In this document: positions 1-64,000 of the stretch, piece after piece
Layout of the letters: the number at the start of each line of letters is the position of its first letter
Position numbering within the stretch: the first letter of the stretch is position 1
NCBI GenBank assembly: GCA_002255935.1
Contig: NKIO01000008.1
Location: 1-64,000, forward strand
Direction: 5' to 3'
Length of the DNA stretch: 64,000 nucleotides
Source: Comamonadaceae bacterium PBBC2
GTDB lineage: Bacteria; Pseudomonadota; Gammaproteobacteria; Burkholderiales; Burkholderiaceae_C
Translations under genes and position numbers: made by a program
The notes under the pieces: generated by a model
Databases searched by the model: none
What the model was told of the DNA's origin: nothing
What the model saw: only the letters and a program-made list of their open reading frames with translations

Positions 1-318
1 GGAGCCGGGTCAAGCAGTCCAAGGCGGTGAACTTGCTCAGGAGGCTGCGCGAGCGCCGATTGGAGGTGTGGCGTTTCATGACGGATGCGAATGTGCCGTT
101 TACGAACAACTTGGCCGAGCAGGCGCTACGCATGGCCAAGGTGAAGCAGAAGGTATCGGGCTGCTTTAGGACTGAGCATGGTGCGGATACGTTCTTTACG
201 ATTCGTTCGTACCTGGCGACGATGACTAAGCAGAAGGGCAATCTGTTTGAGTGTCTGGTGAGCGTGTTTAACGGCAAGACGATTCAGCCTTGTTTCAGCG
301 GGTGAGCTGAGTAGTTAC
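1..318 (+). mobile_element. IS66-family element, right end only
   Basis: This is the 3' part of an IS66-type insertion sequence cut by the window edge. It contains the transposase C-terminus and, 10 bases after the stop codon, a TTAC tetranucleotide at 315-318. IS66-family elements typically begin GTAA and end TTAC, so 318 is the inferred right boundary. The usual 8-bp target duplication cannot be tested because the left end is outside the window. The transposase assignment is solid; the exact boundary is inference. Confidence 0.6.
3..305 (+). CDS. IS66-family transposase, C-terminal part (truncated by window edge)
   Basis: The open frame enters from the left edge (codons from base 3) and ends at TGA 303-305. 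The conserved IS66 (DDE) C-terminal signature is present: VPFTNNLAEQALRMAKVKQK, followed by a GCFRT/G-A/R-SYL block and the glutamate of NNLAEQ, typical of the last catalytic acidic residue. The GTG at 27 lies inside the gene, not at its start. Nothing shows whether the missing 5' part is intact. It sits at the edge of an accessory region holding Fic and toxin-antitoxin genes. Confidence 0.85.
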   Translation, partial: SRVKQSKAVNLLRRLRERRLEVWRFMTDANVPFTNNLAEQALRMAKVKQKVSGCFRTEHGADTFFTIRSYLATMTKQKGNLFECLVSVFNGKTIQPCFSG

Positions 319-329
319 GGCGCGGCCGA

Positions 330-387
330 GCTGAACAGGTCATCCAGGCCGTGGATAGTGCGGGAGCAGCTACGAAAACAATAGCAC
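330..387 (-). repeat. Dispersed intergenic repeat, copy 1
   Basis: On the minus strand this stretch contains the perfect 19-base core GCTGCTCCCGCACTATCCA, preceded by a TGCTATTG-type box and followed by CGGCCT and a degenerate tail. It is one of seven copies in the window. It lies between the IS66 end and the Fic gene. The rest of the gap (388-565) is A+T-rich with nothing recognisable. Confidence 0.75.
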
Positions 388-565
388 CCCTCAAAATACG
401 TCTACCCATTGAGCTAAGACGAATGCCGAAACCGCGTTCAGCGTAGTCTGCAGAAATTAATCACTTTTATTCAGAAACTGCTATAAGTAATCGATTTAAT
501 GCAAACCGCAATAAATCAAACTACTTTTGCGCACTAATAATCGTTTTTAAGCAACTGCAGGCCGT

Positions 566-2137
566 ATGCCCATGGTTTCTCCAGTCCATTCACTTCCTAC
601 CGACCCTATCGGCGGCGCTTGGTTGGCCCGCGAGTTTGGGGTCTTGCCCATGGGCAGGCTCCCCGTCTTAAGCCAGGTGGGCGGACGGCGCGCTACGCAT
701 TTGGATGATGGCTTCCGCCTGGAGACCTACCCCGAAGGCATGCGCCCAGCGTCGCAAGTGGCGGCGCACTTGCAATTCCATTTGCGCCACGAGGTACCGC
801 ACCTGGAATTTTTGGCCCGCCTATTTCTTAAAACTGGCTCCGCCCCACTGCAGGCCTGGATCGAGGCTGAGCCCACAGGCCAATACGCCCGGCGCGCGGC
901 CTTTCTCTACGAATGGCTCATCGGCAATCAGCTCCAAGTGCCTGCCCGACTGAAGGGCAATTACGTAGATGCACTGGACGCTGATGTCATGCTGGTGGCC
1001 ACGGCTGACCGGACCCTGAAAAACCCCCGCTGGCGGATCAACGACAACCTGCCTGGCACCCGTTTCTTCTGCCCCACCATCGTCAAAACCGAGGCGCTGA
1101 ACACCGCCGCTGGCTTGGATGTGCGCGCGCTGCTGGCGGCGCTCTCAGACGAGTTTGGTGAAGAGCTATTGCAGCGCGCTGCCGCCTGGATGACCCTGCG
1201 CGAAAGCAAAGCCAGCTTTGCGATGGAGGGCGAAGCAGACCAAGGCACCCGCATTCAGCGCTTTGCAGACGTGATGGCCCGGCGCACGGGGCAAGGCCAG
1301 CTGCCTTTGACGGACGATACTTTGGCCGAGCTGCAGCGAGACATTTTGGGGCCAGTCAGCACCCTCACGCGCTTTGGCTTGCGGCAATCACCGGTGCTGG
1401 TGGGTGAGACCGTGCGCTACCAAGAAGTGGTGCACTACGTAGCGCCGCCCGAGGCCGATTTGCGCAACATGCTGGAGGGCCTGCAAGTCTTCTTGGAACG
1501 TACGCAGGGGCAATCCCCCGTCGTGCGCAGCGCGGTGGCGGCCTTTGCTTTCGTCTACATCCACCCCATGGCAGATGGCAACGGCCGCGTGCACCGCTTT
1601 CTGATTAATGACATCTTGCGGCGCGACGGCGCAATACCCGAGCCGATCATCCTCCCGGTGTCGGCCCTCATCTCCGCAGACTCTGGCGAGCGCCGGTCAT
1701 ACAACCAGGTGCTGGACTCCGTGTCTCTACCCTTGATGCAATCCACCCGCGATCAGGTGGCCTTCACCCCAACCCATACCACCTACCCAGACGGCGTTGT
1801 TTCCAACTTCGTGTTCAATGGCGACGATCTGGCGCGCCCCTTGTGGCGCTATCCCGATCTTGGCCCCCATGTGGTCTATCTGTCCAAGGTGATAGCGCGA
1901 ACGATCAGCGAGCAAATGCGCGAAGAATCCAGGTACCTAAGTCAGCACTACCGTGCCCGCGCCGCGCTCAAAGAAATCGTGGAAATGCCCGACAACCAAG
2001 CTGACCGACTGCTGCGCTCCCTGGAGCAAAACGCGGGTGCGCTCAGCCATGTGCTGGCCAATGAAATGCCGGTGCTGTCGCAACCCGGTATTTGGGATGC
2101 GATTGTGGAGGCTGTGAATCGGGTTGGGCAGACGTAG
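566..2137 (+). CDS. Fic family protein (putative AMPylase, class II)
   Basis: A 523-residue protein with the Fic core motif HPMADGNGRVHR from residue 333 (consensus HPFxxGNGRxxR, Met in place of Phe). The catalytic His333 and the nucleotide-anion-binding GNGR are present. Upstream, residues 217-222 read SFAMEG, matching the (S/T)xxxE(G/N) auto-inhibitory motif, so this should be a class II Fic protein whose inhibitory helix lies N-terminal to the Fic core. Fic enzymes usually transfer AMP to Ser/Thr/Tyr hydroxyls of protein targets; the target here is unknown. The C-terminal ~150 residues look helical. No dedicated antitoxin gene is adjacent. The ATG at 566 lacks a strong Shine-Dalgarno; ATG 572 is an alternative. 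Confidence 0.88.
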   Translation: MPMVSPVHSLPTDPIGGAWLAREFGVLPMGRLPVLSQVGGRRATHLDDGFRLETYPEGMRPASQVAAHLQFHLRHEVPHLEFLARLFLKTGSAPLQAWIEAEPTGQYARRAAFLYEWLIGNQLQVPARLKGNYVDALDADVMLVATADRTLKNPRWRINDNLPGTRFFCPTIVKTEALNTAAGLDVRALLAALSDEFGEELLQRAAAWMTLRESKASFAMEGEADQGTRIQRFADVMARRTGQGQLPLTDDTLAELQRDILGPVSTLTRFGLRQSPVLVGETVRYQEVVHYVAPPEADLRNMLEGLQVFLERTQGQSPVVRSAVAAFAFVYIHPMADGNGRVHRFLINDILRRDGAIPEPIILPVSALISADSGERRSYNQVLDSVSLPLMQSTRDQVAFTPTHTTYPDGVVSNFVFNGDDLARPLWRYPDLGPHVVYLSKVIARTISEQMREESRYLSQHYRARAALKEIVEMPDNQADRLLRSLEQNAGALSHVLANEMPVLSQPGIWDAIVEAVNRVGQT

Positions 2138-2191
2138 GGCGCTGCCTGGTCGTGTGATTAACTTTTGGCGAGCTTTGGCGAGCGCTTGAGA

Positions 2192-2250
2192 GGCAAATGT
2201 GCCATAGAGGCCGTGGGTAGTGCGTGAGCAGCTATAAAGAAGATAGCAAT
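2192..2250 (-). repeat. Dispersed intergenic repeat, copy 2
   Basis: On the minus strand it carries the core with two substitutions (GCTGCTCACGCACTACCCA), flanked by a TTGCTATCTT box and a CGGCCT...ATTTGCC tail. It is the most diverged of the seven copies and lies just downstream of the Fic gene. Confidence 0.65.
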
Positions 2251-2321
2251 TTGTCAGACGCGCTGCCCTCAGCACGGTTCAAATACAGCAATGTTGGCAG
2301 CCGCAGCGTGCCAACCAATTC

Positions 2322-2350
2322 TTCACCATATTCTATTAGTTTGGTAAAAT
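2322..2350 (+). promoter_or_regulatory. Putative sigma-70 promoter of the ParE-type toxin-antitoxin operon
   Basis: TTCACC (2322-2327) and TAAAAT (2345-2350) are separated by 17 bases and match the -35 and -10 consensus at 4/6 and 5/6 positions. The -10 lies 33 bases upstream of the ATG at 2384. A short imperfect inverted repeat, ATTAGT (2335-2340) and ACTAAA (2357-2362), brackets the -10 and could serve as an autoregulatory operator. That role is inferred from the general habit of toxin-antitoxin operons. Confidence 0.4.
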
Positions 2351-2383
2351 ACTTCTACTAAATCCAGACTAGAAAGTGAAAAT

Positions 2384-2839
2384 ATGGCTATGCCCACTGA
2401 CACTATTGACCGCACTACCTTGGAGCATTTAGTACAGGCTGGCGCAATTCGCGGGGCTAGCATTGTTGGTCAGCCGGGCGGCTGGGGCGTTGTTTTTCAA
2501 TACGGATTGACCGAGCGCGTGTTGGCGGCCAGGCGCGGTGCGATACGCAACTACCGCAAGTTTGAAACGCTTGTTGATTACTTGAAAAGCATTGGCATCG
2601 CGAAGTACCAGGTGGACGCAACCGGCTACGCACGCGTAGTTCCTGCATCCGATCGCAAGCGCACGGACGCCGCCCAGCGCATGAAAGATGCGCACGCGGC
2701 TGTAGCCTACCGGGACTGGTTAGAGGGCAAAGTCAAAACGGCCAGGGCCGGCATAGCCGATGGCAGCAATAAGGCAATTTCCGATACAGAATGGGCCGCT
2801 GAGCGCGCTCAGTGGGAGCGTGAGGCCAGCGACGCGTGA
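2384..2839 (+). CDS. Putative antitoxin/partition-associated protein upstream of ParE toxin
   Basis: A 151-residue soluble protein. The N-terminal ~85 residues form a compact region with a GGWGVVFQYG turn, a basic ERVLAARRG segment and YLKSIGIAKYQVDATGY. The C-terminal ~65 residues are charged and helical, ending in a W-rich acidic tail, as expected for an antitoxin arm that wraps a toxin. The stop codon overlaps the GTG of the next gene (GTGA, 2836-2839), so the two are translationally coupled. The N-terminal domain resembles proteins annotated as ParC-type partition-associated in Burkholderiales; I recall this only loosely. It is not a recognisable Xre, AbrB, RHH or Phd protein. The antitoxin role rests on position and coupling. 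Confidence 0.6.
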   Translation: MAMPTDTIDRTTLEHLVQAGAIRGASIVGQPGGWGVVFQYGLTERVLAARRGAIRNYRKFETLVDYLKSIGIAKYQVDATGYARVVPASDRKRTDAAQRMKDAHAAVAYRDWLEGKVKTARAGIADGSNKAISDTEWAAERAQWEREASDA

Positions 2840-3120
2840 AAAAGGTCATTCGGCACGAGTCTTATCGCCAGAGTCTGCGGGAGCTTTCTGCCCATGTCGC
2901 GAAAGACAACCCCAAGGCTGCAGCCAAGTTGCGCATCAACATAGATGACCAGGTGACACAGCTCGCTGATCCCAACTTTCCACGCAAGCTGGGTCGTGTC
3001 AAGGGCACGCACGAGCTGGTCGCGCATCCAAATTACATTGTGATTGTCGAAGAGAACGCAAAAACCGTGACAGTGCTGCTTGTAGTGCACGCCCGCCAGC
3101 AATGGCCGCAGCAAGACTGA
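2836..3120 (+). CDS. RelE/ParE superfamily toxin
   Basis: A 94-residue basic protein with ParE/RelE architecture: an N-terminal helical pair (SYRQSLRELSAHVAKDNPKA), a GRVKGTHELV-type strand region, the NYIVIVEE strand and a C-terminal VTVLLVVHARQQWP strand with the typical His-Ala-Arg near the end. ParE proteins inhibit DNA gyrase and RelE proteins cleave ribosomal mRNA; HARQQWP is more ParE-like. The GTG start overlaps the stop of the upstream gene, the usual antitoxin-then-toxin order. The reading frame is intact. The target is inferred from the family. Confidence 0.82.
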   Translation: MKKVIRHESYRQSLRELSAHVAKDNPKAAAKLRINIDDQVTQLADPNFPRKLGRVKGTHELVAHPNYIVIVEENAKTVTVLLVVHARQQWPQQD

Positions 3121-3233
3121 CTCACAACGCTCTTGGGGGAATGTGCCCCTCGACTACTGCGCCTCACTCGCAAGGTATACCGCAAAAGTTTCTGCACATT
3201 CTCTGACGCCGGAGCCCGGCTAATGGTGTTCCG

Positions 3234-3503
3234 ATGCACGTAGGCCTGACCGCACACGCGCTGGCAATGGCTTTGTTGGTTCCGGCTCCACGTATCAATG
3301 ACGTGGTGAGAGAGCGTCGTGCCGTTACGGTGGACACCGCCCTGCGCCTGGCCAAATACTTTGGCATCAGCGCCGATTTCTGGATGGGCCTGCAAACCGA
3401 TTTTGATTGGGCCACTGCCCGCGCCGGTATGGCCGAGGCGCTGGCGCGAATTGTTAGCCATGAGGGGCTTGATGCGCTGCCCAACATAGATAGCGATGTG
3501 TAA
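3234..3503 (+). CDS. HigA-type Xre-family antitoxin, N-terminally short, no toxin partner
   Basis: An 89-residue protein with a helix-turn-helix core: LTAHALAMALLVPAPRIND, then RAVTVDTALRLAKYFG and SADFWMGLQTDFDW, the typical HigA C-terminal block. The family normally begins with about 10-15 more residues (a PxHPGE(V/I)L.EEF segment). Here an in-frame TGA at 3204-3206 prevents such an extension, and residues before the HTH are only MHVG. No HigB toxin gene is found upstream or downstream. It may be a decaying remnant or a free-standing regulator. Confidence 0.6.
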   Translation: MHVGLTAHALAMALLVPAPRINDVVRERRAVTVDTALRLAKYFGISADFWMGLQTDFDWATARAGMAEALARIVSHEGLDALPNIDSDV

Positions 3504-3694
3504 ACGTAATTTGAGCTAACACACCTGACTGTTCTGTCGTTTCACTACACCAGCACATCCTGTCAGTTAAACACAATAGCTGTTTGATTTCTATGGAGAA
3601 ACTAGAGTTCGTGCCGCCGCGTTGTATGACCGGGGCGCGATGTTATCCTGCAAAAATAACGGGCATATCAATAGTCAGAGCTCCTTAGGAACTT

Positions 3695-4354
3695 ATGGAA
3701 CCCACTCTTTACTTCAATCTAGAACTCAAAGACTGGGCAGTCGTCATGTCGACAATGTTTGGCCCGATCTTGGCGGTCCAGGCGCAGAAAGCCGTGGAAG
3801 GCTTCCGAGAGGTTCGATCACGGAAGATCCGCCTCTTTGAGACATTGATGGCAACTAGAGCTTCTCGTGTTTCACCGGAACACGTGCGAGCCCTCAACAT
3901 GATCGATCTAGTGTTCTATGGAGAGCGCACATTCGGTATACATCGACGCAGCGGCAAGGAACAGCGCATTCTTGATGCTTGGAAAGAATACCGTGATCAC
4001 CTCAACAACAAGCCGCTTGACGAGCAGTTCCAACTTTGGATCGCACAAGGCTCCGAGCTCTTCACGAATCTGCTGTACGCGATGGCCCAAGATATTGGCT
4101 ACAAGTTTGATCGTGTGCAGTTGAAGCGTGACTCATATTCGCCTATTGCGCATGGCGAGTTAGAAGCCGAAGAATCAGAACTACGCAAAGCAACACTCTC
4201 ATTGGTTACTGGGCAGCATGCTCTGAAGATGAATGTCATCGGCTTTCCGATCGACTCTGAAGCGTTGGAAGCTAACAAATCCGCAATACAGAATGTTGGC
4301 AAGGCCCTTGAATCTGGGGTGTTGCGAGTTGAAATCCAGCACGGTGCAGAGTAG
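3695..4354 (+). CDS. DUF6680-like protein with N-terminal membrane segment
   Basis: A 219-residue protein. A hydrophobic stretch at about residues 14-30 (WAVVMSTMFGPILAVQAQK) is followed by a conserved-looking cytosolic part with RSRKIRLFETLMATRASR, PEHVRALNMIDLVFYG and a GYKFDRVQLKRDSYSPIAHG block. This pattern matches the DUF6680 family as I remember it; its function is unknown. AGGA sits about 6 bases before the ATG. Codon use is less GC-biased than in neighbouring housekeeping genes, consistent with acquired DNA. Defence or stress roles would be guesswork. Confidence 0.55.
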   Translation: MEPTLYFNLELKDWAVVMSTMFGPILAVQAQKAVEGFREVRSRKIRLFETLMATRASRVSPEHVRALNMIDLVFYGERTFGIHRRSGKEQRILDAWKEYRDHLNNKPLDEQFQLWIAQGSELFTNLLYAMAQDIGYKFDRVQLKRDSYSPIAHGELEAEESELRKATLSLVTGQHALKMNVIGFPIDSEALEANKSAIQNVGKALESGVLRVEIQHGAE

Positions 4355-4525
4355 CTCTGGCCCTGTAATGGAGGGGGCGTGTCCCGTAATGCCCGTCATT
4401 AAACGCATAGCGCGAAATCATTCCTTTGGAAATTTCCCCAATCACCTTTAGAGAAAGGGCAGTTGGCAACTAGTCAACTAAATACAGCCCGTGTCAACGA
4501 ACTCCTCATATAAGTTCCATAAATA

Positions 4526-4580
4526 GTCAAATGTGCTACCCAGCCCATAGATAGTGCGGGAGCAGCTATAAAAATTAGAG
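4526..4580 (-). repeat. Dispersed intergenic repeat, copy 3
   Basis: On the minus strand the core reads GCTGCTCCCGCACTATCTA (one substitution), preceded by TTTTTATA and followed by TGGGCTGGG and ACATTTGAC. It lies between the DUF6680 gene and the first dacB remnant. The remainder of 4355-4623 shows nothing else recognisable. Confidence 0.7.
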
Positions 4581-4623
4581 CAAATCTCAGTAAAGCTGCA
4601 TCCAAATTCAAGCCCTCACTTCC

Positions 4624-4806
4624 TCACCCCATCCCCCGCGCCATCGACTCAATCAGCGCATCCAACGCCTGGCGGCCCAGTTTCGAGTTATCGTCGTTGA
4701 TCAAGGCCACCACCACCCAGTCTTTGCCCCGCACATCGCGTACATAGCCTGCCACGGCGGCGATTTCGCGCAGGGTGCCGCAGGTCTATTGCACGCGCTT
4801 GCCCCC
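4624..4806 (-). pseudogene. dacB 3'-end fragment A (D-Ala-D-Ala carboxypeptidase remnant)
   Basis: Read on the minus strand, this encodes the last ~60 residues of a PBP4-type protein: TLREIAAVAGYVRDVRGKDW, then a V-rich strand, INDDNSKLGRQALDALIE and SMARGMG, with stop TGA at 4624-4626. It matches the C-terminus of the intact dacB at 7686-9182, but its last residues differ (SMARGMG instead of WVAKPSDKATR), so it comes from a diverged allele rather than a recent copy. The KTG box is destroyed: KTGT is replaced by Q-stop-TCGT, with an in-frame TAG. Homology fades at about 4806, just before the next gene. Confidence 0.85.
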
Positions 4807-4815
4807 AAAAGTCTT

Positions 4816-5886
4816 TCAAGGCTCGCGGATCAGCGTTGAATGTCCCAGATCGCCTGAGGGCTGCCGCACCCCTTTGGGAAGAAGAAAAGTGCGTAAATGG
4901 CTGCCGTGCAGGCCTTCTGGCAGCCGGAATGGTTTGAGCACTTCCAGCACTTGGTTGCCACCCCCATGCTGCTGCGCGGACAGAGCAGGCCGGAGGTACC
5001 CCTTGTCAGCCAAAACAGCCAGGCCATACTGCGAAGGAACTGGCATCTCTAGGTCAAGGAATGCGCCGAGGAGCGGCTGCCGTTTCGCGATAGCGACCTT
5101 GGGATAAACCAGTCGGTTGTCGTTGCCTTCGGCGCGGAGCACCTCGGTCTCGGTCGGCCGTAAACCGAGGCCCGCTGCAATGTCCTGCGCTTTCGTGTCA
5201 CTGTAAGCGCAAGAAGAGTTCGCAGCGCCGTTGCGCGCGTTTCGGGGTAGGTAAGTTTGCGTTACCTTCGCCGCCGGGACGCCAAGCACAATTCCAGGGT
5301 AGTAGGTTTGCATATGCACCGCCACCAAATCAGTTTCAGGGGACGTTGACAGTCTCAGTGCAAAACCGTCGTAGCCGGTGACGAGAACCACAAGCGGAAG
5401 CTCAGGTCGATGCAGCGCCACTTCGACGTATCTCAGCTCCTTGGCCTTCGGGCCGAGAAACACTGGAACAGGCACGAACGCGGCTACGTTGAGGTCCAGC
5501 ACAAGCACCTGGTACTGTGCGGGTAGGTCAGCCGGTACGCCGCAGCGCAAGGCGCGGTCGCGTGCCGATGGGTCGTAGGCAGAAGCTTCGCTGCGCAGGA
5601 CTTGCAGGCTACGAGCGCTGATGGACGACACGGGGTGCATGTCAATGCCGCCCACACTCCAGAACGGCTCGTGATCTTGGGCAGGATGGCGAACGAGTAA
5701 TTGGAGGAGGTCCCGCGTTTTTGCGACGAAGTCCGATTCAGCCGGAGGTTGCCCGATGGGGCTCGTCTGCATCGAGCCAGTCGACTGCGCGCCACCAATA
5801 GTCGCTAGGGCAACCGCAATGACTATGAGGGTCCGTAAGCATTTAGTTGGCCATCGCGAGATAACGGCACTCGTCACCCACATCAT
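4816..5886 (-). CDS. Secreted protein of unknown function (second gene of pair)
   Basis: The open frame extends upstream to 5994, but the likely start is the ATG at 5886. Its ATGA overlaps the stop of the upstream gene and puts a basic N-region before a hydrophobic segment (RTLIVIAVALATIGGA), giving a signal peptide or N-terminal anchor. The product is about 356 residues with no domain I recognise. Visible features are a central stretch of strands (VLVLDLNVAAFVPVPVFLGP, PLVVLVTGYDGFALRLS) and a C-terminal half rich in Pro, Gly and Leu. It is translationally coupled to the equally uncharacterised secreted protein upstream, so the two probably act together outside the cytoplasm. The gene ends within 10 bases of dacB fragment A. 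Confidence 0.6.
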   Translation of the reverse strand: MMWVTSAVISRWPTKCLRTLIVIAVALATIGGAQSTGSMQTSPIGQPPAESDFVAKTRDLLQLLVRHPAQDHEPFWSVGGIDMHPVSSISARSLQVLRSEASAYDPSARDRALRCGVPADLPAQYQVLVLDLNVAAFVPVPVFLGPKAKELRYVEVALHRPELPLVVLVTGYDGFALRLSTSPETDLVAVHMQTYYPGIVLGVPAAKVTQTYLPRNARNGAANSSCAYSDTKAQDIAAGLGLRPTETEVLRAEGNDNRLVYPKVAIAKRQPLLGAFLDLEMPVPSQYGLAVLADKGYLRPALSAQQHGGGNQVLEVLKPFRLPEGLHGSHLRTFLLPKGVRQPSGDLGHSTLIREP

Positions 5887-6911
5887 TGCACCATCAACTG
5901 GTAGTGCACATCGTGCTGTAGCTCCAGACCCTCGGCGCGGACACTGAAAGCAACGCGGTGCTCGCCTTTGGGGAGGCGACCCAGATACAACCACCAGCCT
6001 GCGACTAGAAGCTGCCCTTCACCATCCGGTCGGGGCAAACATGCCATGTGCATGCGCGGCCATGCCGACCGCGGCAGCGCGGTGCCATTCAGCTGGACGT
6101 CCATGGCGCTGGTCTTGATCAGCTGTGCGTAGAACGACAGCCGGGTTTCCGAGCAGTTCTCCATATCCCCGGCAGGCACGGCCACCGCGAGAACCGGCAC
6201 CACAATGCGCTTACCGGGCACGACTTCGCATGTCCGGCTGACTGAGCCACCCCGCGCGTTGCCAGCAAGAAACCAGACCGGACCAGATTGGCGTAGGGAG
6301 CACCGGCTACCGTCAGGATCCCCCGATGGCGCTTCGTCTGCCGGGAAGGAGTGCACCCAGCGCCAAAATTCCCGAACTTGCCCGTCGTGCAACGGATCAA
6401 TTGCAGGCGAGTAAGAAGCCATGGCGGCAGTTGCCGACCCTGAGGCAGTTAGATTTTCGTGCTCCCACCCCCGACGCTGCGCTAGCAGCAGCGAGGTGCG
6501 ATCTTGGAATTGCGTTATCAGGCAATCTAGCGTCGGTCTCGAGCCTGCGACAGATGCGATCCATGCCGTTGTGGGTCGCAATGGCACGCGCGTCTGACAC
6601 TTCTGATCACGCCGCATCCCCCACTGCTTGTCGAGCTCAACCAGCAAAGGCCTGGCTTGCACAGGCAACAAACGTCGCAGGCTGGCACGCTCTTCTCGCC
6701 AAACGGATAGCGCCGCGGCTAAGTGCTCACGACCACAAATCTCGCTACGTTGCCCGCTTTGCTCTGTCACAAAGCACTCCACCGCGCGACGTACTGCCGG
6801 AGATTGAGCATTTGCGGGCGAGCACACACCGACCAACGAAAGCATCGTCAGCAACCCCAAAGGGCGGACTGCGAAGTACAACCAGCATTGATAATTGCGT
6901 GCAATGTTCAC
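5883..6911 (-). CDS. Secreted protein, LprI-like N-terminal region plus uncharacterised C-terminal domain
   Basis: A 342-residue protein starting at GTG 6911 with a signal peptide ending near SPANAQS. Residues ~45-110 have spaced cysteines and the pattern ECF...SEICGREHLAAAL...LDKQWGMRRDQKC, reminiscent of the DUF1311/LprI lysozyme-inhibitor fold. The C-terminal ~180 residues contain FWRWVHSFPADEAPSGDPDG, QSGPVWFLAGNARGGSVSRTC and GKRIVVPVLA. This matches a widespread but uncharacterised secreted family with a WxxSFP...GPVWFL...R.C.vp.G pattern. The stop overlaps the start of the next gene. Export is likely; inhibition of a lysozyme is only a suggestion from the N-terminal resemblance. Confidence 0.6.
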   Translation of the reverse strand: MNIARNYQCWLYFAVRPLGLLTMLSLVGVCSPANAQSPAVRRAVECFVTEQSGQRSEICGREHLAAALSVWREERASLRRLLPVQARPLLVELDKQWGMRRDQKCQTRVPLRPTTAWIASVAGSRPTLDCLITQFQDRTSLLLAQRRGWEHENLTASGSATAAMASYSPAIDPLHDGQVREFWRWVHSFPADEAPSGDPDGSRCSLRQSGPVWFLAGNARGGSVSRTCEVVPGKRIVVPVLAVAVPAGDMENCSETRLSFYAQLIKTSAMDVQLNGTALPRSAWPRMHMACLPRPDGEGQLLVAGWWLYLGRLPKGEHRVAFSVRAEGLELQHDVHYQLMVQ

Positions 6912-7056
6912 TGCTCAAGTTTAAGGTAGCTCGCGAAGAAGGCGGATTCGAATACGGGGTTGCACGACGCTGTGAAATCGTTCTTCCTTAGCTAGATGGC
7001 ATCCCCAAACTGCAACAAACCCAGCGAAACGCTTCAAGCCATCACCATCCCCCCGC

Positions 7057-7283
7057 GCCACCCACTCAATCAGCGCATCCAACGCCGGGCGGCCTTGCTT
7101 AGAGTTGTCGTCGTTGATAAAGCCCACCACCACCCAGTCTTTGCCGTGCACATCGCGCACATGGCCGGCCACGGCGGCGGTGTCGCGCAGGGTGCCGTCT
7201 AGCCCGGCAATGGGCTGGCTGGCGGCAAACTCGGGGTACCAGTTGCTTTGCAAGCCCACCTGCAGCAGCCCCGCCATTTGCGT
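7057..7283 (-). pseudogene. dacB 3'-end fragment B with in-frame deletion of the KTG box
   Basis: The minus strand encodes QMAGLLQVGLQSNWYPEFAA, then SQPIAGLDGT joined directly to LRDTAAVAGHVRDVHGKDW, a V-rich strand, FINDDNSKQGRPALDALIEW and VARGDG, and then runs on without the dacB stop. It is very close to the intact dacB C-terminus, but 60 bases (20 codons, including KTG) are missing. In intact dacB the missing segment lies between two GGTGCCG heptamers (7848-7854 and 7908-7914), consistent with a slipped deletion. Homology to intact dacB stops abruptly at 7283. The end sequence (ARGDG) resembles fragment A more than the intact gene. Confidence 0.88.
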
Positions 7284-7365
7284 CGTACCGTTACACCGTT
7301 GCCGCGTGCTGCCTCTCATCTCAAACGTCAACCATCACAAAAATTCTAGGTGTACCATACAAATC

Positions 7366-7587
7366 ATGATTGATTGGTCTTCCTGCTCGGCTGTTGAACA
7401 AGACCCCGCTAGGCTTAGTGGGGCTTGGCTTTTTCGTGGAACGCGGGTGCTGGTTGCGGCCTTATTTGAAAACCTTGAGGACGATGCGACGGTTCATGAA
7501 TTTGTCGATTGGTTTCCGGGGGTGACGATGACGCAGGCGCGCGTTGTACTTAAATACGCAGCACGAAGCGCAATGGCGACGGCATAA
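7366..7587 (+). CDS. DUF433 family putative antitoxin
   Basis: A 73-residue protein from ATG 7366; an upstream open frame to 7105 runs through dacB fragment B and is spurious. The DUF433 pattern is visible: an initial strand, FRGTRVLVAALFENLEDDAT (family: G.R(I/V)PV..IL..L..G.s), then VHEFVDWFPGVTMTQARVVL and YAA. DUF433 proteins are paired with DUF5615 PIN-like toxins (VapBC45-type). The next frame, starting immediately after this stop, is such a toxin in crippled form. The antitoxin itself looks intact. Confidence 0.75.
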   Translation: MIDWSSCSAVEQDPARLSGAWLFRGTRVLVAALFENLEDDATVHEFVDWFPGVTMTQARVVLKYAARSAMATA

Positions 7588-7689
7588 ATGCGGGTTTTGT
7601 TCGATCAAGGTACACCCGCACCTGTAGTGATAGCCGTCAATACGTCTTTCCCGGGTGGTTATGTTGAGGTGTCTTTCGCTTTACGTTAG
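7588..7689 (+). pseudogene. DUF5615 (PIN-like) toxin gene with internal deletion
   Basis: Translation from the ATG at 7588, directly after the DUF433 stop, begins MRVLFDQGTPAP, the characteristic N-terminus of DUF5615 toxins with the first catalytic Asp. It then jumps to VNTSFPGGYVEVSFALR, which resembles the end of the same family, and stops at TAG 7687-7689. Only 33 codons remain of the usual ~110, so the central acidic residues of the PIN fold are gone and no active toxin is expected. The stop overlaps the end of dacB on the other strand. The frame is too short to be found by length filters. Confidence 0.7.
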
Positions 7690-9182
7690 CGGGTCGCTTT
7701 ATCGGATGGCTTTGCCACCCACTCAATCAACGCATCCAACGCCGGGCGGCCTTGCTTAGAGTTGTCGTCGTTAATGAAGGCCACCACCACCCAGTCTTTG
7801 CCTTGCACATCGCGCACATAGCCGGCCACGGCGGCGGTGTCGCGCAGGGTGCCGGTTTTGACGCGAATCTTGCCGACCAGCGGGCTGTCTTTAAAGCGGC
7901 GGCGCATGGTGCCGTCTAGCCCGGCAATGGGCAGGCTGGCGGCAAACTCGGGGTACCAGTTGCTTTGCAAGCCCGCTTGCAGCAGCCCCGCCATTTGCGT
8001 GGCGCTGATGCGTTCGCTGCGCGACAGGCCCGAGCCGTTGTCCAGCACCAGGCCGTCCCGCGCAATGGCTTTGCGGTCAAACCAGTCATTCACCACCACC
8101 ATGGCGTTGTCGCCTGATCTCTCCAGGCGCGGCGTGGTCTTGCGCGTCTCGCCCAGGGTCATGAAAAGCGACCGGGTCATGGCGTTGTCGGAGGGCTTGT
8201 TGATCAGCTTGACGATATTGCCCAGCGTGTCAGAGGGGCGCGCCACCAGCAGCTTGGCCTCTGCGGGCGTGCTGCCGTCTTGCAGCTTGCCTTGCCAAGT
8301 GCCGCCCAGCTCGCTCCAAAAGCTGCGCACAAACTGTTCGATGTAAACATTGCGGTCCACCACGTTCAGCCCAACAGATGACTTGCAGTTCTTGGGGTAG
8401 GGCCCGCCCAGACGCAGCAGCATTTTTCCGCCCGCCTTGGGTTCCAGGCTGGCGGTCAGGGTGTCGTCGTCCCATTGTTTGCAATCCGCGTCATTCAGCG
8501 TTTGCCCGGCCACCACCCACAGGCCTTTCAAATCCGGGGTGACGGTCACGTTGGTGCCCTGCGCGTTGGACTCCAGCGTCAGGTTCAGCATATTGCTATT
8601 GAGTAGCAGCGCATCGGGGATGACGTTGTAGTAGGCAGCAGGCGTCTCGTCAAACTGCGGTGCTCCCAGGTCGGGCCGTGCGGGTTTGAAGTAGTTGCGG
8701 TCTAGCACCAAGTCGCCCCGGATGTGGCGCACGCCCTGCGCGCGCAGGCTGCGCAGCATGCCGCGCAGGCTGTCCCAGGTCAGGTTGGGGTCACCACCGC
8801 CTTGCAAATAGAGCGTGCCGCGCAGCATGCCCCAGCGCTGCGTGGGACCGGTCATGAGTAACTGCGTATTCCAGCGGAAGTTGGGGCCCAACTCTTCCAG
8901 CGCCACCAGCGTGGTCACCAGCTTCATGGTGGACGCGGGTGAACGCGGCTGCGCCTCCAGATGGGCCAGGCGCGGCGTGCCGCCACCGGCGGGTAGCACC
9001 AGCGCGCTGAAAGAGGTTTCGGGCACATTGGCGCTTTGCAGCACGGCACGCACTTCGTCGGGCAGAGTGGTTTGCGCCTGGCAGGCCAGGGCCAGGCTCA
9101 GGCCCAAGCCGACTGCCGGGGCGCGTGCACAGCGCGCCAGGTGCACCAGAGGTGCCAAGACCACAGAAAAGCGATTTGTCAT
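7686..9182 (-). CDS. dacB: D-alanyl-D-alanine carboxypeptidase/endopeptidase (PBP4 type)
   Basis: Periplasmic class C penicillin-binding protein that trims D-Ala from stem peptides and cleaves cross-links. With the start at ATG 9182 (a GGGGG stretch directly upstream, then an Arg-containing signal peptide ending ACQAQ) the product is 498 residues. An in-frame upstream ATG at 9266 would bury the signal peptide. Catalytic motifs are SxxK = STMK (Ser84, Lys87), SxN = SDN in KPSDNAMTRS, and KTG in RVKTGTLRDT near the C-terminus. Length and motif order fit PBP4. It is divergent from the dadA-like operon. Two broken copies of its 3' end lie downstream at 7.06-7.28 and 4.62-4.81 kb. Confidence 0.93.
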   Translation of the reverse strand: MTNRFSVVLAPLVHLARCARAPAVGLGLSLALACQAQTTLPDEVRAVLQSANVPETSFSALVLPAGGGTPRLAHLEAQPRSPASTMKLVTTLVALEELGPNFRWNTQLLMTGPTQRWGMLRGTLYLQGGGDPNLTWDSLRGMLRSLRAQGVRHIRGDLVLDRNYFKPARPDLGAPQFDETPAAYYNVIPDALLLNSNMLNLTLESNAQGTNVTVTPDLKGLWVVAGQTLNDADCKQWDDDTLTASLEPKAGGKMLLRLGGPYPKNCKSSVGLNVVDRNVYIEQFVRSFWSELGGTWQGKLQDGSTPAEAKLLVARPSDTLGNIVKLINKPSDNAMTRSLFMTLGETRKTTPRLERSGDNAMVVVNDWFDRKAIARDGLVLDNGSGLSRSERISATQMAGLLQAGLQSNWYPEFAASLPIAGLDGTMRRRFKDSPLVGKIRVKTGTLRDTAAVAGYVRDVQGKDWVVVAFINDDNSKQGRPALDALIEWVAKPSDKATR

Positions 9183-9340
9183 GCCCCCATTTTGCCGCCG
9201 CACCCACACTGCGCCGTATCGGGAAGTGGCCTTCAACAATTCCCTCAGGTTATAGGTCTTGCCCAAGCATTCATCTTTGCGGGCCTACTGTGGCTGCCAG
9301 TCTGTGCCACATTCAATGCCTGATCTTTTGAGGCAGCGTT

Positions 9341-10585
9341 ATGCGGGAAGTTTGTGTGGTGGGCGCGGGGGTGGTGGGCATCACCACGGCCTGGTATTTG
9401 GCCGAGGCGGGCTGGCGCGTCACGCTGCTGGACAAATCCGCCACGGTGGGCACCGGCACCAGTTTTCAAAATGGCGGGCAGCTCAGCTACCGCTATGTGT
9501 CGCCCTTGGCCGATGGTGGCGTGCCGCTCAAAGCCCTGAAATGGCTGACCGAGAAAGACGGGCCGCTGCGCTTCAAGCCCAGTACCGAGCTGTCGCAGTG
9601 GTCCTGGCTGGGCAAGTTTTTAATGCGCTGCCACGGCCAGGCCAACCGTGAAACCACCGCCCGCCTGGCCCGCCTGGGCACCTACAGCCGCCAGTGCCTG
9701 GAGCAGCTCACTGAGACCAGCAAGCTGCCCGATTTTGATTGGAAGGAGTCCGGCAAACTGATTGTGTACCGCACCCAGGCCACCTTTGACCGCGCCGCCG
9801 CCGCGGCCTTGGTCAAAGATGTGCAAAGTGTTTTGTCGGCCGACGAATGCATTGCCAAAGAGCCCGTGCTGGGCGCGCTGCAGGGGCAAATCAAGGGGGG
9901 TATTTTTACGTCAGACGAAGCCGTGGCTGACTGCCATGGTTTTTGCGAAGCGCTGATGGGCGTACTGGCCACGCACCCTAACTTTGCAGGCTATGTGCAG
10001 GAAGAAGTACAGCGTTTTGAATATGCTGCCAACGGCAAACTGCGCCTGCTCACCAGCCACGGCGTGCGCGGCTCAGATGCCTTTGTGTTGGCCAGTGGCA
10101 TCGCCAGCCGCCGCCTGGCCGCCACGCTGCAAATGAACTTGCCGCTCTACCCCCTGAAGGGCTACAGCCTGACCGCGCCGATTGGGGCCAGCCACACACC
10201 GCCGCAGGCCAGCATCACCGACTTTGAACGCAAGGTGCTCTACGCTCGCATTGGCGACAGTTTGCGCGTGGCCGCCATGGTGGATATGGTGGGCGAGGAC
10301 GACACCATCGAGCCCGGCCGCATTGAAAGCTTGCTGCGCGTGGCGCGTGCCGATATGCCCCTCGCTGGTGACTATGCCCAGGCCAGTACCTGGGCCGGAT
10401 TACGCCCTGCTACGCCCGATGGCGCGCCCATCGTGGGCCCGAGCTCGGTGCCGGGCCTCTGGTTGAATGTGGGCCATGGGCCGCTGGGCTTTACCTTCGC
10501 CTGCGGCACCGCCAGCATCCTGGCCAGTCTGATGGGCCAGGGCCACAGCCCCCTGCCTTTAGATGGTTTCACATGGCCGAACTGA
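9341..10585 (+). CDS. dadA: D-amino-acid dehydrogenase (FAD-dependent, DadA-like)
   Basis: A 414-residue DAO-family flavoprotein. An N-terminal Rossmann motif, VVGAGVVGITTAWYLAEAGW, is followed by SFQNGGQLSYRYVSPLA, typical of DadA, and the C-terminal FAD/substrate block WAGLRPATPDGAPIVGPSS and NVGHGPLGFTFACGTA. DadA oxidises D-alanine and other D-amino acids to keto acids at the inner face of the membrane. GAGG lies about 7 bases before the ATG. The 3' end overlaps the next gene by 13 bases. Together with dacB and the DdpX-like dipeptidase it points to use of D-Ala released from peptidoglycan. Several DadA paralogues exist in such genomes, so the exact substrate is inferred. Confidence 0.82.
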   Translation: MREVCVVGAGVVGITTAWYLAEAGWRVTLLDKSATVGTGTSFQNGGQLSYRYVSPLADGGVPLKALKWLTEKDGPLRFKPSTELSQWSWLGKFLMRCHGQANRETTARLARLGTYSRQCLEQLTETSKLPDFDWKESGKLIVYRTQATFDRAAAAALVKDVQSVLSADECIAKEPVLGALQGQIKGGIFTSDEAVADCHGFCEALMGVLATHPNFAGYVQEEVQRFEYAANGKLRLLTSHGVRGSDAFVLASGIASRRLAATLQMNLPLYPLKGYSLTAPIGASHTPPQASITDFERKVLYARIGDSLRVAAMVDMVGEDDTIEPGRIESLLRVARADMPLAGDYAQASTWAGLRPATPDGAPIVGPSSVPGLWLNVGHGPLGFTFACGTASILASLMGQGHSPLPLDGFTWPN

Positions 10586-11874
10586 GCGAGCGCGCAGCGC
10601 CTTTCACCCACGCGCAGCTCGCAGATGCCCTGCTGCAGTGCGTGCGCGATCAAGACTTTGCGGGTGTCAAAGATTCGCAAAACGGCGGCCAAGCCATTGC
10701 CCACTTCCCTAGCATTGATCTGGCGGTGGTGGTCTTCCCGCACAACGCGCCGCCCGTGTGGGCCAATGTGCTGTTCTCCCGCGATATTCCGCAGGGCCTG
10801 GTGGCGGATGTGGGGCCGATGGCAGAAGAGGTTATCAACGTGACCTATATGCACGACGTGACCAATGCGGCGGGCGAGAGCGTGGCCTGGTCGCCTGGCA
10901 GCAACTGGGATGCCATGGACTGGGTGGCCGTGGAAGAATTCGACAAGGACGACCGCAGCGGCCCGCTACCGCACGAGCAACGCTTTGTGTCGCCCTACCC
11001 TGCCTCGTTGATCAAACTGATGGTGGCCGTGGGTGTGTGCCTGTTGGTAGACACCGCCGTGTTTGCGTGGGACGAGCCCTGGGACTACCAGGGCACGCGC
11101 AAAACCATAGACCAATGGATGGATTCCATGCTGGTGGCCAGCAACAACGACGCGACCTCGGCCATGGTGGCCCTGCTGCATGCGGGCGACCTGATCGTGC
11201 GTGTAGGTGAGGGTGTGGGTGCGGGCGAGATCAACTACCTGAGCGTGGCTTTCAAGGGTTTGGGCCTGCACACTTTGATGCTTTCGAATACGCAGCCAGA
11301 CGGCGGTTGGCGCAATGCCGATGGCGCAGGCGTGGGCTACCTGAACATGACTGCTTGGGACACGGTGCGCCTGCTGTGGTTGATATTGGGCGAGACGGCA
11401 CCCACTCCGCCCCCGTGGTTGCCGCACATGGAACCACCGGGCTATATGTTTGGCGCGCCCAGCCGCCAGCGCCTGTTGGCCTACCTGGCTGAGCAGGGCT
11501 TGCATGATGTGTTGTCGTCCACCGCGCTGGCCGGTGTACCTGGCTGGCAGGCGGGCCTGCCCGCAGAAATGCCCGCGCGCTGGGTGCAGGCCGATGGCTC
11601 TGTGCAGGTAGAAGACATCCAGTTCCCCGCCGACATACGCGCCGCCCATGCCCAAGCCAGCGTGCAGTTCGCCCACAAAACCGGCACCACCGACAACTAC
11701 GCATCCGACGCTGGCTATGTGACAGCGCTCAAGCCGGGTGGCCGCCGTTACATGATTGCCCTGACCAGCAACCTGGGTCGCCGCTATGCCCCGCACCCGC
11801 ATTGCGCTACCGATTGGCGCATCCCCAAGCTGGGCGCGGCCATAGACGCGTGGCTGCAAGAACACCTCGAATAA
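10573..11874 (+). CDS. PBP-like/class A-type serine hydrolase without signal peptide
   Basis: A 433-residue protein with the three penicillin-recognising motifs: SLIK (Ser145, Lys148), SNN (190-192) and KTG (369-371, HKTGTTDNYASDAG). This order and spacing resemble class A beta-lactamases and low-molecular-weight PBPs. The N-terminus (MAELSERAAPFTHAQLADAL) is hydrophilic and no signal peptide or other export signal is visible, so it may act in the cytoplasm. The first ~110 residues form an additional domain I do not recognise. It is translationally coupled to the dadA-like gene. A role in hydrolysing D-Ala-containing peptides would fit but is inference. Confidence 0.72.
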   Translation: MAELSERAAPFTHAQLADALLQCVRDQDFAGVKDSQNGGQAIAHFPSIDLAVVVFPHNAPPVWANVLFSRDIPQGLVADVGPMAEEVINVTYMHDVTNAAGESVAWSPGSNWDAMDWVAVEEFDKDDRSGPLPHEQRFVSPYPASLIKLMVAVGVCLLVDTAVFAWDEPWDYQGTRKTIDQWMDSMLVASNNDATSAMVALLHAGDLIVRVGEGVGAGEINYLSVAFKGLGLHTLMLSNTQPDGGWRNADGAGVGYLNMTAWDTVRLLWLILGETAPTPPPWLPHMEPPGYMFGAPSRQRLLAYLAEQGLHDVLSSTALAGVPGWQAGLPAEMPARWVQADGSVQVEDIQFPADIRAAHAQASVQFAHKTGTTDNYASDAGYVTALKPGGRRYMIALTSNLGRRYAPHPHCATDWRIPKLGAAIDAWLQEHLE

Positions 11875-11906
11875 ACTGACCCCTTAGGACCCTCGGAGAC
11901 ATCCCC

Positions 11907-13484
11907 TTGAAACCCTTGACCCGTATCGTTTTGTTAGCCAGTCTGATGGTGGCCTTTGCCGCGCCAGCCTTGGCCAAGCCCCTGGTGTACTGCGCCGACT
12001 CCAGCCCCGAGGGCTTTGACCCCGGCCTGTGGGATTCTGCGGGCACCAACAATGTGGTCACACAGATGTTTCAGGGTTTGATTGGCTTCAAGCGCGGCGG
12101 TACCGATCTGGAACCGCAGTTGGCCACCAGCTGGACGGTGTCACCCGATGCCAAGGTGTTCACCTTCACGCTGCGCAAAGGCGTGCGCTTTCACAAGACG
12201 GCTTACTTCACGCCCACGCGTGATTTCAATGCCGACGATGTGGTGCTGACCTACAGCCGCTTCACCCAGCCCAAGCACCCGTTTAATGTGGCGTTTCCGG
12301 CGCTGTTTATCTATCCGCAAAACCTGGGCCTGGGCGACTTGATTGAGAAGATAGAAAAGTTAGACGACCTGACGGTGCGCTTCACATTGCGCCGCGCCAA
12401 TGTCACTTTCTTGTCCTATTTTGCGATGCCGTTTGCGGGTATTCAGTCGGCCGAATACACCGACCAACTGCTCAAAACTAATTCGGCCCAAAGCATCAAC
12501 AACGCACCCATCGGCACCGGACCCTTCCGCTTTCAGTCGTACAAAAAAGACGATGTCGTGCGCATGGAAGCCAACCCCGATTACTGGGGCAAGAAGCAAG
12601 AGACCGACAAGCTCTTGTTCCTGATCACCCGCGAGCCCAATGTGCGGGTGCAAAAGCTGCTGGCGGGTGAATGCCACATCATCTCGCCCATTCGCGATAA
12701 CGACATTGCCGCCATTGAGAGCCGCAAAGACATCGTGCTGAAGAAAATTCAGGCGCTGAATATCTCGTACCTGTCGTTCAATATGAAGCGTGGCCCCACC
12801 AAGCAGCGCGAGGTGCGTGAGGCGCTGGACATTGCGGTAGACCGCGATGCCATCTTCAAGGCCCTGTTTCCCCGGGGTGATGCGATGCAGGCCGTCAGCG
12901 CCTTTCCACCCGCCATACCGGGCTACAACAAAAAACTCAAAAACGAATTCAACCCCACACGCGCCAAAGAGCTGCTGAAAAAAGCCGGTTACCCCGATGG
13001 CTTTAGCCTGGACCTGTGGGCCCTGCCCGTGGTGCGCCCCACCAACCCCAATGGCCAACTGATGGCCCAGCTCATCCAGCAAGACTGGGCCAAGATTGGT
13101 GTCAAAGCCACCATCAAAACCTATGAGTGGGGCGAATACCTGAAGCGCGCCAAAAACGGCGAACACGATGTCTACATGAGTGGTTGGTCGGGTGACAGTG
13201 GCGATGCAGATGACTTCTTGGCCCCTAACCTGAGCTGCGCCTCTAGCTCCGATGGCGTGAAGTTTTGCAACGCCGAATTCGACAAGCTGCTGGATGAAGG
13301 CCGTGCCATGACGGACAAAGCCAAGCGCAATCAGATCTATGAAAAGGCGCAAGAAATATTCAAGCGCGAGCGCCCCTGGATCACCATGGCCCACTCCACG
13401 GTGTATATCCCTATGCTGCAAGATGTAAAAGGTTTTGTGATGGCGCCCAACGGCGGCGTGGACTTTGAAGGCGTGTCCCGCTAA
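11907..13484 (+). CDS. ABC transporter periplasmic peptide-binding protein (SBP_bac_5 family)
   Basis: A 525-residue DppA/OppA-type binding protein. The TTG start at 11907 is preceded by GGAG at a spacing of 8; a signal peptide follows, ending PALAKP. Typical family blocks are visible: YCADSSPEGFDPGLWDSAGT, LATSWTVSPDAKVFTFTLRK, the HKT...FNADDVVLTY segment, APIGTGPFRFQSYKKDD and the YWGK turn. Such proteins deliver di- or oligopeptides or heme to an inner-membrane ABC permease. No permease or ATPase gene is adjacent, so it must share a transporter encoded elsewhere. The surrounding D-Ala enzymes suggest a D-Ala-containing peptide ligand (inference). Confidence 0.85.
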   Translation: MKPLTRIVLLASLMVAFAAPALAKPLVYCADSSPEGFDPGLWDSAGTNNVVTQMFQGLIGFKRGGTDLEPQLATSWTVSPDAKVFTFTLRKGVRFHKTAYFTPTRDFNADDVVLTYSRFTQPKHPFNVAFPALFIYPQNLGLGDLIEKIEKLDDLTVRFTLRRANVTFLSYFAMPFAGIQSAEYTDQLLKTNSAQSINNAPIGTGPFRFQSYKKDDVVRMEANPDYWGKKQETDKLLFLITREPNVRVQKLLAGECHIISPIRDNDIAAIESRKDIVLKKIQALNISYLSFNMKRGPTKQREVREALDIAVDRDAIFKALFPRGDAMQAVSAFPPAIPGYNKKLKNEFNPTRAKELLKKAGYPDGFSLDLWALPVVRPTNPNGQLMAQLIQQDWAKIGVKATIKTYEWGEYLKRAKNGEHDVYMSGWSGDSGDADDFLAPNLSCASSSDGVKFCNAEFDKLLDEGRAMTDKAKRNQIYEKAQEIFKRERPWITMAHSTVYIPMLQDVKGFVMAPNGGVDFEGVSR

Positions 13485-13489
13485 ACCTT

Positions 13490-14386
13490 ATGCGACTCAG
13501 GCACATTGAAGTCTTTCATGCGGTGATGCAGGCCGGCACTATCAGTGGTGCGGCGCAGTTGCTGTATATCTCGCAGCCCGCCGTCACTAAAGTGCTGCAG
13601 CACTGCGAGCTGCAGCTGGGCTTGCCGCTGTTTGACCGCATCAAGGGCAAGCTCTACCCCACGCCCGAGGCGCGCAAACTGTTCGTGGAGGTAGACCGGC
13701 TGAACCGCGACCTGCAGTCGGTGCGGCGCTTGGCCAGCAGCCTGAAAGACAAACCCGAGCAAACCGTGCGCATGGTGTCCACGCCCACGCTGGCCATGTC
13801 GGTGGTGCCCACGGCACTGACTAGCTGGCGCAGCAAATACCCCGATGTGCGCTGCAAGCTGTCGACCCACCACACGCCGGAGATCGTGTCGGCGCTGCTG
13901 CTGGGCGAGGCGGACTTTGCGCTGTCGTTGCACGACCCCAAGAACCCCAGCATTGGCGTGGAGTCTTTGGCGCTGGGGTATATGTCGGTCATTGCGCCGG
14001 TAGGCACCTGGTCGGCCAAGTTGGCCGGCACGCCGCTGCATGTGTCTGAGCTACCGCCCAATCTGATCGGGCTGGCCTCGGACGATCCGCTGGGCAACCA
14101 GGTGGTCAACGCCGCCGATGCCTTTGGCACCCTGCTAGACCCGCACACCGTGGTGCAAACCTACCAGTTGGCCCGCACGCTGGTAGAAAACCGCGTGGGC
14201 ACGGCGGTGATTGATCCATTCACCGCCGCACAGATCGACAAGGCCAAGGCCCAGTGCCGTATTCTGAATCCGCAGATTGCGGTGGAGCTGTTTTTGCTCA
14301 CCGCCAATTCGGCACCGCTGTCGCAATCGGCCCGCCACCTGGTGAAGTGCATCCGCAACGAAGCGACGCGCTGCCTGCAGGCCTAA
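13490..14386 (+). CDS. LysR-family transcriptional regulator
   Basis: A 298-residue LysR protein. The N-terminal winged HTH contains RHIEVFHAVMQAGTISGAAQ, LLYISQPAVTKVLQHCE and GLPLFDRIKGKLYPTPEARK, followed by an effector-binding domain from ~90. It begins 5 bases after the peptide-binding protein gene and 18 bases before the DdpX-like gene, so it is embedded in the same transcription unit rather than divergent from its target. The likely regulon is this D-amino-acid/peptide cluster, but no operator was identified. The inducer is unknown. Confidence 0.88.
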   Translation: MRLRHIEVFHAVMQAGTISGAAQLLYISQPAVTKVLQHCELQLGLPLFDRIKGKLYPTPEARKLFVEVDRLNRDLQSVRRLASSLKDKPEQTVRMVSTPTLAMSVVPTALTSWRSKYPDVRCKLSTHHTPEIVSALLLGEADFALSLHDPKNPSIGVESLALGYMSVIAPVGTWSAKLAGTPLHVSELPPNLIGLASDDPLGNQVVNAADAFGTLLDPHTVVQTYQLARTLVENRVGTAVIDPFTAAQIDKAKAQCRILNPQIAVELFLLTANSAPLSQSARHLVKCIRNEATRCLQA

Positions 14387-14404
14387 GCGCTGGCGTCCTG
14401 GTTT

Positions 14405-15004
14405 ATGCGCGCCGAACTCATCCGCCAGCACCCGGATTTTCGCGCGCTGGCGTCGATACCCGGTTTGGCGGTGGACTTGCGCTACGCCAGTGAGCGCAAT
14501 TTTGTGGGCCGCAATTTGTATGGCGATGCCGACTGCGCGTGGCTGCACCGCGAAGCCGCTGCTGGTGTGCAGGCGGCACTCACCCGCCTGGCCGTTGAGC
14601 ACCCGCAGCTGCGCCTGGTGGTGCTAGACGCACTGCGCCCGCACCGGGTGCAAGAGGCGCTGTGGGCGCATCTGGAAGGCACGGATTTGCGCCAGTACCT
14701 GGCCGACCCGGCGCGCGGCTCTATCCACTCGTATGGCATGGCCGTGGACGTGACGCTGCTGCAAGACGACGGTACCGAGCTGGACATGGGCACGGGCTTT
14801 GACGAATTGAGCATCGTCTCGCATCCCCAGCATGAAGCCGAACACTTGCAACAGGGCCTGCTCACCCCCACGCATATTGCCAACCGCCTGGCCCTGCGCG
14901 ATGCCATGGTGGCCAGCGGGTTTCAGGCCATCTCCACCGAATGGTGGCACTTTGACTTTGGCGACCGCGACCGGGTGCGCCGGGAGTTTGTGCGGGTGGA
15001 TTGA
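14405..15004 (+). CDS. ddpX: D-alanyl-D-alanine dipeptidase (VanX/DdpX family, M15D)
   Basis: A 199-residue zinc peptidase that hydrolyses D-Ala-D-Ala. Zinc ligands and the catalytic base align with the VanX family: SIHSYGMAVDVTL gives His108 and Asp115, and TEWWHFDF gives Glu179 and His182. The N-terminal LRYASERNFVGRNLYG and the DALRPHRVQEALW block with the conserved Arg are also present. No signal peptide, so it is cytoplasmic like DdpX. With the peptide-binding protein and the DadA-like enzyme upstream this forms a plausible uptake and catabolic path: D-Ala-D-Ala import, cleavage to D-Ala, oxidation to pyruvate. No vanHA genes are present, so a vancomycin-resistance role is unlikely. Confidence 0.9.
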   Translation: MRAELIRQHPDFRALASIPGLAVDLRYASERNFVGRNLYGDADCAWLHREAAAGVQAALTRLAVEHPQLRLVVLDALRPHRVQEALWAHLEGTDLRQYLADPARGSIHSYGMAVDVTLLQDDGTELDMGTGFDELSIVSHPQHEAEHLQQGLLTPTHIANRLALRDAMVASGFQAISTEWWHFDFGDRDRVRREFVRVD

Positions 15005-15044
15005 GCGGCCTGCGTTGGGGGCGTCTGTCGCTAAACTTGGCAGC

Positions 15045-15641
15045 GTGACACACCCCAACGAATCCCCGCAATGGGCCGCTGCGCTGATGCAGTCGCGCCA
15101 AACCATCTTGCCCAAACGCCTGGCTGCGCCAGGACCTGACGCGAACCAGCTAGAGGCTTTACTGGGCGCAGCGGCTTCTGCGCCTGACCATGGGCAGCTT
15201 CTGCCCTGGCGCTTGGTGCTGATCCCGCAGGAGGCCCGCCACCGCTTGGCCGAGGCATTTGCCCAAGCCCTTTTGCAGCGCGATGCCACTGCCACTGCCG
15301 AGCAAGTGGCACAAGCGCGCGAGAAGGCGTTTCGTGCCCCTTTGTTAATGCTGGTGGTGGTGGACGGCGGCCGGGGTGACCCGGCCATTGATCTGCACGA
15401 GCGCCTACTGTCGGCAGGCTGTGCGGTGCAAAACATCTTGTTGATGGCAACCGCCCAAGGCTTTGGATCGGCACTGACCAGTGGCAAGGCGATGAAGTCA
15501 GAGCCGCTGCGCCAGCTCTTTGGTTTGGCACCCCAGGACCATGCCGTTTGCTGTATCAGCGTGGGCACGGTGCTGAGCGCCAAAAAAGCCCGTGTGCGCC
15601 CGGTGCCCGCTGACTATGTGCAAAGCCTGGATGCCGCATAA
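15045..15641 (+). CDS. Nitroreductase family protein (FMN-dependent, YdjA-like)
   Basis: The open frame runs back to 14832 inside the ddpX-like gene, but the sensible start is the GTG at 15045, giving 198 residues beginning VTHPNESPQWAAALMQSRQT. Nitroreductase-fold features are SRQTILPKRL (FMN phosphate contact), AAASAPDHGQLLPWRLVLI, and the C-terminal LHERLLSAGCAVQNILLMA and GFGSALTSG blocks. The single-domain length fits YdjA-type enzymes. Substrate unknown. It ends directly at a strong hairpin terminator shared with the convergent TonB receptor gene. Confidence 0.8.
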   Translation: MTHPNESPQWAAALMQSRQTILPKRLAAPGPDANQLEALLGAAASAPDHGQLLPWRLVLIPQEARHRLAEAFAQALLQRDATATAEQVAQAREKAFRAPLLMLVVVDGGRGDPAIDLHERLLSAGCAVQNILLMATAQGFGSALTSGKAMKSEPLRQLFGLAPQDHAVCCISVGTVLSAKKARVRPVPADYVQSLDAA

Positions 15642-15643
15642 AA

Positions 15644-15665
15644 AAAGGCACCCGAAGGTGCCTTT
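15644..15665. terminator. Bidirectional rho-independent terminator
   Basis: A perfect 9-bp stem AAAGGCACC/GGTGCCTTT with loop CGAA, bordered by A-runs and T-runs on either side. It lies between the convergent nitroreductase and TonB-receptor genes and should stop both transcripts. Confidence 0.85.
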
Positions 15666-15691
15666 GTAAAGTCCCTAACACCCCAAAAAAA

Positions 15692-18559
15692 TCAGAAGAA
15701 CTTGTAGGTCGCCAGCAGTGTGAGTGAGCGGCCACGCGGGTCGGCTACGCGGGGCTCCCAGGAGCTGCCTGCGCCGGTGTCGCTGTCATACACGGCGGTG
15801 AATGGTGGGTCTTTGTCGAACAGGTTTTTGATACCCACGGTCAGGCCCACGTTTTTGATGCCAGAGTAAGTCAGGCTGGCGTTGAAGGTGGAATAGGCCT
15901 CCACATCCTGTTGCAAATCGACAGGTTTCACACTGCCATTGGCCACACCGGGCAGCACCGCGTCTTTGTAGCCTGAGCGGTAGATCTGGGTGAGCGTGGT
16001 GGTCCAGTCGCCAGTTTGGTAGGAACCTGTCAGCGTGTGCTTCCAGCGCAGGCCCAGGTCGCCCGTGCGGGAGAACACGCCGATCTCGCTATTGCTCCAC
16101 GGCGAGCTGGTCAGCACGCGCGATTTCTTTTCCACCAAATAGCTGCCGTCCAGCACGGCGTTCCACTTGCCATCGCCCATGCGGCCATTGGCGCGCAGAT
16201 TGATATCAATACCCGTGGTCAGAGATTCACCGGCGTTGACCCAACGCTGATCGATCTGCACCAGGTTGCCATTGCTATCGCGAATGAAGTTGGCCGGGAA
16301 CAGCGCCGCATTGTTCAGCAGCGTGGTCAGGCTCAGGCTTTGAATCGAGTTGGCTTTGCTGATGCTCCAGAAGTCGATACCGGCGCTGAAGCTGCTGACA
16401 GGCTCCCACACAAAGCCCAAGGTCCATTGCTTGGAGGTCTCAGGCCCCAGGGTCGATTTGCCGCCAAACAGGGTGGTGGGCGTGATGGATTCGCAGCCAG
16501 GCTTGGTGGTGTCCACGACCAGGCCCGCGCACTTGGCAGGATCGACCAGGTCTTTGCCCGAGTAAGGCGACTCGGTCACGCCAAACAATTGCTGCGCAAA
16601 GGTGGGCACCCGAAAGCCGGTGCTGTAGGCACCGCGTGCCAGCACGGTGGGTACAGGCGTGTAGCGGAAAGAGACCTTGGGGTTGGTCGTGGCACCAAAA
16701 CCCGAGTAGTCATCCCGGCGCACAGCCAGTGTGGTTTCCAGGTCCTTGGTGATGGGGATCAACACTTCGGTGAACACGGCCTTCACATCGCGCTGCACGG
16801 TGTCCAGATTGTTGACCGAGTCAAACGGGGCATTGAACACGCGCGCCTGGGTGGCCAAATCGGTGGCATTGCCATTGAAGGCAAAGCGCTCGGTGCGCAA
16901 ATCAATACCCACAGCTGCCATCACATCGCCCGCCGGTAGCTTGTAGATCGGGCCGCTGGCGGTGGCATCGGCTTGCTGCAAGGTGGACTTGCCGCCGTAC
17001 AAAGTAACGCCCTTGGCCGAGGCCGCCGCCAAAGCCGCCAGGGCTTGCGGTGTTTGTGTTTCACCCGGTAGCAAGAAGGGGTTCAGCAGGCCGGTGTTGA
17101 TGGTGGCTGCAAACTCTTTGCCGAAGAAGTAGCCATTGCCCAGCAAAGATGCCGAATCGCTGGTGGCGACGGACAAGCCGGCCCGGTAATCCCAACCGCC
17201 GCCCAGGGGACCATCGGCCCCGATGAGGGTACGGGCGGTGTTGCTGGCGGTTTCAATCTCGCGGTTACCGCAAGGCATACAGCGCCAGCGGAAGGCAATG
17301 GGTGCGCCCGCCGCCTGGTTGGCCGCCAGCGTGGGGAATGCGCCGACCAGTTTGTCCATCACGTATTTGTACGAAGTGCCCGTGCTGGGGTAGGCCAGAT
17401 TGAACAGCGGGCTGGTCGCGCTGGTGCTGCTGCTGATTTGGTTGGGCGAGAAGGACTTGGCCGACTCTGCCTTGGCCGAAACCAGCTCGGCAAACACCTG
17501 GTGCTGGCCGATTTTGAAAGTACCTTTGGCCACCAAGTTGGTGTTGGTCACGGGCTGCTGCAATACCGCCGCGCGGCCGGTGTCCCAGGCGCAGCCGTAT
17601 TTGGCGGCAGGCGTAGCCCACAGCACTTCGTCATAGGCCCCTTGGCCGTCAATCGCGTTGCAACCAATGCCGCCAGGCACATCCAGCGCGTTGATGCCGT
17701 TGTAGGTTTGGGTGCCGCCGCCAGGCGCGGTGGGGCCGGTGCTGCGGCCGGTGGTGCTCAGGTTGTCACGGCTCAGGGCGTTGTAGATGGAGCTGATGGC
17801 AAACGCGGTGGCAAAGGGTGTGCCGCGTGTATCGACCGACAGGCCGCGGTTGGGCTGGAATGTGTTGACAAACGCGCGCTGGTCGCCGCGCAACTGCTGG
17901 TTTTGGCTGCGCCCGAAGGACACCAGCATATTGAAGCCGTCTTGGTCCAGATTGCCAAAACCACCCACCAACTTGACCCGGTCAATCTTGCCGCCACCGG
18001 CTTGGGTGACATCGGTAAAGGCCTCGGCCTGCAGACCCTGGTAGTTCTTCTTCAAGATGAAATTGATCACGCCGCCAATGGCGTCGGTGCCGTAGATGGC
18101 CGAAGCGCCGTCTTTCAGCACCTCAATGCGGTCTACCGCCGCCATAGGGATAGAACTCAGGTCGACCACGCCACCATTGAGCCCGTGGGCCGCAATGCGT
18201 CGGCCATTGAGCAACACCAGCGTGTTGGACGCGCCCTGGCCGCGCAGGTTGGCGGCCGACAGGCCATTACTGCCGCGCCCGGAGCCTGCGGCCACATCGG
18301 AATTGCTGGCCAGGTTGTCAATGCCGTTGCCGTTGACATTGAGCATGCTGATGACCTGCTCGGCGGTGGTGATGCCCTGCGCCCGCAGGTCTTCGCTGCT
18401 GATGACCTGAATGGGCAGCGCGCCTTCAGAGGCGATGCGCTTGATGGAGCTGCCGGTGATCTCAACGCGTTGCAGCTTTTGGTCGGGTACCGCTTGCCCA
18501 AAGGCATAACCTGCCACTCCCATGAGTGCTATGCAATGGGCAATTTTGTTCAATTTCAC
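15692..18559 (-). CDS. TonB-dependent outer-membrane receptor
   Basis: About 955 residues from the GTG at 18559, preceded by AGGAG at a spacing of 8; the frame runs to 18607 but has no better start. A signal peptide ends near GYAFGQ. A TonB-box-like LQRVEITGSSIKR follows, then a plug domain with LPIQVISSEDLRAQGITTAE, ANLRGQGASNTLVLLNGRR, DLSSIPMAAVDRIEVLKDGA and YGTDAIGGVINFILKK, and a long beta-barrel ending in LLATYKFF (terminal Phe). The ligand is not evident from sequence. It is surrounded by peptidoglycan-recycling genes rather than siderophore or sugar genes. The nearest upstream gene on the same strand is the NagX-like acyltransferase. Confidence 0.92.
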   Translation of the reverse strand: MKLNKIAHCIALMGVAGYAFGQAVPDQKLQRVEITGSSIKRIASEGALPIQVISSEDLRAQGITTAEQVISMLNVNGNGIDNLASNSDVAAGSGRGSNGLSAANLRGQGASNTLVLLNGRRIAAHGLNGGVVDLSSIPMAAVDRIEVLKDGASAIYGTDAIGGVINFILKKNYQGLQAEAFTDVTQAGGGKIDRVKLVGGFGNLDQDGFNMLVSFGRSQNQQLRGDQRAFVNTFQPNRGLSVDTRGTPFATAFAISSIYNALSRDNLSTTGRSTGPTAPGGGTQTYNGINALDVPGGIGCNAIDGQGAYDEVLWATPAAKYGCAWDTGRAAVLQQPVTNTNLVAKGTFKIGQHQVFAELVSAKAESAKSFSPNQISSSTSATSPLFNLAYPSTGTSYKYVMDKLVGAFPTLAANQAAGAPIAFRWRCMPCGNREIETASNTARTLIGADGPLGGGWDYRAGLSVATSDSASLLGNGYFFGKEFAATINTGLLNPFLLPGETQTPQALAALAAASAKGVTLYGGKSTLQQADATASGPIYKLPAGDVMAAVGIDLRTERFAFNGNATDLATQARVFNAPFDSVNNLDTVQRDVKAVFTEVLIPITKDLETTLAVRRDDYSGFGATTNPKVSFRYTPVPTVLARGAYSTGFRVPTFAQQLFGVTESPYSGKDLVDPAKCAGLVVDTTKPGCESITPTTLFGGKSTLGPETSKQWTLGFVWEPVSSFSAGIDFWSISKANSIQSLSLTTLLNNAALFPANFIRDSNGNLVQIDQRWVNAGESLTTGIDINLRANGRMGDGKWNAVLDGSYLVEKKSRVLTSSPWSNSEIGVFSRTGDLGLRWKHTLTGSYQTGDWTTTLTQIYRSGYKDAVLPGVANGSVKPVDLQQDVEAYSTFNASLTYSGIKNVGLTVGIKNLFDKDPPFTAVYDSDTGAGSSWEPRVADPRGRSLTLLATYKFF

Positions 18560-18913
18560 GGGGTTCACTCCTAATGGTTGGGACAGACCGGGGCTGGTCA
18601 GAATCATGGCTCTGGCAACAGACTAAGGCGTTAGCCTCTTGACAGAATAGTTACTTTTCGGGACCTGCATATAACCTGGCGGAATGATCTTTTGGCTGCG
18701 CGCTGCCAGCCCCTGGCTTTGGCCCCCATGCCAGGGATTTGCAAACCTGGTTTGCTATCAAAAGAGAAGCTGCTCCCGCACTATCCATGGGCTAGACGGG
18801 CGATTTGGCACTAAGTTCTGCTGCACAGGTGCTTGAATCGCGGTGGCAGCCGCGGTAAGCCCGGCACGGTGCAGGATTGCACGCAGTGTGGATGCTTCGC
18901 AACACCCCGGCCA
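18560..18913. other. Intergenic gap between TonB receptor and NagX-like gene
   Basis: This 354-base stretch holds the leader of the TonB-receptor gene (AGGAG at 18568-18572 on the minus strand) and copy 4 of the dispersed repeat. No further gene, tRNA or strong promoter hexamer pair was seen. Confidence 0.6.
18751..18811 (+). repeat. Dispersed intergenic repeat, copy 4
   Basis: A plus-oriented copy: TTTGCTATCA, an A-rich spacer, the perfect core GCTGCTCCCGCACTATCCA, TGGGCT, ACGGGCG and ATTTGGCAC. It is one of the two best-preserved full-length copies (with copy 5). Confidence 0.8.
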
Positions 18914-20113
18914 TCAAACCTTCACAAACCAGCGTTTGCGCCACATCCACCACGCGATACCCAGCATGCAGGCGTCAAAAAGCACGGCAAAGAGCAAAGA
19001 CGCATCCACCGCCGCCAGCGGCAGGTTTTGCAGGGGGGCATAGAGCCAGGCTTTGAGCGACACCACCTGGCCGCCGCTTTGCACCCAGGTGATCCACACC
19101 AGGGTTTTGGCCACTACCCCAGACAGCGCAAAGATAAACAGCGCATTCATGCCATACACCGTAAACGGCTGCAGCCACCACGCAGCCCGCTGGCGTAGCG
19201 CCGGGGCGGGGCTGGCGTCCAGCATCCAGTAAAACGCGCCAAAGGCCAATAGCGCCCAGCCCGTCATCCAGATGCAATACGACACCGTCCACAGCGCTTT
19301 GTTGATGGGCATGAAGGTGGCATCCAGTGTGCTGCCCAGCGCCAGGCAGGCCAGCCCAGCCAGTAGCATCCACACCGTTTTGTCCGCCTGGGGCAGTTTG
19401 CGGTCTATGCCGTTGCCGCACAGCACACCCAGCAGCAGGCTGCACACCGCGGGCAGGGTGCTGACCAGGCCTTCCGGGTCCCAGGTTTTGGAAGATGCCC
19501 AGAGGTGGCCGCCCAGCAGCCAGCGGTCGACAAAGGCACCCACATCGCGCCCCGGCTCCAGCGCACCGGCCACCACCACGCCAGTTGCATCCGGCACCGC
19601 CACGCCCAGCATCAGCGCGCTGTAAGCCGCCCACAGCGCCACGATCCAAACGCACTGTTGCCGCCAGGTGAAGAACACCACAATCGGCCCGGCCAGCAAG
19701 GTGCACAAGGCGATGCGCTGCAGCACACCAGGTATGCGCACCGTGTCAAAGTTGAAGTGGGGGTAGAGATTGAGGGCCAAGCCGATCAAAAACACGATGC
19801 CTGCGCGCACGCTGAGCTTGCGCAAGAGCGCGCCACGGTCGGCCCCGGCCAGGCTCAGACGACCGAGTGACAGCGCCATGGACACCCCGCTGATGAACAA
19901 AAAGAACGGGAAGATGCAGTCGGTAAACGTCCAGCCATTCCACTTTGCATGGGCCAACTGGGCGTACAAGTGGCCCCAGTCGCCGGGGTTATTGACTAGC
20001 AGCATGGCGGCGATGGTGAAGCCCCGAAAAGCATCCAGCGACGCCAGGCGCTGCGCTGGTGGTAGGGGTAGCGTTGCGGTAGGTGAGCGTGGTGTGGCGC
20101 GTGGCAAATTCAT
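18914..20113 (-). CDS. NagX-like membrane acyltransferase (heparan-alpha-glucosaminide N-acetyltransferase/DUF5009 type)
   Basis: About 399 residues from ATG 20113 (the frame extends to 20179). The family block SLDAFRGFTIAAMLLVNNPG, then the W-rich HAKWNGWTFTDCIFPFFLFI segment and SGVSMALSLG lie near the N-terminus. Roughly ten transmembrane segments follow, with RIPGVLQRIALC and an FTVYGMNALFIFALSG segment. NagX-type proteins occur in N-acetylglucosamine loci and are thought to move acetyl groups across the inner membrane to amino sugars. The neighbouring muropeptide genes would fit amino-sugar metabolism. No substrate can be assigned. Confidence 0.75.
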   Translation of the reverse strand: MNLPRATPRSPTATLPLPPAQRLASLDAFRGFTIAAMLLVNNPGDWGHLYAQLAHAKWNGWTFTDCIFPFFLFISGVSMALSLGRLSLAGADRGALLRKLSVRAGIVFLIGLALNLYPHFNFDTVRIPGVLQRIALCTLLAGPIVVFFTWRQQCVWIVALWAAYSALMLGVAVPDATGVVVAGALEPGRDVGAFVDRWLLGGHLWASSKTWDPEGLVSTLPAVCSLLLGVLCGNGIDRKLPQADKTVWMLLAGLACLALGSTLDATFMPINKALWTVSYCIWMTGWALLAFGAFYWMLDASPAPALRQRAAWWLQPFTVYGMNALFIFALSGVVAKTLVWITWVQSGGQVVSLKAWLYAPLQNLPLAAVDASLLFAVLFDACMLGIAWWMWRKRWFVKV

Positions 20114-20299
20114 TTCAAAGCCCGGTTGCAAGTGCACGGATTGTGCAGGCTGTTGGTTCGGCCAAAACTTCGGCAACAAGCCAGGCCTTCGCCTTGCCCA
20201 TAACCCCGGCTTAGCGGTGCATAACCGGGGCCTGCAAACCTATAATCGCGCCGCCTGTTGCCGCCCTGGTAGCAGGCACCAAACCCCGGGGGCTGCGCT

Positions 20300-21649
20300 A
20301 TGTGGGAATCTGTTGTTGTGCTGCTGGCCGCTGCGCTTGCGCTGTGGCAAGGCGCGCAACCTGCCAAGCCCGCGCCCCCCGTCCCCGATGCACCCCCCGT
20401 GTCACTCACCGTGGCCCAGGTGATGGCCCTGCAGCCAGCAGCCATCAAAGCACCCCTTACGTCCTTGGAGGGGGAGCATGCGGTCTACACCGCCGCGTGG
20501 GCTTCCCTGCAAACCTACCTGACCACGCCGTTTGATCCCAGCACCGATGAAGGCCTGCCCGACGCGCTAGAGGCCGTGCCTTTGTTTGGTTGGGATGCGG
20601 GCCTGGTGCGCGCGCGGCTTTTGCATGCCCTGCCCGGATTGGCCACCAAGCCCGTGGAGTACCAGCGCGCTGTGCTCACGGGCGCACACACTCTTTTTTG
20701 GGCTGAGGCAGCAACTCCGCTGATGGGTCTGTTGCCCCAGATCACCACACCCAAAGAATTTGCCATTGCCGCCTACACCGTGCTGCGCGCCAGCGATACC
20801 GGCCCGGTGCGCGCTGGCCTGCGGGCGCAGATGCAGGCCAACTTTGCACAGTGGGAACAAGAGCCACGCCTGCAAGCGCTGGAGCGTCGCTTGCGCGCCG
20901 AGCCGCCGGATGATTTGGCCCAGCGCCCGCCGCTCTTGGATTTGTTGCAGGCCCCCATCAAGCCCGGCTACCCGGTGGTGTTCAGCCTGCAGCGCCACAA
21001 CCGCACGTACCCCGGCCTGGCCGTGGTGCGCGGTGCCGATGGCCGCTTTGTGCGCAAGCCCGATGGCAGTGTGTTTGCGCTGGCGCAGTTGGCATTGGCC
21101 AAAAGCCATTTGCCCGGCACCATCACCAATGGCAATACACCCCAGGGCGTGTTCGTTGTGAAGGGCACGGTGGCCGCCACCAACCAGTGGATTGGGCCCA
21201 CGCCAGCGTTGCAGTCCAAGCTACCCACAGAGGCCACGGTGCCTGAGTTTGCGCATGACGAATCCACGGTTGCCGCGTGGGATGAATCCCGCTACTGGTC
21301 TTACCTGCCCCCCTCTTGGCAAGGCTATGCGCCGCTGCGCGAAGCCTGGCTGGCGGGTCTGGCCGGGCGCGACGAGATGTGGCTGCATGGCGACACGGTG
21401 AATCCGCACTACTACCGCAACGCCAGTTACTTTCCTTATGCCCCATCGGCGGGTTGCATGGTGGCTATTGAGTACTGGTCTCAGGCGGACGGTACTTTGC
21501 TGCAAAGCGATCAGTTGGCGCTGGTCAAGGCCTTTGCTTCCAGCGGCACACTGCAGGGCTACCTGGTGGTGGTGGAGCTGGATGACCGCCAGCAGCCGGT
21601 GGCGCTGGCCGATGTTTTGCAAGAGTTGCTGGCGGCGGAGGCACGTTGA
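20300..21649 (+). CDS. YkuD-like L,D-transpeptidase family protein, exported
   Basis: A 449-residue protein with an N-terminal hydrophobic export signal (MWESVVVLLAAALALWQG). The C-terminal part holds the L,D-transpeptidase-type catalytic signature: WLHGDTVNPHYYRNASYFPY with APSAGCMVAIEYW, that is HG followed by SxGC with the nucleophile Cys and its partner His. The middle part is an alpha-helical region of unknown role. Such enzymes form or cut meso-DAP cross-links or attach lipoproteins to murein. The spacing between HG and SxGC is longer than in compact YkuD enzymes, so function is less certain than fold. First gene of a four-gene operon with overlapping junctions. Confidence 0.65.
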   Translation: MWESVVVLLAAALALWQGAQPAKPAPPVPDAPPVSLTVAQVMALQPAAIKAPLTSLEGEHAVYTAAWASLQTYLTTPFDPSTDEGLPDALEAVPLFGWDAGLVRARLLHALPGLATKPVEYQRAVLTGAHTLFWAEAATPLMGLLPQITTPKEFAIAAYTVLRASDTGPVRAGLRAQMQANFAQWEQEPRLQALERRLRAEPPDDLAQRPPLLDLLQAPIKPGYPVVFSLQRHNRTYPGLAVVRGADGRFVRKPDGSVFALAQLALAKSHLPGTITNGNTPQGVFVVKGTVAATNQWIGPTPALQSKLPTEATVPEFAHDESTVAAWDESRYWSYLPPSWQGYAPLREAWLAGLAGRDEMWLHGDTVNPHYYRNASYFPYAPSAGCMVAIEYWSQADGTLLQSDQLALVKAFASSGTLQGYLVVVELDDRQQPVALADVLQELLAAEAR

Positions 21650-23043
21650 TGAAATTCCCCCAGGCCGTGCGTGCCTTGCTCGCCTTGTTGCTTTGTACCC
21701 TGTCGTGCACGCTGCCCGCACAGGGTCTAGACGCTGCTCTGCAGGCCATTCAAACCAACCCCAAAGCCCCGCTAAGCAGTTTGAGCGTGCTGGCCATTTA
21801 CGATGGCAAGCCGGTGTACGTAGCGCATTTTGGGCACAGGCGTATGGGTGCCACTGCGCCCGACCCCAGCACCGCCACGGACTCCAAAACGCTGTACCGC
21901 ATGGCCTCGGTGTCCAAGCTCGTCACCACGCTGGGTGCCATGCGTTTGGTGGATGCGGGCCGTCTGGATTTGGACGCTGACGTTGGCAAATACCTGGGTT
22001 TCAAAGTGCGCAACCCGAGTTTTCCGGAAGTGCCCATCACCACGCGCATGCTGCTGAGCCACACCGCATCCTTGCGCGACGGCGCTGGTTATGTGTTTGG
22101 CCTGGATGTCGCGCTGCAAGACGTTTTAAGCCCGCAGGGCAAACAGTTTGGCGCGGGTGCGGCCTGGGCTGCGCGCTCGGCCACGGCCGATCTGTCCCCA
22201 GGCCGCTACTTTCAGTACTCCAACCTCAGCTTTGGCGTGGTAGGCACGGTGCTAGAGGCCATCACCGGTGAACGCTTTGATGTCTATATGCAGCGCACCG
22301 TGCTGCAGCCCCTGGGCGTGCGCGGCGCCTACACGCCAGAAGGCCTGCAGCAAGACGATGTGGACCATCTGGCCGCCCTGTACCGCAAAGGCCAGGACGG
22401 TGCCTGGAACAGTGCGGGCCCTTGGGTCGCGCAAACTGATGACTGGCAGGGCAAGCTGCCCCCGGCCCGCGCGGGCTTGGCGGCCTATGTGCCGGGCACC
22501 AATGCCACGGGCTTTGGGCCCCAAGGCGGCTTGCGTATCAGCGTCGCGGGGCTGGGCGTCATGGTGCAAATGCTGCTGAACGACGGGGTGCTCAACGTAC
22601 CCGCCTCGTGGAAAAAACAAGCCCATGCGCCCGTGCGCTTTCTCAGTGCCGCCGCAGTGGCCGCGCTGCAGCACACCGAGTGGCGCTACACGCCCGAGTC
22701 GCCTAACGGTGACACGCTGGGTGGCCAGGTGTATGCCTGGGGTTTGGGCATGCAGCGCTTTACCGATACCCGTGAGGCCGGACCCGATGGCAAAGCACGG
22801 GGCGACCGTTTGGTGGCAGAGGGTGGAGTCAGTGGCTGGGGCCACGCGGGCCTGGCGTATGGCTTGCAATCGCTGTTCTTTTACGATCCGGTCAAGCGCA
22901 TCGGCCTGGTCTACGCACTAGGCGGCAGCGGTGTAGACCCGGCGCTGCACCCCGGCCAGTTTTCGGGCTTCAAGCAATGGGAAGAGCAGATCATGGCGGC
23001 TGTGTACCAATATGCCAATGCCAATGCTAAAACCCCGCCATGA
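21649..23043 (+). CDS. Class C beta-lactamase-like serine hydrolase, exported
   Basis: Start ATG 21649 overlaps the previous stop (TGATG). The 464-residue product has a signal peptide ending LPAQG, then the SVSK motif (Ser87, Lys90) in MASVSKLVTTLG, HTASLRDG, and a YSN motif in RYFQYSNLSFGVVG. These are the hallmarks of AmpC/PBP4*-type serine hydrolases. The C-terminal KTG equivalent is not clear; SGWGHAGLAYG may replace it. The context (YkuD-like, AmpG-like and AmiD-like genes) suggests action on peptidoglycan peptides rather than antibiotic resistance. The stop overlaps the next start (ATGA). Confidence 0.8.
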   Translation: MKFPQAVRALLALLLCTLSCTLPAQGLDAALQAIQTNPKAPLSSLSVLAIYDGKPVYVAHFGHRRMGATAPDPSTATDSKTLYRMASVSKLVTTLGAMRLVDAGRLDLDADVGKYLGFKVRNPSFPEVPITTRMLLSHTASLRDGAGYVFGLDVALQDVLSPQGKQFGAGAAWAARSATADLSPGRYFQYSNLSFGVVGTVLEAITGERFDVYMQRTVLQPLGVRGAYTPEGLQQDDVDHLAALYRKGQDGAWNSAGPWVAQTDDWQGKLPPARAGLAAYVPGTNATGFGPQGGLRISVAGLGVMVQMLLNDGVLNVPASWKKQAHAPVRFLSAAAVAALQHTEWRYTPESPNGDTLGGQVYAWGLGMQRFTDTREAGPDGKARGDRLVAEGGVSGWGHAGLAYGLQSLFFYDPVKRIGLVYALGGSGVDPALHPGQFSGFKQWEEQIMAAVYQYANANAKTPP

Positions 23044-24344
23044 CTAAAACCTCCTCTGCCATCACCCCAACTGCCAGCCACCCCTGGCGCTGGATTCCAT
23101 CGCTCTACTTTGGCCAAGGCATTCCCTATGTTGTGGTGATGCTGCTGTCGGTGGTGATGTACAAGCGCATGGGCATCTCCAACACCGACATTGCGCTCTA
23201 CACCAGCTGGCTGTATTTGCCCTGGGTCATCAAGCCGCTGTGGGCACCGTTTGTGGACATGTTTCGCACCAAGCGCTTTTGGATCGTGACTTTGCAACTG
23301 GTCATCGGTGCGGCGCTGGCGTTGGTGGCCTTGACGCTGCCGCTGGACCATTTTTTCCAAATCACACTGGCGGTGTTTTGGTTGATGGCGTTTAGCTCGG
23401 CCACGCATGACATTGCCGCCGACGGCTTTTATATGCTGGGCCTGCCAGAGCACCAGCAGGCGGCATTTGTCGGCGTGCGCAGCACCTTTTACCGCATTGC
23501 CATGATTGCGGGCCAGGGCGGGCTGGTGTATTTGGCGGGCTGGTTTGAGCAGACCACGGGCAGCGTCAGCTTTGCCTGGAGTGTGGTGTTTTTTGTACTG
23601 GCGGGCATGTTTGTGGCTTTGAGTTTTTGCCACCGCGCAGTGTTGCCCCACCCGGCGGCAGACAGCCTGCGCACCAGCACTGAGCAGCCGCTACGCGAGT
23701 TCTGGCGCGTGTTTGCCGAGTTTCTGGGTAAGAAACACATCCTGGCCACGCTGGCCTTTTTGCTGTTTTACCGGTTTGGAGAAGCGCAGTTGCTCAAGCT
23801 GGCTGCGCCGTTTTTGCTGGACGCACCGGCCCAAGGCGGTTTGGGGCTCAGCACGCAGCAGGTCGGCATTGTTTATGGCACGGCCGGGGTGGCCTGCCTC
23901 ACCTTGGGTGGTATTTTGGGTGGCTTGGCCATATCGCGCTTTGGCCTGAAGCGGCTGCTGTGGCCCATGGCGCTGGCGCTGAATGTGCCGCATCTGGTGT
24001 ACGTCTACCTGGCGTTTGGCTTGCCCACCAATATCTGGCTCATTGGTTGTGCGGTGGCGGTGGAGCAACTGGGCTACGGCTTTGGTTTTGCAGCCTACCT
24101 GCTGTACATGATTTTGGTGAGCGATGGGCCGCACAAAACGGCACATTACGCGCTGTGCACCGGCTTTATGGCGCTGGGCATGATGCTGCCCGGCATGCTG
24201 AGTGGTTACCTGCAAAGTGTGTTGGGCTACCCGCACTTTTTTGTCTGGATTTGTTTGGCGGCCCTACCCGCCCTGGCCGCCACGGCCTGGGTGTGGGGCC
24301 ATATTCCGCCGGGCTTTGGTGCCAGGCGTGAAGCCCCTGTCTGA
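23040..24344 (+). CDS. AmpG-like major facilitator (muropeptide permease family)
   Basis: A 434-residue membrane protein with about 12 transmembrane helices. AmpG-family features are the N-terminal SLYFGQGIPYVVVMLLSVVM, WLYLPWVIKPLWAPFVD and the FSSATHDIAADGFYMLGL segment with charged residues inside a helix. AmpG carries GlcNAc-anhydroMurNAc peptides from periplasm to cytoplasm for recycling. Translational coupling with the upstream serine hydrolase and the downstream amidase supports muropeptide recycling. The more distant PAT family (acetyl-CoA transporters) is the alternative. Confidence 0.78.
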   Translation: MTKTSSAITPTASHPWRWIPSLYFGQGIPYVVVMLLSVVMYKRMGISNTDIALYTSWLYLPWVIKPLWAPFVDMFRTKRFWIVTLQLVIGAALALVALTLPLDHFFQITLAVFWLMAFSSATHDIAADGFYMLGLPEHQQAAFVGVRSTFYRIAMIAGQGGLVYLAGWFEQTTGSVSFAWSVVFFVLAGMFVALSFCHRAVLPHPAADSLRTSTEQPLREFWRVFAEFLGKKHILATLAFLLFYRFGEAQLLKLAAPFLLDAPAQGGLGLSTQQVGIVYGTAGVACLTLGGILGGLAISRFGLKRLLWPMALALNVPHLVYVYLAFGLPTNIWLIGCAVAVEQLGYGFGFAAYLLYMILVSDGPHKTAHYALCTGFMALGMMLPGMLSGYLQSVLGYPHFFVWICLAALPALAATAWVWGHIPPGFGARREAPV

Positions 24345-24397
24345 CACCCTGGCCTGACATGCCAGTCCGATCCTCCCGTTTTACTGAAAGAATTTGC

Positions 24398-25213
24398 ATG
24401 GCTCACTCCCCCAAATGGCTTAACACTCTGGTGCTGCTACTGGCAGCCTTGCTGGGCGGCTGCGCCAGCGTGCCCCCGGCGGGCCTGAGCTTTGACACCA
24501 GCCACCCCGCCGTTAGCCAAGGCAGCCGCGTGCGTTACCTCATCATTCATTACACCGCGCTGGACATGCCCACCTCCATGCGGGTGCTGACCGAGCAAGC
24601 CGTCAGCTCGCACTACCTGGTGGACGAAGACCCTGCACCGCGCATCTATTTGCTAGTCGACGAATCGCGGCGCGCCAACCACGCCGGTGTCAGCTCCTGG
24701 AAGACCGACACCAACCTCAACTCCAGCTCCATCGGCATTGAGATCGTCAACCTGGGCATGCGCAAAGGGCCTGACGGCCCGGTGTGGTTTCCGTTTCCCC
24801 AGAGCCAGATCGACAAGGTGATTGCGCTGGTGCGCGAGATCACGCAGCGCCATGGCATCACGCCTGAGCGGGTGCTGGGCCACAGCGATATTGCCCCGCA
24901 GCGCAAGCAAGACCCTGGCCCCTATTTCCCGTGGAAGCAGTTGGCCGATGCGGGCCTGGTGCAGTGGCCCGATGCCGCCCAGGTCGCCCAGCGCATGCAG
25001 GTGTTTGAGGCCTCACCACCGCCTGTGGCCTGGTACCAGTCCAAGCTGTCCACGCATGGGTTTGCCGTGCCCCAGTCCGGCGTGATAGACGAGGCCACGC
25101 GCACGGTGATAGCGGCCCTGCAGATGAAGTACCGACCCAGCAACTATGCGGGCGGCATGGATGCGGAGACGGCGGCGATTCTGGATGTGCTGACGATGCT
25201 ATCTTTGAAGTAG
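24398..25213 (+). CDS. N-acetylmuramoyl-L-alanine amidase, outer-membrane lipoprotein (AmiD-like)
   Basis: The start at ATG 24398 gives a lipoprotein signal with lipobox LLGGC (Cys22); the frame also opens at 24359 but that would bury the signal. Amidase_2 domain: zinc ligands His51 (YLIIHYTAL), His162 (LGHSDIAP) and Asp172 (RKQDPGPYFPW), with Glu115 in IGIEI as the probable catalytic acid. A C-terminal peptidoglycan-binding module of about 60 residues (YQSKLSTHGFAVPQSG, ATRTVIAALQMKYRPS) follows. Length and arrangement match AmiD, which cleaves the MurNAc-L-Ala bond of muropeptides in the periplasm. Last gene of the muropeptide operon. Confidence 0.9.
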   Translation: MAHSPKWLNTLVLLLAALLGGCASVPPAGLSFDTSHPAVSQGSRVRYLIIHYTALDMPTSMRVLTEQAVSSHYLVDEDPAPRIYLLVDESRRANHAGVSSWKTDTNLNSSSIGIEIVNLGMRKGPDGPVWFPFPQSQIDKVIALVREITQRHGITPERVLGHSDIAPQRKQDPGPYFPWKQLADAGLVQWPDAAQVAQRMQVFEASPPPVAWYQSKLSTHGFAVPQSGVIDEATRTVIAALQMKYRPSNYAGGMDAETAAILDVLTMLSLK

Positions 25214-25219
25214 CCAAGA

Positions 25220-26293
25220 TCAAATGGTTGCGCGCACTGTCGACAAAAACTCGTCGGACTTTGGGGTGTCCATAGGCAAATCACCCAGCTTCAACGGCGC
25301 TTGTGTTTCACCCGCAGGTTTCACCACCGGAGGGAGCGTCTTGGCAGGCATTGGCGTGAGTGACTTCGAAGCTTCAACAGGCAAAGCGGTTGGTGGCACA
25401 GGGTTGTTTCTAGCGGACTGACTGCTACCCGGCAAGCGACTGTCTTGAAAAAACCCACTGTCACCTGGCAGTTGGCTGTCCAAGTCGTCTAAAGATTTAC
25501 CGAATTGTTTCTCAATCACGGTGCGCAACTGCTTAGTCTCTAACGGCTTGACAAGATAGCCGTTGCATCCCGCCATGGAGCCTCGCACTTTGTCAAACAT
25601 ACCGTCTTTGGATGACAGCATGTAGACCGCAGTTGACTTGTGCTCAGCCGATTTTTTGATGCGCCTGCAAACTTCAAATCCGTCTATGCCCGGCATCATG
25701 ATATCCAGGAAAACGAGGGAGTACTTGGTGTGCATGAGCATCTCAAGTGCCTCATTCCCATCCACCGCAATGTCCACGCGGTGTCCGTATTCGCCGATCT
25801 TGCGTACCATGGTCTTACGTACCACGTCGCTGTCATCCACGACCAACACCGTTGCTGGCAGCGCTGTGTTAGCGACAGGAAAACTCACAACCTTGGAGGC
25901 AATGTCGGTCAATAGTTTGTTGCCAGGCAACGCCACCGTGGCTGACTTTGAGGGCGCACTGGACAAAGTTGCGTCGAGCGCAGGATTGACCTTTAGCAAC
26001 TCCACTAAACGGTCTGCGGTAGCGGGCTTGAAGGTGCCGGGAACAAAAGCGTGCATTCCTGCAAGCTGCTGCGAGCCCGTACCCAAGACCAGAGCGGGTC
26101 GGATTTGCAAATAATTCGCAAGGCGTTGTGCTGCTTCGTGATGATCGGTATTGACCACAAAGGCATCCACACGGGTTGGTATTGGCTCTTCAGGCATGAG
26201 CTGCACCTCGTTATTCAAATTACGATAGGTCACAAACTTGCGTGCCAACTCGATTTGCATTCCGGTAAATCCAACAAACACTATATTTTTCAT
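25220..26293 (-). CDS. Response regulator with degenerate N-terminal domain and Pro-rich tail (pil/chp cluster)
   Basis: A 357-residue protein. Residues ~147-265 form a full receiver domain: acidic pocket Asp153/Asp154, phospho-acceptor Asp197 in LVFLDIMMPG, Ser/Thr position Ser227 and Lys249 in YLVKPLE. The first ~110 residues resemble a second, receiver-like fold (MKNIVFVGFTGMQIELARKF) but lack the acidic residues, so they cannot be phosphorylated. The last ~90 residues are Pro/Ser-rich and probably unstructured. There is no DNA-binding or enzymatic output. It starts 1 base after the chpA stop, so it is co-transcribed. It could replace PilG, which is not present in the window. Confidence 0.8.
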   Translation of the reverse strand: MKNIVFVGFTGMQIELARKFVTYRNLNNEVQLMPEEPIPTRVDAFVVNTDHHEAAQRLANYLQIRPALVLGTGSQQLAGMHAFVPGTFKPATADRLVELLKVNPALDATLSSAPSKSATVALPGNKLLTDIASKVVSFPVANTALPATVLVVDDSDVVRKTMVRKIGEYGHRVDIAVDGNEALEMLMHTKYSLVFLDIMMPGIDGFEVCRRIKKSAEHKSTAVYMLSSKDGMFDKVRGSMAGCNGYLVKPLETKQLRTVIEKQFGKSLDDLDSQLPGDSGFFQDSRLPGSSQSARNNPVPPTALPVEASKSLTPMPAKTLPPVVKPAGETQAPLKLGDLPMDTPKSDEFLSTVRATI

Positions 26294-26294
26294 C

Positions 26295-29186
26295 TCAGGC
26301 TCCTACATAGAGAGCGTTTTTGTCCCTGCGCTCTGGGCGGTCGGTCTTTTCTGTGGCGCCGACATGTTTACGAATAGTTTCAAGCAGCTGATGGTCCGCA
26401 TAGGGCTTGACCATGAAAGCACTTACACCGGCTTCTTCGCCACGCTGGCGATGCTTGTCTTGCCCGCGCGACGTCAACAGCACTACGGGCACCGAGCGCT
26501 GTTCTGACCGGTTGCGAATGAATTCTGTGAGCTCAAAACCGTTGAGCTCAGGCATTTCCAGGTCTGTCAGGACCAAATCAAAACGGTGGTCGATACACGC
26601 TTGCATACCGGCCAAACCATCGCGTGCCACAGTCACTTTGTAGTTTTCATCGCGCAACAAGGCGCTGATGGTGTTGCGCACCGAGGCTGAGTCATCTACA
26701 ACCAAAATGTGCTTTTGCTCTTGCACGGAGGCTTTCATGTCCCTCAAACTGTCTTGGCGTACCGGCAACTGTTTGCGTGACAGGTCCAACAAATCGAGCA
26801 CGACTCCCAGTGAGCCGTCTGCCAATGTGGTCACACCGCTGATGCCCGGTAAGCGACTGATCAGTTCAGGGGTCGGTGCAATTAAAAATTCGCGCGCTTC
26901 AAAAATGCGATTCACACCGATACGCCGCAAACTGCCATCCACATCGATCACCAAGCCTGGGCGGTCCTCTGGCACGGCGGGAGCGCTGGCATAGTTGCCA
27001 TGCAGCAAACCGGGCAACCAGATGTCTTGCACAGGGGCATCCAGCGTGTTGATGACCCCACCTGCCGCGTCCGCGCGCACAAGCTGGATACTGGGAATCA
27101 AGAAGTGTTCACCGTCGGCCTCCACATGCAAGGCATGAATGGTTCCAACGGTTGCCAGCGCAAACAGGCGGAACGCAGTGCCCGCTCCAGCGTCGGATCG
27201 CACACTTACATTGCCCTGCAACGAAGAAAGCGCCTGCGTAACTGCATCCAAGCCCACGCCACGACCTGAGGTTTCGGTGACCGAGCTTCGGGTCGAGAAA
27301 CCTGGCAAGAAAATCAAGCGCTGGATCTCTTCGCGTGACAATTTGGCCTCTGGCGCAATCAGGCCGCTCCAAACTGCCTTGTCAAAGATTGCGTCATGGT
27401 CCAAGCCTTGGCCGTCATCCCGCAGAGTGGTGACAACACCGCCGCTTTGGCTGGAAAAACTCAGTTGGACGGTCCCTACTGCAGGCTTGCCCGCTGCAAT
27501 CCGTGTAGCCACGTCTTCGATACCGTGGTCGACGCTATTGCGCAACAAATGCAGTAGCGCCTCAGATAATGGCTCCAGCACCGCAGCGTCCACCCGCAGG
27601 TCGTCACCGGTTATTTCCAGGTTCACCTCCTTGCCCAGAACCGAGCTGGTTTGGCGCACCGTTCTGCGCAAACGTGAGCGTAAATCAGACAGCGGACGCA
27701 GCCGCGCCTGGGTGATCTGATACCTGGCCTCGCGCGCAAACTCCAACTGGCGTTGTGACAGCGCCGTCACTTGACGCAGTGCCGGCATCAAGTCTTCACG
27801 CGCGTTGCGGATATCGCCAATAGCTTCTGCCAGCGCCTGCGTGGCACCGGCGAGTTCGTTGTACTTGTCAAGTTCGATGGCATCAAATTCACCGGCCGGC
27901 GCGCTTGCGCTTCCCGCCGAGCTCCCTCGGCTCTGGGCAACACGCCCCAATCCCTCCAGGGTCACGCGCCGCTCAATCTCGGCCAGCCGCAGATTGGCTG
28001 TTTGCTCCAAGCTGGCGCTGCTGGCGGCGCGGGTCATGAGCTCATCGGTTTGCGTGCGTAGACGCAAATTACCGATGGCCAGTTCATTGATGACCCTGAA
28101 AATCTTGTCGAGCACTTTGGCAGGAATGCGGATTTGGGCTTCCTCCTCCGCAGTGGCCTCAGGACTGCTAACCGCAGCTGTACCGACCATGGCCGCTGAG
28201 GCCTGCTGAACGGGTTGGTGGCTCAGGACGCTGATATCCAGCGCCTCTTGCGGCACATCCAGCCCACACAGGTGGCTGGCCCAAGCGTGTACCAGCAGAG
28301 TCACGCGGCCAAAGTTCTCTGGTGCGGCGGAGTGCTCCGCAAGATGCACCAGCCCCAAATCCAGTTGGTCGCAGCCTGCCAGCATCACGGGCAACAGGCC
28401 ATCCGGGGCCACAAAGTCTTGCTCGCGAAAGAGCTCCAGTAAATCCTCCAGCGCGTGGGCCAGGGTGGCAATGCCGCGTATGCCCGCGATGGCGGCGGTA
28501 CCCTTGAGCGTGTGTGCAGCACGGTGGGCCAGCTCAAGCTGCTGAGCCGATGCGCTGGCGCGTGCCAGCGCGGTAATAGCGCCCACCAAACGTTCGACCT
28601 GGCCCGGACCTTCAGCCAAAAACCCTTCAATGACGCTTTGCTCTGCATCAGCGGGCAGTGCAAGCGACATGGCTTCTTCGCTGGGAGGCAAGAACGGCAG
28701 CGTCATCGCAGCCTGTTGCTCTTGTAGCGGCGGCGGAGACATGAGCGCAGCGCCCAGCTGAGTTAATTGCGTTTCATCCAGGGGCGTTACAAACTCTGCC
28801 TGGGCCATGTGGCCCAGTAAGGTCACGATAGTGGCCTCGTCTGGAGCTCCCACGGTCCAGGCCCGCAAGTACTCCATAAAAAACTCGGGCCAATAAGATA
28901 ACAGGGGCCCTGCCGGGGCGCGCAGCTCCAGCGGCAGGCCGGGCACCATACCGACGCCCTCACCAATCAAGCGGGCCGCTTGGGATAGCCCCGTCAGATT
29001 GATGGATTCCACAGCCGATGCCGTGCGTTCGCAAAAGTCCGCATAGGTCGTAGCTGCTACGCCCAGCGCAGCCTCGCTGGAATCATCATCCTCCAGAGCG
29101 CTGAGCTCCAGGGCCGTAACAAAAAGATCGTCCCGGCTCGACTCTGCCTCCGCGATCAACAACAGTGCAAGTTCAGCGAGTTGCAT
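26295..29186 (-). CDS. chpA: Hybrid chemotaxis-type histidine kinase (ChpA/PilL-like)
   Basis: A 963-residue CheA-type kinase for twitching/surface sensing. Order: helical N-terminus, one Hpt domain with phospho-His225 in AHTLKGTAAIAG, a dimerisation region, an HATPase with LHLLRNSVDHGIE (N box) and GRGVGLDAV (G box), a CheW-like domain, and a C-terminal receiver with Asp875 in LVLTDLEMPELNGF. Only one canonical Hpt is seen, compared with the many in Pseudomonas ChpA, so this is a compact version. It lies between pilJ and the extra response regulator, with gaps of 12 and 1 bases, in one operon. Confidence 0.9.
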   Translation of the reverse strand: MQLAELALLLIAEAESSRDDLFVTALELSALEDDDSSEAALGVAATTYADFCERTASAVESINLTGLSQAARLIGEGVGMVPGLPLELRAPAGPLLSYWPEFFMEYLRAWTVGAPDEATIVTLLGHMAQAEFVTPLDETQLTQLGAALMSPPPLQEQQAAMTLPFLPPSEEAMSLALPADAEQSVIEGFLAEGPGQVERLVGAITALARASASAQQLELAHRAAHTLKGTAAIAGIRGIATLAHALEDLLELFREQDFVAPDGLLPVMLAGCDQLDLGLVHLAEHSAAPENFGRVTLLVHAWASHLCGLDVPQEALDISVLSHQPVQQASAAMVGTAAVSSPEATAEEEAQIRIPAKVLDKIFRVINELAIGNLRLRTQTDELMTRAASSASLEQTANLRLAEIERRVTLEGLGRVAQSRGSSAGSASAPAGEFDAIELDKYNELAGATQALAEAIGDIRNAREDLMPALRQVTALSQRQLEFAREARYQITQARLRPLSDLRSRLRRTVRQTSSVLGKEVNLEITGDDLRVDAAVLEPLSEALLHLLRNSVDHGIEDVATRIAAGKPAVGTVQLSFSSQSGGVVTTLRDDGQGLDHDAIFDKAVWSGLIAPEAKLSREEIQRLIFLPGFSTRSSVTETSGRGVGLDAVTQALSSLQGNVSVRSDAGAGTAFRLFALATVGTIHALHVEADGEHFLIPSIQLVRADAAGGVINTLDAPVQDIWLPGLLHGNYASAPAVPEDRPGLVIDVDGSLRRIGVNRIFEAREFLIAPTPELISRLPGISGVTTLADGSLGVVLDLLDLSRKQLPVRQDSLRDMKASVQEQKHILVVDDSASVRNTISALLRDENYKVTVARDGLAGMQACIDHRFDLVLTDLEMPELNGFELTEFIRNRSEQRSVPVVLLTSRGQDKHRQRGEEAGVSAFMVKPYADHQLLETIRKHVGATEKTDRPERRDKNALYVGA

Positions 29187-29198
29187 GAACGGGCGCGT

Positions 29199-31451
29199 CT
29201 AGGCGAGTTTGAATTCAGACACCACCTGCACCAGGCGCGTCGAGGACTTGGTCATGGCCATGGCGTCTTCTGTGGTGCTTTGCACCACGCGCTCGGTTTG
29301 TTCTGTGGACGTTGTAATGGCCAGCGCGCGTTGGGCCAGACGCTTGGCCAGTTCCAGCTGCTCGTTGGACTCATTGGCGATGCGACCGACGGCCTCCACC
29401 AGGCGCTGCGTTGCTTGCTCGGTCTCGCGCATTTGGCCACCCGAGGTTTCAGCCACCTGAGCACCGCGCACCACATCAGAAACCGTGCGGTTCAGCGCGG
29501 CCACGGTTTCTGAGGTTTCGAGTTGAATGTTTTGCGCCAACTGGGCAATTTGCATGGTGGCGCTGCGCGACGAGTCCGCCAGCCGCTGCACCTCTTCGGT
29601 CACGACCGCAAACCCGCGACCGGCTTCGCCTGCCATGGCCGCTTGCATGGACGCATTGAGCGCCAGCACGTGCGTGCGCTCAGAGATGGAGTTGATCAAC
29701 GCTACCACCTGTGAAATCTCCTGTGAACGCTCGCCCAGGCGTTTAACCCGTTTCTCCATCTCGCCAATGGACTCGCGGATACCTCCCATCTCGCCCACGG
29801 TCGTGGTTACCGACTTCAAGGCGGCGACCGTTGCCAAGGTGGCCTGTTGCGCGGACTGGCGCGATTGGTCTGCCAGCGCAGCGACTTGCTGCATCAGCTC
29901 CGAGGCCTGGGCAATGTCCTGGGTCATTTCCAACACGCCTTTGCGATCCAGCTGCGCCTGGTTGGAAAGCATGGTTGCGTTGTTGCTCATGCGCTGCGCA
30001 GACTCCGCCACCTCGCCAGCCACCTGGCTCACGCTGGTGAGGGCTGAGCTGGTGGATTCGGCCAGCATGTTCACGGAGTCGGCCACCGTGCCCACCACGT
30101 CAGTGGACACTTGTGCGCGGGCGGTCAGGTTTCGCTGTGACAACTCGAACATGGTGCCCAGCAAGGTCACTACGGAGTTATTGAGTTGCTCGTTCTCGCT
30201 CTCGGCCTTTTGCTGGGCCTCAATACGCTCGGTCAGCAGCAAGTTGACGGTACGACCCAAATCACCCACTTCGTCTTTGGACTCAATTGCCTGCAGCGCG
30301 GTGGAGTCGCCATCCCGTACTTTTTGCACGGAGCCTTGAAGTCTGTTCACGGTGCCGGTAATGTTGCGCACAATCAAGGCCGCAATGGCCAATCCGGCCA
30401 GCGCCAACAACAACTCACCGCCCAGCACGATGATATTGGTCCGCTGCGCAGCCTGCGCACGCCGCGAAAGCACCGTGGAGAGCAGTTTTTCGGCACCCGC
30501 AGACGCCTTTAAAACTGCGGCGCGTGACACCGAAACATCCGCCTGGTAAGTGTCCGCATCGATGGTGGGAGCCTCTTTGCCCAACACCTCGCGTCGCACC
30601 ATTTGCAAAGCAGGCCCCGTGAGCTTGGTAATTTCTGCCACCGTGTCGTTCATCTCGGCTCTCATCTCAGGGGAGGCGGCCATGCCCTTGCGCATGTTCT
30701 CCGCATAGTTGAACGCAGCCCGCTCCCCTTGCTCGACCCACTTGAGGATGCGGGCGCGGTCTTCAGGGCGGAGTGCATCGCGCACAGCGGCATCGAGGTT
30801 GAAATTGGGAGGGGGATTCTCTGCAGTCTTGCGTGCTTGGGCAATTTCATTCAGGCGATCTGTCACGGGGCTGCGCAGACCGCGAATGGCTTCTGCCAAT
30901 TGGGGCAAATCAATGAGTGAAGCCCGGAAGGCATAGTAGGCACCGGCTTCTGGGTCCAAGTCGATCAGCGACCACGCGGTCACGTCTTGAACGAATGCAA
31001 TGGACTTATTGATCAGAGCTGTGTGCTCATTGATGCCTTGGCGACTGTCGAGTTTGCGGGCGTCTGTAGCAGCCTTCAGGGCGGCCCAATCCACCTTGAG
31101 ATCGGTCAGGTTTTTGGTCATGGCAGGGTCGCCCGCCGCCGACACCAATTGCTCCAGGCTGGCAAATGCGGTCTCGACTTCTGCTGCTGCCTTGCCCCGC
31201 GGTGCCGCTTTACTGTCGTTATTCAGCATGAGATAGCTGGTGGCCGTGCGGTGGTCCTGCAGGCCGAGCGTCAGAGCGTTCAATACCCGCACAAATGGCA
31301 GCCCCGCTTCCTCGCTGCGAACTACGTCAATGGTTTCCTGGTTCAGCCGAATGACTGAGTAAAGCGGGTAGGCAATCAACGCCAAGGCCACCAACCCCAG
31401 CAATGCGAACTTTTGCCATAGACGGAGTTGCGATAGGAAACTGAATTTCAT
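29199..31451 (-). CDS. pilJ: Methyl-accepting chemotaxis protein (PilJ-like)
   Basis: A 750-residue receptor. An N-terminal transmembrane helix ([20 protein letters not shown]) is followed by a large helical periplasmic domain of about 300 residues, a second membrane segment ([20 protein letters not shown]), a HAMP region, and a cytoplasmic signalling domain with the hairpin-tip-like [20 protein letters not shown] segment and the [15 protein letters not shown] block. PilJ feeds type IV pilus surface contact to ChpA. It sits between pilI-like and chpA-like genes. C-terminal pentapeptide methylation tether not seen. Confidence 0.88.
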
Positions 31452-31505
31452 AGGAGGCTCTTGGTTTTGGTTTTAAGTGCAAACAGGCATGTTGAAACAA
31501 TGCGC

Positions 31506-32042
31506 TTAATTAGTGATAGCGCCCGACAAATCTTGCTTCAGGCTTTGAAACACCGCGGGCCAGCGGACTTGTGAAGCAAAACTACCGTCTTGCAAGGTCC
31601 AGACAGACGCGATGTGGGGCATCAAATGCCCGTTGGTGGACGCTACACTGATAGGCAAGCGCGTAGAGACCGCTTGCGATCTTGACTGGCCCAGAGCCAC
31701 TACCGATGGTGCTGCATTCAACGCGATAGCCCATGCGCCCATGCCATCCTCCAAGCGCAGAGCTCGGTACCTGGCCAACTTTCTGGGTTGTGTGTTGTGC
31801 GCCCAAGCATCCAGGTCCACCAAGGGGACGGCCAAGCCATTGGTTCCGAAAACGCCCAGCAGCCAGGGCGGGGAACGTGGAACCTGGGCCAGCACCAGCT
31901 CGTCCATGTATTCGCGCGATTCAGCAAACGAAAAAATCAGACGCAGGCGACCCGCCAATGCAAGCTGGCGCGACTCACCGCGCGGCGCGGATAGCGCTGT
32001 CTTTTCTATCTCCAGCTGCGGAGCAAGGGACTCAATCGACAC
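31506..32042 (-). CDS. pilI: CheW-like adaptor (PilI-like)
   Basis: A 178-residue CheW-domain protein with a divergent N-terminus of about 50 residues. The CheW fold is seen in VPRSPPWLLGVFGTNGLAVP (family: gaP.wvlGl.n.rG..ipv.dL) followed by LVDLDAWA. It couples PilJ-type receptors to the ChpA kinase. It lies between the pilH-like and pilJ-like genes. Confidence 0.8.
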   Translation of the reverse strand: MSIESLAPQLEIEKTALSAPRGESRQLALAGRLRLIFSFAESREYMDELVLAQVPRSPPWLLGVFGTNGLAVPLVDLDAWAHNTQPRKLARYRALRLEDGMGAWAIALNAAPSVVALGQSRSQAVSTRLPISVASTNGHLMPHIASVWTLQDGSFASQVRWPAVFQSLKQDLSGAITN

Positions 32043-32080
32043 AGTGAACTCTCATCGAAGCATTTGCCACAAAGCTCGGC

Positions 32081-32446
32081 TTAGCTTAGTGCCTTCACCA
32101 TGTCCAGCAAGGACTGCGGTGGGTAGGGTTTGGTGATGAAGCCCTTGACTCCTAACATTTGCCCCCAAACTCGGTCTGCCTTCTGGTCTTTGGCAGTGAC
32201 CAGTACCACCGGGATCATCTTGGTCTCGGCGCTGCCCGATAACGTTCGGGTGGCCTGAAAACCGTCCATCTCCGGCATGTTGACGTCCATGAAAATCAAA
32301 TCTGGCTTCAGCCGGCTCGCAGCCTCTACGGCCTGCTTGCCGTTTTGAGCGGTCGCAACGATATAGCCCGCACCCGTCAGGGTGGTCTCCAGTAAAGCGA
32401 GGTGTGCTGGAGCGTCATCAACGCAAAGAATGGAACGTATGGGCAT
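32081..32446 (-). CDS. pilH: CheY-like response regulator (PilH-like)
   Basis: A 121-residue single receiver domain: acidic pair Asp10/Asp11, phospho-acceptor Asp54 in LIFMDVNMPEMDGF, Thr84 in VLVTAKD and Lys106 in GFITKPY. It has no output domain. First gene of the pil/chp cluster; transcription probably starts in the 150-base gap upstream (32447-32596). Assignment as PilH rather than PilG rests on position and general resemblance. Confidence 0.82.
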   Translation of the reverse strand: MPIRSILCVDDAPAHLALLETTLTGAGYIVATAQNGKQAVEAASRLKPDLIFMDVNMPEMDGFQATRTLSGSAETKMIPVVLVTAKDQKADRVWGQMLGVKGFITKPYPPQSLLDMVKALS

Positions 32447-32596
32447 AAAATTTTTAGGTTTCTAGGGGTAATACCGAGCCGCACCAACAAGCGGGCTTTG
32501 CGTGCTTGAACCCGATCCGACTGGACTGCCTTAATTGTGACTGAACAGTATAGTTCGAATGAGGCAGTCTTGGTTGGGCAGTCATTATCATATTTA

Positions 32597-33163
32597 TCAC
32601 ATTACGCATAACTTACGGTGATGGCACCAGTGCCAGGGCTCAAACACAAAACCCTCGGGGTTGTTGCGCGGGTAGCTCATCACAAAGCCGAAGGCCTGGG
32701 CGTGTTCCTTGAGCCATGCGTACGACGCGGTGGTTTCAAACACTTCTTCTAGCGCCGCTTCCTCACTGGTGCCAATGTCGATGGCACGCCCGGTGTGGTG
32801 CTCGCTATATCCGGGCGGTGCCACGCTGGCCAGAATCTCGGCAATGGTTTGCCCCTGCGCCAGCTTGGCAGCAATGATCTCGCGCTGCCGCTCCACACTG
32901 CGGAAGGCGGACACCAACGCCAGCGGTATGGCATCGGCCCGCGCCGCCTCTTGCATCGCCAGCCAGGCGCTGCAGGTTTGTGGTGTCAGCCGGTAAGGGC
33001 TTGCCGCGTCTTGTGCTGCCCCGCGGCAGGGTACGTCCATCAGCGTCTCGGGTTCTTGGTGCAGTGCCAGCGCGCGCTTGCCCAAGACGTCGGCGGTAAT
33101 GCCGAGGTCCAGCAGCAGGGCTTGAATACGGGTCTGGTAGGGGGCGATGGCGGGAGATGTCAC
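32597..33163 (-). CDS. D-alanyl-D-alanine carboxypeptidase, VanY/M15B type
   Basis: A 188-residue zinc peptidase. Core motifs: LVSAFRSVERQREI, GYSEHHTGRAIDIG (SxHxxGxAxD: His122, Asp129) and FEPWHW (Glu175, His178), as in VanY/LdcB. No convincing signal peptide is present, so it may be cytoplasmic like LD-carboxypeptidases that recycle muropeptides, or exported by another route. The C-terminal tail (CHHRKLCVM) is unusual compared with the family. It adds to the concentration of peptidoglycan-peptide hydrolases in this window. Confidence 0.85.
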   Translation of the reverse strand: MTSPAIAPYQTRIQALLLDLGITADVLGKRALALHQEPETLMDVPCRGAAQDAASPYRLTPQTCSAWLAMQEAARADAIPLALVSAFRSVERQREIIAAKLAQGQTIAEILASVAPPGYSEHHTGRAIDIGTSEEAALEEVFETTASYAWLKEHAQAFGFVMSYPRNNPEGFVFEPWHWCHHRKLCVM

Positions 33164-33509
33164 GGGGTGAGATAGCTCTTGGTTTTTGAATTTACTATCA
33201 TTTTAGTAGCTGCTCCCGCACTATCCACGGCCTTAACGGTCTATTTGGCACCCAACTCTAACAAGAACTGCGCTGCAGAAGATTTGACTGGCATGTCTTG
33301 TGCTTCTCTCCATGCCCCGCGAAACGCCAAACTCCTCACAAAAAGCTTTAAAAGCCATAAAAATCTGACAACAGCTGATAAGAGCCTTGATTTGTAAGTA
33401 TTTGTATCTTATGATCATCCTTCCACCCGTTGGCGAGGGCACTTTTTGGTGCACAGAAGCTGCTGGGGACAGTAGTTCATCGCAATAAGAACAGGCAAAG
33501 AGGGGCGGC
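33164..33509. other. Intergenic gap between VanY-like and GGDEF genes
   Basis: A 346-base divergent region holding copy 5 of the dispersed repeat. Its 3' half is A+T-richer (around 33350-33420). No further gene or clear promoter pair was identified. Confidence 0.55.
33191..33251 (+). repeat. Dispersed intergenic repeat, copy 5
   Basis: A full-length plus-oriented copy: TTTACTATCATTTTAGTA, the perfect core GCTGCTCCCGCACTATCCA, then CGGCCTTAACGGTC and TATTTGGCAC. It lies in a divergent promoter region, which argues against a pure transcription-terminator role. Confidence 0.85.
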
Positions 33510-34847
33510 ATGGCGGCAACTTGGAAAGCGCGTTTGGGGTCTATCCGGGCCCACTTGGTGGTGCTGGTGCTGTCTAGCGTGCTGGGTTTTGCGGTGCTGT
33601 GGGTGCAGGGGCAGTACGCCCTCAACGCCCTGGAGGAGTCCGCCCACCAGATGGGCGAGGGCAAAGACATCGTGGCCGACATCCTGCCGCCGCCGCTTTA
33701 CCTCATCGAATCTCATCTCCTGGCCTACCAAATGCTGGACGCCCCGGTGGCGCAGCGCAGCGCCATTGCCAGCCAACTGAACACCCTGAAACAGCGCTAC
33801 CAAGAGCGCAATGCCCTGTGGTTTGGCCACCGCGAACACCTGGACGTGAGCGTTGCGCTTTCGCTGATGGGCACCCAAAAACAAGCGGCCGATGCCTATT
33901 GGGACTACGTGGACCGCGAATTTGTGCCCGCCGCGCTGGAAGGCCGCGATGCCGACGCCAAAAACGCGTTTGCCAGCCTGAACAAGCTCTACCAGGCGCA
34001 CCGCACGGGCGTAGACGCTACCGTCAAGCTGGCCGCCACCTGGGCCGATGCCCGAATGGAGGAGCTGCACCAGACCAAACAGCGCACGCTGCTGGTGCTG
34101 TCGCTGGTGGCGAGCTTGTGTGTGGCAGTGGCCCTGTGCTTGTTTGTGCTGGTGGGGCGGCGCATTGCCAATATGCTGGGCGCCGAGCCCGCGCAGTTGC
34201 ACCGCGAGATTGTCAAACTGACACCGCTGGAAGCGCTGGCGTCCCCAGGCCACGGCAGCGTGCTGCACGCGCTGCGGGCCGCGCAAGAGCGCCTGCAGCT
34301 CCAGGTCGCAGAAACCGAGCGCACCAACCGCGAACTGCAGGCCACACTGCACGAACTCAACCACATGGTGGGTACCGATTTGTTAACCGGCTTGTGGAGC
34401 CGCCGCCGTCTGGAAGACGCCTTGGCCAGTGAGGTAGAGCGCCACCAGCGCTACGGCCAGCCGCTGAGTCTGATGTTCGTGGACATTGACCATTTCAAGG
34501 CCGTGAATGACCAGTTTGGCCATCCGGTGGGTGACCAGGTGCTGGTGGCCTTGGCCGCGCAAATTCAATTGGCGCAGCGGGCCGTCGATTCGATTGCGCG
34601 CTGGGGCGGTGAAGAGTTTGTAGTGGTCTGCCCCAACACCAACCTGGAGACCGCAACCGCCTTGGCCCAGAGGCTGCGCGAGCGCATCGCCAAACACGAG
34701 ATTCCCCCCGTGGGGCGCATCACGCTGAGTGTGGGCGTGGCCGAATACCAGGCCCCAGAAACTTGGCGTGAATGGCTCCAGCGCGCCGATGCAGCGCTGC
34801 TGGCCGCCAAAGGCCAGGGCCGCGACCGGGTGTGGGTCGCGCCCTAG
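33510..34847 (+). CDS. Membrane-anchored diguanylate cyclase (GGDEF)
   Basis: A 445-residue protein: a transmembrane helix at ~15-33 (LVVLVLSSVLGFAVLWVQG), a helical periplasmic sensor of about 150 residues, a second helix at ~195-215 (LLVLSLVASLCVAVALCLFV), a short coiled coil (~255-285), and a GGDEF domain with DHFKAVNDQFGH and the active-site loop RWGGEEF. RAVD five residues before the loop is the RxxD inhibitory c-di-GMP site, so product inhibition is expected. No EAL domain is present. Its 3' end overlaps the convergent serine hydrolase gene by 4 bases. The signal sensed is unknown. Confidence 0.9.
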   Translation: MAATWKARLGSIRAHLVVLVLSSVLGFAVLWVQGQYALNALEESAHQMGEGKDIVADILPPPLYLIESHLLAYQMLDAPVAQRSAIASQLNTLKQRYQERNALWFGHREHLDVSVALSLMGTQKQAADAYWDYVDREFVPAALEGRDADAKNAFASLNKLYQAHRTGVDATVKLAATWADARMEELHQTKQRTLLVLSLVASLCVAVALCLFVLVGRRIANMLGAEPAQLHREIVKLTPLEALASPGHGSVLHALRAAQERLQLQVAETERTNRELQATLHELNHMVGTDLLTGLWSRRRLEDALASEVERHQRYGQPLSLMFVDIDHFKAVNDQFGHPVGDQVLVALAAQIQLAQRAVDSIARWGGEEFVVVCPNTNLETATALAQRLRERIAKHEIPPVGRITLSVGVAEYQAPETWREWLQRADAALLAAKGQGRDRVWVAP

Positions 34848-35983
34848 TCTGCCGCCAAGGCAGGCAGTAGGTGTTCGGTGAGCAGGCGCAGCGTTAGCCG
34901 GGGTGCGTTGCGTACCTGGTAGTTGGTGGTGGTGATGACCACCACGGCGTTGAGTGTGGGCACGATTTGTACGGTGTTACCCCCTGAGCCATTCATAGCC
35001 GCTGTCTGGATGCTGCTGCCCCCGACCTGCAAATGGTGCAGCCACCACAGGTAGCCGTAGTCGGTCCCATCTTCCATGCGGGCGCGCGGCGTTAGCGACT
35101 CTTTCACCCACGCTGCGGGCACCACTTGCTGGCCCTGCCAGCGGCCCTGGTCCAGCACCATTTGCCCGAGTTTGAGCAGGTCGCGGCTGCGCAGCGCCAA
35201 GCCACCACCCGCCTGGGCGGGGCCTGTAGGCAGGTGTTGCCACTGCGCGGTTTGGATACCCAGGGGTGCAAACAGGCGGCGCTGCGCGTAGAGGAGCAAG
35301 GTCTCCCCCACGGCGTTGGCTACCGCCACGCCTAGTGTGGTGACGCCTGCGGTGCAATAGCTGAAGGCTCGGCCGTAGGAGGAGTCGGCGGGCTTGCTGG
35401 TCCAGGCGGCAAAGCCGCGCCTGGGCAGCGTCCAAAAAAACTCCACCCAGTCTTCCAGCAGGTACATGCGTTCCTCATTGCCCCGGCTCCATTGGTTCCA
35501 GTCGTCGCACTCCAGCGGCCCGCTCATGGTGAGCAGGTCTTGCACGGTGATGGCGCGCTTCACAGCGTCTTGCCGCACCGATTGATTGAGCGCAGGGGCC
35601 AGGCGCATGTGCGGCAGCACGGTGGCCTGAACCCCCGCGAGCTTGCCGTCGGCAATGGCTTGCCCTGCCAGCAGGCTCACCACGGTTTTGGTGGCAGAGC
35701 GGGTGTTGCGCAGGGCGTCCTGGCCTTCAGCGTCAAAGTAGGCTTCATAAACCAATGCACCGTGGCGGGCTATCAAGATGCTGGTGATGGCCTCAAACTT
35801 GCCGTCGCGAATCAGCTTTTCGGCAGGGGCGATGGCTTCGCGCGCGCGGCTTTGCTGTTCGGCAGTGGCTTGGGGCCAGTCGTTGATCGGTGTGGCCGCC
35901 CTGGCCGGCACCGTGGCGCACAAGGCTACGGACAGGCAGAGGCTGAGAGAAAAAGAACGTGAAGAGGGCTTTGCGTAGGTCAT
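34844..35983 (-). CDS. Beta-lactamase-like serine hydrolase, exported
   Basis: A 379-residue protein with a signal peptide (SLCLSVALCATVPARAATP). The nucleophile motif is SATK (Ser96, Lys99) in TRSATKTVVSLL. The Tyr motif reads YCT in FSYCTAGVTTLG, in place of the usual YxN. The C-terminal block SYGYLWW-like (DYGYLWWLHHL) with GSGGNTVQIVP is typical of class C serine hydrolases/esterases. Substrate unknown: peptide, ester or amide. It converges on the diguanylate cyclase gene with a 4-base overlap and lies 76 bases from the AraC-type gene. Confidence 0.82.
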   Translation of the reverse strand: MTYAKPSSRSFSLSLCLSVALCATVPARAATPINDWPQATAEQQSRAREAIAPAEKLIRDGKFEAITSILIARHGALVYEAYFDAEGQDALRNTRSATKTVVSLLAGQAIADGKLAGVQATVLPHMRLAPALNQSVRQDAVKRAITVQDLLTMSGPLECDDWNQWSRGNEERMYLLEDWVEFFWTLPRRGFAAWTSKPADSSYGRAFSYCTAGVTTLGVAVANAVGETLLLYAQRRLFAPLGIQTAQWQHLPTGPAQAGGGLALRSRDLLKLGQMVLDQGRWQGQQVVPAAWVKESLTPRARMEDGTDYGYLWWLHHLQVGGSSIQTAAMNGSGGNTVQIVPTLNAVVVITTTNYQVRNAPRLTLRLLTEHLLPALAAD

Positions 35984-36059
35984 ACGGGCAGTCTAGGCTG
36001 CGTCCGCGTTGCCATCTTGTACGCAGCAAACCCATTGCCATGCATTGCGGAGCGCTGGG

Positions 36060-36893
36060 CTACAAGCGTTTGCGCCGGCGGTAGGCGGCGGGTGTGAGCC
36101 CGTAGGCGGCCTTGAAGGCATGTGCCAAATGGGCCTGGTCAAAGTACAGGCACTCCAGCGCCACATCGACCAGCGGCTTGCGGGTGTGGCCCAGCAGGGC
36201 GGCGGCCTTGTCCAGCTGCACGCGCCGGACAAACGCCGTGGGGCTCATGCCCGTGTGTTGACGAAAAGCCCGCGTCATGTAAACCGGGTGCACGCCCAGG
36301 CGCTGTGCCATGGCGGTCCATTGCAGTGGCGCGCCGCCCTCCATCACATGCGCGCGCAGCTGCGCGCGCAAACCGGCCACCCACGTGCGTGTCAGTGCGC
36401 GCGTGCCCACGCTGCAGGGCACCAGGGGTGTTACCGCATCGATGAAGGCGGCCTCCAGGTCCCACACCGGCGTTTGCGGTGCCTGGCACGCACCCGCCCA
36501 GGCGTGTGCCAATTGCTGCACCGCAGGGCCGCTGGTTGCCAGCGCCAGCGCGGGCAGGTCCATGCAGGATTGCAGGCGCATCCAGGTGTCTGCCGACAAG
36601 GTGAGTGAGAAAAACCGCGCGTCTGCCAGCGTTTGGCGTTCGTGAAAACAGTCTTGGTGCTCCGTGCGCGGCGGGTTCAACACGAGCAAGGGTGCGTCTG
36701 CTTGTAGCGGGCCGTGGTGCCGGGCGCTGGTTTGGTAGTGGCCACGCGACACCAAGATGAGGTGTGCCTCGTCATGCCGGTGCACTGCAATCGCGTGCGC
36801 TGGTTTGGTGGGCACCATCAGGCGCAGGTCAAATGCCGGGGACTGCAGGGCCGCCTGGGTCGTGCCGCTGACATGAAAGCTGGTGCTGGTCAT
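36060..36893 (-). CDS. AraC-family transcriptional regulator
   Basis: 277 residues from ATG 36893 (the frame runs to 37013 without support). The N-terminal ~100 residues form a cupin-type sensor (HRHDEAHLILVSRGHYQT; LLVLNPPRTEHQDCF). The C-terminal double HTH is clear: WTAMAQRLGVHPVYMTRAFR, QHTGMSPTAFVRRVQL and DQAHLAHAFKAAYGLTPAAY. It is divergent from the porin gene, separated by 182 bases, so control of the porin is possible but unproven. Ligand unknown. Confidence 0.88.
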   Translation of the reverse strand: MTSTSFHVSGTTQAALQSPAFDLRLMVPTKPAHAIAVHRHDEAHLILVSRGHYQTSARHHGPLQADAPLLVLNPPRTEHQDCFHERQTLADARFFSLTLSADTWMRLQSCMDLPALALATSGPAVQQLAHAWAGACQAPQTPVWDLEAAFIDAVTPLVPCSVGTRALTRTWVAGLRAQLRAHVMEGGAPLQWTAMAQRLGVHPVYMTRAFRQHTGMSPTAFVRRVQLDKAAALLGHTRKPLVDVALECLYFDQAHLAHAFKAAYGLTPAAYRRRKRL

Positions 36894-37075
36894 GCTGCCA
36901 TTGTGCAAGACCGCAGCCGCATTGCACCCTAGCCTTTGCCTATGACGCGCGTATGACGTGGCGTGTCTGCAACCCTGTGTCAAACGCCCGACACATTGCA
37001 AAACTAATCTCACAGCAGCCCGAATGACGCGCTCTGCGCAGTCGGAAAAACCAACCTCTTGGAAAGCTGCACACC

Positions 37076-38164
37076 ATGCAAAAACCTAATTTCAAATTGT
37101 CGAACCATGCACTGTCTTTGGCCACGTTGTTGGCCCTGGGCGGAGTGGTCGCTCCCACTGCGGCGTTGGCCCAGACCGCCACACCGCCCGCGTTCACTTG
37201 GTACGGTCGCATCGACATGGCATTCGAAAGCAATAACGACGGTGCACAAGGTCGCACCCAGATTCAGAACTTCTCTTCGCGCATTGGCTTCAAAGGCGAG
37301 CGCGGCTTCAACAGCGACCTGACCGGTGTGTTCCAGGTCGAAACCGGTGTGGCCCCAGACGATGCTGGCCAAAGCAAGGCCTTGGCCAGCCGCAATAGTT
37401 ATGTTGGCCTGAAGAGCCAGTCCATGGGCCAACTGATCATCGGCACGCATGACATGCCCTTGAAGTCTTTGGAAGGCACCGCCAGCCAGTTGTGGGGCGA
37501 GGGCGAAGCTATGGAAGTAATCATCCACGGCAAGGGCAGCCGTGCAGCTTTGGGCAGTGCGGTGTTTGACAACGTGCACACCCGCAAGGCCAGCATGCTG
37601 ATGTACACCAGCCCCAAGTTCAGCAACATCGTGGCCAAGCTGGCTTACGCACCCGATGAGGCGCAAACGGCTGCCGTCAACAAAGCCATGATCGGCGCGT
37701 CCGTGGAATACAACGACGGCACCTACAACATTGGCCTGGCTACACAGAGCCAAGACAAATTCACCGCCACTGGCGGTGCCATGACGGCCAACAAACTCAC
37801 TGCCGGTGTGAAGATGGGCGTGTTCTCGGTGGGCGCAGCCTTCAGCACCATCGACAACAACTCCGGCAAAAAGACCGACAACTGGTTGCTCACTGGCTCC
37901 TACGCCATGGGCCCCGTGGTGTTGAAAGCCAACTACGGCCAGTCCAGCGATTCAGCGAGCAATGCCGATGACGGCCTGAGCATGGCCGCCATCGAAGCCG
38001 ACTACGCCCTGGACAAGATGGTCACACTGTATGGCTACTACGCCAGCATCGACAACAAGTCCAAAGCCAAGGGCTCGTTTGCCGCGGCCGACAATTTCCC
38101 CGCCACCGCCAAAGCGGGGGATAAGCCCAATGCATTCGGCATCGGTGTGCGCTTCAACTTCTAA
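37076..38164 (+). CDS. Gram-negative trimeric porin (Burkholderiales type)
   Basis: A 362-residue outer-membrane protein: a signal peptide ending AALAQT, then the mature start FTWYGRIDMAFES, IQNFSSRIGFKGERGF, SRNSYVGLKSQSMGQLIIG, a loop-3-like segment, and a C-terminal strand NAFGIGVRFNF ending in Phe. This is the general-diffusion porin family common in Comamonadaceae. A strong terminator follows. The gene is monocistronic. Confidence 0.92.
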   Translation: MQKPNFKLSNHALSLATLLALGGVVAPTAALAQTATPPAFTWYGRIDMAFESNNDGAQGRTQIQNFSSRIGFKGERGFNSDLTGVFQVETGVAPDDAGQSKALASRNSYVGLKSQSMGQLIIGTHDMPLKSLEGTASQLWGEGEAMEVIIHGKGSRAALGSAVFDNVHTRKASMLMYTSPKFSNIVAKLAYAPDEAQTAAVNKAMIGASVEYNDGTYNIGLATQSQDKFTATGGAMTANKLTAGVKMGVFSVGAAFSTIDNNSGKKTDNWLLTGSYAMGPVVLKANYGQSSDSASNADDGLSMAAIEADYALDKMVTLYGYYASIDNKSKAKGSFAAADNFPATAKAGDKPNAFGIGVRFNF

Positions 38165-38194
38165 AAACCCGCGCGGCTAGGCGCAAGCCCGTCG

Positions 38195-38225
38195 GCCCTA
38201 TCGACTTTGTCGGTAGGGCTTTTTT
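38195..38225 (+). terminator. Rho-independent terminator of the porin gene
   Basis: An 11-bp stem GCCCTATCGAC/GTCGGTAGGGC (one G-U pair) with loop TTT, followed by a run of six T. It lies 30 bases after the porin stop codon. Confidence 0.9.
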
Positions 38226-38300
38226 ATGGAGCTTGTGCCGTTTTGGGCTGTCATACTTGGGCATACACCTGCCTCCCCTCCAATTGCCACGGCCTTTCTG

Positions 38301-40139
38301 ATGCGAAAACGGACCCCTGCACTGGTGCAGAACGCCCGCCCCCCAGCCGCCGATGCTCAGCGCAACCAGCAGGCCGCGCGTCAGCACTTCGTCGAAGCGG
38401 CCACCTGGATTTCCCAAGACGAACTCGCCAAAGCGGAGGCCTGCCTCGACCGCCACCTGCAGCTAGCCCCCGGCAGCTGGCCAGGCCTGTGCATGAAAGC
38501 CTTGTTGGCAGAGCAAACACAACGCTACGCATTGGCTGAAAGCATCTTGCCGGGGCTGTTGCAGGCCAAGCCCGATTACGCCGAGGGTCACTGCCAACGC
38601 GGGCGCGTGTGTGCCGCGACCGGCCGTTTGGATGAAGCCTTGCTGCACTTTGAACGGGCTCTGCAACTCAACCCTGCACTGCAAAGTGCCCTGCACGGCA
38701 TGGGCGCGGCCTGCCAAACCTTGGGCCGCTATGCGGACGCGCTCGCCCTCTACGAAGGCATGCTGCGTAATACGCCCGATGCCCCGGTCACGCTCTTCCA
38801 GCTGGCTGAATTGCAGCGCGCGCAGGGCGATATCGGCAATGCCGTGGCCACCTACCGGCGCGTACTGCGTGCCGATCAGGGGCATTTGCAGGCGGCCAGT
38901 AATCTGCTGTTTTGTGAGCACTATTTGCCTGAGGTGAATGCTGCGCAGCGCCTGGCATCGGCACGGGCGCTTGGGGCCCTGTTTTCTGCGTCGGTGAAGG
39001 CGGCCACAAGGTCGCAGTGCAGCCTGGAGCCAGAGCGCAGCTTGCGTGTGGGGCTGGTGTCTGCGGACCTGCGCCGCCATCCCGTAGGCTACTTACTAGA
39101 GCCCGTTTTGCGGCATGTTCATCAGCACGCTTGGCAATGGATTGCCTTTTCAAACCAGCAGCAAGAGGACACATTGACCGCGCAGCTGCGACCGTTTTTC
39201 TCAGAATGGCACACGGTAGCCAACTGGAGCGATGCCGCGCTGGCGCAGCGCATTGTGGACGCCGACATTGACATCTTGATCGACCTGTCCGGGCATACGG
39301 CGGGGCACCGCCTGGGTGTATTTGCCGCACGGCCCGCACCGCTACAAATCAGCTGGTTGGGCTACTTTGGCAGCACCGGTTTAGCAGAAATGGACTACCT
39401 GCTGGCGGACGCACAGTCCGTTCCACCGGCGGAATTCCAAAACTACACTGAGTCCGTGTGGCGCTTGCCACAGTCCCGTTTTTGTTGTGCTCCTCCCGCA
39501 CAGGCACCGGCGGTCAGCCCTTTGCCCGCTTTGGCCGGGCAGCCTTTTACCTTCGGCTGCTTTCAGGAGCTTGCCAAAGTTAACGACACGGTTTTGAACG
39601 CCTGGTTACAAATTCTGCGTGCTGTTCCCAAATCCCGCCTGCGCATTCAAAGCGTGCGTCTGGGGTACACCGATGTGATGCAGGCGTTTTCCGAAAGGCT
39701 ACTGGCCGCCGGTTTCCAGCCATCGCAATTTCAGCTGTACGGCCCTGCCACCTATGGGCAGTATCTGCAAACCTATGGCGAGGTTGACATGGTGTTGGAC
39801 ACCTTTCCTTACCCTGGCGGCATGACAACGGTGGAAGGGCTTTGGATGGGCGTGCCCACGCTGACCCTGTCACTTCCTGGCATGTTAGGACGCCAGGGCG
39901 CATCCTTGTTGGCGGGTGCAGGCCTGCACGAATGGATTTGCACGTCGGTGGACGATTACACGCGCCGGGCGATTGCCCTGGCATCCCCAAAGCCTGCCCA
40001 GCGCCAAGAACTCGCAGACTTACGCGCCCGTTTGCGGTCGCAGTTGCAATCGAGCCCCTTGCTGGATGCCGCACGCTTCACTGCCGATCTTTACACGGCG
40101 CTGCGTCAGCTCTGGCGCCAACGCTGCGCCAGCCCCTGA
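38301..40139 (+). CDS. TPR-containing GT41-type glycosyltransferase (SPINDLY/O-GlcNAc-transferase-like)
   Basis: 612 residues from ATG 38301. A longer start at 38226 sits on the porin terminator T-run and lacks a ribosome site. Residues ~25-220 contain about five TPR-like repeats (DEALLHFERALQLNPALQSA; AYLTLGR-like ACQTLGRYADALALYEGML). The C-terminal catalytic part has the GT41 signatures LRVGLVSADLRRHPVGYLLE, DIDILIDLSGHTAGHRLGVF, APLQISWLGYFGSTGL and DTFPYPGGMTTVEGLWMGVP. Such bacterial enzymes glycosylate Ser/Thr (or, in HMW1C-type enzymes, Asn) of surface or cytosolic proteins. The acceptor is unknown. Confidence 0.87.
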   Translation: MRKRTPALVQNARPPAADAQRNQQAARQHFVEAATWISQDELAKAEACLDRHLQLAPGSWPGLCMKALLAEQTQRYALAESILPGLLQAKPDYAEGHCQRGRVCAATGRLDEALLHFERALQLNPALQSALHGMGAACQTLGRYADALALYEGMLRNTPDAPVTLFQLAELQRAQGDIGNAVATYRRVLRADQGHLQAASNLLFCEHYLPEVNAAQRLASARALGALFSASVKAATRSQCSLEPERSLRVGLVSADLRRHPVGYLLEPVLRHVHQHAWQWIAFSNQQQEDTLTAQLRPFFSEWHTVANWSDAALAQRIVDADIDILIDLSGHTAGHRLGVFAARPAPLQISWLGYFGSTGLAEMDYLLADAQSVPPAEFQNYTESVWRLPQSRFCCAPPAQAPAVSPLPALAGQPFTFGCFQELAKVNDTVLNAWLQILRAVPKSRLRIQSVRLGYTDVMQAFSERLLAAGFQPSQFQLYGPATYGQYLQTYGEVDMVLDTFPYPGGMTTVEGLWMGVPTLTLSLPGMLGRQGASLLAGAGLHEWICTSVDDYTRRAIALASPKPAQRQELADLRARLRSQLQSSPLLDAARFTADLYTALRQLWRQRCASP

Positions 40140-40190
40140 TATGCAGGGTCGTGTCAGCCGCAGGGCACTGCCAAACGTTAGGGTACGACC

Positions 40191-42014
40191 ATGACATCCA
40201 CTTCCAACGCATCCGGCTTCTTTCCATCCGTGACGGGCGCTTTGCTGCTTCGGTGCGCGGCATTGGCTTTTCTGCTCTTGGGCGTCAGCGCCGCCTGGGC
40301 CGATCCACCGGCCCGCGCGGGCCGCATCGCCAACGTGGCAGGCACGGCCTGGCTGTTTGATCCCGATACCAAAGCCTGGGTGCGTGTGCTGCGCAACCAG
40401 ACCGTCGGCCAGGGCGACCAATTGCGCACCGACGCGCGCTCCCGCGTCACCCTGCGCGTGGGCTCCAGCACGCTGTGGCTGGATGAGCAAAGCGATATGC
40501 AGATCCTGCAAATGGACGATGCCGCCACCATGCTGCGTTTGATCTCTGGTGATGTTGCGCTGCGCCTGCGCACCGCCGAGGCGGCCCAGGAAACCCGCGT
40601 GCAAACCCGCGAAGGCCTGATCAGCCCCGAGATGGAAGGCCTGTTTCGGGTGGACCAACTAGACCGTGGCAGCCGCTTGGCCGTGCTGCAAGGCCGCGCC
40701 CAGTTTGACTCCGACCCCGGTGCACCGGTGCAGCGCGCCTGGCTGCGTGAGGGCGAGCAGTCCGAGTTTTGGTGGGCGGAGGCCCCTCGCATTGAGCGCC
40801 AACCCATAGGCCGCGACAAATTCAGTGCCTGGTTTTTAGCCCAGGACCAAGCAGAAGAAGCCCTGGCTTTGGGCGATGAGCCCTATGTATCGCCCGAGAT
40901 GACCGGTGCTGAAGACTTGAACCAACATGGCAATTGGGAAGTGGCCCCTGAATACGGCAATGTGTGGATACCCACGCGCGTGGCGGCCGGTTGGGAGCCC
41001 TACCGCGACGGCAGTTGGGTCTGGACCCGCCATTGGGGTTGGAGTTGGGTCGACAACGCGCCCTGGGGCTTTGCGCCTTTTCACTATGGCCGCTGGGTGC
41101 AGCACCGTGGCCATTGGGCTTGGGCGCCCGGTCGCTTTGAGCCCCGCCCGGCCTACTCGCCCGCCTTGGTGGCCTGGGTAGGTGGTCCGCAGGTCTCAGT
41201 GGGCATTACCGTGGGTGGCGTCCGCCGACCACCGCAAACCGGCTGGGCACCACTCGCACCGCGCCAAGTCTATGTGCCCACTTATGCCCACAGCCCCCAA
41301 TACGTTGAACGCTTCCGCTGGAGCGGCGGCAGTACCAATTACGGAAGCAAGCATCGTGATGATCGAGACCAACGCGACGACCGTAACAAGCCTGTGCCCC
41401 AGCGCGGCGATTCGGGCCCTCAGCCCTACCGCGCTGTGCCTCCAGTGGCGGCTGGTACTACGCCCTGGAACCGCGGCGACAGTGGCAATGACCGCCGCCA
41501 GGGTGATCGGCGTGACGAGCGGCCGGAGACCACCAATCCCTGGGATGGCCGGGGTGAGCGCCGCAATCGCCAGCCCGTGGCGACGTCCGCTCAGCCTGTA
41601 CTGCCCACACAGCAAGCTGTACCGCAAAGCCCCATGCTGACGCAGCAAGCGCCGGTGTTTGCACCGGTGCAGCCGCCCCAGTACAACGGCAATCGCGACA
41701 ATGACCGCGGCCAGCGCAACCGTGAACCGGCCCCAGCCAGTCAGCCCCAGTTGCAAACCCAAGCCCCGCAGCCAAGCCAGCAACAGCCCATGCCGACGCG
41801 TGCCCAGGTGCCCGTCTTCAACCGTGAAGCCGGGTGGACGGCCCCTCTGCAAAACCAACGCCCTGCCGCACCCGCGCAGCCTGCGATGCAGGCAAGCCCA
41901 CCAGCCCAGCCCGTGCAACAGGCGGCACCACGCGAACAAGCCAGGCCGGTGGACGACGACAAACCGAATGGCAAGCGCAATAAACGTGAAAGCCAAGACC
42001 GCGATTTCCGATAA
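40191..42014 (+). CDS. FecR-domain/DUF6600 exported protein with low-complexity tail
   Basis: A 607-residue protein with a signal peptide (ALAFLLLGVSAAWADPP). Residues ~45-180 form a FecR-like domain (VAGTAWLFDPDTKAWVRVLR, QLRTDARSRVTLRVGSSTLW). Residues ~245-370 form the Trp-rich DUF6600 module (YRDGSWVWTRHWGWSWVDN, PWGFAPFHYGRW). The last ~220 residues are rich in Gln, Pro, Arg and Asp and predicted disordered. Function is unknown; a periplasmic or surface scaffold role is inferred. Adjacent to the GT41-type gene on the same strand, 51 bases away. Confidence 0.8.
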   Translation: MTSTSNASGFFPSVTGALLLRCAALAFLLLGVSAAWADPPARAGRIANVAGTAWLFDPDTKAWVRVLRNQTVGQGDQLRTDARSRVTLRVGSSTLWLDEQSDMQILQMDDAATMLRLISGDVALRLRTAEAAQETRVQTREGLISPEMEGLFRVDQLDRGSRLAVLQGRAQFDSDPGAPVQRAWLREGEQSEFWWAEAPRIERQPIGRDKFSAWFLAQDQAEEALALGDEPYVSPEMTGAEDLNQHGNWEVAPEYGNVWIPTRVAAGWEPYRDGSWVWTRHWGWSWVDNAPWGFAPFHYGRWVQHRGHWAWAPGRFEPRPAYSPALVAWVGGPQVSVGITVGGVRRPPQTGWAPLAPRQVYVPTYAHSPQYVERFRWSGGSTNYGSKHRDDRDQRDDRNKPVPQRGDSGPQPYRAVPPVAAGTTPWNRGDSGNDRRQGDRRDERPETTNPWDGRGERRNRQPVATSAQPVLPTQQAVPQSPMLTQQAPVFAPVQPPQYNGNRDNDRGQRNREPAPASQPQLQTQAPQPSQQQPMPTRAQVPVFNREAGWTAPLQNQRPAAPAQPAMQASPPAQPVQQAAPREQARPVDDDKPNGKRNKRESQDRDFR

Positions 42015-42445
42015 ACCGGTTGGCGCAACGCGTCCCACCGCGTCAGCGCCCAGGTGTCTGTTGTGCATGTGCAACAAAGTTGCCTGTGCATGATTCTTGC
42101 ATTCGTGTTACATTACGAGATCGCTTTTGGCGACTGACCGCGTTGACGCTACCCTGCTTTAACGTATCCACCTCCGGCAGAGAGGTGGGCAGTCCAGCCC
42201 ATCAACAGCGCTTGCGTTATCCATCTCACGGCGTAACGATTTTTCCTATCTATCGCGACGCCCCTGCTGTGGCACGCAAACCGGTAACAGGCCGAAACAG
42301 GTCTGGGGTTTGGTTCAGTGTGATAGGCAACTTGGCAGGAGGGCATGCCAGTTTTAGCCTTTGGGCGCTATGGGCCATTTGCTCTGCGCCAGTGTATTTT
42401 TTAATGATTTTTACGACTACAACAACAAAACAGACACCCATCACG
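42015..42445. other. Long leader region upstream of the small protein/infA unit
   Basis: A 431-base gap. An open frame runs across it on the plus strand, but the translation before residue ~143 looks non-coding. It ends with a T/A-rich stretch (TTTTTTAATGATTTTTACG) just before the small gene. Such long leaders upstream of RNA-chaperone/IF-1 genes suggest a cold-responsive 5' UTR (inference). The second ATG candidate at 42403 would add 14 residues to the small protein. Confidence 0.45.
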
Positions 42446-42652
42446 ATGGGTAAATACCGTATCGCAGCTTGCCCTAGCCAGCTTCCGAGCGGACAATTCG
42501 CCGCACAGGTTTCCATTGCCAGCGGACACGGCAGCGCGTCGACCGATCGCGTGATGCGTTTCCACTCTGAATTCGCCTCGCATGACGCCGCAGCCCGCTA
42601 TGCCGTTGAACAAGGTATTGACTGGGTGCGTGCCAGCACGCGCCCCCACTGA
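42446..42652 (+). CDS. Small conserved-looking protein upstream of infA
   Basis: A 68-residue protein starting MGKYRIAACPSQLPSGQFAA and containing STDRVMRFHSEFASHDAAAR and a YAVEQGIDWV end. The pattern of spaced aromatic and charged residues looks like a compact folded domain and I recall similar small proteins in Comamonadaceae, but no function. It lies 21 bases upstream of infA with an AGAAGGA site between them, so both are probably on one transcript. Confidence 0.6.
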   Translation: MGKYRIAACPSQLPSGQFAAQVSIASGHGSASTDRVMRFHSEFASHDAAARYAVEQGIDWVRASTRPH

Positions 42653-42673
42653 TTAACTTTAGAAGGACCACAC

Positions 42674-42928
42674 ATGGCCAAAGAAGAACTGATTGAAATG
42701 ATGGGCGTCGTGAACGAGGTGTTGCCTGACACCCGTTTTCGCGTAACCCTGGAAAACGGTCACCAGTTGATCGCCTACTCGGCTGGCAAGATGCGCAAGA
42801 ACCACATCCGCATCCTGGCGGGTGACAAGGTGTCGCTGGAACTCTCGCCTTATGACCTGAGCAAAGGCCGCATCAACTTCCGCCACATCGAAGGCCGCGG
42901 CCCGATGACTCCACGCCGCACCAGCTAA
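42674..42928 (+). CDS. infA: Translation initiation factor IF-1
   Basis: An 84-residue S1-like OB-fold protein: [60 protein letters not shown] and [10 protein letters not shown]. The length is slightly above the usual 72 because of a C-terminal [11 protein letters not shown] tail, as in the second IF-1 found in many betaproteobacteria outside the ribosomal-protein cluster. A strong AGAAGGA site lies 7 bases upstream. It binds the ribosomal A site; the extra copy may act under cold or stress (inference). Confidence 0.92.
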
Positions 42929-42977
42929 GGTCGGCGTTTGTCGGTAGCCGAGTCGCCCCATTTGCTTGGGTTAACTC

Positions 42978-43030
42978 GCTACTGAATTTATAGCTGCTCC
43001 CGCACTATCCACGCGGGATTTCAGCGATTT
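42978..43030 (+). repeat. Dispersed intergenic repeat, copy 6
   Basis: Plus orientation: CGCTACTGAATTTATA, the perfect core GCTGCTCCCGCACTATCCA, then CGCGGGATTTCAGCGATTT. The right arm is diverged. Its last bases reach the stop codon of the LytTR-type response regulator gene (43029). Confidence 0.7.
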
Positions 43031-43802
43031 ACTCCCTGAATAAGTGTGTAAACGCACGGCTCACCACCAGTGACTCCGGGCTGCCCTTGAGGGTGATCTG
43101 CAGGCGCTCCGGATCGATCCGGTGGGCGCCCGCTATGGCTTTTACATTCACCACCGCGTTGCGGTGAATTTGCCAGAACTGTTTCTCGTCCAGGCCGCTA
43201 AGCAGGTCCTTGATCGGCGTGCGAATCAGCGCCTCGTAGTCGGCCAGCACCACGCGCGTGTATTTGGTATCCGACTGAAAAAACAGCACCTCGTTCACAT
43301 CAATCAGCTTGATCTGCTTGCCCACCGTGGCCTTCAGCCAGCTCAGCTTTTCGCGCGGCGGTATGGGCAGCGCAGCTTGCAGCGATTTCAAAATTGCGTC
43401 CAGCGCGGCGGGCGGTGCCGACAACTTTTGGCGCAGACGTTCAACCGTCAATTCCAGGCGGCTTTGCTCTAGCGGCTTGAGCAAGTAGTCCACGGCCCCG
43501 GCTTCAAACGCATGCACGGCGTATTGGTCGTAGGCGGTGACAAACACCACATGCGCTTGGTTGCCAATGCGCTGGGCGACTTCGAGGCCGGTCATGCCGG
43601 GCATGCGAATGTCCAGAAACACGACCTGGGGCGTGTGCTCCAGAAAGCTGTCCCAAGCGTCGTTGCCGTTCTCGGCCACGGCCACCACGTCAGCATCGGG
43701 CCAGCAGCTTTGCAGCAGGCCCTCCAGGCGTTCCCGCATCAGCGGCTCGTCTTCGGCCAATAGCACGGTAGTTCTTGCGGTGGTCTTTGCGGTGGCGTTC
43801 AT
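43029..43802 (-). CDS. LytTR-family response regulator (AlgR/LytT-like)
   Basis: A 257-residue regulator: an N-terminal receiver with Asp64 in VVFLDIRMPGMTGLE and the acidic pair in LLAEDEP, then a C-terminal LytTR DNA-binding domain (WLKATVGKQIKLIDVNEV, FFQSDTKYTRVVLADYEALI, QIHRNAVVNVKAI). The start overlaps the stop of the upstream sensor kinase (ATGA, 43799-43802). Its targets are unknown; members control cell-wall, exopolysaccharide or pilus genes. Confidence 0.9.
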   Translation of the reverse strand: MNATAKTTARTTVLLAEDEPLMRERLEGLLQSCWPDADVVAVAENGNDAWDSFLEHTPQVVFLDIRMPGMTGLEVAQRIGNQAHVVFVTAYDQYAVHAFEAGAVDYLLKPLEQSRLELTVERLRQKLSAPPAALDAILKSLQAALPIPPREKLSWLKATVGKQIKLIDVNEVLFFQSDTKYTRVVLADYEALIRTPIKDLLSGLDEKQFWQIHRNAVVNVKAIAGAHRIDPERLQITLKGSPESLVVSRAFTHLFRE

Positions 43803-45028
43803 GGGGTGACTTCGTGGGTGGATACGAGGGGTAGGCGCAGTGTGGCCAACATGCCGCTGGGCTCCTGGGTTTGCAGCGTGAAGCTGCCTGCAGTGCCATA
43901 GGCCAATTGCACGCGCTCTTTCAAATTGCTCAGGCCCACACCCAGTGTGGTGGGCAAGGATTCTCCGGCGCCGGTGTCGCGCACATCGATCTGGTACTGC
44001 GCGCCCTGCTCGGTCACCACCACGTCTATCGTGCCACCGCGCAGCGCGGGCTCAATGCCGTGCTTGATCGCGTTCTCCACCAGTGTCAGCACCAGCATGC
44101 CGGGAATGCGTACATCAGCCAGCGCGGGCGGCAAGCTCAGGCTGAATTGCAGGCGGTTGCCCAGGCGGGTTTTCATCACCTTGAGGTAAGCCTCGATCAA
44201 AGCCAGCTCGGCCTGTAGCGTGACGTGCTCGGTGCGCATGTCGCCCAGGCTAGCGCGCAAAAAGGTAATCAGATTAGCGGTCAGCTCGGCCGCGCGCGGC
44301 GATTCGGTTTGGGCCAGCTGTTGTACCGCGCCCAGGGTGTTGAACAAGAAGTGCGGTTCGATTTGCGCTTGCAACAATCGAAGCCGGGTTTCGCTGAGCT
44401 GGCGGGCTAGGCGTTCTTGCTCGGCTTGCATCTGCAGCTTGGTGGTCAGCATCTCGTATTCGCGGTTGCGCCAGGTGGACACTGCGCCGTAGATGATGGA
44501 ATAAAAAGTGCCGACACCGATGCCAGCGATCAACAAGGTGCGCCCGATTTTTTCCATCATTGCGGCGACGGATCGGCCATCCACAAAGGCCGACAGACTG
44601 GCACCGACCAGAGCACCCAGTGTGGCCAGAGCGACCACTTTCAAAAATGACGTCACGCTGGCCGCAGGTATGCGCCGGTAGTTGAACCACATGCTGACAA
44701 AACCGACGACGCTGCACAGGCCTAGCGCATGGGTCACCACCAAGGCCTCCAGCAGGCTGAACTTGGCGGGGAACATGAAGTGCAGGGCCAGTGCCATGGC
44801 AGACAGGGCCAGCAACAGTTTGCCCAGTGCAAGGTAACCCTTTAAACCCCGGTACTTCAGCGTGAAGGCGTGCACCTGCTGGCGCTCAATGGTGGACATT
44901 TTGGCCAAATGCTCAGCCATGCGGCGGCGGTAGCCGGGCTGGACAGTGTTGAGGCGAGCCGGGTCCTGCAAGACTTGCAGAATCTCGTCTTCCCAATCGC
45001 GGTGCCATTGCGTGATGCTTTTGAACAT
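43799..45028 (-). CDS. LytS-type membrane sensor histidine kinase (His_kinase family)
   Basis: 409 residues from ATG 45028, which has GAGGAAACC directly upstream; the frame opens 7 codons earlier without support. Four transmembrane segments (~70-90, 95-117, 132-150, 163-185) precede a coiled coil and the His_kinase motif QAQIEPHFLFNTLGAVQQL (His226), then an HATPase with LVLTLVENAIKHGIEPALRG and GVGLSNLKERV. It phosphorylates the co-encoded LytTR regulator. Confidence 0.9.
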   Translation of the reverse strand: MFKSITQWHRDWEDEILQVLQDPARLNTVQPGYRRRMAEHLAKMSTIERQQVHAFTLKYRGLKGYLALGKLLLALSAMALALHFMFPAKFSLLEALVVTHALGLCSVVGFVSMWFNYRRIPAASVTSFLKVVALATLGALVGASLSAFVDGRSVAAMMEKIGRTLLIAGIGVGTFYSIIYGAVSTWRNREYEMLTTKLQMQAEQERLARQLSETRLRLLQAQIEPHFLFNTLGAVQQLAQTESPRAAELTANLITFLRASLGDMRTEHVTLQAELALIEAYLKVMKTRLGNRLQFSLSLPPALADVRIPGMLVLTLVENAIKHGIEPALRGGTIDVVVTEQGAQYQIDVRDTGAGESLPTTLGVGLSNLKERVQLAYGTAGSFTLQTQEPSGMLATLRLPLVSTHEVTP

Positions 45029-45171
45029 GGTTTCCTCTATTGCAACCACCCTGGTGGGGGCAAGGCGCGAGTCTAGACAAGGGCCGTGCTTTTAGCTTGC
45101 ATGCCGCGATGGGTTACGACTTGGCGAGGGTAGGCGACGAAAGACGGTAGTTTTTTGAGTTAGAAATGTCG

Positions 45172-45231
45172 ATTGCTATGAAAAAGTGAGCTGCTCCCGC
45201 ACTATCCACGGCCTCAAAGCTCGATTGGGGC
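45172..45231 (+). repeat. Dispersed intergenic repeat, copy 7
   Basis: Plus orientation: ATTGCTATGAAAAAGTGA, the perfect core GCTGCTCCCGCACTATCCA, CGGCCTCAAAGCTCGATTGGGG. It overlaps the 3' end of the RDD-family gene, whose stop codon (45214-45216) lies in the right arm of the repeat. Confidence 0.75.
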
Positions 45232-46104
45232 CGCAATCTCCGGCGCGACGTCTGGCAAAGCTTGCTCCGCTTGGTAGGGTGCCCGCAAGTCAATCACGAC
45301 CGTATGCGCCACTTTGTCCTGGATCGCCTGGCGGTTGTCATCCCACAGGATCTGGGCGAAGCCGAAACCGCCGGTGGCCATGCCTGCGACATAGCCACCG
45401 TAGCGGCTGAAGCACACGCGCACCGAGAGGGGCTTGCCGGTGAGTTCCACCACCCGTAATCCCAGCAGCTTTTTGCCCAAGGTCTGGCCCTTCAGCCAAG
45501 TGGGGAGTAGCGCAAAGTAAACAATGGCCCAACCAAAGCCCATGCCCATGTCATCCCACCATTTCCCAAGCTCGGTTTGCCAGCGAAAAGCTTTGGGCTT
45601 GCGGGCTTCGCTGAGTTGTTCTTCCAGGGCTTCGATGCGCTCGGCATCGCTGGTGCTGGCACTGCTAGGCGCTGGTGCTGGTGCTGGTGCTGGTGCTGCC
45701 GCGGTGCCGCTAGCCGGCAATGCGGGGGCGGTGGCCACGGCAGTTGGGGTGGTGGCCGATTGCACAGGCTTGTGGCGTTCGTTCCAGGCCTGCCAGCCGC
45801 GCTCTGCCGCCAGCCACAAGCACAGTGCGCAGATGCCCCAAAGCCAGGCGTTGCGCAGCCACGAGCTTTTGCCCTGCTCTTGCGCACGCATGTGGTACAA
45901 AAATACCACCAGTGCTGCGCCCAGCCAGAATCCGTCCAGACTTGAGAGCAGCGCAATCGCCAGCAGATCCAGTCCCATGGCCAGTGCGCGCCGGGCGGGC
46001 TTGGCCAGGGGCGCGCCCAGAAGTTCAGGTGCCACATTCAGTGGTTCGGCCGACACCCAGCTGGGGCGGCGCAAATTGGCTTTGGAGGTGAGTGTGCTCA
46101 GCAT
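45214..46104 (-). CDS. RDD-family membrane protein with central Ala-Pro linker and coiled coil
   Basis: 296 residues from ATG 46104. A longer open frame to 47052 crosses two other genes and is spurious. N-terminal hydrophobic segments (LLAIALLSSLDGFWLGAALV; LRNAWLWGICALCLWLAAE) are followed by an Ala-Pro linker encoded by four GGTGCT hexamers (45674-45697, plus strand), a short coiled coil (DAERIEALEEQLSEARK), and an RDD domain with GFGWAIVYFALLPTWLKGQT and LGKKLLGLRVVELTGKPL. RDD proteins are small membrane proteins of poorly known role. The hexamer tract could vary in copy number. The gene ends inside repeat copy 7. Confidence 0.75.
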   Translation of the reverse strand: MLSTLTSKANLRRPSWVSAEPLNVAPELLGAPLAKPARRALAMGLDLLAIALLSSLDGFWLGAALVVFLYHMRAQEQGKSSWLRNAWLWGICALCLWLAAERGWQAWNERHKPVQSATTPTAVATAPALPASGTAAAPAPAPAPAPSSASTSDAERIEALEEQLSEARKPKAFRWQTELGKWWDDMGMGFGWAIVYFALLPTWLKGQTLGKKLLGLRVVELTGKPLSVRVCFSRYGGYVAGMATGGFGFAQILWDDNRQAIQDKVAHTVVIDLRAPYQAEQALPDVAPEIAAPIEL

Positions 46105-46272
46105 GGGCGGGTGGTCAGTGCGGGTCACGATGGTAAGGCAACTTGGCCAGATATCTGCCCCCAGAACGGCTGGCCCCCGGGATTCGACGCCCTGTCGCAC
46201 AGGCCTTGTGGATGGCGTGTGACTGGCACCACACTGCGCCTGTGGGATGTCCCTTTTAACTTGGAGATTGCA

Positions 46273-46920
46273 ATGCGAAACACACACTGGAAATTCTGGC
46301 TGGCTGCGGCCAACACCGCTTTGGTACTTGCGGCCACGCCCGCGCTGGCGGCCGATCAGCTGCGTGATGTGCCAGCCTTTACGTCCATCACCAGCCAAGG
46401 GGCATTCCAGGTCACCGTGAATGTGGGGCAGAAGCAGTCGGTGGCGCTGTCGGGTACCGACACGGCGCTGGCCAAGATTGAGACCAAGGTGGTGGATGGT
46501 GTGCTGACACTGACCATGCAAGAGCACAAGAACGCTATCAATGACGAAAAAATGGTGCGTATCACCATCAACGTGGAGCAACTCAATCAGTTCCAGATGG
46601 AAGGGGCAGGCAAGACCGAACTGAACAATATTGCCGCCGAGCGCTTCCGCCTGAACTACCAGGGCGTGGGCTTGTTGCGGGCCACGGGCAAGGTGCAGAC
46701 CTTCGTTCTGAAGGCCGAGGGTGTGGGCGCGGTGAACGCCCGTGACTTGGAAGCCCAGCACGTCGACGTCAATTTGCAGGGAGTCGGCTCCGTCAAGGTG
46801 TGGGCCAAAGAGTCCTTGCGCGCCAAGGTAGATGGCATCGGTTCTTTGACCTACTACGGCAAGCCTTCGCGCATCAGTAAGACGGTGGACGGTATCGGCA
46901 GCATCAGCGCGGGCGACTGA
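46273..46920 (+). CDS. DUF2807 (head-GIN domain) exported protein
   Basis: 215 residues from ATG 46273, with TTGGAG 6 bases upstream; an upstream frame to 46111 is not supported. A signal peptide (ANTALVLAATPALAADQ) is followed by a repetitive beta-helix-like domain: VPAFTSITSQGAFQVTVNVG, LNQFQMEGAGKTELNNIAAE, LKAEGVGAVNARDLEAQHVD, LQGVGSVKVW, VDGIGSLTYYGKP and VDGIGSISAGD. The last repeats match the GxGsv.v.G.p family ending. Likely periplasmic or surface; function unknown. Divergent from the RDD gene. Confidence 0.85.
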   Translation: MRNTHWKFWLAAANTALVLAATPALAADQLRDVPAFTSITSQGAFQVTVNVGQKQSVALSGTDTALAKIETKVVDGVLTLTMQEHKNAINDEKMVRITINVEQLNQFQMEGAGKTELNNIAAERFRLNYQGVGLLRATGKVQTFVLKAEGVGAVNARDLEAQHVDVNLQGVGSVKVWAKESLRAKVDGIGSLTYYGKPSRISKTVDGIGSISAGD

Positions 46921-47008
46921 TCTTTTTGGGGGTAGGGACAGGCCACGCAAGTGGCCTGTTTGCGTTTCTGGAGTGTCACAAATCCGCAACCCTAGGGTTA
47001 ATCCTAAG

Positions 47009-47051
47009 TTGACGTTGAAACCGCTTTCGAAAGATGATGAAAGCGCTTTCA
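47009..47051 (+). promoter_or_regulatory. Promoter and tandem LacI-type operators of the beta-glucan TonB operon
   Basis: TTGACG (47009-47014) and GATGAT (47033-47038), 18 bases apart, form a plausible sigma-70 promoter. The spacer holds GAAACCGCTTTC (47017-47028), one mismatch from GAAAGCGCTTTC. Directly downstream is the perfect 14-bp palindrome TGAAAGCGCTTTCA (47038-47051), identical to the one at the ABC-transporter promoter at 63753-63766. The palindrome with central CG is typical of LacI/GalR-family operators. Binding here would block polymerase. The repressor is probably the LacI-type protein partially encoded at the right edge. Confidence 0.75.
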
Positions 47052-47120
47052 AAGACAGGCGTCACAAGCAAACTTGGTAGCCAAGGCCCTCTTCACCCAT
47101 CTATTTCCGGAGACATTCTG

Positions 47121-50090
47121 ATGACCATATCGCCCTCCCCCCGCCAGAAAGGCGGCAAGCATGCGGCTTTCCGCATAGCGCCTTTGGCGGCGGCTTGCGC
47201 CCTGCTGATCGCCCAGACCAGTGGTGCCAATGCCCAGCAAGCACCCGAAGCCACCAAAGACGGCAAAGCCCTGCAAACGGTGGTCGTGACCGGCATCCGC
47301 AGCAGCCTGGATTCCGCAATGAACCTCAAGCGGGACTCGCAAGGCGTGGTGGACGGCATCAATGCAGAAGAGATCGGCAAGTTCCCGGATACCAACCTGG
47401 CGGAATCTCTGCAGCGCATCAGCGGTGTGTCGATTGACCGCTCCATTGGTGAAGGCTCCAAAGTAACAGTGCGCGGCGTCGGCCCCGACTTCAATATGGT
47501 TTTGCTCAATGGCCGCCAAATGCCTGCGTCCAGCCTGGCCGATACCGGCCCTTCTAACTCCCGCGCGTTTGACTTCGCCAATCTGGCATCCGAAGCGATT
47601 GCCGGTATTGAGGTGTACAAGACCAGCCGCGCCAGCACACCGGCCGGTGGCATTGGCGCAACGATCAATATCAAGACAGCGCGCCCTCTGGGCAGCCCAG
47701 CGGTGGCCAACATCGGCTTCAAGGAAGTCTTTGACACGTCCAACGGCAACCTGCCCGGCCACTTGCAAGGCAAGAGCGCCACGCCCGAAATCTCCGGCAT
47801 TTACAGCGACACCTTTGCCGATGGCAAGTTCGGTATCGCCATCAGCGCCAGCCACCAAGAGCGCAGCCTGGGCTACAACCAAGCCGGTGTGCCCAATGGC
47901 TGGCGCGCAGTGAATCCGAACAGCAACGACTGGGGCAGTGTTGCAAACTCCCAGCGGCCTGCGCCGGATGTTCTGTACTCCACGCCGCAGAACCCCAACT
48001 ACTCGATGACTAGCGTTCAGCGCCAACGTGACAATGGTCAGCTGACCCTGCAATACGCGCCCAGTAGCGATATCAAAGCCACCCTGGACTACACCTATTC
48101 GCAGAACAAGCTGCAAAGCCGCCGCAATGACTTGGGCGTGTGGATGAACTTTGGTGGTGACGTGACCAAAGCCACCTGGACCAATGGCTTGGTGGCCGGA
48201 CCCAACATCTACACCGAAGCCTATGGAAATCCTGGCGACGTGGCCATGGGTGCGGCCGAGTTCGCCACCCGAAATGAGAACAAATCACTCGGCTTCAACG
48301 TCGAATGGAAGGTCTCAGACCGGCTGAAGTTTGAAGTGGATGCACATCGCTCTACGGCCGAATCTTCGCCGGACAGCCCTTACGGTTCCAGTGCGGTTCT
48401 GGGTGGAGCCCAGTTCACACGTACCGGCGTATCCGTTGACTTTAGCAAGGATTTCCCAGCCATTAGCATTTCAGGTGGTGACGTTGACCCATCCAAAATG
48501 ATGGTGACGGGATCGTCTTTCCGCAATAGCTATATGCTCGCGCAGATTGAGCAGTTGCAGGTTAAAGGTAGCTTCAAGATCGACGAAGACTCCGGCCTGA
48601 ATTTCGGCCTGAGCAGCACCAAGGCCGACAACCGGTCTGCCTATGCCAACGTGGACAATGGCGCATGGGGTGGTCAGGGTAACGAGTCGAACTACGCTGA
48701 CAGCTCATGGCGCAAAGACACTCTGCGTCAGTACTTCTCCAAGATCAGCGGCAGCGATAACCCGGCCCTGTATAACCAAATTCTGTTTGGTGATTTCGCC
48801 AGCCTGCGCGCGCAGGCGATCACACAGTCCGGTCACCCTGAGTGGTATGTGGCACCCTCCACTTACACCACGGATCGCCGTGTGACAGAAAAGTCCACCA
48901 GCGGATATGTCCAGTACAACAGAGACTGGGATTCCGCTATGCCGATTCACACTGCCATCGGCTTGCGCTATGAGAAAACCGACGTTGTGTCCTCCGCGTT
49001 GGTGCCCACCGCAACAGGCATTATCTGGGGCAGTAACAACGAGTACACGGTGACTTTTGGCACGCCAGGTTTCACCACGCTGGAAGGCAGCTATAGCTAC
49101 CTGTTGCCTAGCTTGGACTTTGATATCGATTTGTCCAAGGACCTGAAATTCCGCGCCAGCTACGGTGAAACCATCGGCCGCCCGGGTTGGGGTGACATTC
49201 AGGGCGGGCAAACTTTGGATGGCCTGGCGCGTGTGAACGGTGGCACGGGTGGTCAGGGCAACCCCGCACTTAAACCATTGAAGTCAAAGAACATCGACTT
49301 CTCGTTGGAGTGGTACTACGCCAAGGGCAGCTTTGCGTCGATTGGTTACTTCCGCAAGGACATCGAAAACTACATCGGCAACTCCCAGACAACCGCCACA
49401 CCATTCAACCTGCACACGCCCGCAAATGGCCTGTTCTGGAACGAGGCGGTGGCGAAGGGATGCGCGGCAACAGACATCACTTGTATCCGCAACTACATCT
49501 TCAAGAACAAAAATGGCCAGGCCGGTGTCGTACGCGGACCGGATGATGCCAACGGCAACCAGACTGGCACTATTGCGGGCCAAGCGGGAGACCCGATTGC
49601 GACGTTCCTGATCAATACACCGTCCAACCAGAAGTCCGACACTCTGAATGGCTGGGAGTTGAACCTTCAACACATGTTTGGCGCGAGTGGTTTTGGTGTA
49701 TCTACCAACTACACCAAGGTGAGCTCGGGTCTGAAGTTTGACAACCGTGTCACGGCTGAGCAGTTTGCGCTGTTGGGCGTGGGTGATTCTGCCAACTTGG
49801 GCGGCTTCTATGAAAACGACAAATGGTCGGTGCGTGCGGCCTACAACTGGCGCGGTGAATTCCTGTCCTCATTGTTCGATGGCTCGGGAGCCAACCCGAT
49901 GTACACCGAGGCCTATGGCCAGCTGGACTTCAACGTCGGCTACAAGTGGGACAAGCACTTGAGCTTGCAGTTTGAAGCCATCAACTTGAACGACGGCATC
50001 CAGCGCCTGCATGGACGTTCAAGCACCCAGGTGGACTTTGTGACTCAAACTGGACCACGTTACATGGTCGGAGCACGCTACAAGTTCTGA
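47121..50090 (+). CDS. TonB-dependent receptor of the beta-glucan locus
   Basis: 989 residues from ATG 47121 (GGAG about 10 bases upstream; the frame begins at 47034 within the operator). A signal peptide ends near SGANAQQ. The TonB box is LQTVVVTGIRSSL. Plug: DGINAEEIGKFPDTNLAESL, QRISGVSIDRS, GSKVTVRGVGPDFNMVLLNG and FDFANLASEAIAGIEVYKTS. The barrel ends GPRYMVGARYKF. This plug type (EEIGKFPDTNLAESLQR) is the one seen in Caulobacter/Xanthomonas-type carbohydrate TonB receptors that accompany tryptophan-halogenase-like genes. Ligand by context: beta-glucan oligosaccharides. Confidence 0.93.
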   Translation: MTISPSPRQKGGKHAAFRIAPLAAACALLIAQTSGANAQQAPEATKDGKALQTVVVTGIRSSLDSAMNLKRDSQGVVDGINAEEIGKFPDTNLAESLQRISGVSIDRSIGEGSKVTVRGVGPDFNMVLLNGRQMPASSLADTGPSNSRAFDFANLASEAIAGIEVYKTSRASTPAGGIGATINIKTARPLGSPAVANIGFKEVFDTSNGNLPGHLQGKSATPEISGIYSDTFADGKFGIAISASHQERSLGYNQAGVPNGWRAVNPNSNDWGSVANSQRPAPDVLYSTPQNPNYSMTSVQRQRDNGQLTLQYAPSSDIKATLDYTYSQNKLQSRRNDLGVWMNFGGDVTKATWTNGLVAGPNIYTEAYGNPGDVAMGAAEFATRNENKSLGFNVEWKVSDRLKFEVDAHRSTAESSPDSPYGSSAVLGGAQFTRTGVSVDFSKDFPAISISGGDVDPSKMMVTGSSFRNSYMLAQIEQLQVKGSFKIDEDSGLNFGLSSTKADNRSAYANVDNGAWGGQGNESNYADSSWRKDTLRQYFSKISGSDNPALYNQILFGDFASLRAQAITQSGHPEWYVAPSTYTTDRRVTEKSTSGYVQYNRDWDSAMPIHTAIGLRYEKTDVVSSALVPTATGIIWGSNNEYTVTFGTPGFTTLEGSYSYLLPSLDFDIDLSKDLKFRASYGETIGRPGWGDIQGGQTLDGLARVNGGTGGQGNPALKPLKSKNIDFSLEWYYAKGSFASIGYFRKDIENYIGNSQTTATPFNLHTPANGLFWNEAVAKGCAATDITCIRNYIFKNKNGQAGVVRGPDDANGNQTGTIAGQAGDPIATFLINTPSNQKSDTLNGWELNLQHMFGASGFGVSTNYTKVSSGLKFDNRVTAEQFALLGVGDSANLGGFYENDKWSVRAAYNWRGEFLSSLFDGSGANPMYTEAYGQLDFNVGYKWDKHLSLQFEAINLNDGIQRLHGRSSTQVDFVTQTGPRYMVGARYKF

Positions 50091-50099
50091 TAGCGGATG

Positions 50100-50125
50100 G
50101 CCATTGCAGCTTCGGCTGCAATGGC
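50100..50125 (+). terminator. Stable hairpin with TTCG loop after the TonB receptor gene
   Basis: A perfect 11-bp stem GCCATTGCAGC/GCTGCAATGGC closed by a TTCG tetraloop, 10 bases after the TonB-receptor stop. It is not followed by a T-run, so it more likely protects the receptor mRNA 3' end than terminates transcription. Confidence 0.6.
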
Positions 50126-50144
50126 TCCACAATGCGATAGCAAC

Positions 50145-50175
50145 AAAAAAGCCACTGACCACCAGCGGCTTTTTT
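50145..50175 (+). terminator. Rho-independent terminator/attenuator inside the TonB-halogenase unit
   Basis: A 13-bp stem AAAAAAGCCACTG/CAGCGGCTTTTTT with one A-C mismatch and a 5-base loop, ending in a T-run. It lies 26 bases before the first halogenase start. It should limit transcription from the TonB receptor into the downstream genes, so that the receptor is made in excess. Confidence 0.7.
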
Positions 50176-50201
50176 ATTGGTACAACACGAGGTAGATACG
50201 G

Positions 50202-51755
50202 GTGAACGAGGCGGTCAAACACATCGTGATTGTGGGCGGTGGATCAGCAGGCTGGCTGGCCGCCGGCGTGATCGCGGCCGAGCATTGCAGTGCCTCAGAC
50301 GCGGGCCTGCGCGTGACTTTGCTGGAATCACCGGATGTGGCGCCCATTGGTGTGGGCGAAGGCACCTGGCCCACCATGCGTGACACGCTGCACAAAATCG
50401 GAGTCTCAGAAACAGACTTCTTTCGCGAGTGCGACGCATCGTTTAAGCAGGGTTCACGTTTCAATGGTTGGGTGAATGGCAGGGCAGATGACCACTACTT
50501 TCACCCCTTTGTACTGCCACAAGGTTATGGAGAAACCGACCTGGTATCAGGCTGGTTGCAGCAATATGCGCAGCTGCCATTTGCCGACCTGGTGAGCTTT
50601 CAGCCGCATCTGTGTGTGCATGGCAAGGCGCCCAAACAAAAGGGCACACCCGAGTACGCCGCAGTGGCCAACTATGGTTACCACCTGGACGCGAGCAAGT
50701 TTGGGCAGTTCTTGCGCAAGCATTGCACTGAGAAGCTGGGCGTGCGCCATGTGCTGGACCACATGACCGGCATTCATACGCACGAGAACGGCGACATTGC
50801 CTCACTGCAAACCCAGGCGAACGGTGCATTGGAGGGCGATCTGTTTATCGATTGCACCGGCATGCAGTCTCTGTTGCTGGGCAAGCATTACCAGATTCCG
50901 TTTCTGTCGCAGAAGCATGTTCTATTCAATGACACGGCCATGGCGTTGCAGATTCCGTATGCGGATGAGAACACCCCCATCGCGTCGCAAACCATCTCTA
51001 CCGCGCAAGACAGCGGCTGGATTTGGGATATCGGATTGCCTACGCGCCGTGGTACTGGCTATGTGTATTCCAGTGCGCACACTACCGATGAAGCCGCACA
51101 GCAGGCCCTGCATAGCTACACAGTGCAGACCGGTGGACCCATCAACCCTGGCACGCCGCGCAAGCTGACTTTCAAGCCTGGCTACCACAGCAAGTTCTGG
51201 CACAAAAATTGTGTCGCCATTGGTCTGTCTGCGGGTTTCATCGAACCGCTGGAGGCATCGGCCCTGGCCTTGGTAGAGCTTTCCGCCAGTATGCTCAGTG
51301 ATGAGATGCCAGCTACGCGTTCGGGGATGGAGTTAGCGGCCAAGCGTTTCAATGATGCATTCATTTACCGCTGGGAACGCGTCATTGACTTCCTCAAGCT
51401 GCACTATGTGCTGACCCAGCGGACCGACTCCGACTACTGGCGCGACAACTGCCAACCCGAGGGTATTCCAGAGCGTTTGCAAGAGCTGCTGGTGCTGTGG
51501 CAGCACCAGAGTCCGTCCCGCTACGACTTGGCGCGCATTGACGAAGTATTCCCATCGGCTAGTTACCAGTATGTGTTGTATGGCATGGGTTTTCGCCCAA
51601 AGCAAAGGCCCACTGTGCGGCGCACGGATGACACTGCCGCCGCAATGACCTACTTCCAGGAAGCCGCCAGCTTGACGCGCAAGATGCTGGCCGCGCTGCC
51701 CGACAACCGCGAACTCATTACGCATATTCAGCGCAATGGAATGCTGAAAATTTGA
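50202..51755 (+). CDS. Flavin-dependent tryptophan-halogenase-like protein 1
   Basis: 517 residues from GTG 50202 (CGAGG at a spacing of 9). FAD-binding IVGGGSAGWLAAGV and the second flavin motif VGEGTWPTM are present. Lys82 in ASFKQGSRFNGW corresponds to the catalytic lysine of PrnA/RebH, and the FIEPLEAS block carries the catalytic glutamate region. The family WxWxIP motif reads WIWDIGLP, with one extra residue, so halogenation chemistry is less certain here than in the paralogue at 53.5 kb. Such proteins at TonB-receptor loci are not linked to a known secondary metabolite. Substrate unknown. First gene after the attenuator. Confidence 0.85.
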   Translation: MNEAVKHIVIVGGGSAGWLAAGVIAAEHCSASDAGLRVTLLESPDVAPIGVGEGTWPTMRDTLHKIGVSETDFFRECDASFKQGSRFNGWVNGRADDHYFHPFVLPQGYGETDLVSGWLQQYAQLPFADLVSFQPHLCVHGKAPKQKGTPEYAAVANYGYHLDASKFGQFLRKHCTEKLGVRHVLDHMTGIHTHENGDIASLQTQANGALEGDLFIDCTGMQSLLLGKHYQIPFLSQKHVLFNDTAMALQIPYADENTPIASQTISTAQDSGWIWDIGLPTRRGTGYVYSSAHTTDEAAQQALHSYTVQTGGPINPGTPRKLTFKPGYHSKFWHKNCVAIGLSAGFIEPLEASALALVELSASMLSDEMPATRSGMELAAKRFNDAFIYRWERVIDFLKLHYVLTQRTDSDYWRDNCQPEGIPERLQELLVLWQHQSPSRYDLARIDEVFPSASYQYVLYGMGFRPKQRPTVRRTDDTAAAMTYFQEAASLTRKMLAALPDNRELITHIQRNGMLKI

Positions 51756-51773
51756 TTTCCAACAAGAAGCACC

Positions 51774-52484
51774 ATGCCACACCCTGTACTACTCAACAAC
51801 GTTGACCACAAAGACCTGCGCGTCATCACTACGCGCGGCGCGCAGTACGGCGACAACGTGATGACCGCCTTGACGTTTCCGCATGAGTTTCGCAGTCTGC
51901 AGGCGCACTACCCCATCGTATTTTTCAAATCGGAAGATGGCACCAGTTTTCACTCGGCCGCATTGCTGGGCTTTCAGGAGAATGAAAACCTGTTTCTGAA
52001 CCAGGATGGCTGGGACGCTACCTATATTCCACTGACCATTGCGCGCCAGCCGTTTTTGATAGGCAATGCCAAGGGCGAGATGCTGTTGCATGTGAACCTG
52101 GAGAGCCCCAGGGTCAGCCGTACCCAGGGAGAGCCCTTGTTTCTGGAGTACGGTGGAAACACGGACTTTCTGGAGCAGATGAGCTCCGCGTTGCGCACTA
52201 TCCACGATGGCCTGGAGCTGGTACCCGCCTTCAGTGCGGCATTGATGGAGCTGAATCTGCTGGAGTCTTTTGTATTTGATGTGCAGTTGTTGGATGGATC
52301 GCAACACCGGTTGGCAGGGTGCTACACCATCAACGAGGAGCGACTCCATGCACTTGGTGGCCAGGTGTTGGAGCAATTGAGCCGCGCTGGCTTTTTGCAA
52401 CCCATCTATATGGTGATTGCATCGCTGTCCAATCTGAGCGCACTGGCAGAACGCAAGCGCCGCACCCATGCTACCCATCGCTAA
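51774..52484 (+). CDS. SapC-like protein
   Basis: A 236-residue soluble protein with the SapC family blocks: LTFPHEFRSLQAHYPIVFFK, SAALLGFQENENLFL, GWDATYIPLTIARQPFLIG and EPLFLEYGGNTDFLEQM. SapC was named from an S-layer secretion context, but homologues near TonB receptors and tryptophan-halogenase-like genes have no known activity. Starts 18 bases after halogenase 1. Its 3' end overlaps the cupin gene by 17 bases. Confidence 0.85.
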   Translation: MPHPVLLNNVDHKDLRVITTRGAQYGDNVMTALTFPHEFRSLQAHYPIVFFKSEDGTSFHSAALLGFQENENLFLNQDGWDATYIPLTIARQPFLIGNAKGEMLLHVNLESPRVSRTQGEPLFLEYGGNTDFLEQMSSALRTIHDGLELVPAFSAALMELNLLESFVFDVQLLDGSQHRLAGCYTINEERLHALGGQVLEQLSRAGFLQPIYMVIASLSNLSALAERKRRTHATHR

Positions 52485-53481
52485 GTCCGTCCGCACGTTG
52501 ACTGGGCTTGATCCACAGGCCCTGCCCGACGAAGTCCTGCGCTCTACCCAGCCGCTGGTACTCAAAGGCTTGGTGTCGCATTGGCCGATGGTGCAAGCTG
52601 CAAAGCAGTCGCCCAGTGCTGCCGCGCAGTACCTGCGCAGTTTCTACCGCGGAGCCATCGTCGAAGCGTTTTTTGGAGCGCCCCAGTTTGGCGGGCGGTT
52701 TTTCTACAACGATGACCTGACGGGTTTCAACTTTCATCCGGAGCGGCTCAAGCTGGACGCGGTTTTGGATGAAATCGACCGCTTTGCTCGGGATGCCCAA
52801 CCACCGGGTATCTATGTCGGCTCCACCACCGTGGAAACCTGCTTGCCGGGCTTTCGCGATCACAACGATGTGGACCTGGGCGACCGGCAAGCACTGGCCA
52901 GTGTCTGGATCGGAAACCGCACGCGCATTGCGGCGCACTATGACGCGCCCGACAACATCGCTTGCGTTGCAGCTGGGCATCGCCGGTTTACCTTGCTTCC
53001 TCCGGAGGCGCTGGAGAATCTGTATGTGGGTCCGTTGGACCTGACACCGGCAGGGCAACCCATCAGCCTGGTGGATTTTGCGAATCCGGATCTCAAGAAG
53101 TTCCCTAAATTCGAACAAGCTCTGCAGAGCGCCCAGGTGGCCGAAATGGAGCCAGGGGATGCGATCTTCGTTCCGAGTATGTGGTGGCACCACGTTGAAG
53201 CGCTGGATACGTTTAATGTGCTGGTGAATTACTGGTGGCGGCAGTCGCCCGACTATGTCGATCCCGCGATGAATGCCCTGATGCTGGCTCTCATGAGTGT
53301 GCGGGATTTGCCGGCCGAACAGCGCAAGGCCTGGGCCAATCTCTTTAACCACTATGTGTTTGAAGCCGACAGTGAAACCTCTGCCCATATTCCGCTAAAT
53401 GCGCGGCGTGCATTGGGTCCTATGGATGCGAATACGACACGCATGTTGCGGGCGCAACTACTCAAAAAATTGAACCGCTGA
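52468..53481 (+). CDS. Cupin_8/JmjC-like Fe(II) oxygenase family protein
   Basis: A 337-residue protein with the JmjC/cupin_8 double-stranded beta-helix. The metal-binding triad is readable: HxD at His157/Asp159 (AAHYDAPDNIACVAAGHRRF) and a distal His at 241 or 242 in FVPSMWWHHVEAL. GHRRFTLLPPEALENLYVG and EMEPGDAIFVPSMWWHHVE are family-typical. Probably a 2-oxoglutarate-dependent hydroxylase acting on a protein or small molecule. It overlaps sapC by 17 bases and is followed by halogenase 2 after 14 bases, so tight co-translation is implied. Confidence 0.85.
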   Translation: MLPIAKSVRTLTGLDPQALPDEVLRSTQPLVLKGLVSHWPMVQAAKQSPSAAAQYLRSFYRGAIVEAFFGAPQFGGRFFYNDDLTGFNFHPERLKLDAVLDEIDRFARDAQPPGIYVGSTTVETCLPGFRDHNDVDLGDRQALASVWIGNRTRIAAHYDAPDNIACVAAGHRRFTLLPPEALENLYVGPLDLTPAGQPISLVDFANPDLKKFPKFEQALQSAQVAEMEPGDAIFVPSMWWHHVEALDTFNVLVNYWWRQSPDYVDPAMNALMLALMSVRDLPAEQRKAWANLFNHYVFEADSETSAHIPLNARRALGPMDANTTRMLRAQLLKKLNR

Positions 53482-53495
53482 CAGGAGACAAAAAA

Positions 53496-55010
53496 TTGAA
53501 CAACACAGAGCAGACAGACGGGGACCGAAAGCCGGTGCGGCGCATCGTCATTGCCGGTGGTGGAACGGCGGGCTGGATGGTTGCAGCCCTGATGTCTAAG
53601 ACACTGGGCAAGTCGCTGGATATCAAGCTGGTGGAGTCGGACGAGATTGGCACCGTTGGAGTCGGTGAAGCCACTATTCCCACGTTGCTGACGTTCCATG
53701 AACTGCTCGAAGTGAACGAGCAGGAGTTCATGGTCGCTACCCAGGCCACGTTCAAGCTGGGTATCAGTTTTGAGAACTGGCGCAATGTCAACGAAGACTA
53801 CGTTCACTCCTTTGGAACTACCGGCACAGACCACTGGACGGCCGGGTTTCAGCACTTCTGGCGCAAGGGCAGGGAGCGTAACCTAGCCGGGGACTATGGA
53901 GACTATTGCCTGGAGCTGAAAGCTGCTTTGGCAAACCGCTTTGCACATTTACCGCGCAATGGCATGAACTACGCCTTCCATCTGGATGCCACCCTGTACG
54001 CCAAGTTTTTGCGCAAGTACAGCGAAGGCTTTGGCGTGAAGCGCATTGAGGGCAAGATTGTGGAGGTGAAGACCGACGCAAGCAGCGGCAATATTCAATC
54101 GATCAAGCTGGACTCCGGTGCCAACATCGAAGGCGATTTGTTCATCGATTGCACCGGCTTTCGCGGTTTGTTGATCGGGGAGACGCTGAAGGTCGAGTAC
54201 CAGGACTGGTCGCATTGGCTCTTCAACGACAGCGCCGCTGCGGTGCAGACGGAATCGGTGGGTGCGGCGCTGCCTTACACCCGCTCCATCGCCCACACTG
54301 CGGGTTGGCAGTGGCGCATTCCATTGCAGCATCGGGTTGGCAATGGTCTGGTCTACAGCAGCCGCTACATGGATGATGAGCAAGCCAAACAAACGCTGAT
54401 GGGCAACCTCCAGGGGCAAGCCCTGATGCAACCTCGGGTGTTGAAATTCAGACCCGGACAGCGCGAAAAGACGTGGCACAAAAACTGTGTCGCCATTGGT
54501 TTGTCCAGCGGCTTTATTGAGCCGTTGGAGTCCACCAGCATTCACCTGATCCAGCGCGGCATCATTCGCCTGATGCGCCTGTTCCCGGTGCGTGGCATTT
54601 GCCAGGCCGACGTCAATGAATACAACCAGCAAACGCTGGACGAGATTGAACACATCCGCGACTTTGTAGTGCTGCATTACAAAGTGACGAACCGTGCCGA
54701 CTCACCGTATTGGAATGCCTGCCGCACGATGGAGGTCCCTGCATCGCTACAGCACCGTATTGATTTATTCCGTGAGACGGGGCGCGTGTTCCGCATTGCC
54801 AGCGAGTTGTTTGCCGAGAACTCCTGGATTCAGGTGATGTTGGGCCAGGGCATCATGCCCAAGGAGCACCACCAGTCGGCCGACCTAATGGGCGACGCGG
54901 AGTTATCGCGCTTCCTGGGCGGGATCAAGTCCACCGTGGATCGAACGGTCGCGCAACTGCCCAGCCACCAAACCTATGTTCAACAATACTGCGGCGCAGC
55001 CAAGGTTTAA
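53496..55010 (+). CDS. Flavin-dependent tryptophan-halogenase-like protein 2
   Basis: 504 residues from TTG 53496, preceded by AGGAG at a spacing of 8. All family markers are intact: IAGGGTAGWMVAALM, VGVGEATIPTLLTFHELL, catalytic Lys87 in ATFKLGISFENW, the canonical WxWxIP as GWQWRIPLQHRVGNG, and FIEPLESTSIHLIQ. This suggests a competent FADH2-dependent halogenase, unlike protein 1. No flavin reductase gene is next to it. Free tryptophan is not necessarily the substrate; homologues from TonB-linked loci can act on indoles. The stop is 2 bases before the sugar-binding protein start. Confidence 0.88.
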   Translation: MNNTEQTDGDRKPVRRIVIAGGGTAGWMVAALMSKTLGKSLDIKLVESDEIGTVGVGEATIPTLLTFHELLEVNEQEFMVATQATFKLGISFENWRNVNEDYVHSFGTTGTDHWTAGFQHFWRKGRERNLAGDYGDYCLELKAALANRFAHLPRNGMNYAFHLDATLYAKFLRKYSEGFGVKRIEGKIVEVKTDASSGNIQSIKLDSGANIEGDLFIDCTGFRGLLIGETLKVEYQDWSHWLFNDSAAAVQTESVGAALPYTRSIAHTAGWQWRIPLQHRVGNGLVYSSRYMDDEQAKQTLMGNLQGQALMQPRVLKFRPGQREKTWHKNCVAIGLSSGFIEPLESTSIHLIQRGIIRLMRLFPVRGICQADVNEYNQQTLDEIEHIRDFVVLHYKVTNRADSPYWNACRTMEVPASLQHRIDLFRETGRVFRIASELFAENSWIQVMLGQGIMPKEHHQSADLMGDAELSRFLGGIKSTVDRTVAQLPSHQTYVQQYCGAAKV

Positions 55011-55012
55011 GC

Positions 55013-56287
55013 ATGCACAACAATCAGACGCAATTTGGCTTGAATCGCCGCACAGTGTTGGCCACCGGCGCCCTCGCTGCCGCAGGCGTACGCGCTCAGT
55101 CGCCCATCGTCATCAACGTCGCTGCATTCCCTTTGGTGGATGAAATCGCGCGGGCTGCGCTTCCGTTGTTTCGCAAACTGCACCCTAATGTCGAAGTCAG
55201 GATTCAAACCCGGCAATACCAGGATCACCACACGGCCATGACCACGGCCTTATCAACTTCTGGCAGCTTGCCTGATGTGATGGTGCTGGAGGCCAGTTTT
55301 TTAGGCCGGTTTTCTCAGGGCGGTGGGCTCGAAGATCTCAACAGTGAACCCTATGCCATCGGGCGTTTCAAGGATCGCATGGTGCCCTTCGCCTACCAGC
55401 AGGCCACCAACCGCAAAGGTGCGGTGGTGGGGATGCCCACCGACATTGGTCCAGGCACCTTGCTGTACCGCAAGGACATTCTGGATCGCGCAGGCGTAAG
55501 CGAGGAAGACTTGACCCGATCCTGGGACAGCTATGTGGCGGCTGGTGTGCGCATCAAGGCCAAAACGGGTGCCTATCTGATCGGTACGGTGCAAAGCGTT
55601 AAAGACATCCTGATCCGATCGGGCATACAACCCGGCGAGGGTCAATACTTTGACAAAGACTCCAACGTGCTGGTTACCTCGGACCGTTTTGTACGCGCTT
55701 TTGAAGTGGCCCGGGAAGCGCGCAGCAATAAGCTCGATGCGCGCAATACAGCCTGGTCTAACGAATGGGCCGAGGGTTTTAAGCGCGGCACCGTGGCCAC
55801 CGAAGTGACAGGTGCCTGGATGGTCGGACAGCTCAGCAATTGGGTTGCCCCAAAAACAACCGGCTTGTGGCGCGCTGCCGCCTTGCCCGAAGGCTCTACG
55901 GTGTCCTATGGTGGCTCGTTCTATGCCATTCCACGGCGCTCCGACCCCAGCCGCAAGGCGCTGGCCTGGGAGTTCATTCAATTCATGACCCTTGACCGCG
56001 ATCGCCAGCTGGAGGCATTCACCAAATACGACGCCTTCCCCGCCCTGCTGGATGCGCACAACGCGCCGTTTTTTGAGGAACCACTGGAGTTTTTGGGTGG
56101 GCAAAAGGCGCGCATTTTGTGGCGTGACACGGCCCGCAAGATCACCGCGGTACAGACGCACAAGCAAAGCCCGTTTGCTGACGAAGTCATCAATACCGAG
56201 CTGGACAAAGTGATGCTCAACGGCAAAAGTATTCGCACCGCCTTGGCCGATGCACAGCGCCTGCTGGAGCAGCGCGCACACCGCTAG
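55013..56287 (+). CDS. Sugar ABC transporter substrate-binding protein (CUT1 type)
   Basis: A 424-residue SBP_bac_1 protein with an N-terminal Arg-Arg export signal (LNRRTVLATGALAAAGVRAQ). Typical blocks are PDVMVLEASFLGRF, VVGMPTDIGPGTLLYRKDIL and SYGGSFYAIPRRSDPSRKAL. It delivers oligosaccharides to a MalFGK-type permease. The permeases and ATPase are encoded in the convergent minus-strand operon at 59.4-63.7 kb, not next to this gene. By context the ligand is a beta-gluco-oligosaccharide. Confidence 0.9.
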   Translation: MHNNQTQFGLNRRTVLATGALAAAGVRAQSPIVINVAAFPLVDEIARAALPLFRKLHPNVEVRIQTRQYQDHHTAMTTALSTSGSLPDVMVLEASFLGRFSQGGGLEDLNSEPYAIGRFKDRMVPFAYQQATNRKGAVVGMPTDIGPGTLLYRKDILDRAGVSEEDLTRSWDSYVAAGVRIKAKTGAYLIGTVQSVKDILIRSGIQPGEGQYFDKDSNVLVTSDRFVRAFEVAREARSNKLDARNTAWSNEWAEGFKRGTVATEVTGAWMVGQLSNWVAPKTTGLWRAAALPEGSTVSYGGSFYAIPRRSDPSRKALAWEFIQFMTLDRDRQLEAFTKYDAFPALLDAHNAPFFEEPLEFLGGQKARILWRDTARKITAVQTHKQSPFADEVINTELDKVMLNGKSIRTALADAQRLLEQRAHR

Positions 56288-56354
56288 ACCTCTTTCCATT
56301 TTTACCCCCCCACTTCAATCCACGGTGCGCCTGTCGGCGGCCAGAAAGCTCTCT

Positions 56355-57230
56355 ATGTCAAGATTCTCTTCTTCGTCCATTTGGCTCGCGCTATTGACCT
56401 TGACCGCCTGTGGCGGTGCTGGTGGTAGTACGCCCGCTATCCCAGAACCCACGACACCTGCACCTATGACCACAACACCCACCACGATTTCTGTGCCGTC
56501 TGACCATGTGCTGGTTTGGGCAGATGAGTTTGCAATCGATGGCCTGCCGGACGCCACCAAGTGGGTCCATGAAACGGGCCGAAATAAGGAGGGTTGGTAC
56601 AACAACGAGAAGCAGTATTACAGCGGCCCGCGTCTGGAGAATGCTCGCGTGCACGACGGCGTGCTCACCATCACCGCACGCAAGGAAGCCCGCTCGAACC
56701 AGGCCGACTGGGGAGGCCAAGCCTATTCGTCCACACGCCTGGCGACGCTGGGCAAGAAAGACTGGACCTACGGCTTTTTTGACATCCGGGCCAAGTTGCC
56801 CTGCGGCAAGGGTACGTGGCCAGCCATCTGGATGCTGGGCAGCCAAGGTACCTGGCCAGCCCAAGGCGAACTTGACATCATGGAATGGGTGGGGAGCCGT
56901 CCTGAGCGCATGTTTAGTACCGTGCACACCACCTCGGGTAGTGGCGGCAATGGAAAAGGCGCGGACACAGCGGTAGCGGATGCCTGCAACACGTTTCACA
57001 ACTACCAGATGTACTGGACGGCGCAAGAGATCAGTTTTGCAGTCGATGGCAAGGTGCACTTCACCTACAAAAACCCAGGCACTGGTTTGAACGCTTGGCC
57101 TTTTGACGCGCCGCAGTTCATGATTTTGAATGTGGCGATTGGCGGAGATTTGGGCGGTGCCATAGACGATGCCATTTTCCCGGTGCAGATGGATGTTGAA
57201 TACGTCCGTATTTACCAAAAAACCAAATGA
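56355..57230 (+). CDS. GH16 endo-beta-1,3-glucanase (laminarinase-like), lipoprotein
   Basis: 291 residues from ATG 56355. A lipoprotein signal with LTAC (Cys19) is followed by a Thr/Pro-rich linker (~25-47) and a GH16 domain: WYNNEKQYYS, YGFFDIRAKLP, WPAIWMLGSQG and the catalytic ExDxxE as GELDIMEWVG (Glu172 nucleophile, Asp174, Glu177 acid/base). It probably sits at the outer membrane and cuts beta-1,3-glucans to oligomers for the TonB receptor. It overlaps the deacetylase start by 4 bases (ATGA). The frame opens earlier at 56250, but that lacks a signal. Confidence 0.92.
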   Translation: MSRFSSSSIWLALLTLTACGGAGGSTPAIPEPTTPAPMTTTPTTISVPSDHVLVWADEFAIDGLPDATKWVHETGRNKEGWYNNEKQYYSGPRLENARVHDGVLTITARKEARSNQADWGGQAYSSTRLATLGKKDWTYGFFDIRAKLPCGKGTWPAIWMLGSQGTWPAQGELDIMEWVGSRPERMFSTVHTTSGSGGNGKGADTAVADACNTFHNYQMYWTAQEISFAVDGKVHFTYKNPGTGLNAWPFDAPQFMILNVAIGGDLGGAIDDAIFPVQMDVEYVRIYQKTK

Positions 57231-58066
57231 GGCGCGGTGTTTTCGCGCTGATCGCGGCCATTGCTGTTGCCACCCCCTGGGCTGTGGCTGCCCAGTCACC
57301 CCTGAAACCTTGGGTATGGCCCCACAAGGCCCGCGCCGCCGTCAGTCTGGCTTATGACGATGCGCTGAATTCGCAACTGGACTTTGCCATACCAGCCTTG
57401 AACCGACATGGCCTGAAAGCCAGTTTTTATCTCACCCTGGGCAGTGAAACCGTGAGCCAGCGCTTGGCGGACTGGAGAAAGGCGGCAGCGCAGGGCCACG
57501 AGCTGGGCAACCATACCCTGTTTCATCAGTGCTCGCGCTCGGCTCCCGACCGTGACTGGGTCAGCGTCGACAATGATCTGGACACCACCAGTGTGGGCCG
57601 CCTGGTGGCTCAGATTCGTGTCGGCAATACGTTATTGCACGCCATCGATGGCCAACGTGTGCGCACCTTCACAACGCCGTGTGGTGATTTGAATGCTGCG
57701 GGTGAGCCCTATCTGAAAGAAATTCAGGGTGACTTCGTTGCCATGAAGACCAAGTTTGGTGGCCTAGTGTCTGATATGAGCACACTCGACCCCCATGCCG
57801 TGGGTATTGAGGTGCCTTCAGACGTTTCAGGGCAACAATTGATTGCCTTGGTGCAACGTGCTGCGGCGGCTGGCACTATGGTGAATATTACGTTTCACGG
57901 TGTGGGCGGAGACCATCTATCGGTGTCCCGCCAAGCCCATGAAGAACTGCTGAAGTACTTGGCCAGCCACCGCGATATTTATTGGACGGACACCTTCATC
58001 CACATCATGCAATACGTGAAAGCCCAGCGCCTGAAAGCGCCGCCCGCTAGCTCACCACAAAAGTAG
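57227..58066 (+). CDS. Polysaccharide deacetylase-family protein (CE4-like), exported
   Basis: A 279-residue protein with a signal peptide (ALIAAIAVATPWAVAAQS). The CE4/NodB motifs are present in slightly changed form: AYDDA (Asp44/Asp45, for TFDDG), HxxxH as NHTLFH (His96, His100), and a C-terminal ITFHGVGGDH. The usual RxPxG third motif reads TTPCGD. Deacetylation of an acetylated glucan, or of chitin-like material, is possible; no family member with a fixed beta-glucan role is known to me. It converges on the GH30 gene and overlaps its 3' end by 20 bases. Confidence 0.8.
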   Translation: MRRGVFALIAAIAVATPWAVAAQSPLKPWVWPHKARAAVSLAYDDALNSQLDFAIPALNRHGLKASFYLTLGSETVSQRLADWRKAAAQGHELGNHTLFHQCSRSAPDRDWVSVDNDLDTTSVGRLVAQIRVGNTLLHAIDGQRVRTFTTPCGDLNAAGEPYLKEIQGDFVAMKTKFGGLVSDMSTLDPHAVGIEVPSDVSGQQLIALVQRAAAAGTMVNITFHGVGGDHLSVSRQAHEELLKYLASHRDIYWTDTFIHIMQYVKAQRLKAPPASSPQK

Positions 58067-59411
58067 CAATAGCCCGCGCCGGTAGGCTGGCCGCACAGTG
58101 GGCTTCTTGCACCCGCAGTGTGAAGGCAATGGCGTTCTCCGTGCGGTTCATCACCACCACCGCGGTGCTCCCATCCGGGTTCACAAACGCGGTAGTTTCC
58201 AGATCCTGGCGGCTGGCGGCGCACAGCACGCGGTGTGCGCCGGGCTTTACAAAGCGGCTGAAATGGCCGATGTAGGCAAAGGAGTTTTGGTGCTGCAGTG
58301 TGCCGGTGGCGCGGTCCGCCAAAATCGGCGCGCTGCACAGATTGCCCACGTGGTTAGGCCCACCGGTTTCGTCCAGCAACAAGTTCCAGTCAATCCAGCC
58401 GGTGGTCCAGCGGTTCAGATCATTGATCATGGAGCGGGCATAGCGCTCACCCAGCGCCCATGAGCCATGGTGCGGGCCACCTTCCTGGCAGCCTTCGGTG
58501 AACAGCAGCGCCTTGTCAGGCCAGGCATCGTGCACCAGTTGCACATGGTCAAAATGGTCTTCACCGTACCAGTGAAAGCCGCAGCCCCACACATACTGCG
58601 CAGCCTTGGGATCCGAATACACCACGCTGGCGCGCTCCACCATCAGATCGCGGTTGTGGTCCCAGATGACAATCTTGATATGCCCCAAGCCAGCTTGCGC
58701 TAGCGCAGGACCGAGGTGGTCGCGCACAAAGTCACGCTCTTCTTCGGCGGTGTAAATGCAGGAGTCCCAACGCTGCACGGCCATGGGCTCGTTTTGCACC
58801 GATACGCCCCACACCGGCACACCTTCAGCCTCGTATTCGTGTATGAAGCGCACAAAGCACTGGGCCCAGGCTGGCGCATAGGCTGGCAGCAGCTTGCCAC
58901 CGTGGTTCATCTCGCCATTGGACTTCATCCAGGCCGGTGGGCTCCAGGGCGACACCAGCAACTGCAGGGGCCGTGCGGACACCTTTTGTGCTGCCTTAAT
59001 AAAAGGCAGCAGCGCTTCGCGGTCCCGGTCAATGCTGAAGTGTTTCAAATCCACATCGCCCGCCACTTCGGTATGGGCATAGTTGCCCAGCGAGAAGTCG
59101 CAACTGTTCATGTGCACCCGGCACAGGCTGTAGCCATGGCCTTGCGTCGGGTGAAAGTAGTCTTTCAATACCTGGTCCGCCTGCGCTGTGGGCAGGGCCT
59201 TCCAAGTCACCGCAGAGGCCTCCGTAAATGCGGCGCCAAAGCCCAAGACTTCCTGAAACTTGCGGCTCGGGTTGACCAACACATGGGGCGGGTCCAACGG
59301 AGCTAGTGTGCTGCTGTCCAGCGTCAAAAGGGCTTGTGGCGCAAGGTGTGGCCCACTGTCTTTAGCGGTTAAAAAATGCTGAACAGCGGTACGGGTTGCG
59401 GAGGAGTTCAT
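58047..59411 (-). CDS. GH30 family glycoside hydrolase (beta-glucosylceramidase/glucanase type)
   Basis: A 454-residue protein: QEVLGFGAAFTEASAVTW, SPWSPPAWMKSNG, acid/base Glu208 in VSVQNEPMAVQRWDS, nucleophile Glu306 in LLFTEGCQEGG, and a C-terminal beta-sandwich. GH30 members hydrolyse beta-1,6- or beta-1,3-linked glucose or glucosylceramide. No signal peptide is present, so it acts in the cytoplasm on imported oligosaccharides, perhaps beta-1,6-branched ends (inference). Its start overlaps the ATPase stop by 4 bases. Last gene of the minus-strand operon. Confidence 0.9.
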   Translation of the reverse strand: MNSSATRTAVQHFLTAKDSGPHLAPQALLTLDSSTLAPLDPPHVLVNPSRKFQEVLGFGAAFTEASAVTWKALPTAQADQVLKDYFHPTQGHGYSLCRVHMNSCDFSLGNYAHTEVAGDVDLKHFSIDRDREALLPFIKAAQKVSARPLQLLVSPWSPPAWMKSNGEMNHGGKLLPAYAPAWAQCFVRFIHEYEAEGVPVWGVSVQNEPMAVQRWDSCIYTAEEERDFVRDHLGPALAQAGLGHIKIVIWDHNRDLMVERASVVYSDPKAAQYVWGCGFHWYGEDHFDHVQLVHDAWPDKALLFTEGCQEGGPHHGSWALGERYARSMINDLNRWTTGWIDWNLLLDETGGPNHVGNLCSAPILADRATGTLQHQNSFAYIGHFSRFVKPGAHRVLCAASRQDLETTAFVNPDGSTAVVVMNRTENAIAFTLRVQEAHCAASLPARAIATFVVS

Positions 59412-60481
59412 GCGAGTAAAAGTCCTTGGCTATCGAATGCCAGCGCCTTGGACGACGCATGGGGAGTGGCACCTGTGAGCAGACCGACGGCTTGCCCAGC
59501 GGCCAGTGCGCCTTCGTGGCTTGCAATCTTGGCAATCAGCAATGCCGCAATACCATCAACGCGCAAATGCACCATGGCCGAGTCTCCGAGTTGCTCCACC
59601 AGCTCGACCGTGGCGCGTACGCCCTGCTCGGGTGAGCCTACGCTGACATGCTCCGGGCGAATGCCGACGCGTCGCGCATCGGGGTGTGCGCTCTGGGTCA
59701 AACTCTTCCACAACTCCACGTGGGGCATGGGCGCTTTGCCCGCTTCGGGCCGGTCGATGAAGTTGATGCGGGGTGAACCGATGAAGCCCGCTACAAATTC
59801 GTTCGCGGGCCGACTGTACAGGTCCATAGGCCCGCCAATTTGCTCGATCTTGCCCTGGTTGAACACGGCAATGCGGTCGCCCATGGTCATGGCTTCCACC
59901 TGATCATGGGTCACGTAAATCATTGTGGTGCGCAGCTCTTTGTGCAGGCGTGACAGCTCAATGCGCATATTCACCCGCAGCGCTGCGTCCAGATTGGACA
60001 AAGGTTCATCAAACAAAAACACCTTGGGCTTGCGCACAATGGCGCGGCCAATGGCTACGCGCTGGCGTTGCCCGCCAGACAGCTCTTTGGGGTAGCGGCC
60101 AAGCAAATCGGTGATGCGCAAAATCTCCGCCGTACGCCCCACTTGTTCATTGCGCTGGGCCTTGGATACCCCGGCCATCTTGAGTGCGAAGCCCATGTTC
60201 TCCGCCACCGTCATGTGGGGGTACAGCGCGTAGCTTTGGAACACCATGGCGGCACCCCGGTCGGCGGGGCGCATGTCGTTGGCGCGCACGCCGTCGATCA
60301 GCAAGTCGCCGCCGGTAATGGTTTCCAGACCGGCAATCATGCGCAGTGTGGTGGACTTGCCGCAGCCCGAAGGCCCAACGAAGACGAGGAACTCGCCCTC
60401 AACCACATCCAGGTCAATGCCCCGGATGACTTCTATCGCGTCGTAGCTTTTGCGGATCGCCCGCAGTGATACCTGGCCCAT
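59408..60481 (-). CDS. Sugar ABC transporter ATP-binding protein (MsmK/UgpC-like)
   Basis: A 357-residue CUT1 ATPase: Walker A GPSGCGKST (36-44), Q-loop FQSYALYPHM, signature LSGGQRQRVAIGRA (134 on), Walker B VFLFDEP (154 on), H-loop YVTHDQVEAMTMGD, and a C-terminal TOBE/MalK-type regulatory domain. It energises the two permeases encoded upstream (61.9-63.7 kb) and presumably works with the binding protein at 55.0 kb. It starts 20 bases after the GH1 gene. Confidence 0.93.
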   Translation of the reverse strand: MGQVSLRAIRKSYDAIEVIRGIDLDVVEGEFLVFVGPSGCGKSTTLRMIAGLETITGGDLLIDGVRANDMRPADRGAAMVFQSYALYPHMTVAENMGFALKMAGVSKAQRNEQVGRTAEILRITDLLGRYPKELSGGQRQRVAIGRAIVRKPKVFLFDEPLSNLDAALRVNMRIELSRLHKELRTTMIYVTHDQVEAMTMGDRIAVFNQGKIEQIGGPMDLYSRPANEFVAGFIGSPRINFIDRPEAGKAPMPHVELWKSLTQSAHPDARRVGIRPEHVSVGSPEQGVRATVELVEQLGDSAMVHLRVDGIAALLIAKIASHEGALAAGQAVGLLTGATPHASSKALAFDSQGLLLA

Positions 60482-60500
60482 GGTGTGTCCTTATCGGGAA

Positions 60501-61856
60501 TTAGCGAGCAGCCGTGCGCTGTGATTGTGGTTGGCCCAGGAAGTCCCGGTACCAGCGTGCACTGTCCTTCAGGGTACGTACTTGGGTGGCGTAGTCCACA
60601 TGCACGATGCCAAAGCGCTTTTCGTAGCCGGACGCCCATTCAAAGTTGTCCATCAAACTCCACACCATATAGCCCTTCATGCGCACGCCCTGGCGTATGG
60701 CTTCGCCCACTGCGGCAATGTGGTTCTGGATATAACTGGTGCGGTCTTGGTCGTGCACGCGTCCGTCTTGCATAGCATCTTTGAAGGCACCGCCGTTCTC
60801 TGTTACATACAAGGGAGGCACTGCATAGTCGCGGTGCATACGCACCAGCAGCTCGGTCAAACCTTCGGGGTAGACCTCCCAGTTCATGTCGGTCACTTCC
60901 AACCCGGTGGAGCCCGCTTTCCACGAGTTGTCGGCACTGATCACGGAGCGCGAGTAGTAGTTCACGCCCAAGAAATCAATCGGTACCGCAATATTTTTCA
61001 GGTCGCCCGCTTCCATCTTGGGCGCGTCCTCGCCCAGGTGGTCCAGCACATCTTGCGGGTAGCTGGCCTTGAACAGCGGGTCCATGTACCAGCGCAATAG
61101 TTTGCCGTCTTCCAGTTGGGTCTTTGCTTTGTCGGCATCGCTATCCGTGGCCGGGTGCATAGGCGACAGATTCAACACAATCCCCAACGAGGCTTGACTG
61201 CGCTGCGCGCGCAGGGCTTGCACGGCCAAGCCGTGGCTGAGCAGCAAGTGATGCGACACCTGGGCTGCGGTAGCGCGGCTTTTGATGCCCGGGGCAAACA
61301 CGCCCGACTCGTGCCCCAGTACCGCCACCACCCAGGGTTCGTTGTGCGTGGCAATCGAAGCCAGACGGTCGCCCATGCGGGCCTGAATGCCCTCGGCGTA
61401 TTCCACAAAGCGGTGCACGGTGTCGCGGTGCGCCCAGCCGCCGTTGGCTTGCAGCGCGTCGGGCAGGTCCCAATGGTTCAGCGTCAGATACGGTTTGATG
61501 CCCTTTTCCACCAAGCGGTCCACCAGGCGTTCGTAAAAGTCGAGCCCCTTGTCATTCCAGGCACCGGCACCGGTGGGGCGTACCCGCGGCCACGAAATGG
61601 AGAAGCGGTAGGCGTCCACACCCAGGTCCGCAATCATGTCTAGATCCGAAGACCAGCGCGCGTAGTGCTCGCACGCAATGTCGCCATTGCTGTTGTCGGC
61701 AATTGCCCCCGGCTGGCGGCAAAAGCTGTCCCAGATAGAAGGGCCTTTGCCATCTTGCAAGGCAGCACCTTCGATTTGGAACGCACTGGTGGCAACACCC
61801 CACACAAAGCTGTCCGGAAATTGGGATTTGGTAAGGGGTGGCACGGGCGTGGTCAT
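60501..61856 (-). CDS. GH1 beta-glucosidase
   Basis: A 451-residue protein: FPDSFVWGVATSAFQIEGAA, DAYRFSISWPRVRP, acid/base Glu173 in ATHNEPWVVAVLGHESG, nucleophile Glu353 in PLYVTENGGAF, and WSLMDNFEWASGYEKRFGIV. No signal peptide, so it is cytoplasmic. It releases glucose from imported beta-gluco-oligosaccharides. It sits between the permease and ATPase genes of the same operon. Confidence 0.95.
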   Translation of the reverse strand: MTTPVPPLTKSQFPDSFVWGVATSAFQIEGAALQDGKGPSIWDSFCRQPGAIADNSNGDIACEHYARWSSDLDMIADLGVDAYRFSISWPRVRPTGAGAWNDKGLDFYERLVDRLVEKGIKPYLTLNHWDLPDALQANGGWAHRDTVHRFVEYAEGIQARMGDRLASIATHNEPWVVAVLGHESGVFAPGIKSRATAAQVSHHLLLSHGLAVQALRAQRSQASLGIVLNLSPMHPATDSDADKAKTQLEDGKLLRWYMDPLFKASYPQDVLDHLGEDAPKMEAGDLKNIAVPIDFLGVNYYSRSVISADNSWKAGSTGLEVTDMNWEVYPEGLTELLVRMHRDYAVPPLYVTENGGAFKDAMQDGRVHDQDRTSYIQNHIAAVGEAIRQGVRMKGYMVWSLMDNFEWASGYEKRFGIVHVDYATQVRTLKDSARWYRDFLGQPQSQRTAAR

Positions 61857-61910
61857 GGATTCAGGAATGAAATAAAGAGGTGGCGTGGTTGACTGCGCTG
61901 TGCATGGTGC

Positions 61911-62762
61911 TTACTTCACAGCGCCCACAGTCAAGCCAGAAATGAGTTGCTTGGAAGAAATCACAAACAGGACGATCAGCGGCAAGGTGGCAATCGCAGA
62001 GCCCGTCATCAGCGCGCCCCATTCGGTATCCACCGGGCTTTGCAGACTGCGCAGCGCCAGGGGCAGCGTGTACATATCGGGTGAACGCATCACAATCAGC
62101 GGCCCGATGAAGTTGTTCCACGAGGCAATGAAAGTGATTAGGCCCAGTGTGCCCAGCGCGGGTTTGAGCAGCGGCAACACGATGCGCCAGTAAATGCCCA
62201 GCTCGCTGCAGCCGTCCATGCGCGCGGCCTCCACCAGCTCACGCGGGATGGACGAGCTGACAAACTGTCGCATCAGGAAGATGCCAAAAGCACTGGCAGC
62301 GCCGGGGATGTACAGCGCCCGCGGCTGGTCGATCCAGCCCAGGATGTCCATGATCATGAAAGTCGGGATCATGTTCATGAAGGACGGCAACAGCATGGTG
62401 CCCATCACCAGCCCAAAGAAGGCGTTTTTGAAGCGGAAATCAAACATCGCAAATGCGTAGCCGCCCATGGAGCAAAACAGCAGCGTGAGCGCGGTAGACG
62501 CCAAAGCCACATAGACGCTCCAGCCCAGGTTGCGCCAGAACGGAATCTTCTTGGTCAGGATGGCCAGGTTGTTGAAGAAGTCATCGCCAAAAAACATGGG
62601 AGGCGGCAGGCTAAAGATCTCAGTGCGCGATTGCGTGGCAAACACAAACATGAAATAGAAAGGCGCCAGCATGAACAGCATGCCGATTCCCACCACACAG
62701 TAAGCAGCCCAGGGGGCCAAACGATCAGTTTTCATAAAGGGTGTGTGGTGATCATTGGCCAC
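61911..62762 (-). CDS. Carbohydrate ABC transporter permease (MalG/CUT1 type)
   Basis: A 283-residue membrane protein with six predicted helices. The cytoplasmic EAA motif is EAARMDGCSELGIYWRIVLP, followed by ALMTGSAIATLPLIVLFV and the family C-terminus KQLISGLTVGAVK. Its start overlaps the upstream permease stop by 11 bases. Partner of the MalF-type permease. Confidence 0.93.
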   Translation of the reverse strand: MANDHHTPFMKTDRLAPWAAYCVVGIGMLFMLAPFYFMFVFATQSRTEIFSLPPPMFFGDDFFNNLAILTKKIPFWRNLGWSVYVALASTALTLLFCSMGGYAFAMFDFRFKNAFFGLVMGTMLLPSFMNMIPTFMIMDILGWIDQPRALYIPGAASAFGIFLMRQFVSSSIPRELVEAARMDGCSELGIYWRIVLPLLKPALGTLGLITFIASWNNFIGPLIVMRSPDMYTLPLALRSLQSPVDTEWGALMTGSAIATLPLIVLFVISSKQLISGLTVGAVK

Positions 62763-63672
62763 GCTGGCGGAAGGCGCGATTGGTGACCCAGGTCAGCACA
62801 GCCACAACCACAAACAACAACCACGACATGGCGCTGGCAGCCCCAAAATCATTGAAAGCAAAGGCCATGCGGTACATGTACACCGCTGTCGTCATGCCCG
62901 CCTGGTCTGAGCCACCATTGCCCTGCGTCAAGATGAAAGGCTCTTCAAATAATTGGAGCCCACCTATGACGCTCAAGGTTATGCCGAAGAACATCATGGG
63001 CTTGAGGCTAGGCAGTGTGATGTACCAAAATTTCTGGAAGCGCCCCGCTCCGTCCATGGTGGCGGCTTCGTAGATATCGGGCGGTATGGTTTGCAGAGCC
63101 GCCAGATAGAGCACCAGGTTAAAGCCCACGTAGCGCCAGAACACAATCAGCGCAATGGCCGGCTTGATGTTGTCGGGTTGGTTCAGCCAATCGATGGGGG
63201 CTGCCGGGAAAAACCAGCCGATAACCGGCGTGTGGTGCAGCATCTGTAGCGCCACATTGATCAGGCCAAAGTCAGTCGAAAACAGCGAACTGAACAGGAT
63301 CGCAATCGCCACCGACGAGGTGATGTAGGGCATGAAATACGCCCCCACCACCCCATTGCGAGCGCGCCGGAACGAGGAATGGATGAAGTACGCCAGCGGA
63401 ATGGCGACCAGATGCTGCGGCACGCCGGACACCAAGGCCAACCAGGCCGTGTTTTTCAGGGATTTCCAGAACCATTCATCGCGCAAGGCAAAGGCAAAGT
63501 TGTCCAGGCCGACAAAACTCATGGCTTCCAGGCCGCTGGTGGGCTCCCAGCTCTGGAACGCCAGGTACATCGAGAAACCCAGCGGGAACACACCAAAGAC
63601 GAGAAACAGGATCACAAACGGACTCAGCAGCACGTAGGGCGTCCAGGTCGGTGACAGGCGGAACAATTTCAT
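62752..63672 (-). CDS. Carbohydrate ABC transporter permease (MalF/CUT1 type)
   Basis: A 306-residue membrane protein with six predicted helices. EAA motif: YEAATMDGAGRFQKFWYITL. The N-terminal LFRLSPTWTPYVLLSPFVIL and the late MYRMAFAFNDFGAASAMSWL are typical. First gene of the minus-strand operon, 89 bases downstream of the predicted transcription start; its ribosome site is weak. Works with the MalG-type permease and the ATPase. Confidence 0.93.
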   Translation of the reverse strand: MKLFRLSPTWTPYVLLSPFVILFLVFGVFPLGFSMYLAFQSWEPTSGLEAMSFVGLDNFAFALRDEWFWKSLKNTAWLALVSGVPQHLVAIPLAYFIHSSFRRARNGVVGAYFMPYITSSVAIAILFSSLFSTDFGLINVALQMLHHTPVIGWFFPAAPIDWLNQPDNIKPAIALIVFWRYVGFNLVLYLAALQTIPPDIYEAATMDGAGRFQKFWYITLPSLKPMMFFGITLSVIGGLQLFEEPFILTQGNGGSDQAGMTTAVYMYRMAFAFNDFGAASAMSWLLFVVVAVLTWVTNRAFRQRGQ

Positions 63673-63752
63673 GGTGGCGCGTCGTTGGAGTTAGCGGTAG
63701 GCCTAATTTTGGGGGCCACGGTGGCCGTTCTGAAATTCTGTTGCACCCAGTA

Positions 63753-63796
63753 TGAAAGCGCTTTCAGAATGTATCAGGGCAAAATCTCAATGTCAA
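63753..63796 (-). promoter_or_regulatory. Promoter and LacI-type operator of the ABC/GH operon
   Basis: On the minus strand TTGACA (63791-63796) and TACATT (63768-63773) are 17 bases apart, a good sigma-70 promoter. One base downstream of the -10 lies the perfect palindrome TGAAAGCGCTTTCA (63753-63766), covering the expected start point. It is identical to the operator at 47038-47051. A LacI-family repressor bound here should block initiation. An imperfect GGCCAC/GTGGCC hairpin (63714-63726) lies in the leader. Confidence 0.82.
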
Positions 63797-63855
63797 CTAA
63801 GGGTATCTACCCGGTAGGCCTAGCGGGGCATGAACCCTGGCAAAGCGCGCGGGCT

Positions 63856-64000
63856 TTAGTGCGCGACGGATGCCACGAGTGCGCGCGTAGACGAACGGGC
63901 AATCAGCCGGGGTTCAGGCAATTTAGCCGTAGGTGTTTGGCCCGAAAGAAGCTCTAACAAAGAGATGGCGGCCAAGCGGCCGAGCTCATGCGAAGCCTGG
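63856..64000 (-). CDS. LacI-family transcriptional repressor, C-terminal end (cut by window edge)
   Basis: The minus-strand frame entering from the right edge and ending at TAA (63856-63858) encodes 47 residues: ASHELGRLAAISLLELLSG, then QTPTAKLPEPRLIARSSTRA and LVASVAH. ELGRLAA..LLELL.G......L.P.LI.R.ST is the typical last helix and strand of LacI/GalR repressors. The DNA-binding domain is outside the window. It lies upstream of, and in the same direction as, the ABC/GH operon and is the likely binder of the two TGAAAGCGCTTTCA sites. Confidence 0.85.
   Translation of the reverse strand, partial: QASHELGRLAAISLLELLSGQTPTAKLPEPRLIARSSTRALVASVAH

Follow-up and report, generated by a model that had tools for sequence, protein, structure and literature searches.

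The window analysed here, a stretch of 64,000 nucleotides from Comamonadaceae bacterium PBBC2 (contig NKIO01000008.1), carries on its plus strand a gene for a TonB-dependent receptor of the TIGR01782 subfamily (TBDT, 47121..50090, in a frame open from 47034; Pfam PF07715/PF00593 and TIGR01782) followed by four genes whose products form the subject of this work: HAL1, a PF04820 flavoprotein with the motif WIWDIGL and a relative of PDB 2pyx (50202..51755, GTG start, Pfam 388 bits); a SapC-family protein (PF07277, 51774..52484, 232 bits); CUP8, a Cupin_8/JmjC-type 2-oxoglutarate oxygenase related to FIH (52468..53481, 240 bits); and HAL2, a flavin-dependent halogenase of the Xcc4156/BrvH group with the motif WQWRIPL (53496..55010, TTG start, 638 bits). 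On the same strand lie the solute-binding protein of a sugar ABC importer (SBP, 55013..56287, PF13416/PF01547), a GH16 glycoside hydrolase (56250..57230, PF00722, 89 bits) and a polysaccharide deacetylase-family protein (57227..58066, PF01522, 47 bits). The minus strand encodes a GH30 glycoside hydrolase (58047..59411, PF02055, 276 bits), whose nearest NCBIfam model is the endo-1,6-beta-glucanase NF053856 (268 bits, below the cut-off of 700), a sugar ABC importer ATPase (59408..60481, PF00005 and TOBE_2, UgpC-type above cut-off), a GH1 glycoside hydrolase (60501..61856, PF00232, 527 bits) and two sugar ABC importer permeases (61911-62762 and 62752-63672, PF00528 in both). A LytTR two-component pair lies upstream of the receptor operon (43029-45049), and a LacI-like gene runs across the window end.

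The set, order and single strand of the genes from TBDT to GH16 were thus found as given in the preliminary description. Its claim of very tight junctions holds for the four genes and SBP, with gaps of 18 bases (HAL1 to SapC), 14 bases (CUP8 to HAL2) and 2 bases (HAL2 to SBP) and an overlap of 17 bases between SapC and CUP8, but not for the receptor, which lies 111 bases from HAL1. That the four genes form a unit is borne out by their conserved order in other genomes, where the median gaps are 17, -8 and 13 bases. The third-best PF04820 match of the genome reaches only 21 bits, so that there is no other strong PF04820 gene besides HAL1 and HAL2.

The receptor scores 627 bits against TIGR01782 (cut-off 310) and consists of the Plug and barrel domains of Pfam. 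An in-frame Met30 (47121) seems a likelier start than 47034 because the stretch resembling a signal peptide, judged by eye, comes after it. The AF2 model (mean pLDDT 74.8) matched TonB receptors in Foldseek, with a best E of 9e-27, and 23 strands were counted in it by eye, the strand parity being ambiguous in the N-terminal half. By the same visual criterion, none of the four module proteins has a signal peptide, and a Pfam scan found no DNA-binding domain in HAL1, SapC, CUP8 or HAL2.

HAL2 aligned over nearly its full length with 6y1w (Xcc4156, 767 bits) and 6frl (BrvH, 466 bits). As the preliminary description had held, it has all catalytic motifs: Lys87, Glu342, GxGxxG and WxWxIP are invariant in 81/81 HAL2 proteins of module loci, and of 102 proteins in a wider HAL2-class set, 101 retain the Lys and the Glu. 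Its halide site has Ser in place of Gly, as in 73 of the 81 relatives. HAL1, for its part, matches 2pyx with 594 bits over residues 2-516. Its WxWxIP motif is indeed altered, reading WIWDIGL against WQWRIPL in HAL2, yet the catalytic/regulatory pair proposed from this change is not supported: Lys82, Glu348 and the FAD glycines (GxGxxG) are invariant in 71/71 HAL1-class proteins, of which 69 have WxWDIG and two WxWDIA, and WxWDI[GA] marks the HAL1 clade, having arisen by one change on the tree. Proteins were assigned to the two classes by their BLAST scores, independently of the motif, among 173 distinct proteins of 430-620 residues, with longer and shorter ones excluded; the roles of the Lys and Glu are assumed from PrnA. 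The catalytic residues kept in both proteins speak against HAL1 as a regulatory partner; by its sequence it looks like another active enzyme, whose chemistry may differ. It is, on profile evidence, a PF04820 member, and we do not file it as a halogenase. Its best NCBIfam match is QhpG, of which it is not a member (37.7 bits, far under the cut-off of 240); QhpG is a flavin monooxygenase that hydroxylates a Trp of a peptide.

The nearest solved relatives of CUP8 are FIH and JMJD5, both protein hydroxylases, FIH being an asparaginyl hydroxylase. The match to FIH (E 1.6e-18) runs across the iron site, with the best alignment confined to residues 154-262. The iron triad HxD...H is present, with His157 and Asp159 in 72/72 relatives and either His241 (71/72) or His242 (60/72) as the distal ligand. 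Arg172, also found in 72/72, stands where FIH has the Lys of GYKR, which we take to bind 2-oxoglutarate. The SapC protein, with a profile score of 231.7 bits (cut-off 28.9) and a confident AF2 model (pLDDT 93.8), had no PDB sequence match at E<=1 and no fold match in Foldseek (best E 0.15). SapC was rejected as a marker of the module, as a halogenase occurs in only about 14 of 119 SapC neighbourhoods apart from the window (13 by gene table, L068 among them being weak, plus L098 and L120). Elsewhere, in a few loci, its relatives adjoin exporters of large surface proteins (ShlB/TpsB, a TolC-like OEP and an RTX protein); these loci were second-SapC neighbourhoods chosen for Pfam scanning because of their large neighbours, not at random.

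The tie of the four-gene set to TonB receptors, claimed at the outset, was confirmed in several ways. Among 80 named loci found via HAL2, a receptor gene is present in 70 and the exact order TBDT-HAL1-SapC-CUP8-HAL2 in 50. In eight genomes holding 29 halogenases, 21 of the 22 listed lie less than 8 kb from a TIGR01782 receptor, such regions making up at most about 3.4% of the genomes. Since most clade loci were found via HAL2, which biases them to complete sets, only the receptor-first count is free of this bias. It was made in overlapping sets of 200 genomes of the phylum and 369 of the class, scoring up to four receptor candidates per genome phylum-wide and up to two class-wide, with lower-ranked receptors outside its scope. 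All 20 receptor matches of at least 929 bits have SapC in the same orientation no more than 2.4 kb downstream, and all 20 adjoin a halogenase; 14 of them were absent from the rows of the search model, some being near relatives of those rows. The matches at 907 and 919 bits are both without SapC, which accompanies two of seven lower ones. Of the other five lower ones, three are truncated downstream by a contig end (G126:C9, G238:C9 and G393:C70) and two are real misses (G505 and G393:C50).

A tree of 117 receptors agrees with this picture. The 77 receptors with SapC and a halogenase all fall within one clade of 88 rows (local support 100), to which the TBDT of the window belongs, whereas the 20 module-less receptors fetched, from seven genomes that also hold module receptors, all fall outside it. 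Among 84 distinct clade receptors, SapC lies within 6.5 kb of 76 and CUP8 of 71. A halogenase also lies within 2.5 kb of eight receptors that fall outside the clade (in one case on the opposite strand, in another upstream), so the halogenases do not need the module receptor lineage. The composition of the module varies, from HAL1 and SapC, or SapC and HAL2, through SapC, CUP8 and HAL2 to the full set. Taken together, these data indicate a relationship that is new: among the genomes searched, the module follows one lineage of TIGR01782 receptors, which nearly always have SapC and one or more PF04820 enzymes downstream, most often as the full set HAL1-SapC-CUP8-HAL2.

The glycan served by these loci is less constant. 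The locus in the window has a beta-glucan-type make-up, with GH16, GH30, GH1 and importer genes together (enzyme specificities predicted), and 51 of the 80 HAL2-found loci contain GH16, GH3, GH1 or GH30. In the eight genomes, 3/17 of the receptors linked to a halogenase have GH16 within 10 kb vs 0/46 of the others (p=0.017), and 5/17 vs 2/46 have GH3 (p=0.013, weakening to p=0.052 at 20 kb). The statistical link to glucan enzymes in these genomes is modest, and the module is not glucan-specific, as 12 of the 17 halogenase-linked receptors have neither GH16 nor GH3 within 10 kb. The module also lies beside alpha-galactosidase, beta-galactosidase and SGL genes, and galactoside loci with GH36 and GH42 (L142, L151) fall inside the receptor clade. 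A glucan-specific module was accordingly rejected as a general statement, even though the beta-glucan type still dominates among close HAL2 relatives (51/80). Because clade loci serve beta-glucan-type and alpha-/beta-galactoside sugars alike, the common factor of the module loci is, on this genomic evidence, the receptor and not the glycan.

These observations bear on the substrate, for which a receptor, a surface protein or an aromatic compound bound to the glucan had been suggested. The occurrence of the module in loci for unlike glycans argues against the last and favours the receptor or another surface protein. It also counts, through loci with GH16/GH3, GH36 or GH42, against a small molecule. 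In that case an indole or phenol, brought in together with the glycan or produced by the cell (as a signal, in detoxification or in defence), would be halogenated and hydroxylated by the enzymes, and the receptor would take up the glycan or recover the product. Three Xanthomonas enzymes and BrvH, to which HAL2 is closely related, do take indole derivatives and not free Trp, and activity of HAL2 relatives was demonstrated on indole-type model compounds only, which also counts against a receptor substrate, according to the accessible portions of PMC7336383 and PMC5945002; however, BrvH acts on indole so weakly that its authors question whether this is a natural substrate (PMC5945002, in part), and the eight scanned among the ten commonest neighbour clusters of the 80 loci (GH3, LacI, two MFS, GH1, glucokinase, DUF6445 and SSF) include none that is biosynthetic. 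We consider this explanation unlikely, although with an appreciable chance. A further possibility is that the enzymes act on another exported protein of the locus (SBP, GH16 or a surface lipoprotein), to which the receptor is a mere neighbour. The start of SBP just past HAL2 and the several kinds of exported protein that SapC relatives accompany speak for it, but SBP-like genes occur in only 3/80 and GH16 in 23/80 HAL2-found loci, vs 70/80 for the receptor, which makes it improbable.

Since it is the receptor lineage that recurs from locus to locus while the glycan varies, the most likely substrate would be the polypeptide of the receptor or some protein made and exported with it, and cytoplasmic action of the four proteins would follow from their lack of signal peptides. 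The genomic pattern thus suggests that four cytoplasmic proteins modify the receptor or something belonging to it. We tentatively favour, at somewhat less than even confidence, a receptor-bound tailoring operon by which the receptor, or a protein bound to it or made and exported with it, is modified before crossing the inner membrane. Besides the receptor-first count and the tree, points in its favour are the invariant or nearly invariant catalytic residues, the protein-hydroxylating relatives of CUP8, the exporters of large surface proteins beside SapC relatives and the lack of another strong PF04820 gene in the genome; the lower-scoring receptor matches without SapC and the halogenases near receptors outside the clade count against it. 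In this scheme an aromatic side chain would be the target of HAL2, which would halogenate it (to judge by its relatives, with bromine). A second flavin-dependent oxidation, be it halogenation or hydroxylation, would fall to HAL1; CUP8 would resemble FIH in hydroxylating a residue, and SapC would be the adaptor gripping the export-bound substrate. The modification would tune glycan binding or the surface stability of the receptor. The fully specified version is a dedicated post-translational pathway in which outer-membrane sugar receptors would be both halogenated and hydroxylated while still in the cytoplasm, at sites such as the clade-conserved Trp370 (in the N-terminal half of the barrel model), Trp545, Trp665 or Trp939, SapC acting as adaptor; it would tune nutrient receptors by enzymatic protein halogenation, and we hold it to be unlikely. 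The conserved Trps could simply bind sugar, and Trp as a clade-specific target was set aside for want of enrichment (3/36 clade-specific conserved residues vs 5/121 conserved).

Genes inherited together in an operon can co-occur without acting on one another, which counts against tailoring of the receptor. The operon might accordingly have been inherited as one sugar-uptake island, with receptor and enzymes biochemically unlinked, and its tightness and co-inheritance would suffice for congruent occurrence; yet member genes and glycan genes change, while each of the 20 best receptor-first matches retains its SapC, and we judge such hitch-hiking to be distinctly unlikely. In a regulatory role, the flavin-dependent and 2-oxoglutarate-dependent enzymes would act as sensors of oxygen, halide or redox state that govern how the receptor is expressed or assembled, any modification being incidental. 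Such a role would fit with FIH being an oxygen sensor, with the LytTR pair upstream and with the LacI-like gene at the window end. Full catalytic sites in three enzymes and the lack of a DNA-binding domain in all four proteins speak against it, and its probability appears small.

Protein halogenation, if found, would to our knowledge add a new type to the modifications seen in bacterial proteins; no known case of a halogenated or hydroxylated receptor was found in the material searched, which counts against tailoring. Xanthomonas N-acetylglucosamine loci reportedly contain SapC and halogenase genes. Halogenases linked to TonB receptors in glycan use were not found in the literature searched, which included the accessible portions of PMC7336383, PMC5945002, PMC8269204, PMC11337851, PMC4911050 and PMC1790865 and left most subscription papers outside. 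In the available text, the word TonB is absent from the Xcc4156 and BrvH papers (PMC7336383, PMC5945002), as are halogenase, SapC, Pass1 and cupin from the paper on TonB receptors for plant carbohydrates (PMC1790865). As far as the former two papers could be consulted, the native substrates of the BrvH/Xcc4156 group are an open question, and a peptide or larger substrate has been proposed for the open active sites of both enzymes (PMC7336383, PMC5945002); the link of receptor lineage and SapC, whatever the sugar, makes the receptor a directly testable candidate.

The locus resembles the CUT systems of Xanthomonas and Caulobacter in its TIGR01782 receptor, glycosidases, LacI-like regulator and importer. 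At the halide site, HAL2 shares its Ser with BrvH and with two X. campestris enzymes other than Xcc4156, which itself has Asn (PMC7336383, in part). HAL1 is alike in sequence and in WIWDIGL to 2pyx, an unpublished tryptophan halogenase of the JCSG. Finally, CUP8 has the HxD and WWHH iron-site region in common with FIH and JMJD5 and, unlike FIH, is bacterial and adjoins a receptor gene.

On the + strand of the window, the gene of a TonB-dependent receptor (TBDT) is followed by those of HAL1, SapC, CUP8 and HAL2, then by genes for a solute-binding protein, a GH16 enzyme and a polysaccharide-deacetylase-like protein; the facing genes on the - strand encode a GH30 enzyme, an importer ATPase, a GH1 enzyme and two importer permeases. 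The gene order, overlaps and motifs of the preliminary description proved accurate when the window was re-examined. The polysaccharide-deacetylase-like gene (57227-58066) shares a few bases with the GH16 gene and closes the run; relatives of it occur at 13 of 80 module loci (the best 80 of at least 564 HAL2 relatives). A LytTR response regulator and a histidine kinase (43029-45049) lie upstream of the module on the opposite strand, and a LacI-like ORF, so named from a profile match only, straddles the window end (contig 63856-65232; 2857-4233 of fetched locus L036). The host genome (95% complete) contains two SapC genes and, as strong PF04820 genes, the window's two only, a third match reaching 21 bits.

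The conservation of the set was analyzed at the same 80 loci, which came from named genomes searched with a HAL2 profile. The exact order TBDT-HAL1-SapC-CUP8-HAL2 was found in 50 and TBDT-SapC-CUP8-HAL2 in 8, the remainder having one gene more or fewer, ending with the contig or being split by the simple gene table. A receptor gene was present in 70/80, the median intergenic gaps within the module were 17, -8 and 13 bases, and the record titles span beta-, gamma- and alphaproteobacteria. Nine loci carry an extra accessory gene of DUF6445, a family whose function Pfam lists as unknown. HxD, distal His and Arg are present in 17 aligned members (for example, L099 4344-5027 and L181 5877-6608), the signature expected of what would be a third kind of 2-oxoglutarate oxygenase at module loci. 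One enlarged module (L251 6061-14003) reads SapC, CUP8, HAL2, DUF6445, HAL2, DUF6445, HAL1 after a single receptor. Two genomes, G210 and G371, gave 13 and 11 PF04820 matches.

The window receptor is a TIGR01782 member (627 bits; cut-off 310). A FastTree phylogeny was built for 117 receptors: 77 accompanied by both SapC and a halogenase, 16 accompanied only by a halogenase, at no more than 2.5 kb, 4 for which the script's gene table showed neither and, as controls, 20 of 46 module-less TIGR01782 receptors from seven of eight genomes. A single 88-row clade with a local support of 100 contained all 77 receptors of the first group and none of the 20 controls, several of which sit on long branches. 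Because these loci had been found through HAL2, a receptor-first search was run on two overlapping sets, 200 genomes of the phylum and 369 of the class, scoring at most 4 and 2 candidates per genome, respectively. It returned 29 distinct matches at E<=1e-120. A SapC gene followed on the receptor's strand, at a distance of no more than 2.4 kb, in 20/20 matches of at least 929 bits, in 0/2 at 907-919 bits and in 2/7 scoring lower; of the five lower-scoring receptors lacking it, three lose their downstream region to a contig end and two are genuine absences (G505 and G393:C50). Six of the 20 best matches were rows of the search model and 14, some of them near relatives, were not; a halogenase adjoins all 20. 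Within 6.5 kb of 84 distinct clade receptors we counted SapC at 76, CUP8 at 71 and both HAL types at 61, the HAL count being biased by loci mostly found via HAL2. The steadiest partner of clade receptors, among those not used in locus finding, is SapC.

The beta-glucan setting proposed for the module held in part. At least one of four glycosidase families occurs in 51 of the 80 loci (GH16 in 23, GH3 in 35, GH1 in 17, GH30 in 2). In eight genomes, at least 17 of 63 TIGR01782 receptors had a halogenase within 8 kb, counting halogenases among the matches listed (22 of 29). On that count, GH16 was found within 10 kb of 3/17 halogenase-linked receptors vs 0/46 others (p=0.017), and GH3 of 5/17 vs 2/46 (p=0.013), weakening for GH3 at 20 kb (p=0.052); however, the association was absent for 12/17. 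SapC-halogenase sets also adjoin genes for a GH36 melibiase (L142) and a GH42 beta-galactosidase (L151), as well as an SGL gene (L097). Some receptors paired with a halogenase but lacking SapC lie next to GH13 and GH31 enzymes (L236, L252, L243). The receptor is the partner that stays constant while the sugars change.

The nearest solved relative of HAL2 is the indole halogenase Xcc4156 (767 bits), followed by 9luq and BrvH, and that of HAL1 is 2pyx (594 bits). The window and the fetched loci supplied 173 distinct PF04820 proteins with a length of 430-620 residues, which we assigned to a HAL1 or a HAL2 class according to their BLAST scores against the two window proteins. Catalytic Lys and Glu are kept in 101/102 HAL2-class proteins, WxWxIP in 97/102, and the catalytic residues are invariant in the 81 HAL2 from module loci alone. 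The HAL1-class motif is WxWDI[GA] in 71/71 (69 G, 2 A), and the tree of the 173 needs a single change between the two motifs. Since FAD glycines, catalytic Lys and catalytic Glu are kept in 71/71 HAL1-class proteins, HAL1 is, judged by these residues, an intact enzyme of the PF04820 family, and its chemistry may differ; its best NCBIfam match, the peptide-Trp monooxygenase QhpG, is weak (37.7 bits; cut-off 240). CUP8 matches the asparaginyl hydroxylase FIH across the iron site (E 1.6e-18) and HxD is kept in 72/72 relatives, whereas the FIH Lys position is Arg in all 72.

SapC had no PDB sequence relative at E<=1. Its predicted model is confident (pLDDT 93.8) and, because Foldseek found no match to it in the PDB (best E 0.15), its fold may be new. 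Among 101 non-module loci, a hand-picked few (L037, L123, L047, L086, L050) place SapC beside ShlB/TpsB exporters, TolC-like proteins or an RTX protein, and 24 have an ORF of at least 1000 aa, some possibly antisense, within two genes. The host's second SapC gene (L037 7284-8300; G000:C82) has a ShlB/TpsB-type exporter on one side and, on the other, a 3212-aa ORF that is truncated at the edge of the fetched stretch and whose first 1200 residues had no Pfam match; the setting resembles two-partner secretion. SapC variants of 546-653 aa (L149, L143, L145, L146, L135, L140) carry about 300 or more additional residues, which matched no Pfam family.

No signal peptide was seen by eye in HAL1, SapC, CUP8 or HAL2, so all four should be cytoplasmic. 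The flavin-enzyme group has been suggested by others to take larger substrates or peptides (PMC7336383, PMC5945002). This suggestion, SapC's place beside exported surface proteins and the FIH-like oxygenase together fit a module that would tailor the receptor before export, by two flavin enzymes and the oxygenase, with SapC accompanying. A screen for target residues, which required conservation of 95% or more across the 88 clade receptors but no more than 40% across the 29 others, gave 36 positions, three of them Trp (370, 545, 939), and hence no Trp enrichment relative to 5 Trp among 121 conserved positions; Trp665 is 91% conserved inside the clade and 3% outside. The question of the module's substrate is open to direct test.

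Similar gene sets exist in Xanthomonas and Caulobacter, and the control genome of Caulobacter vibrioides gave matches for SapC, PF04820 and TIGR01782. Our search of the available literature found no publication linking halogenases with TonB receptors in glycan use. Halogenases of the HAL2 group, proteins resembling FIH and TonB receptors for sugars were each known before; the new element here is the tight coupling, along the receptor lineage, of receptor, SapC and halogenases at loci for different glycans.
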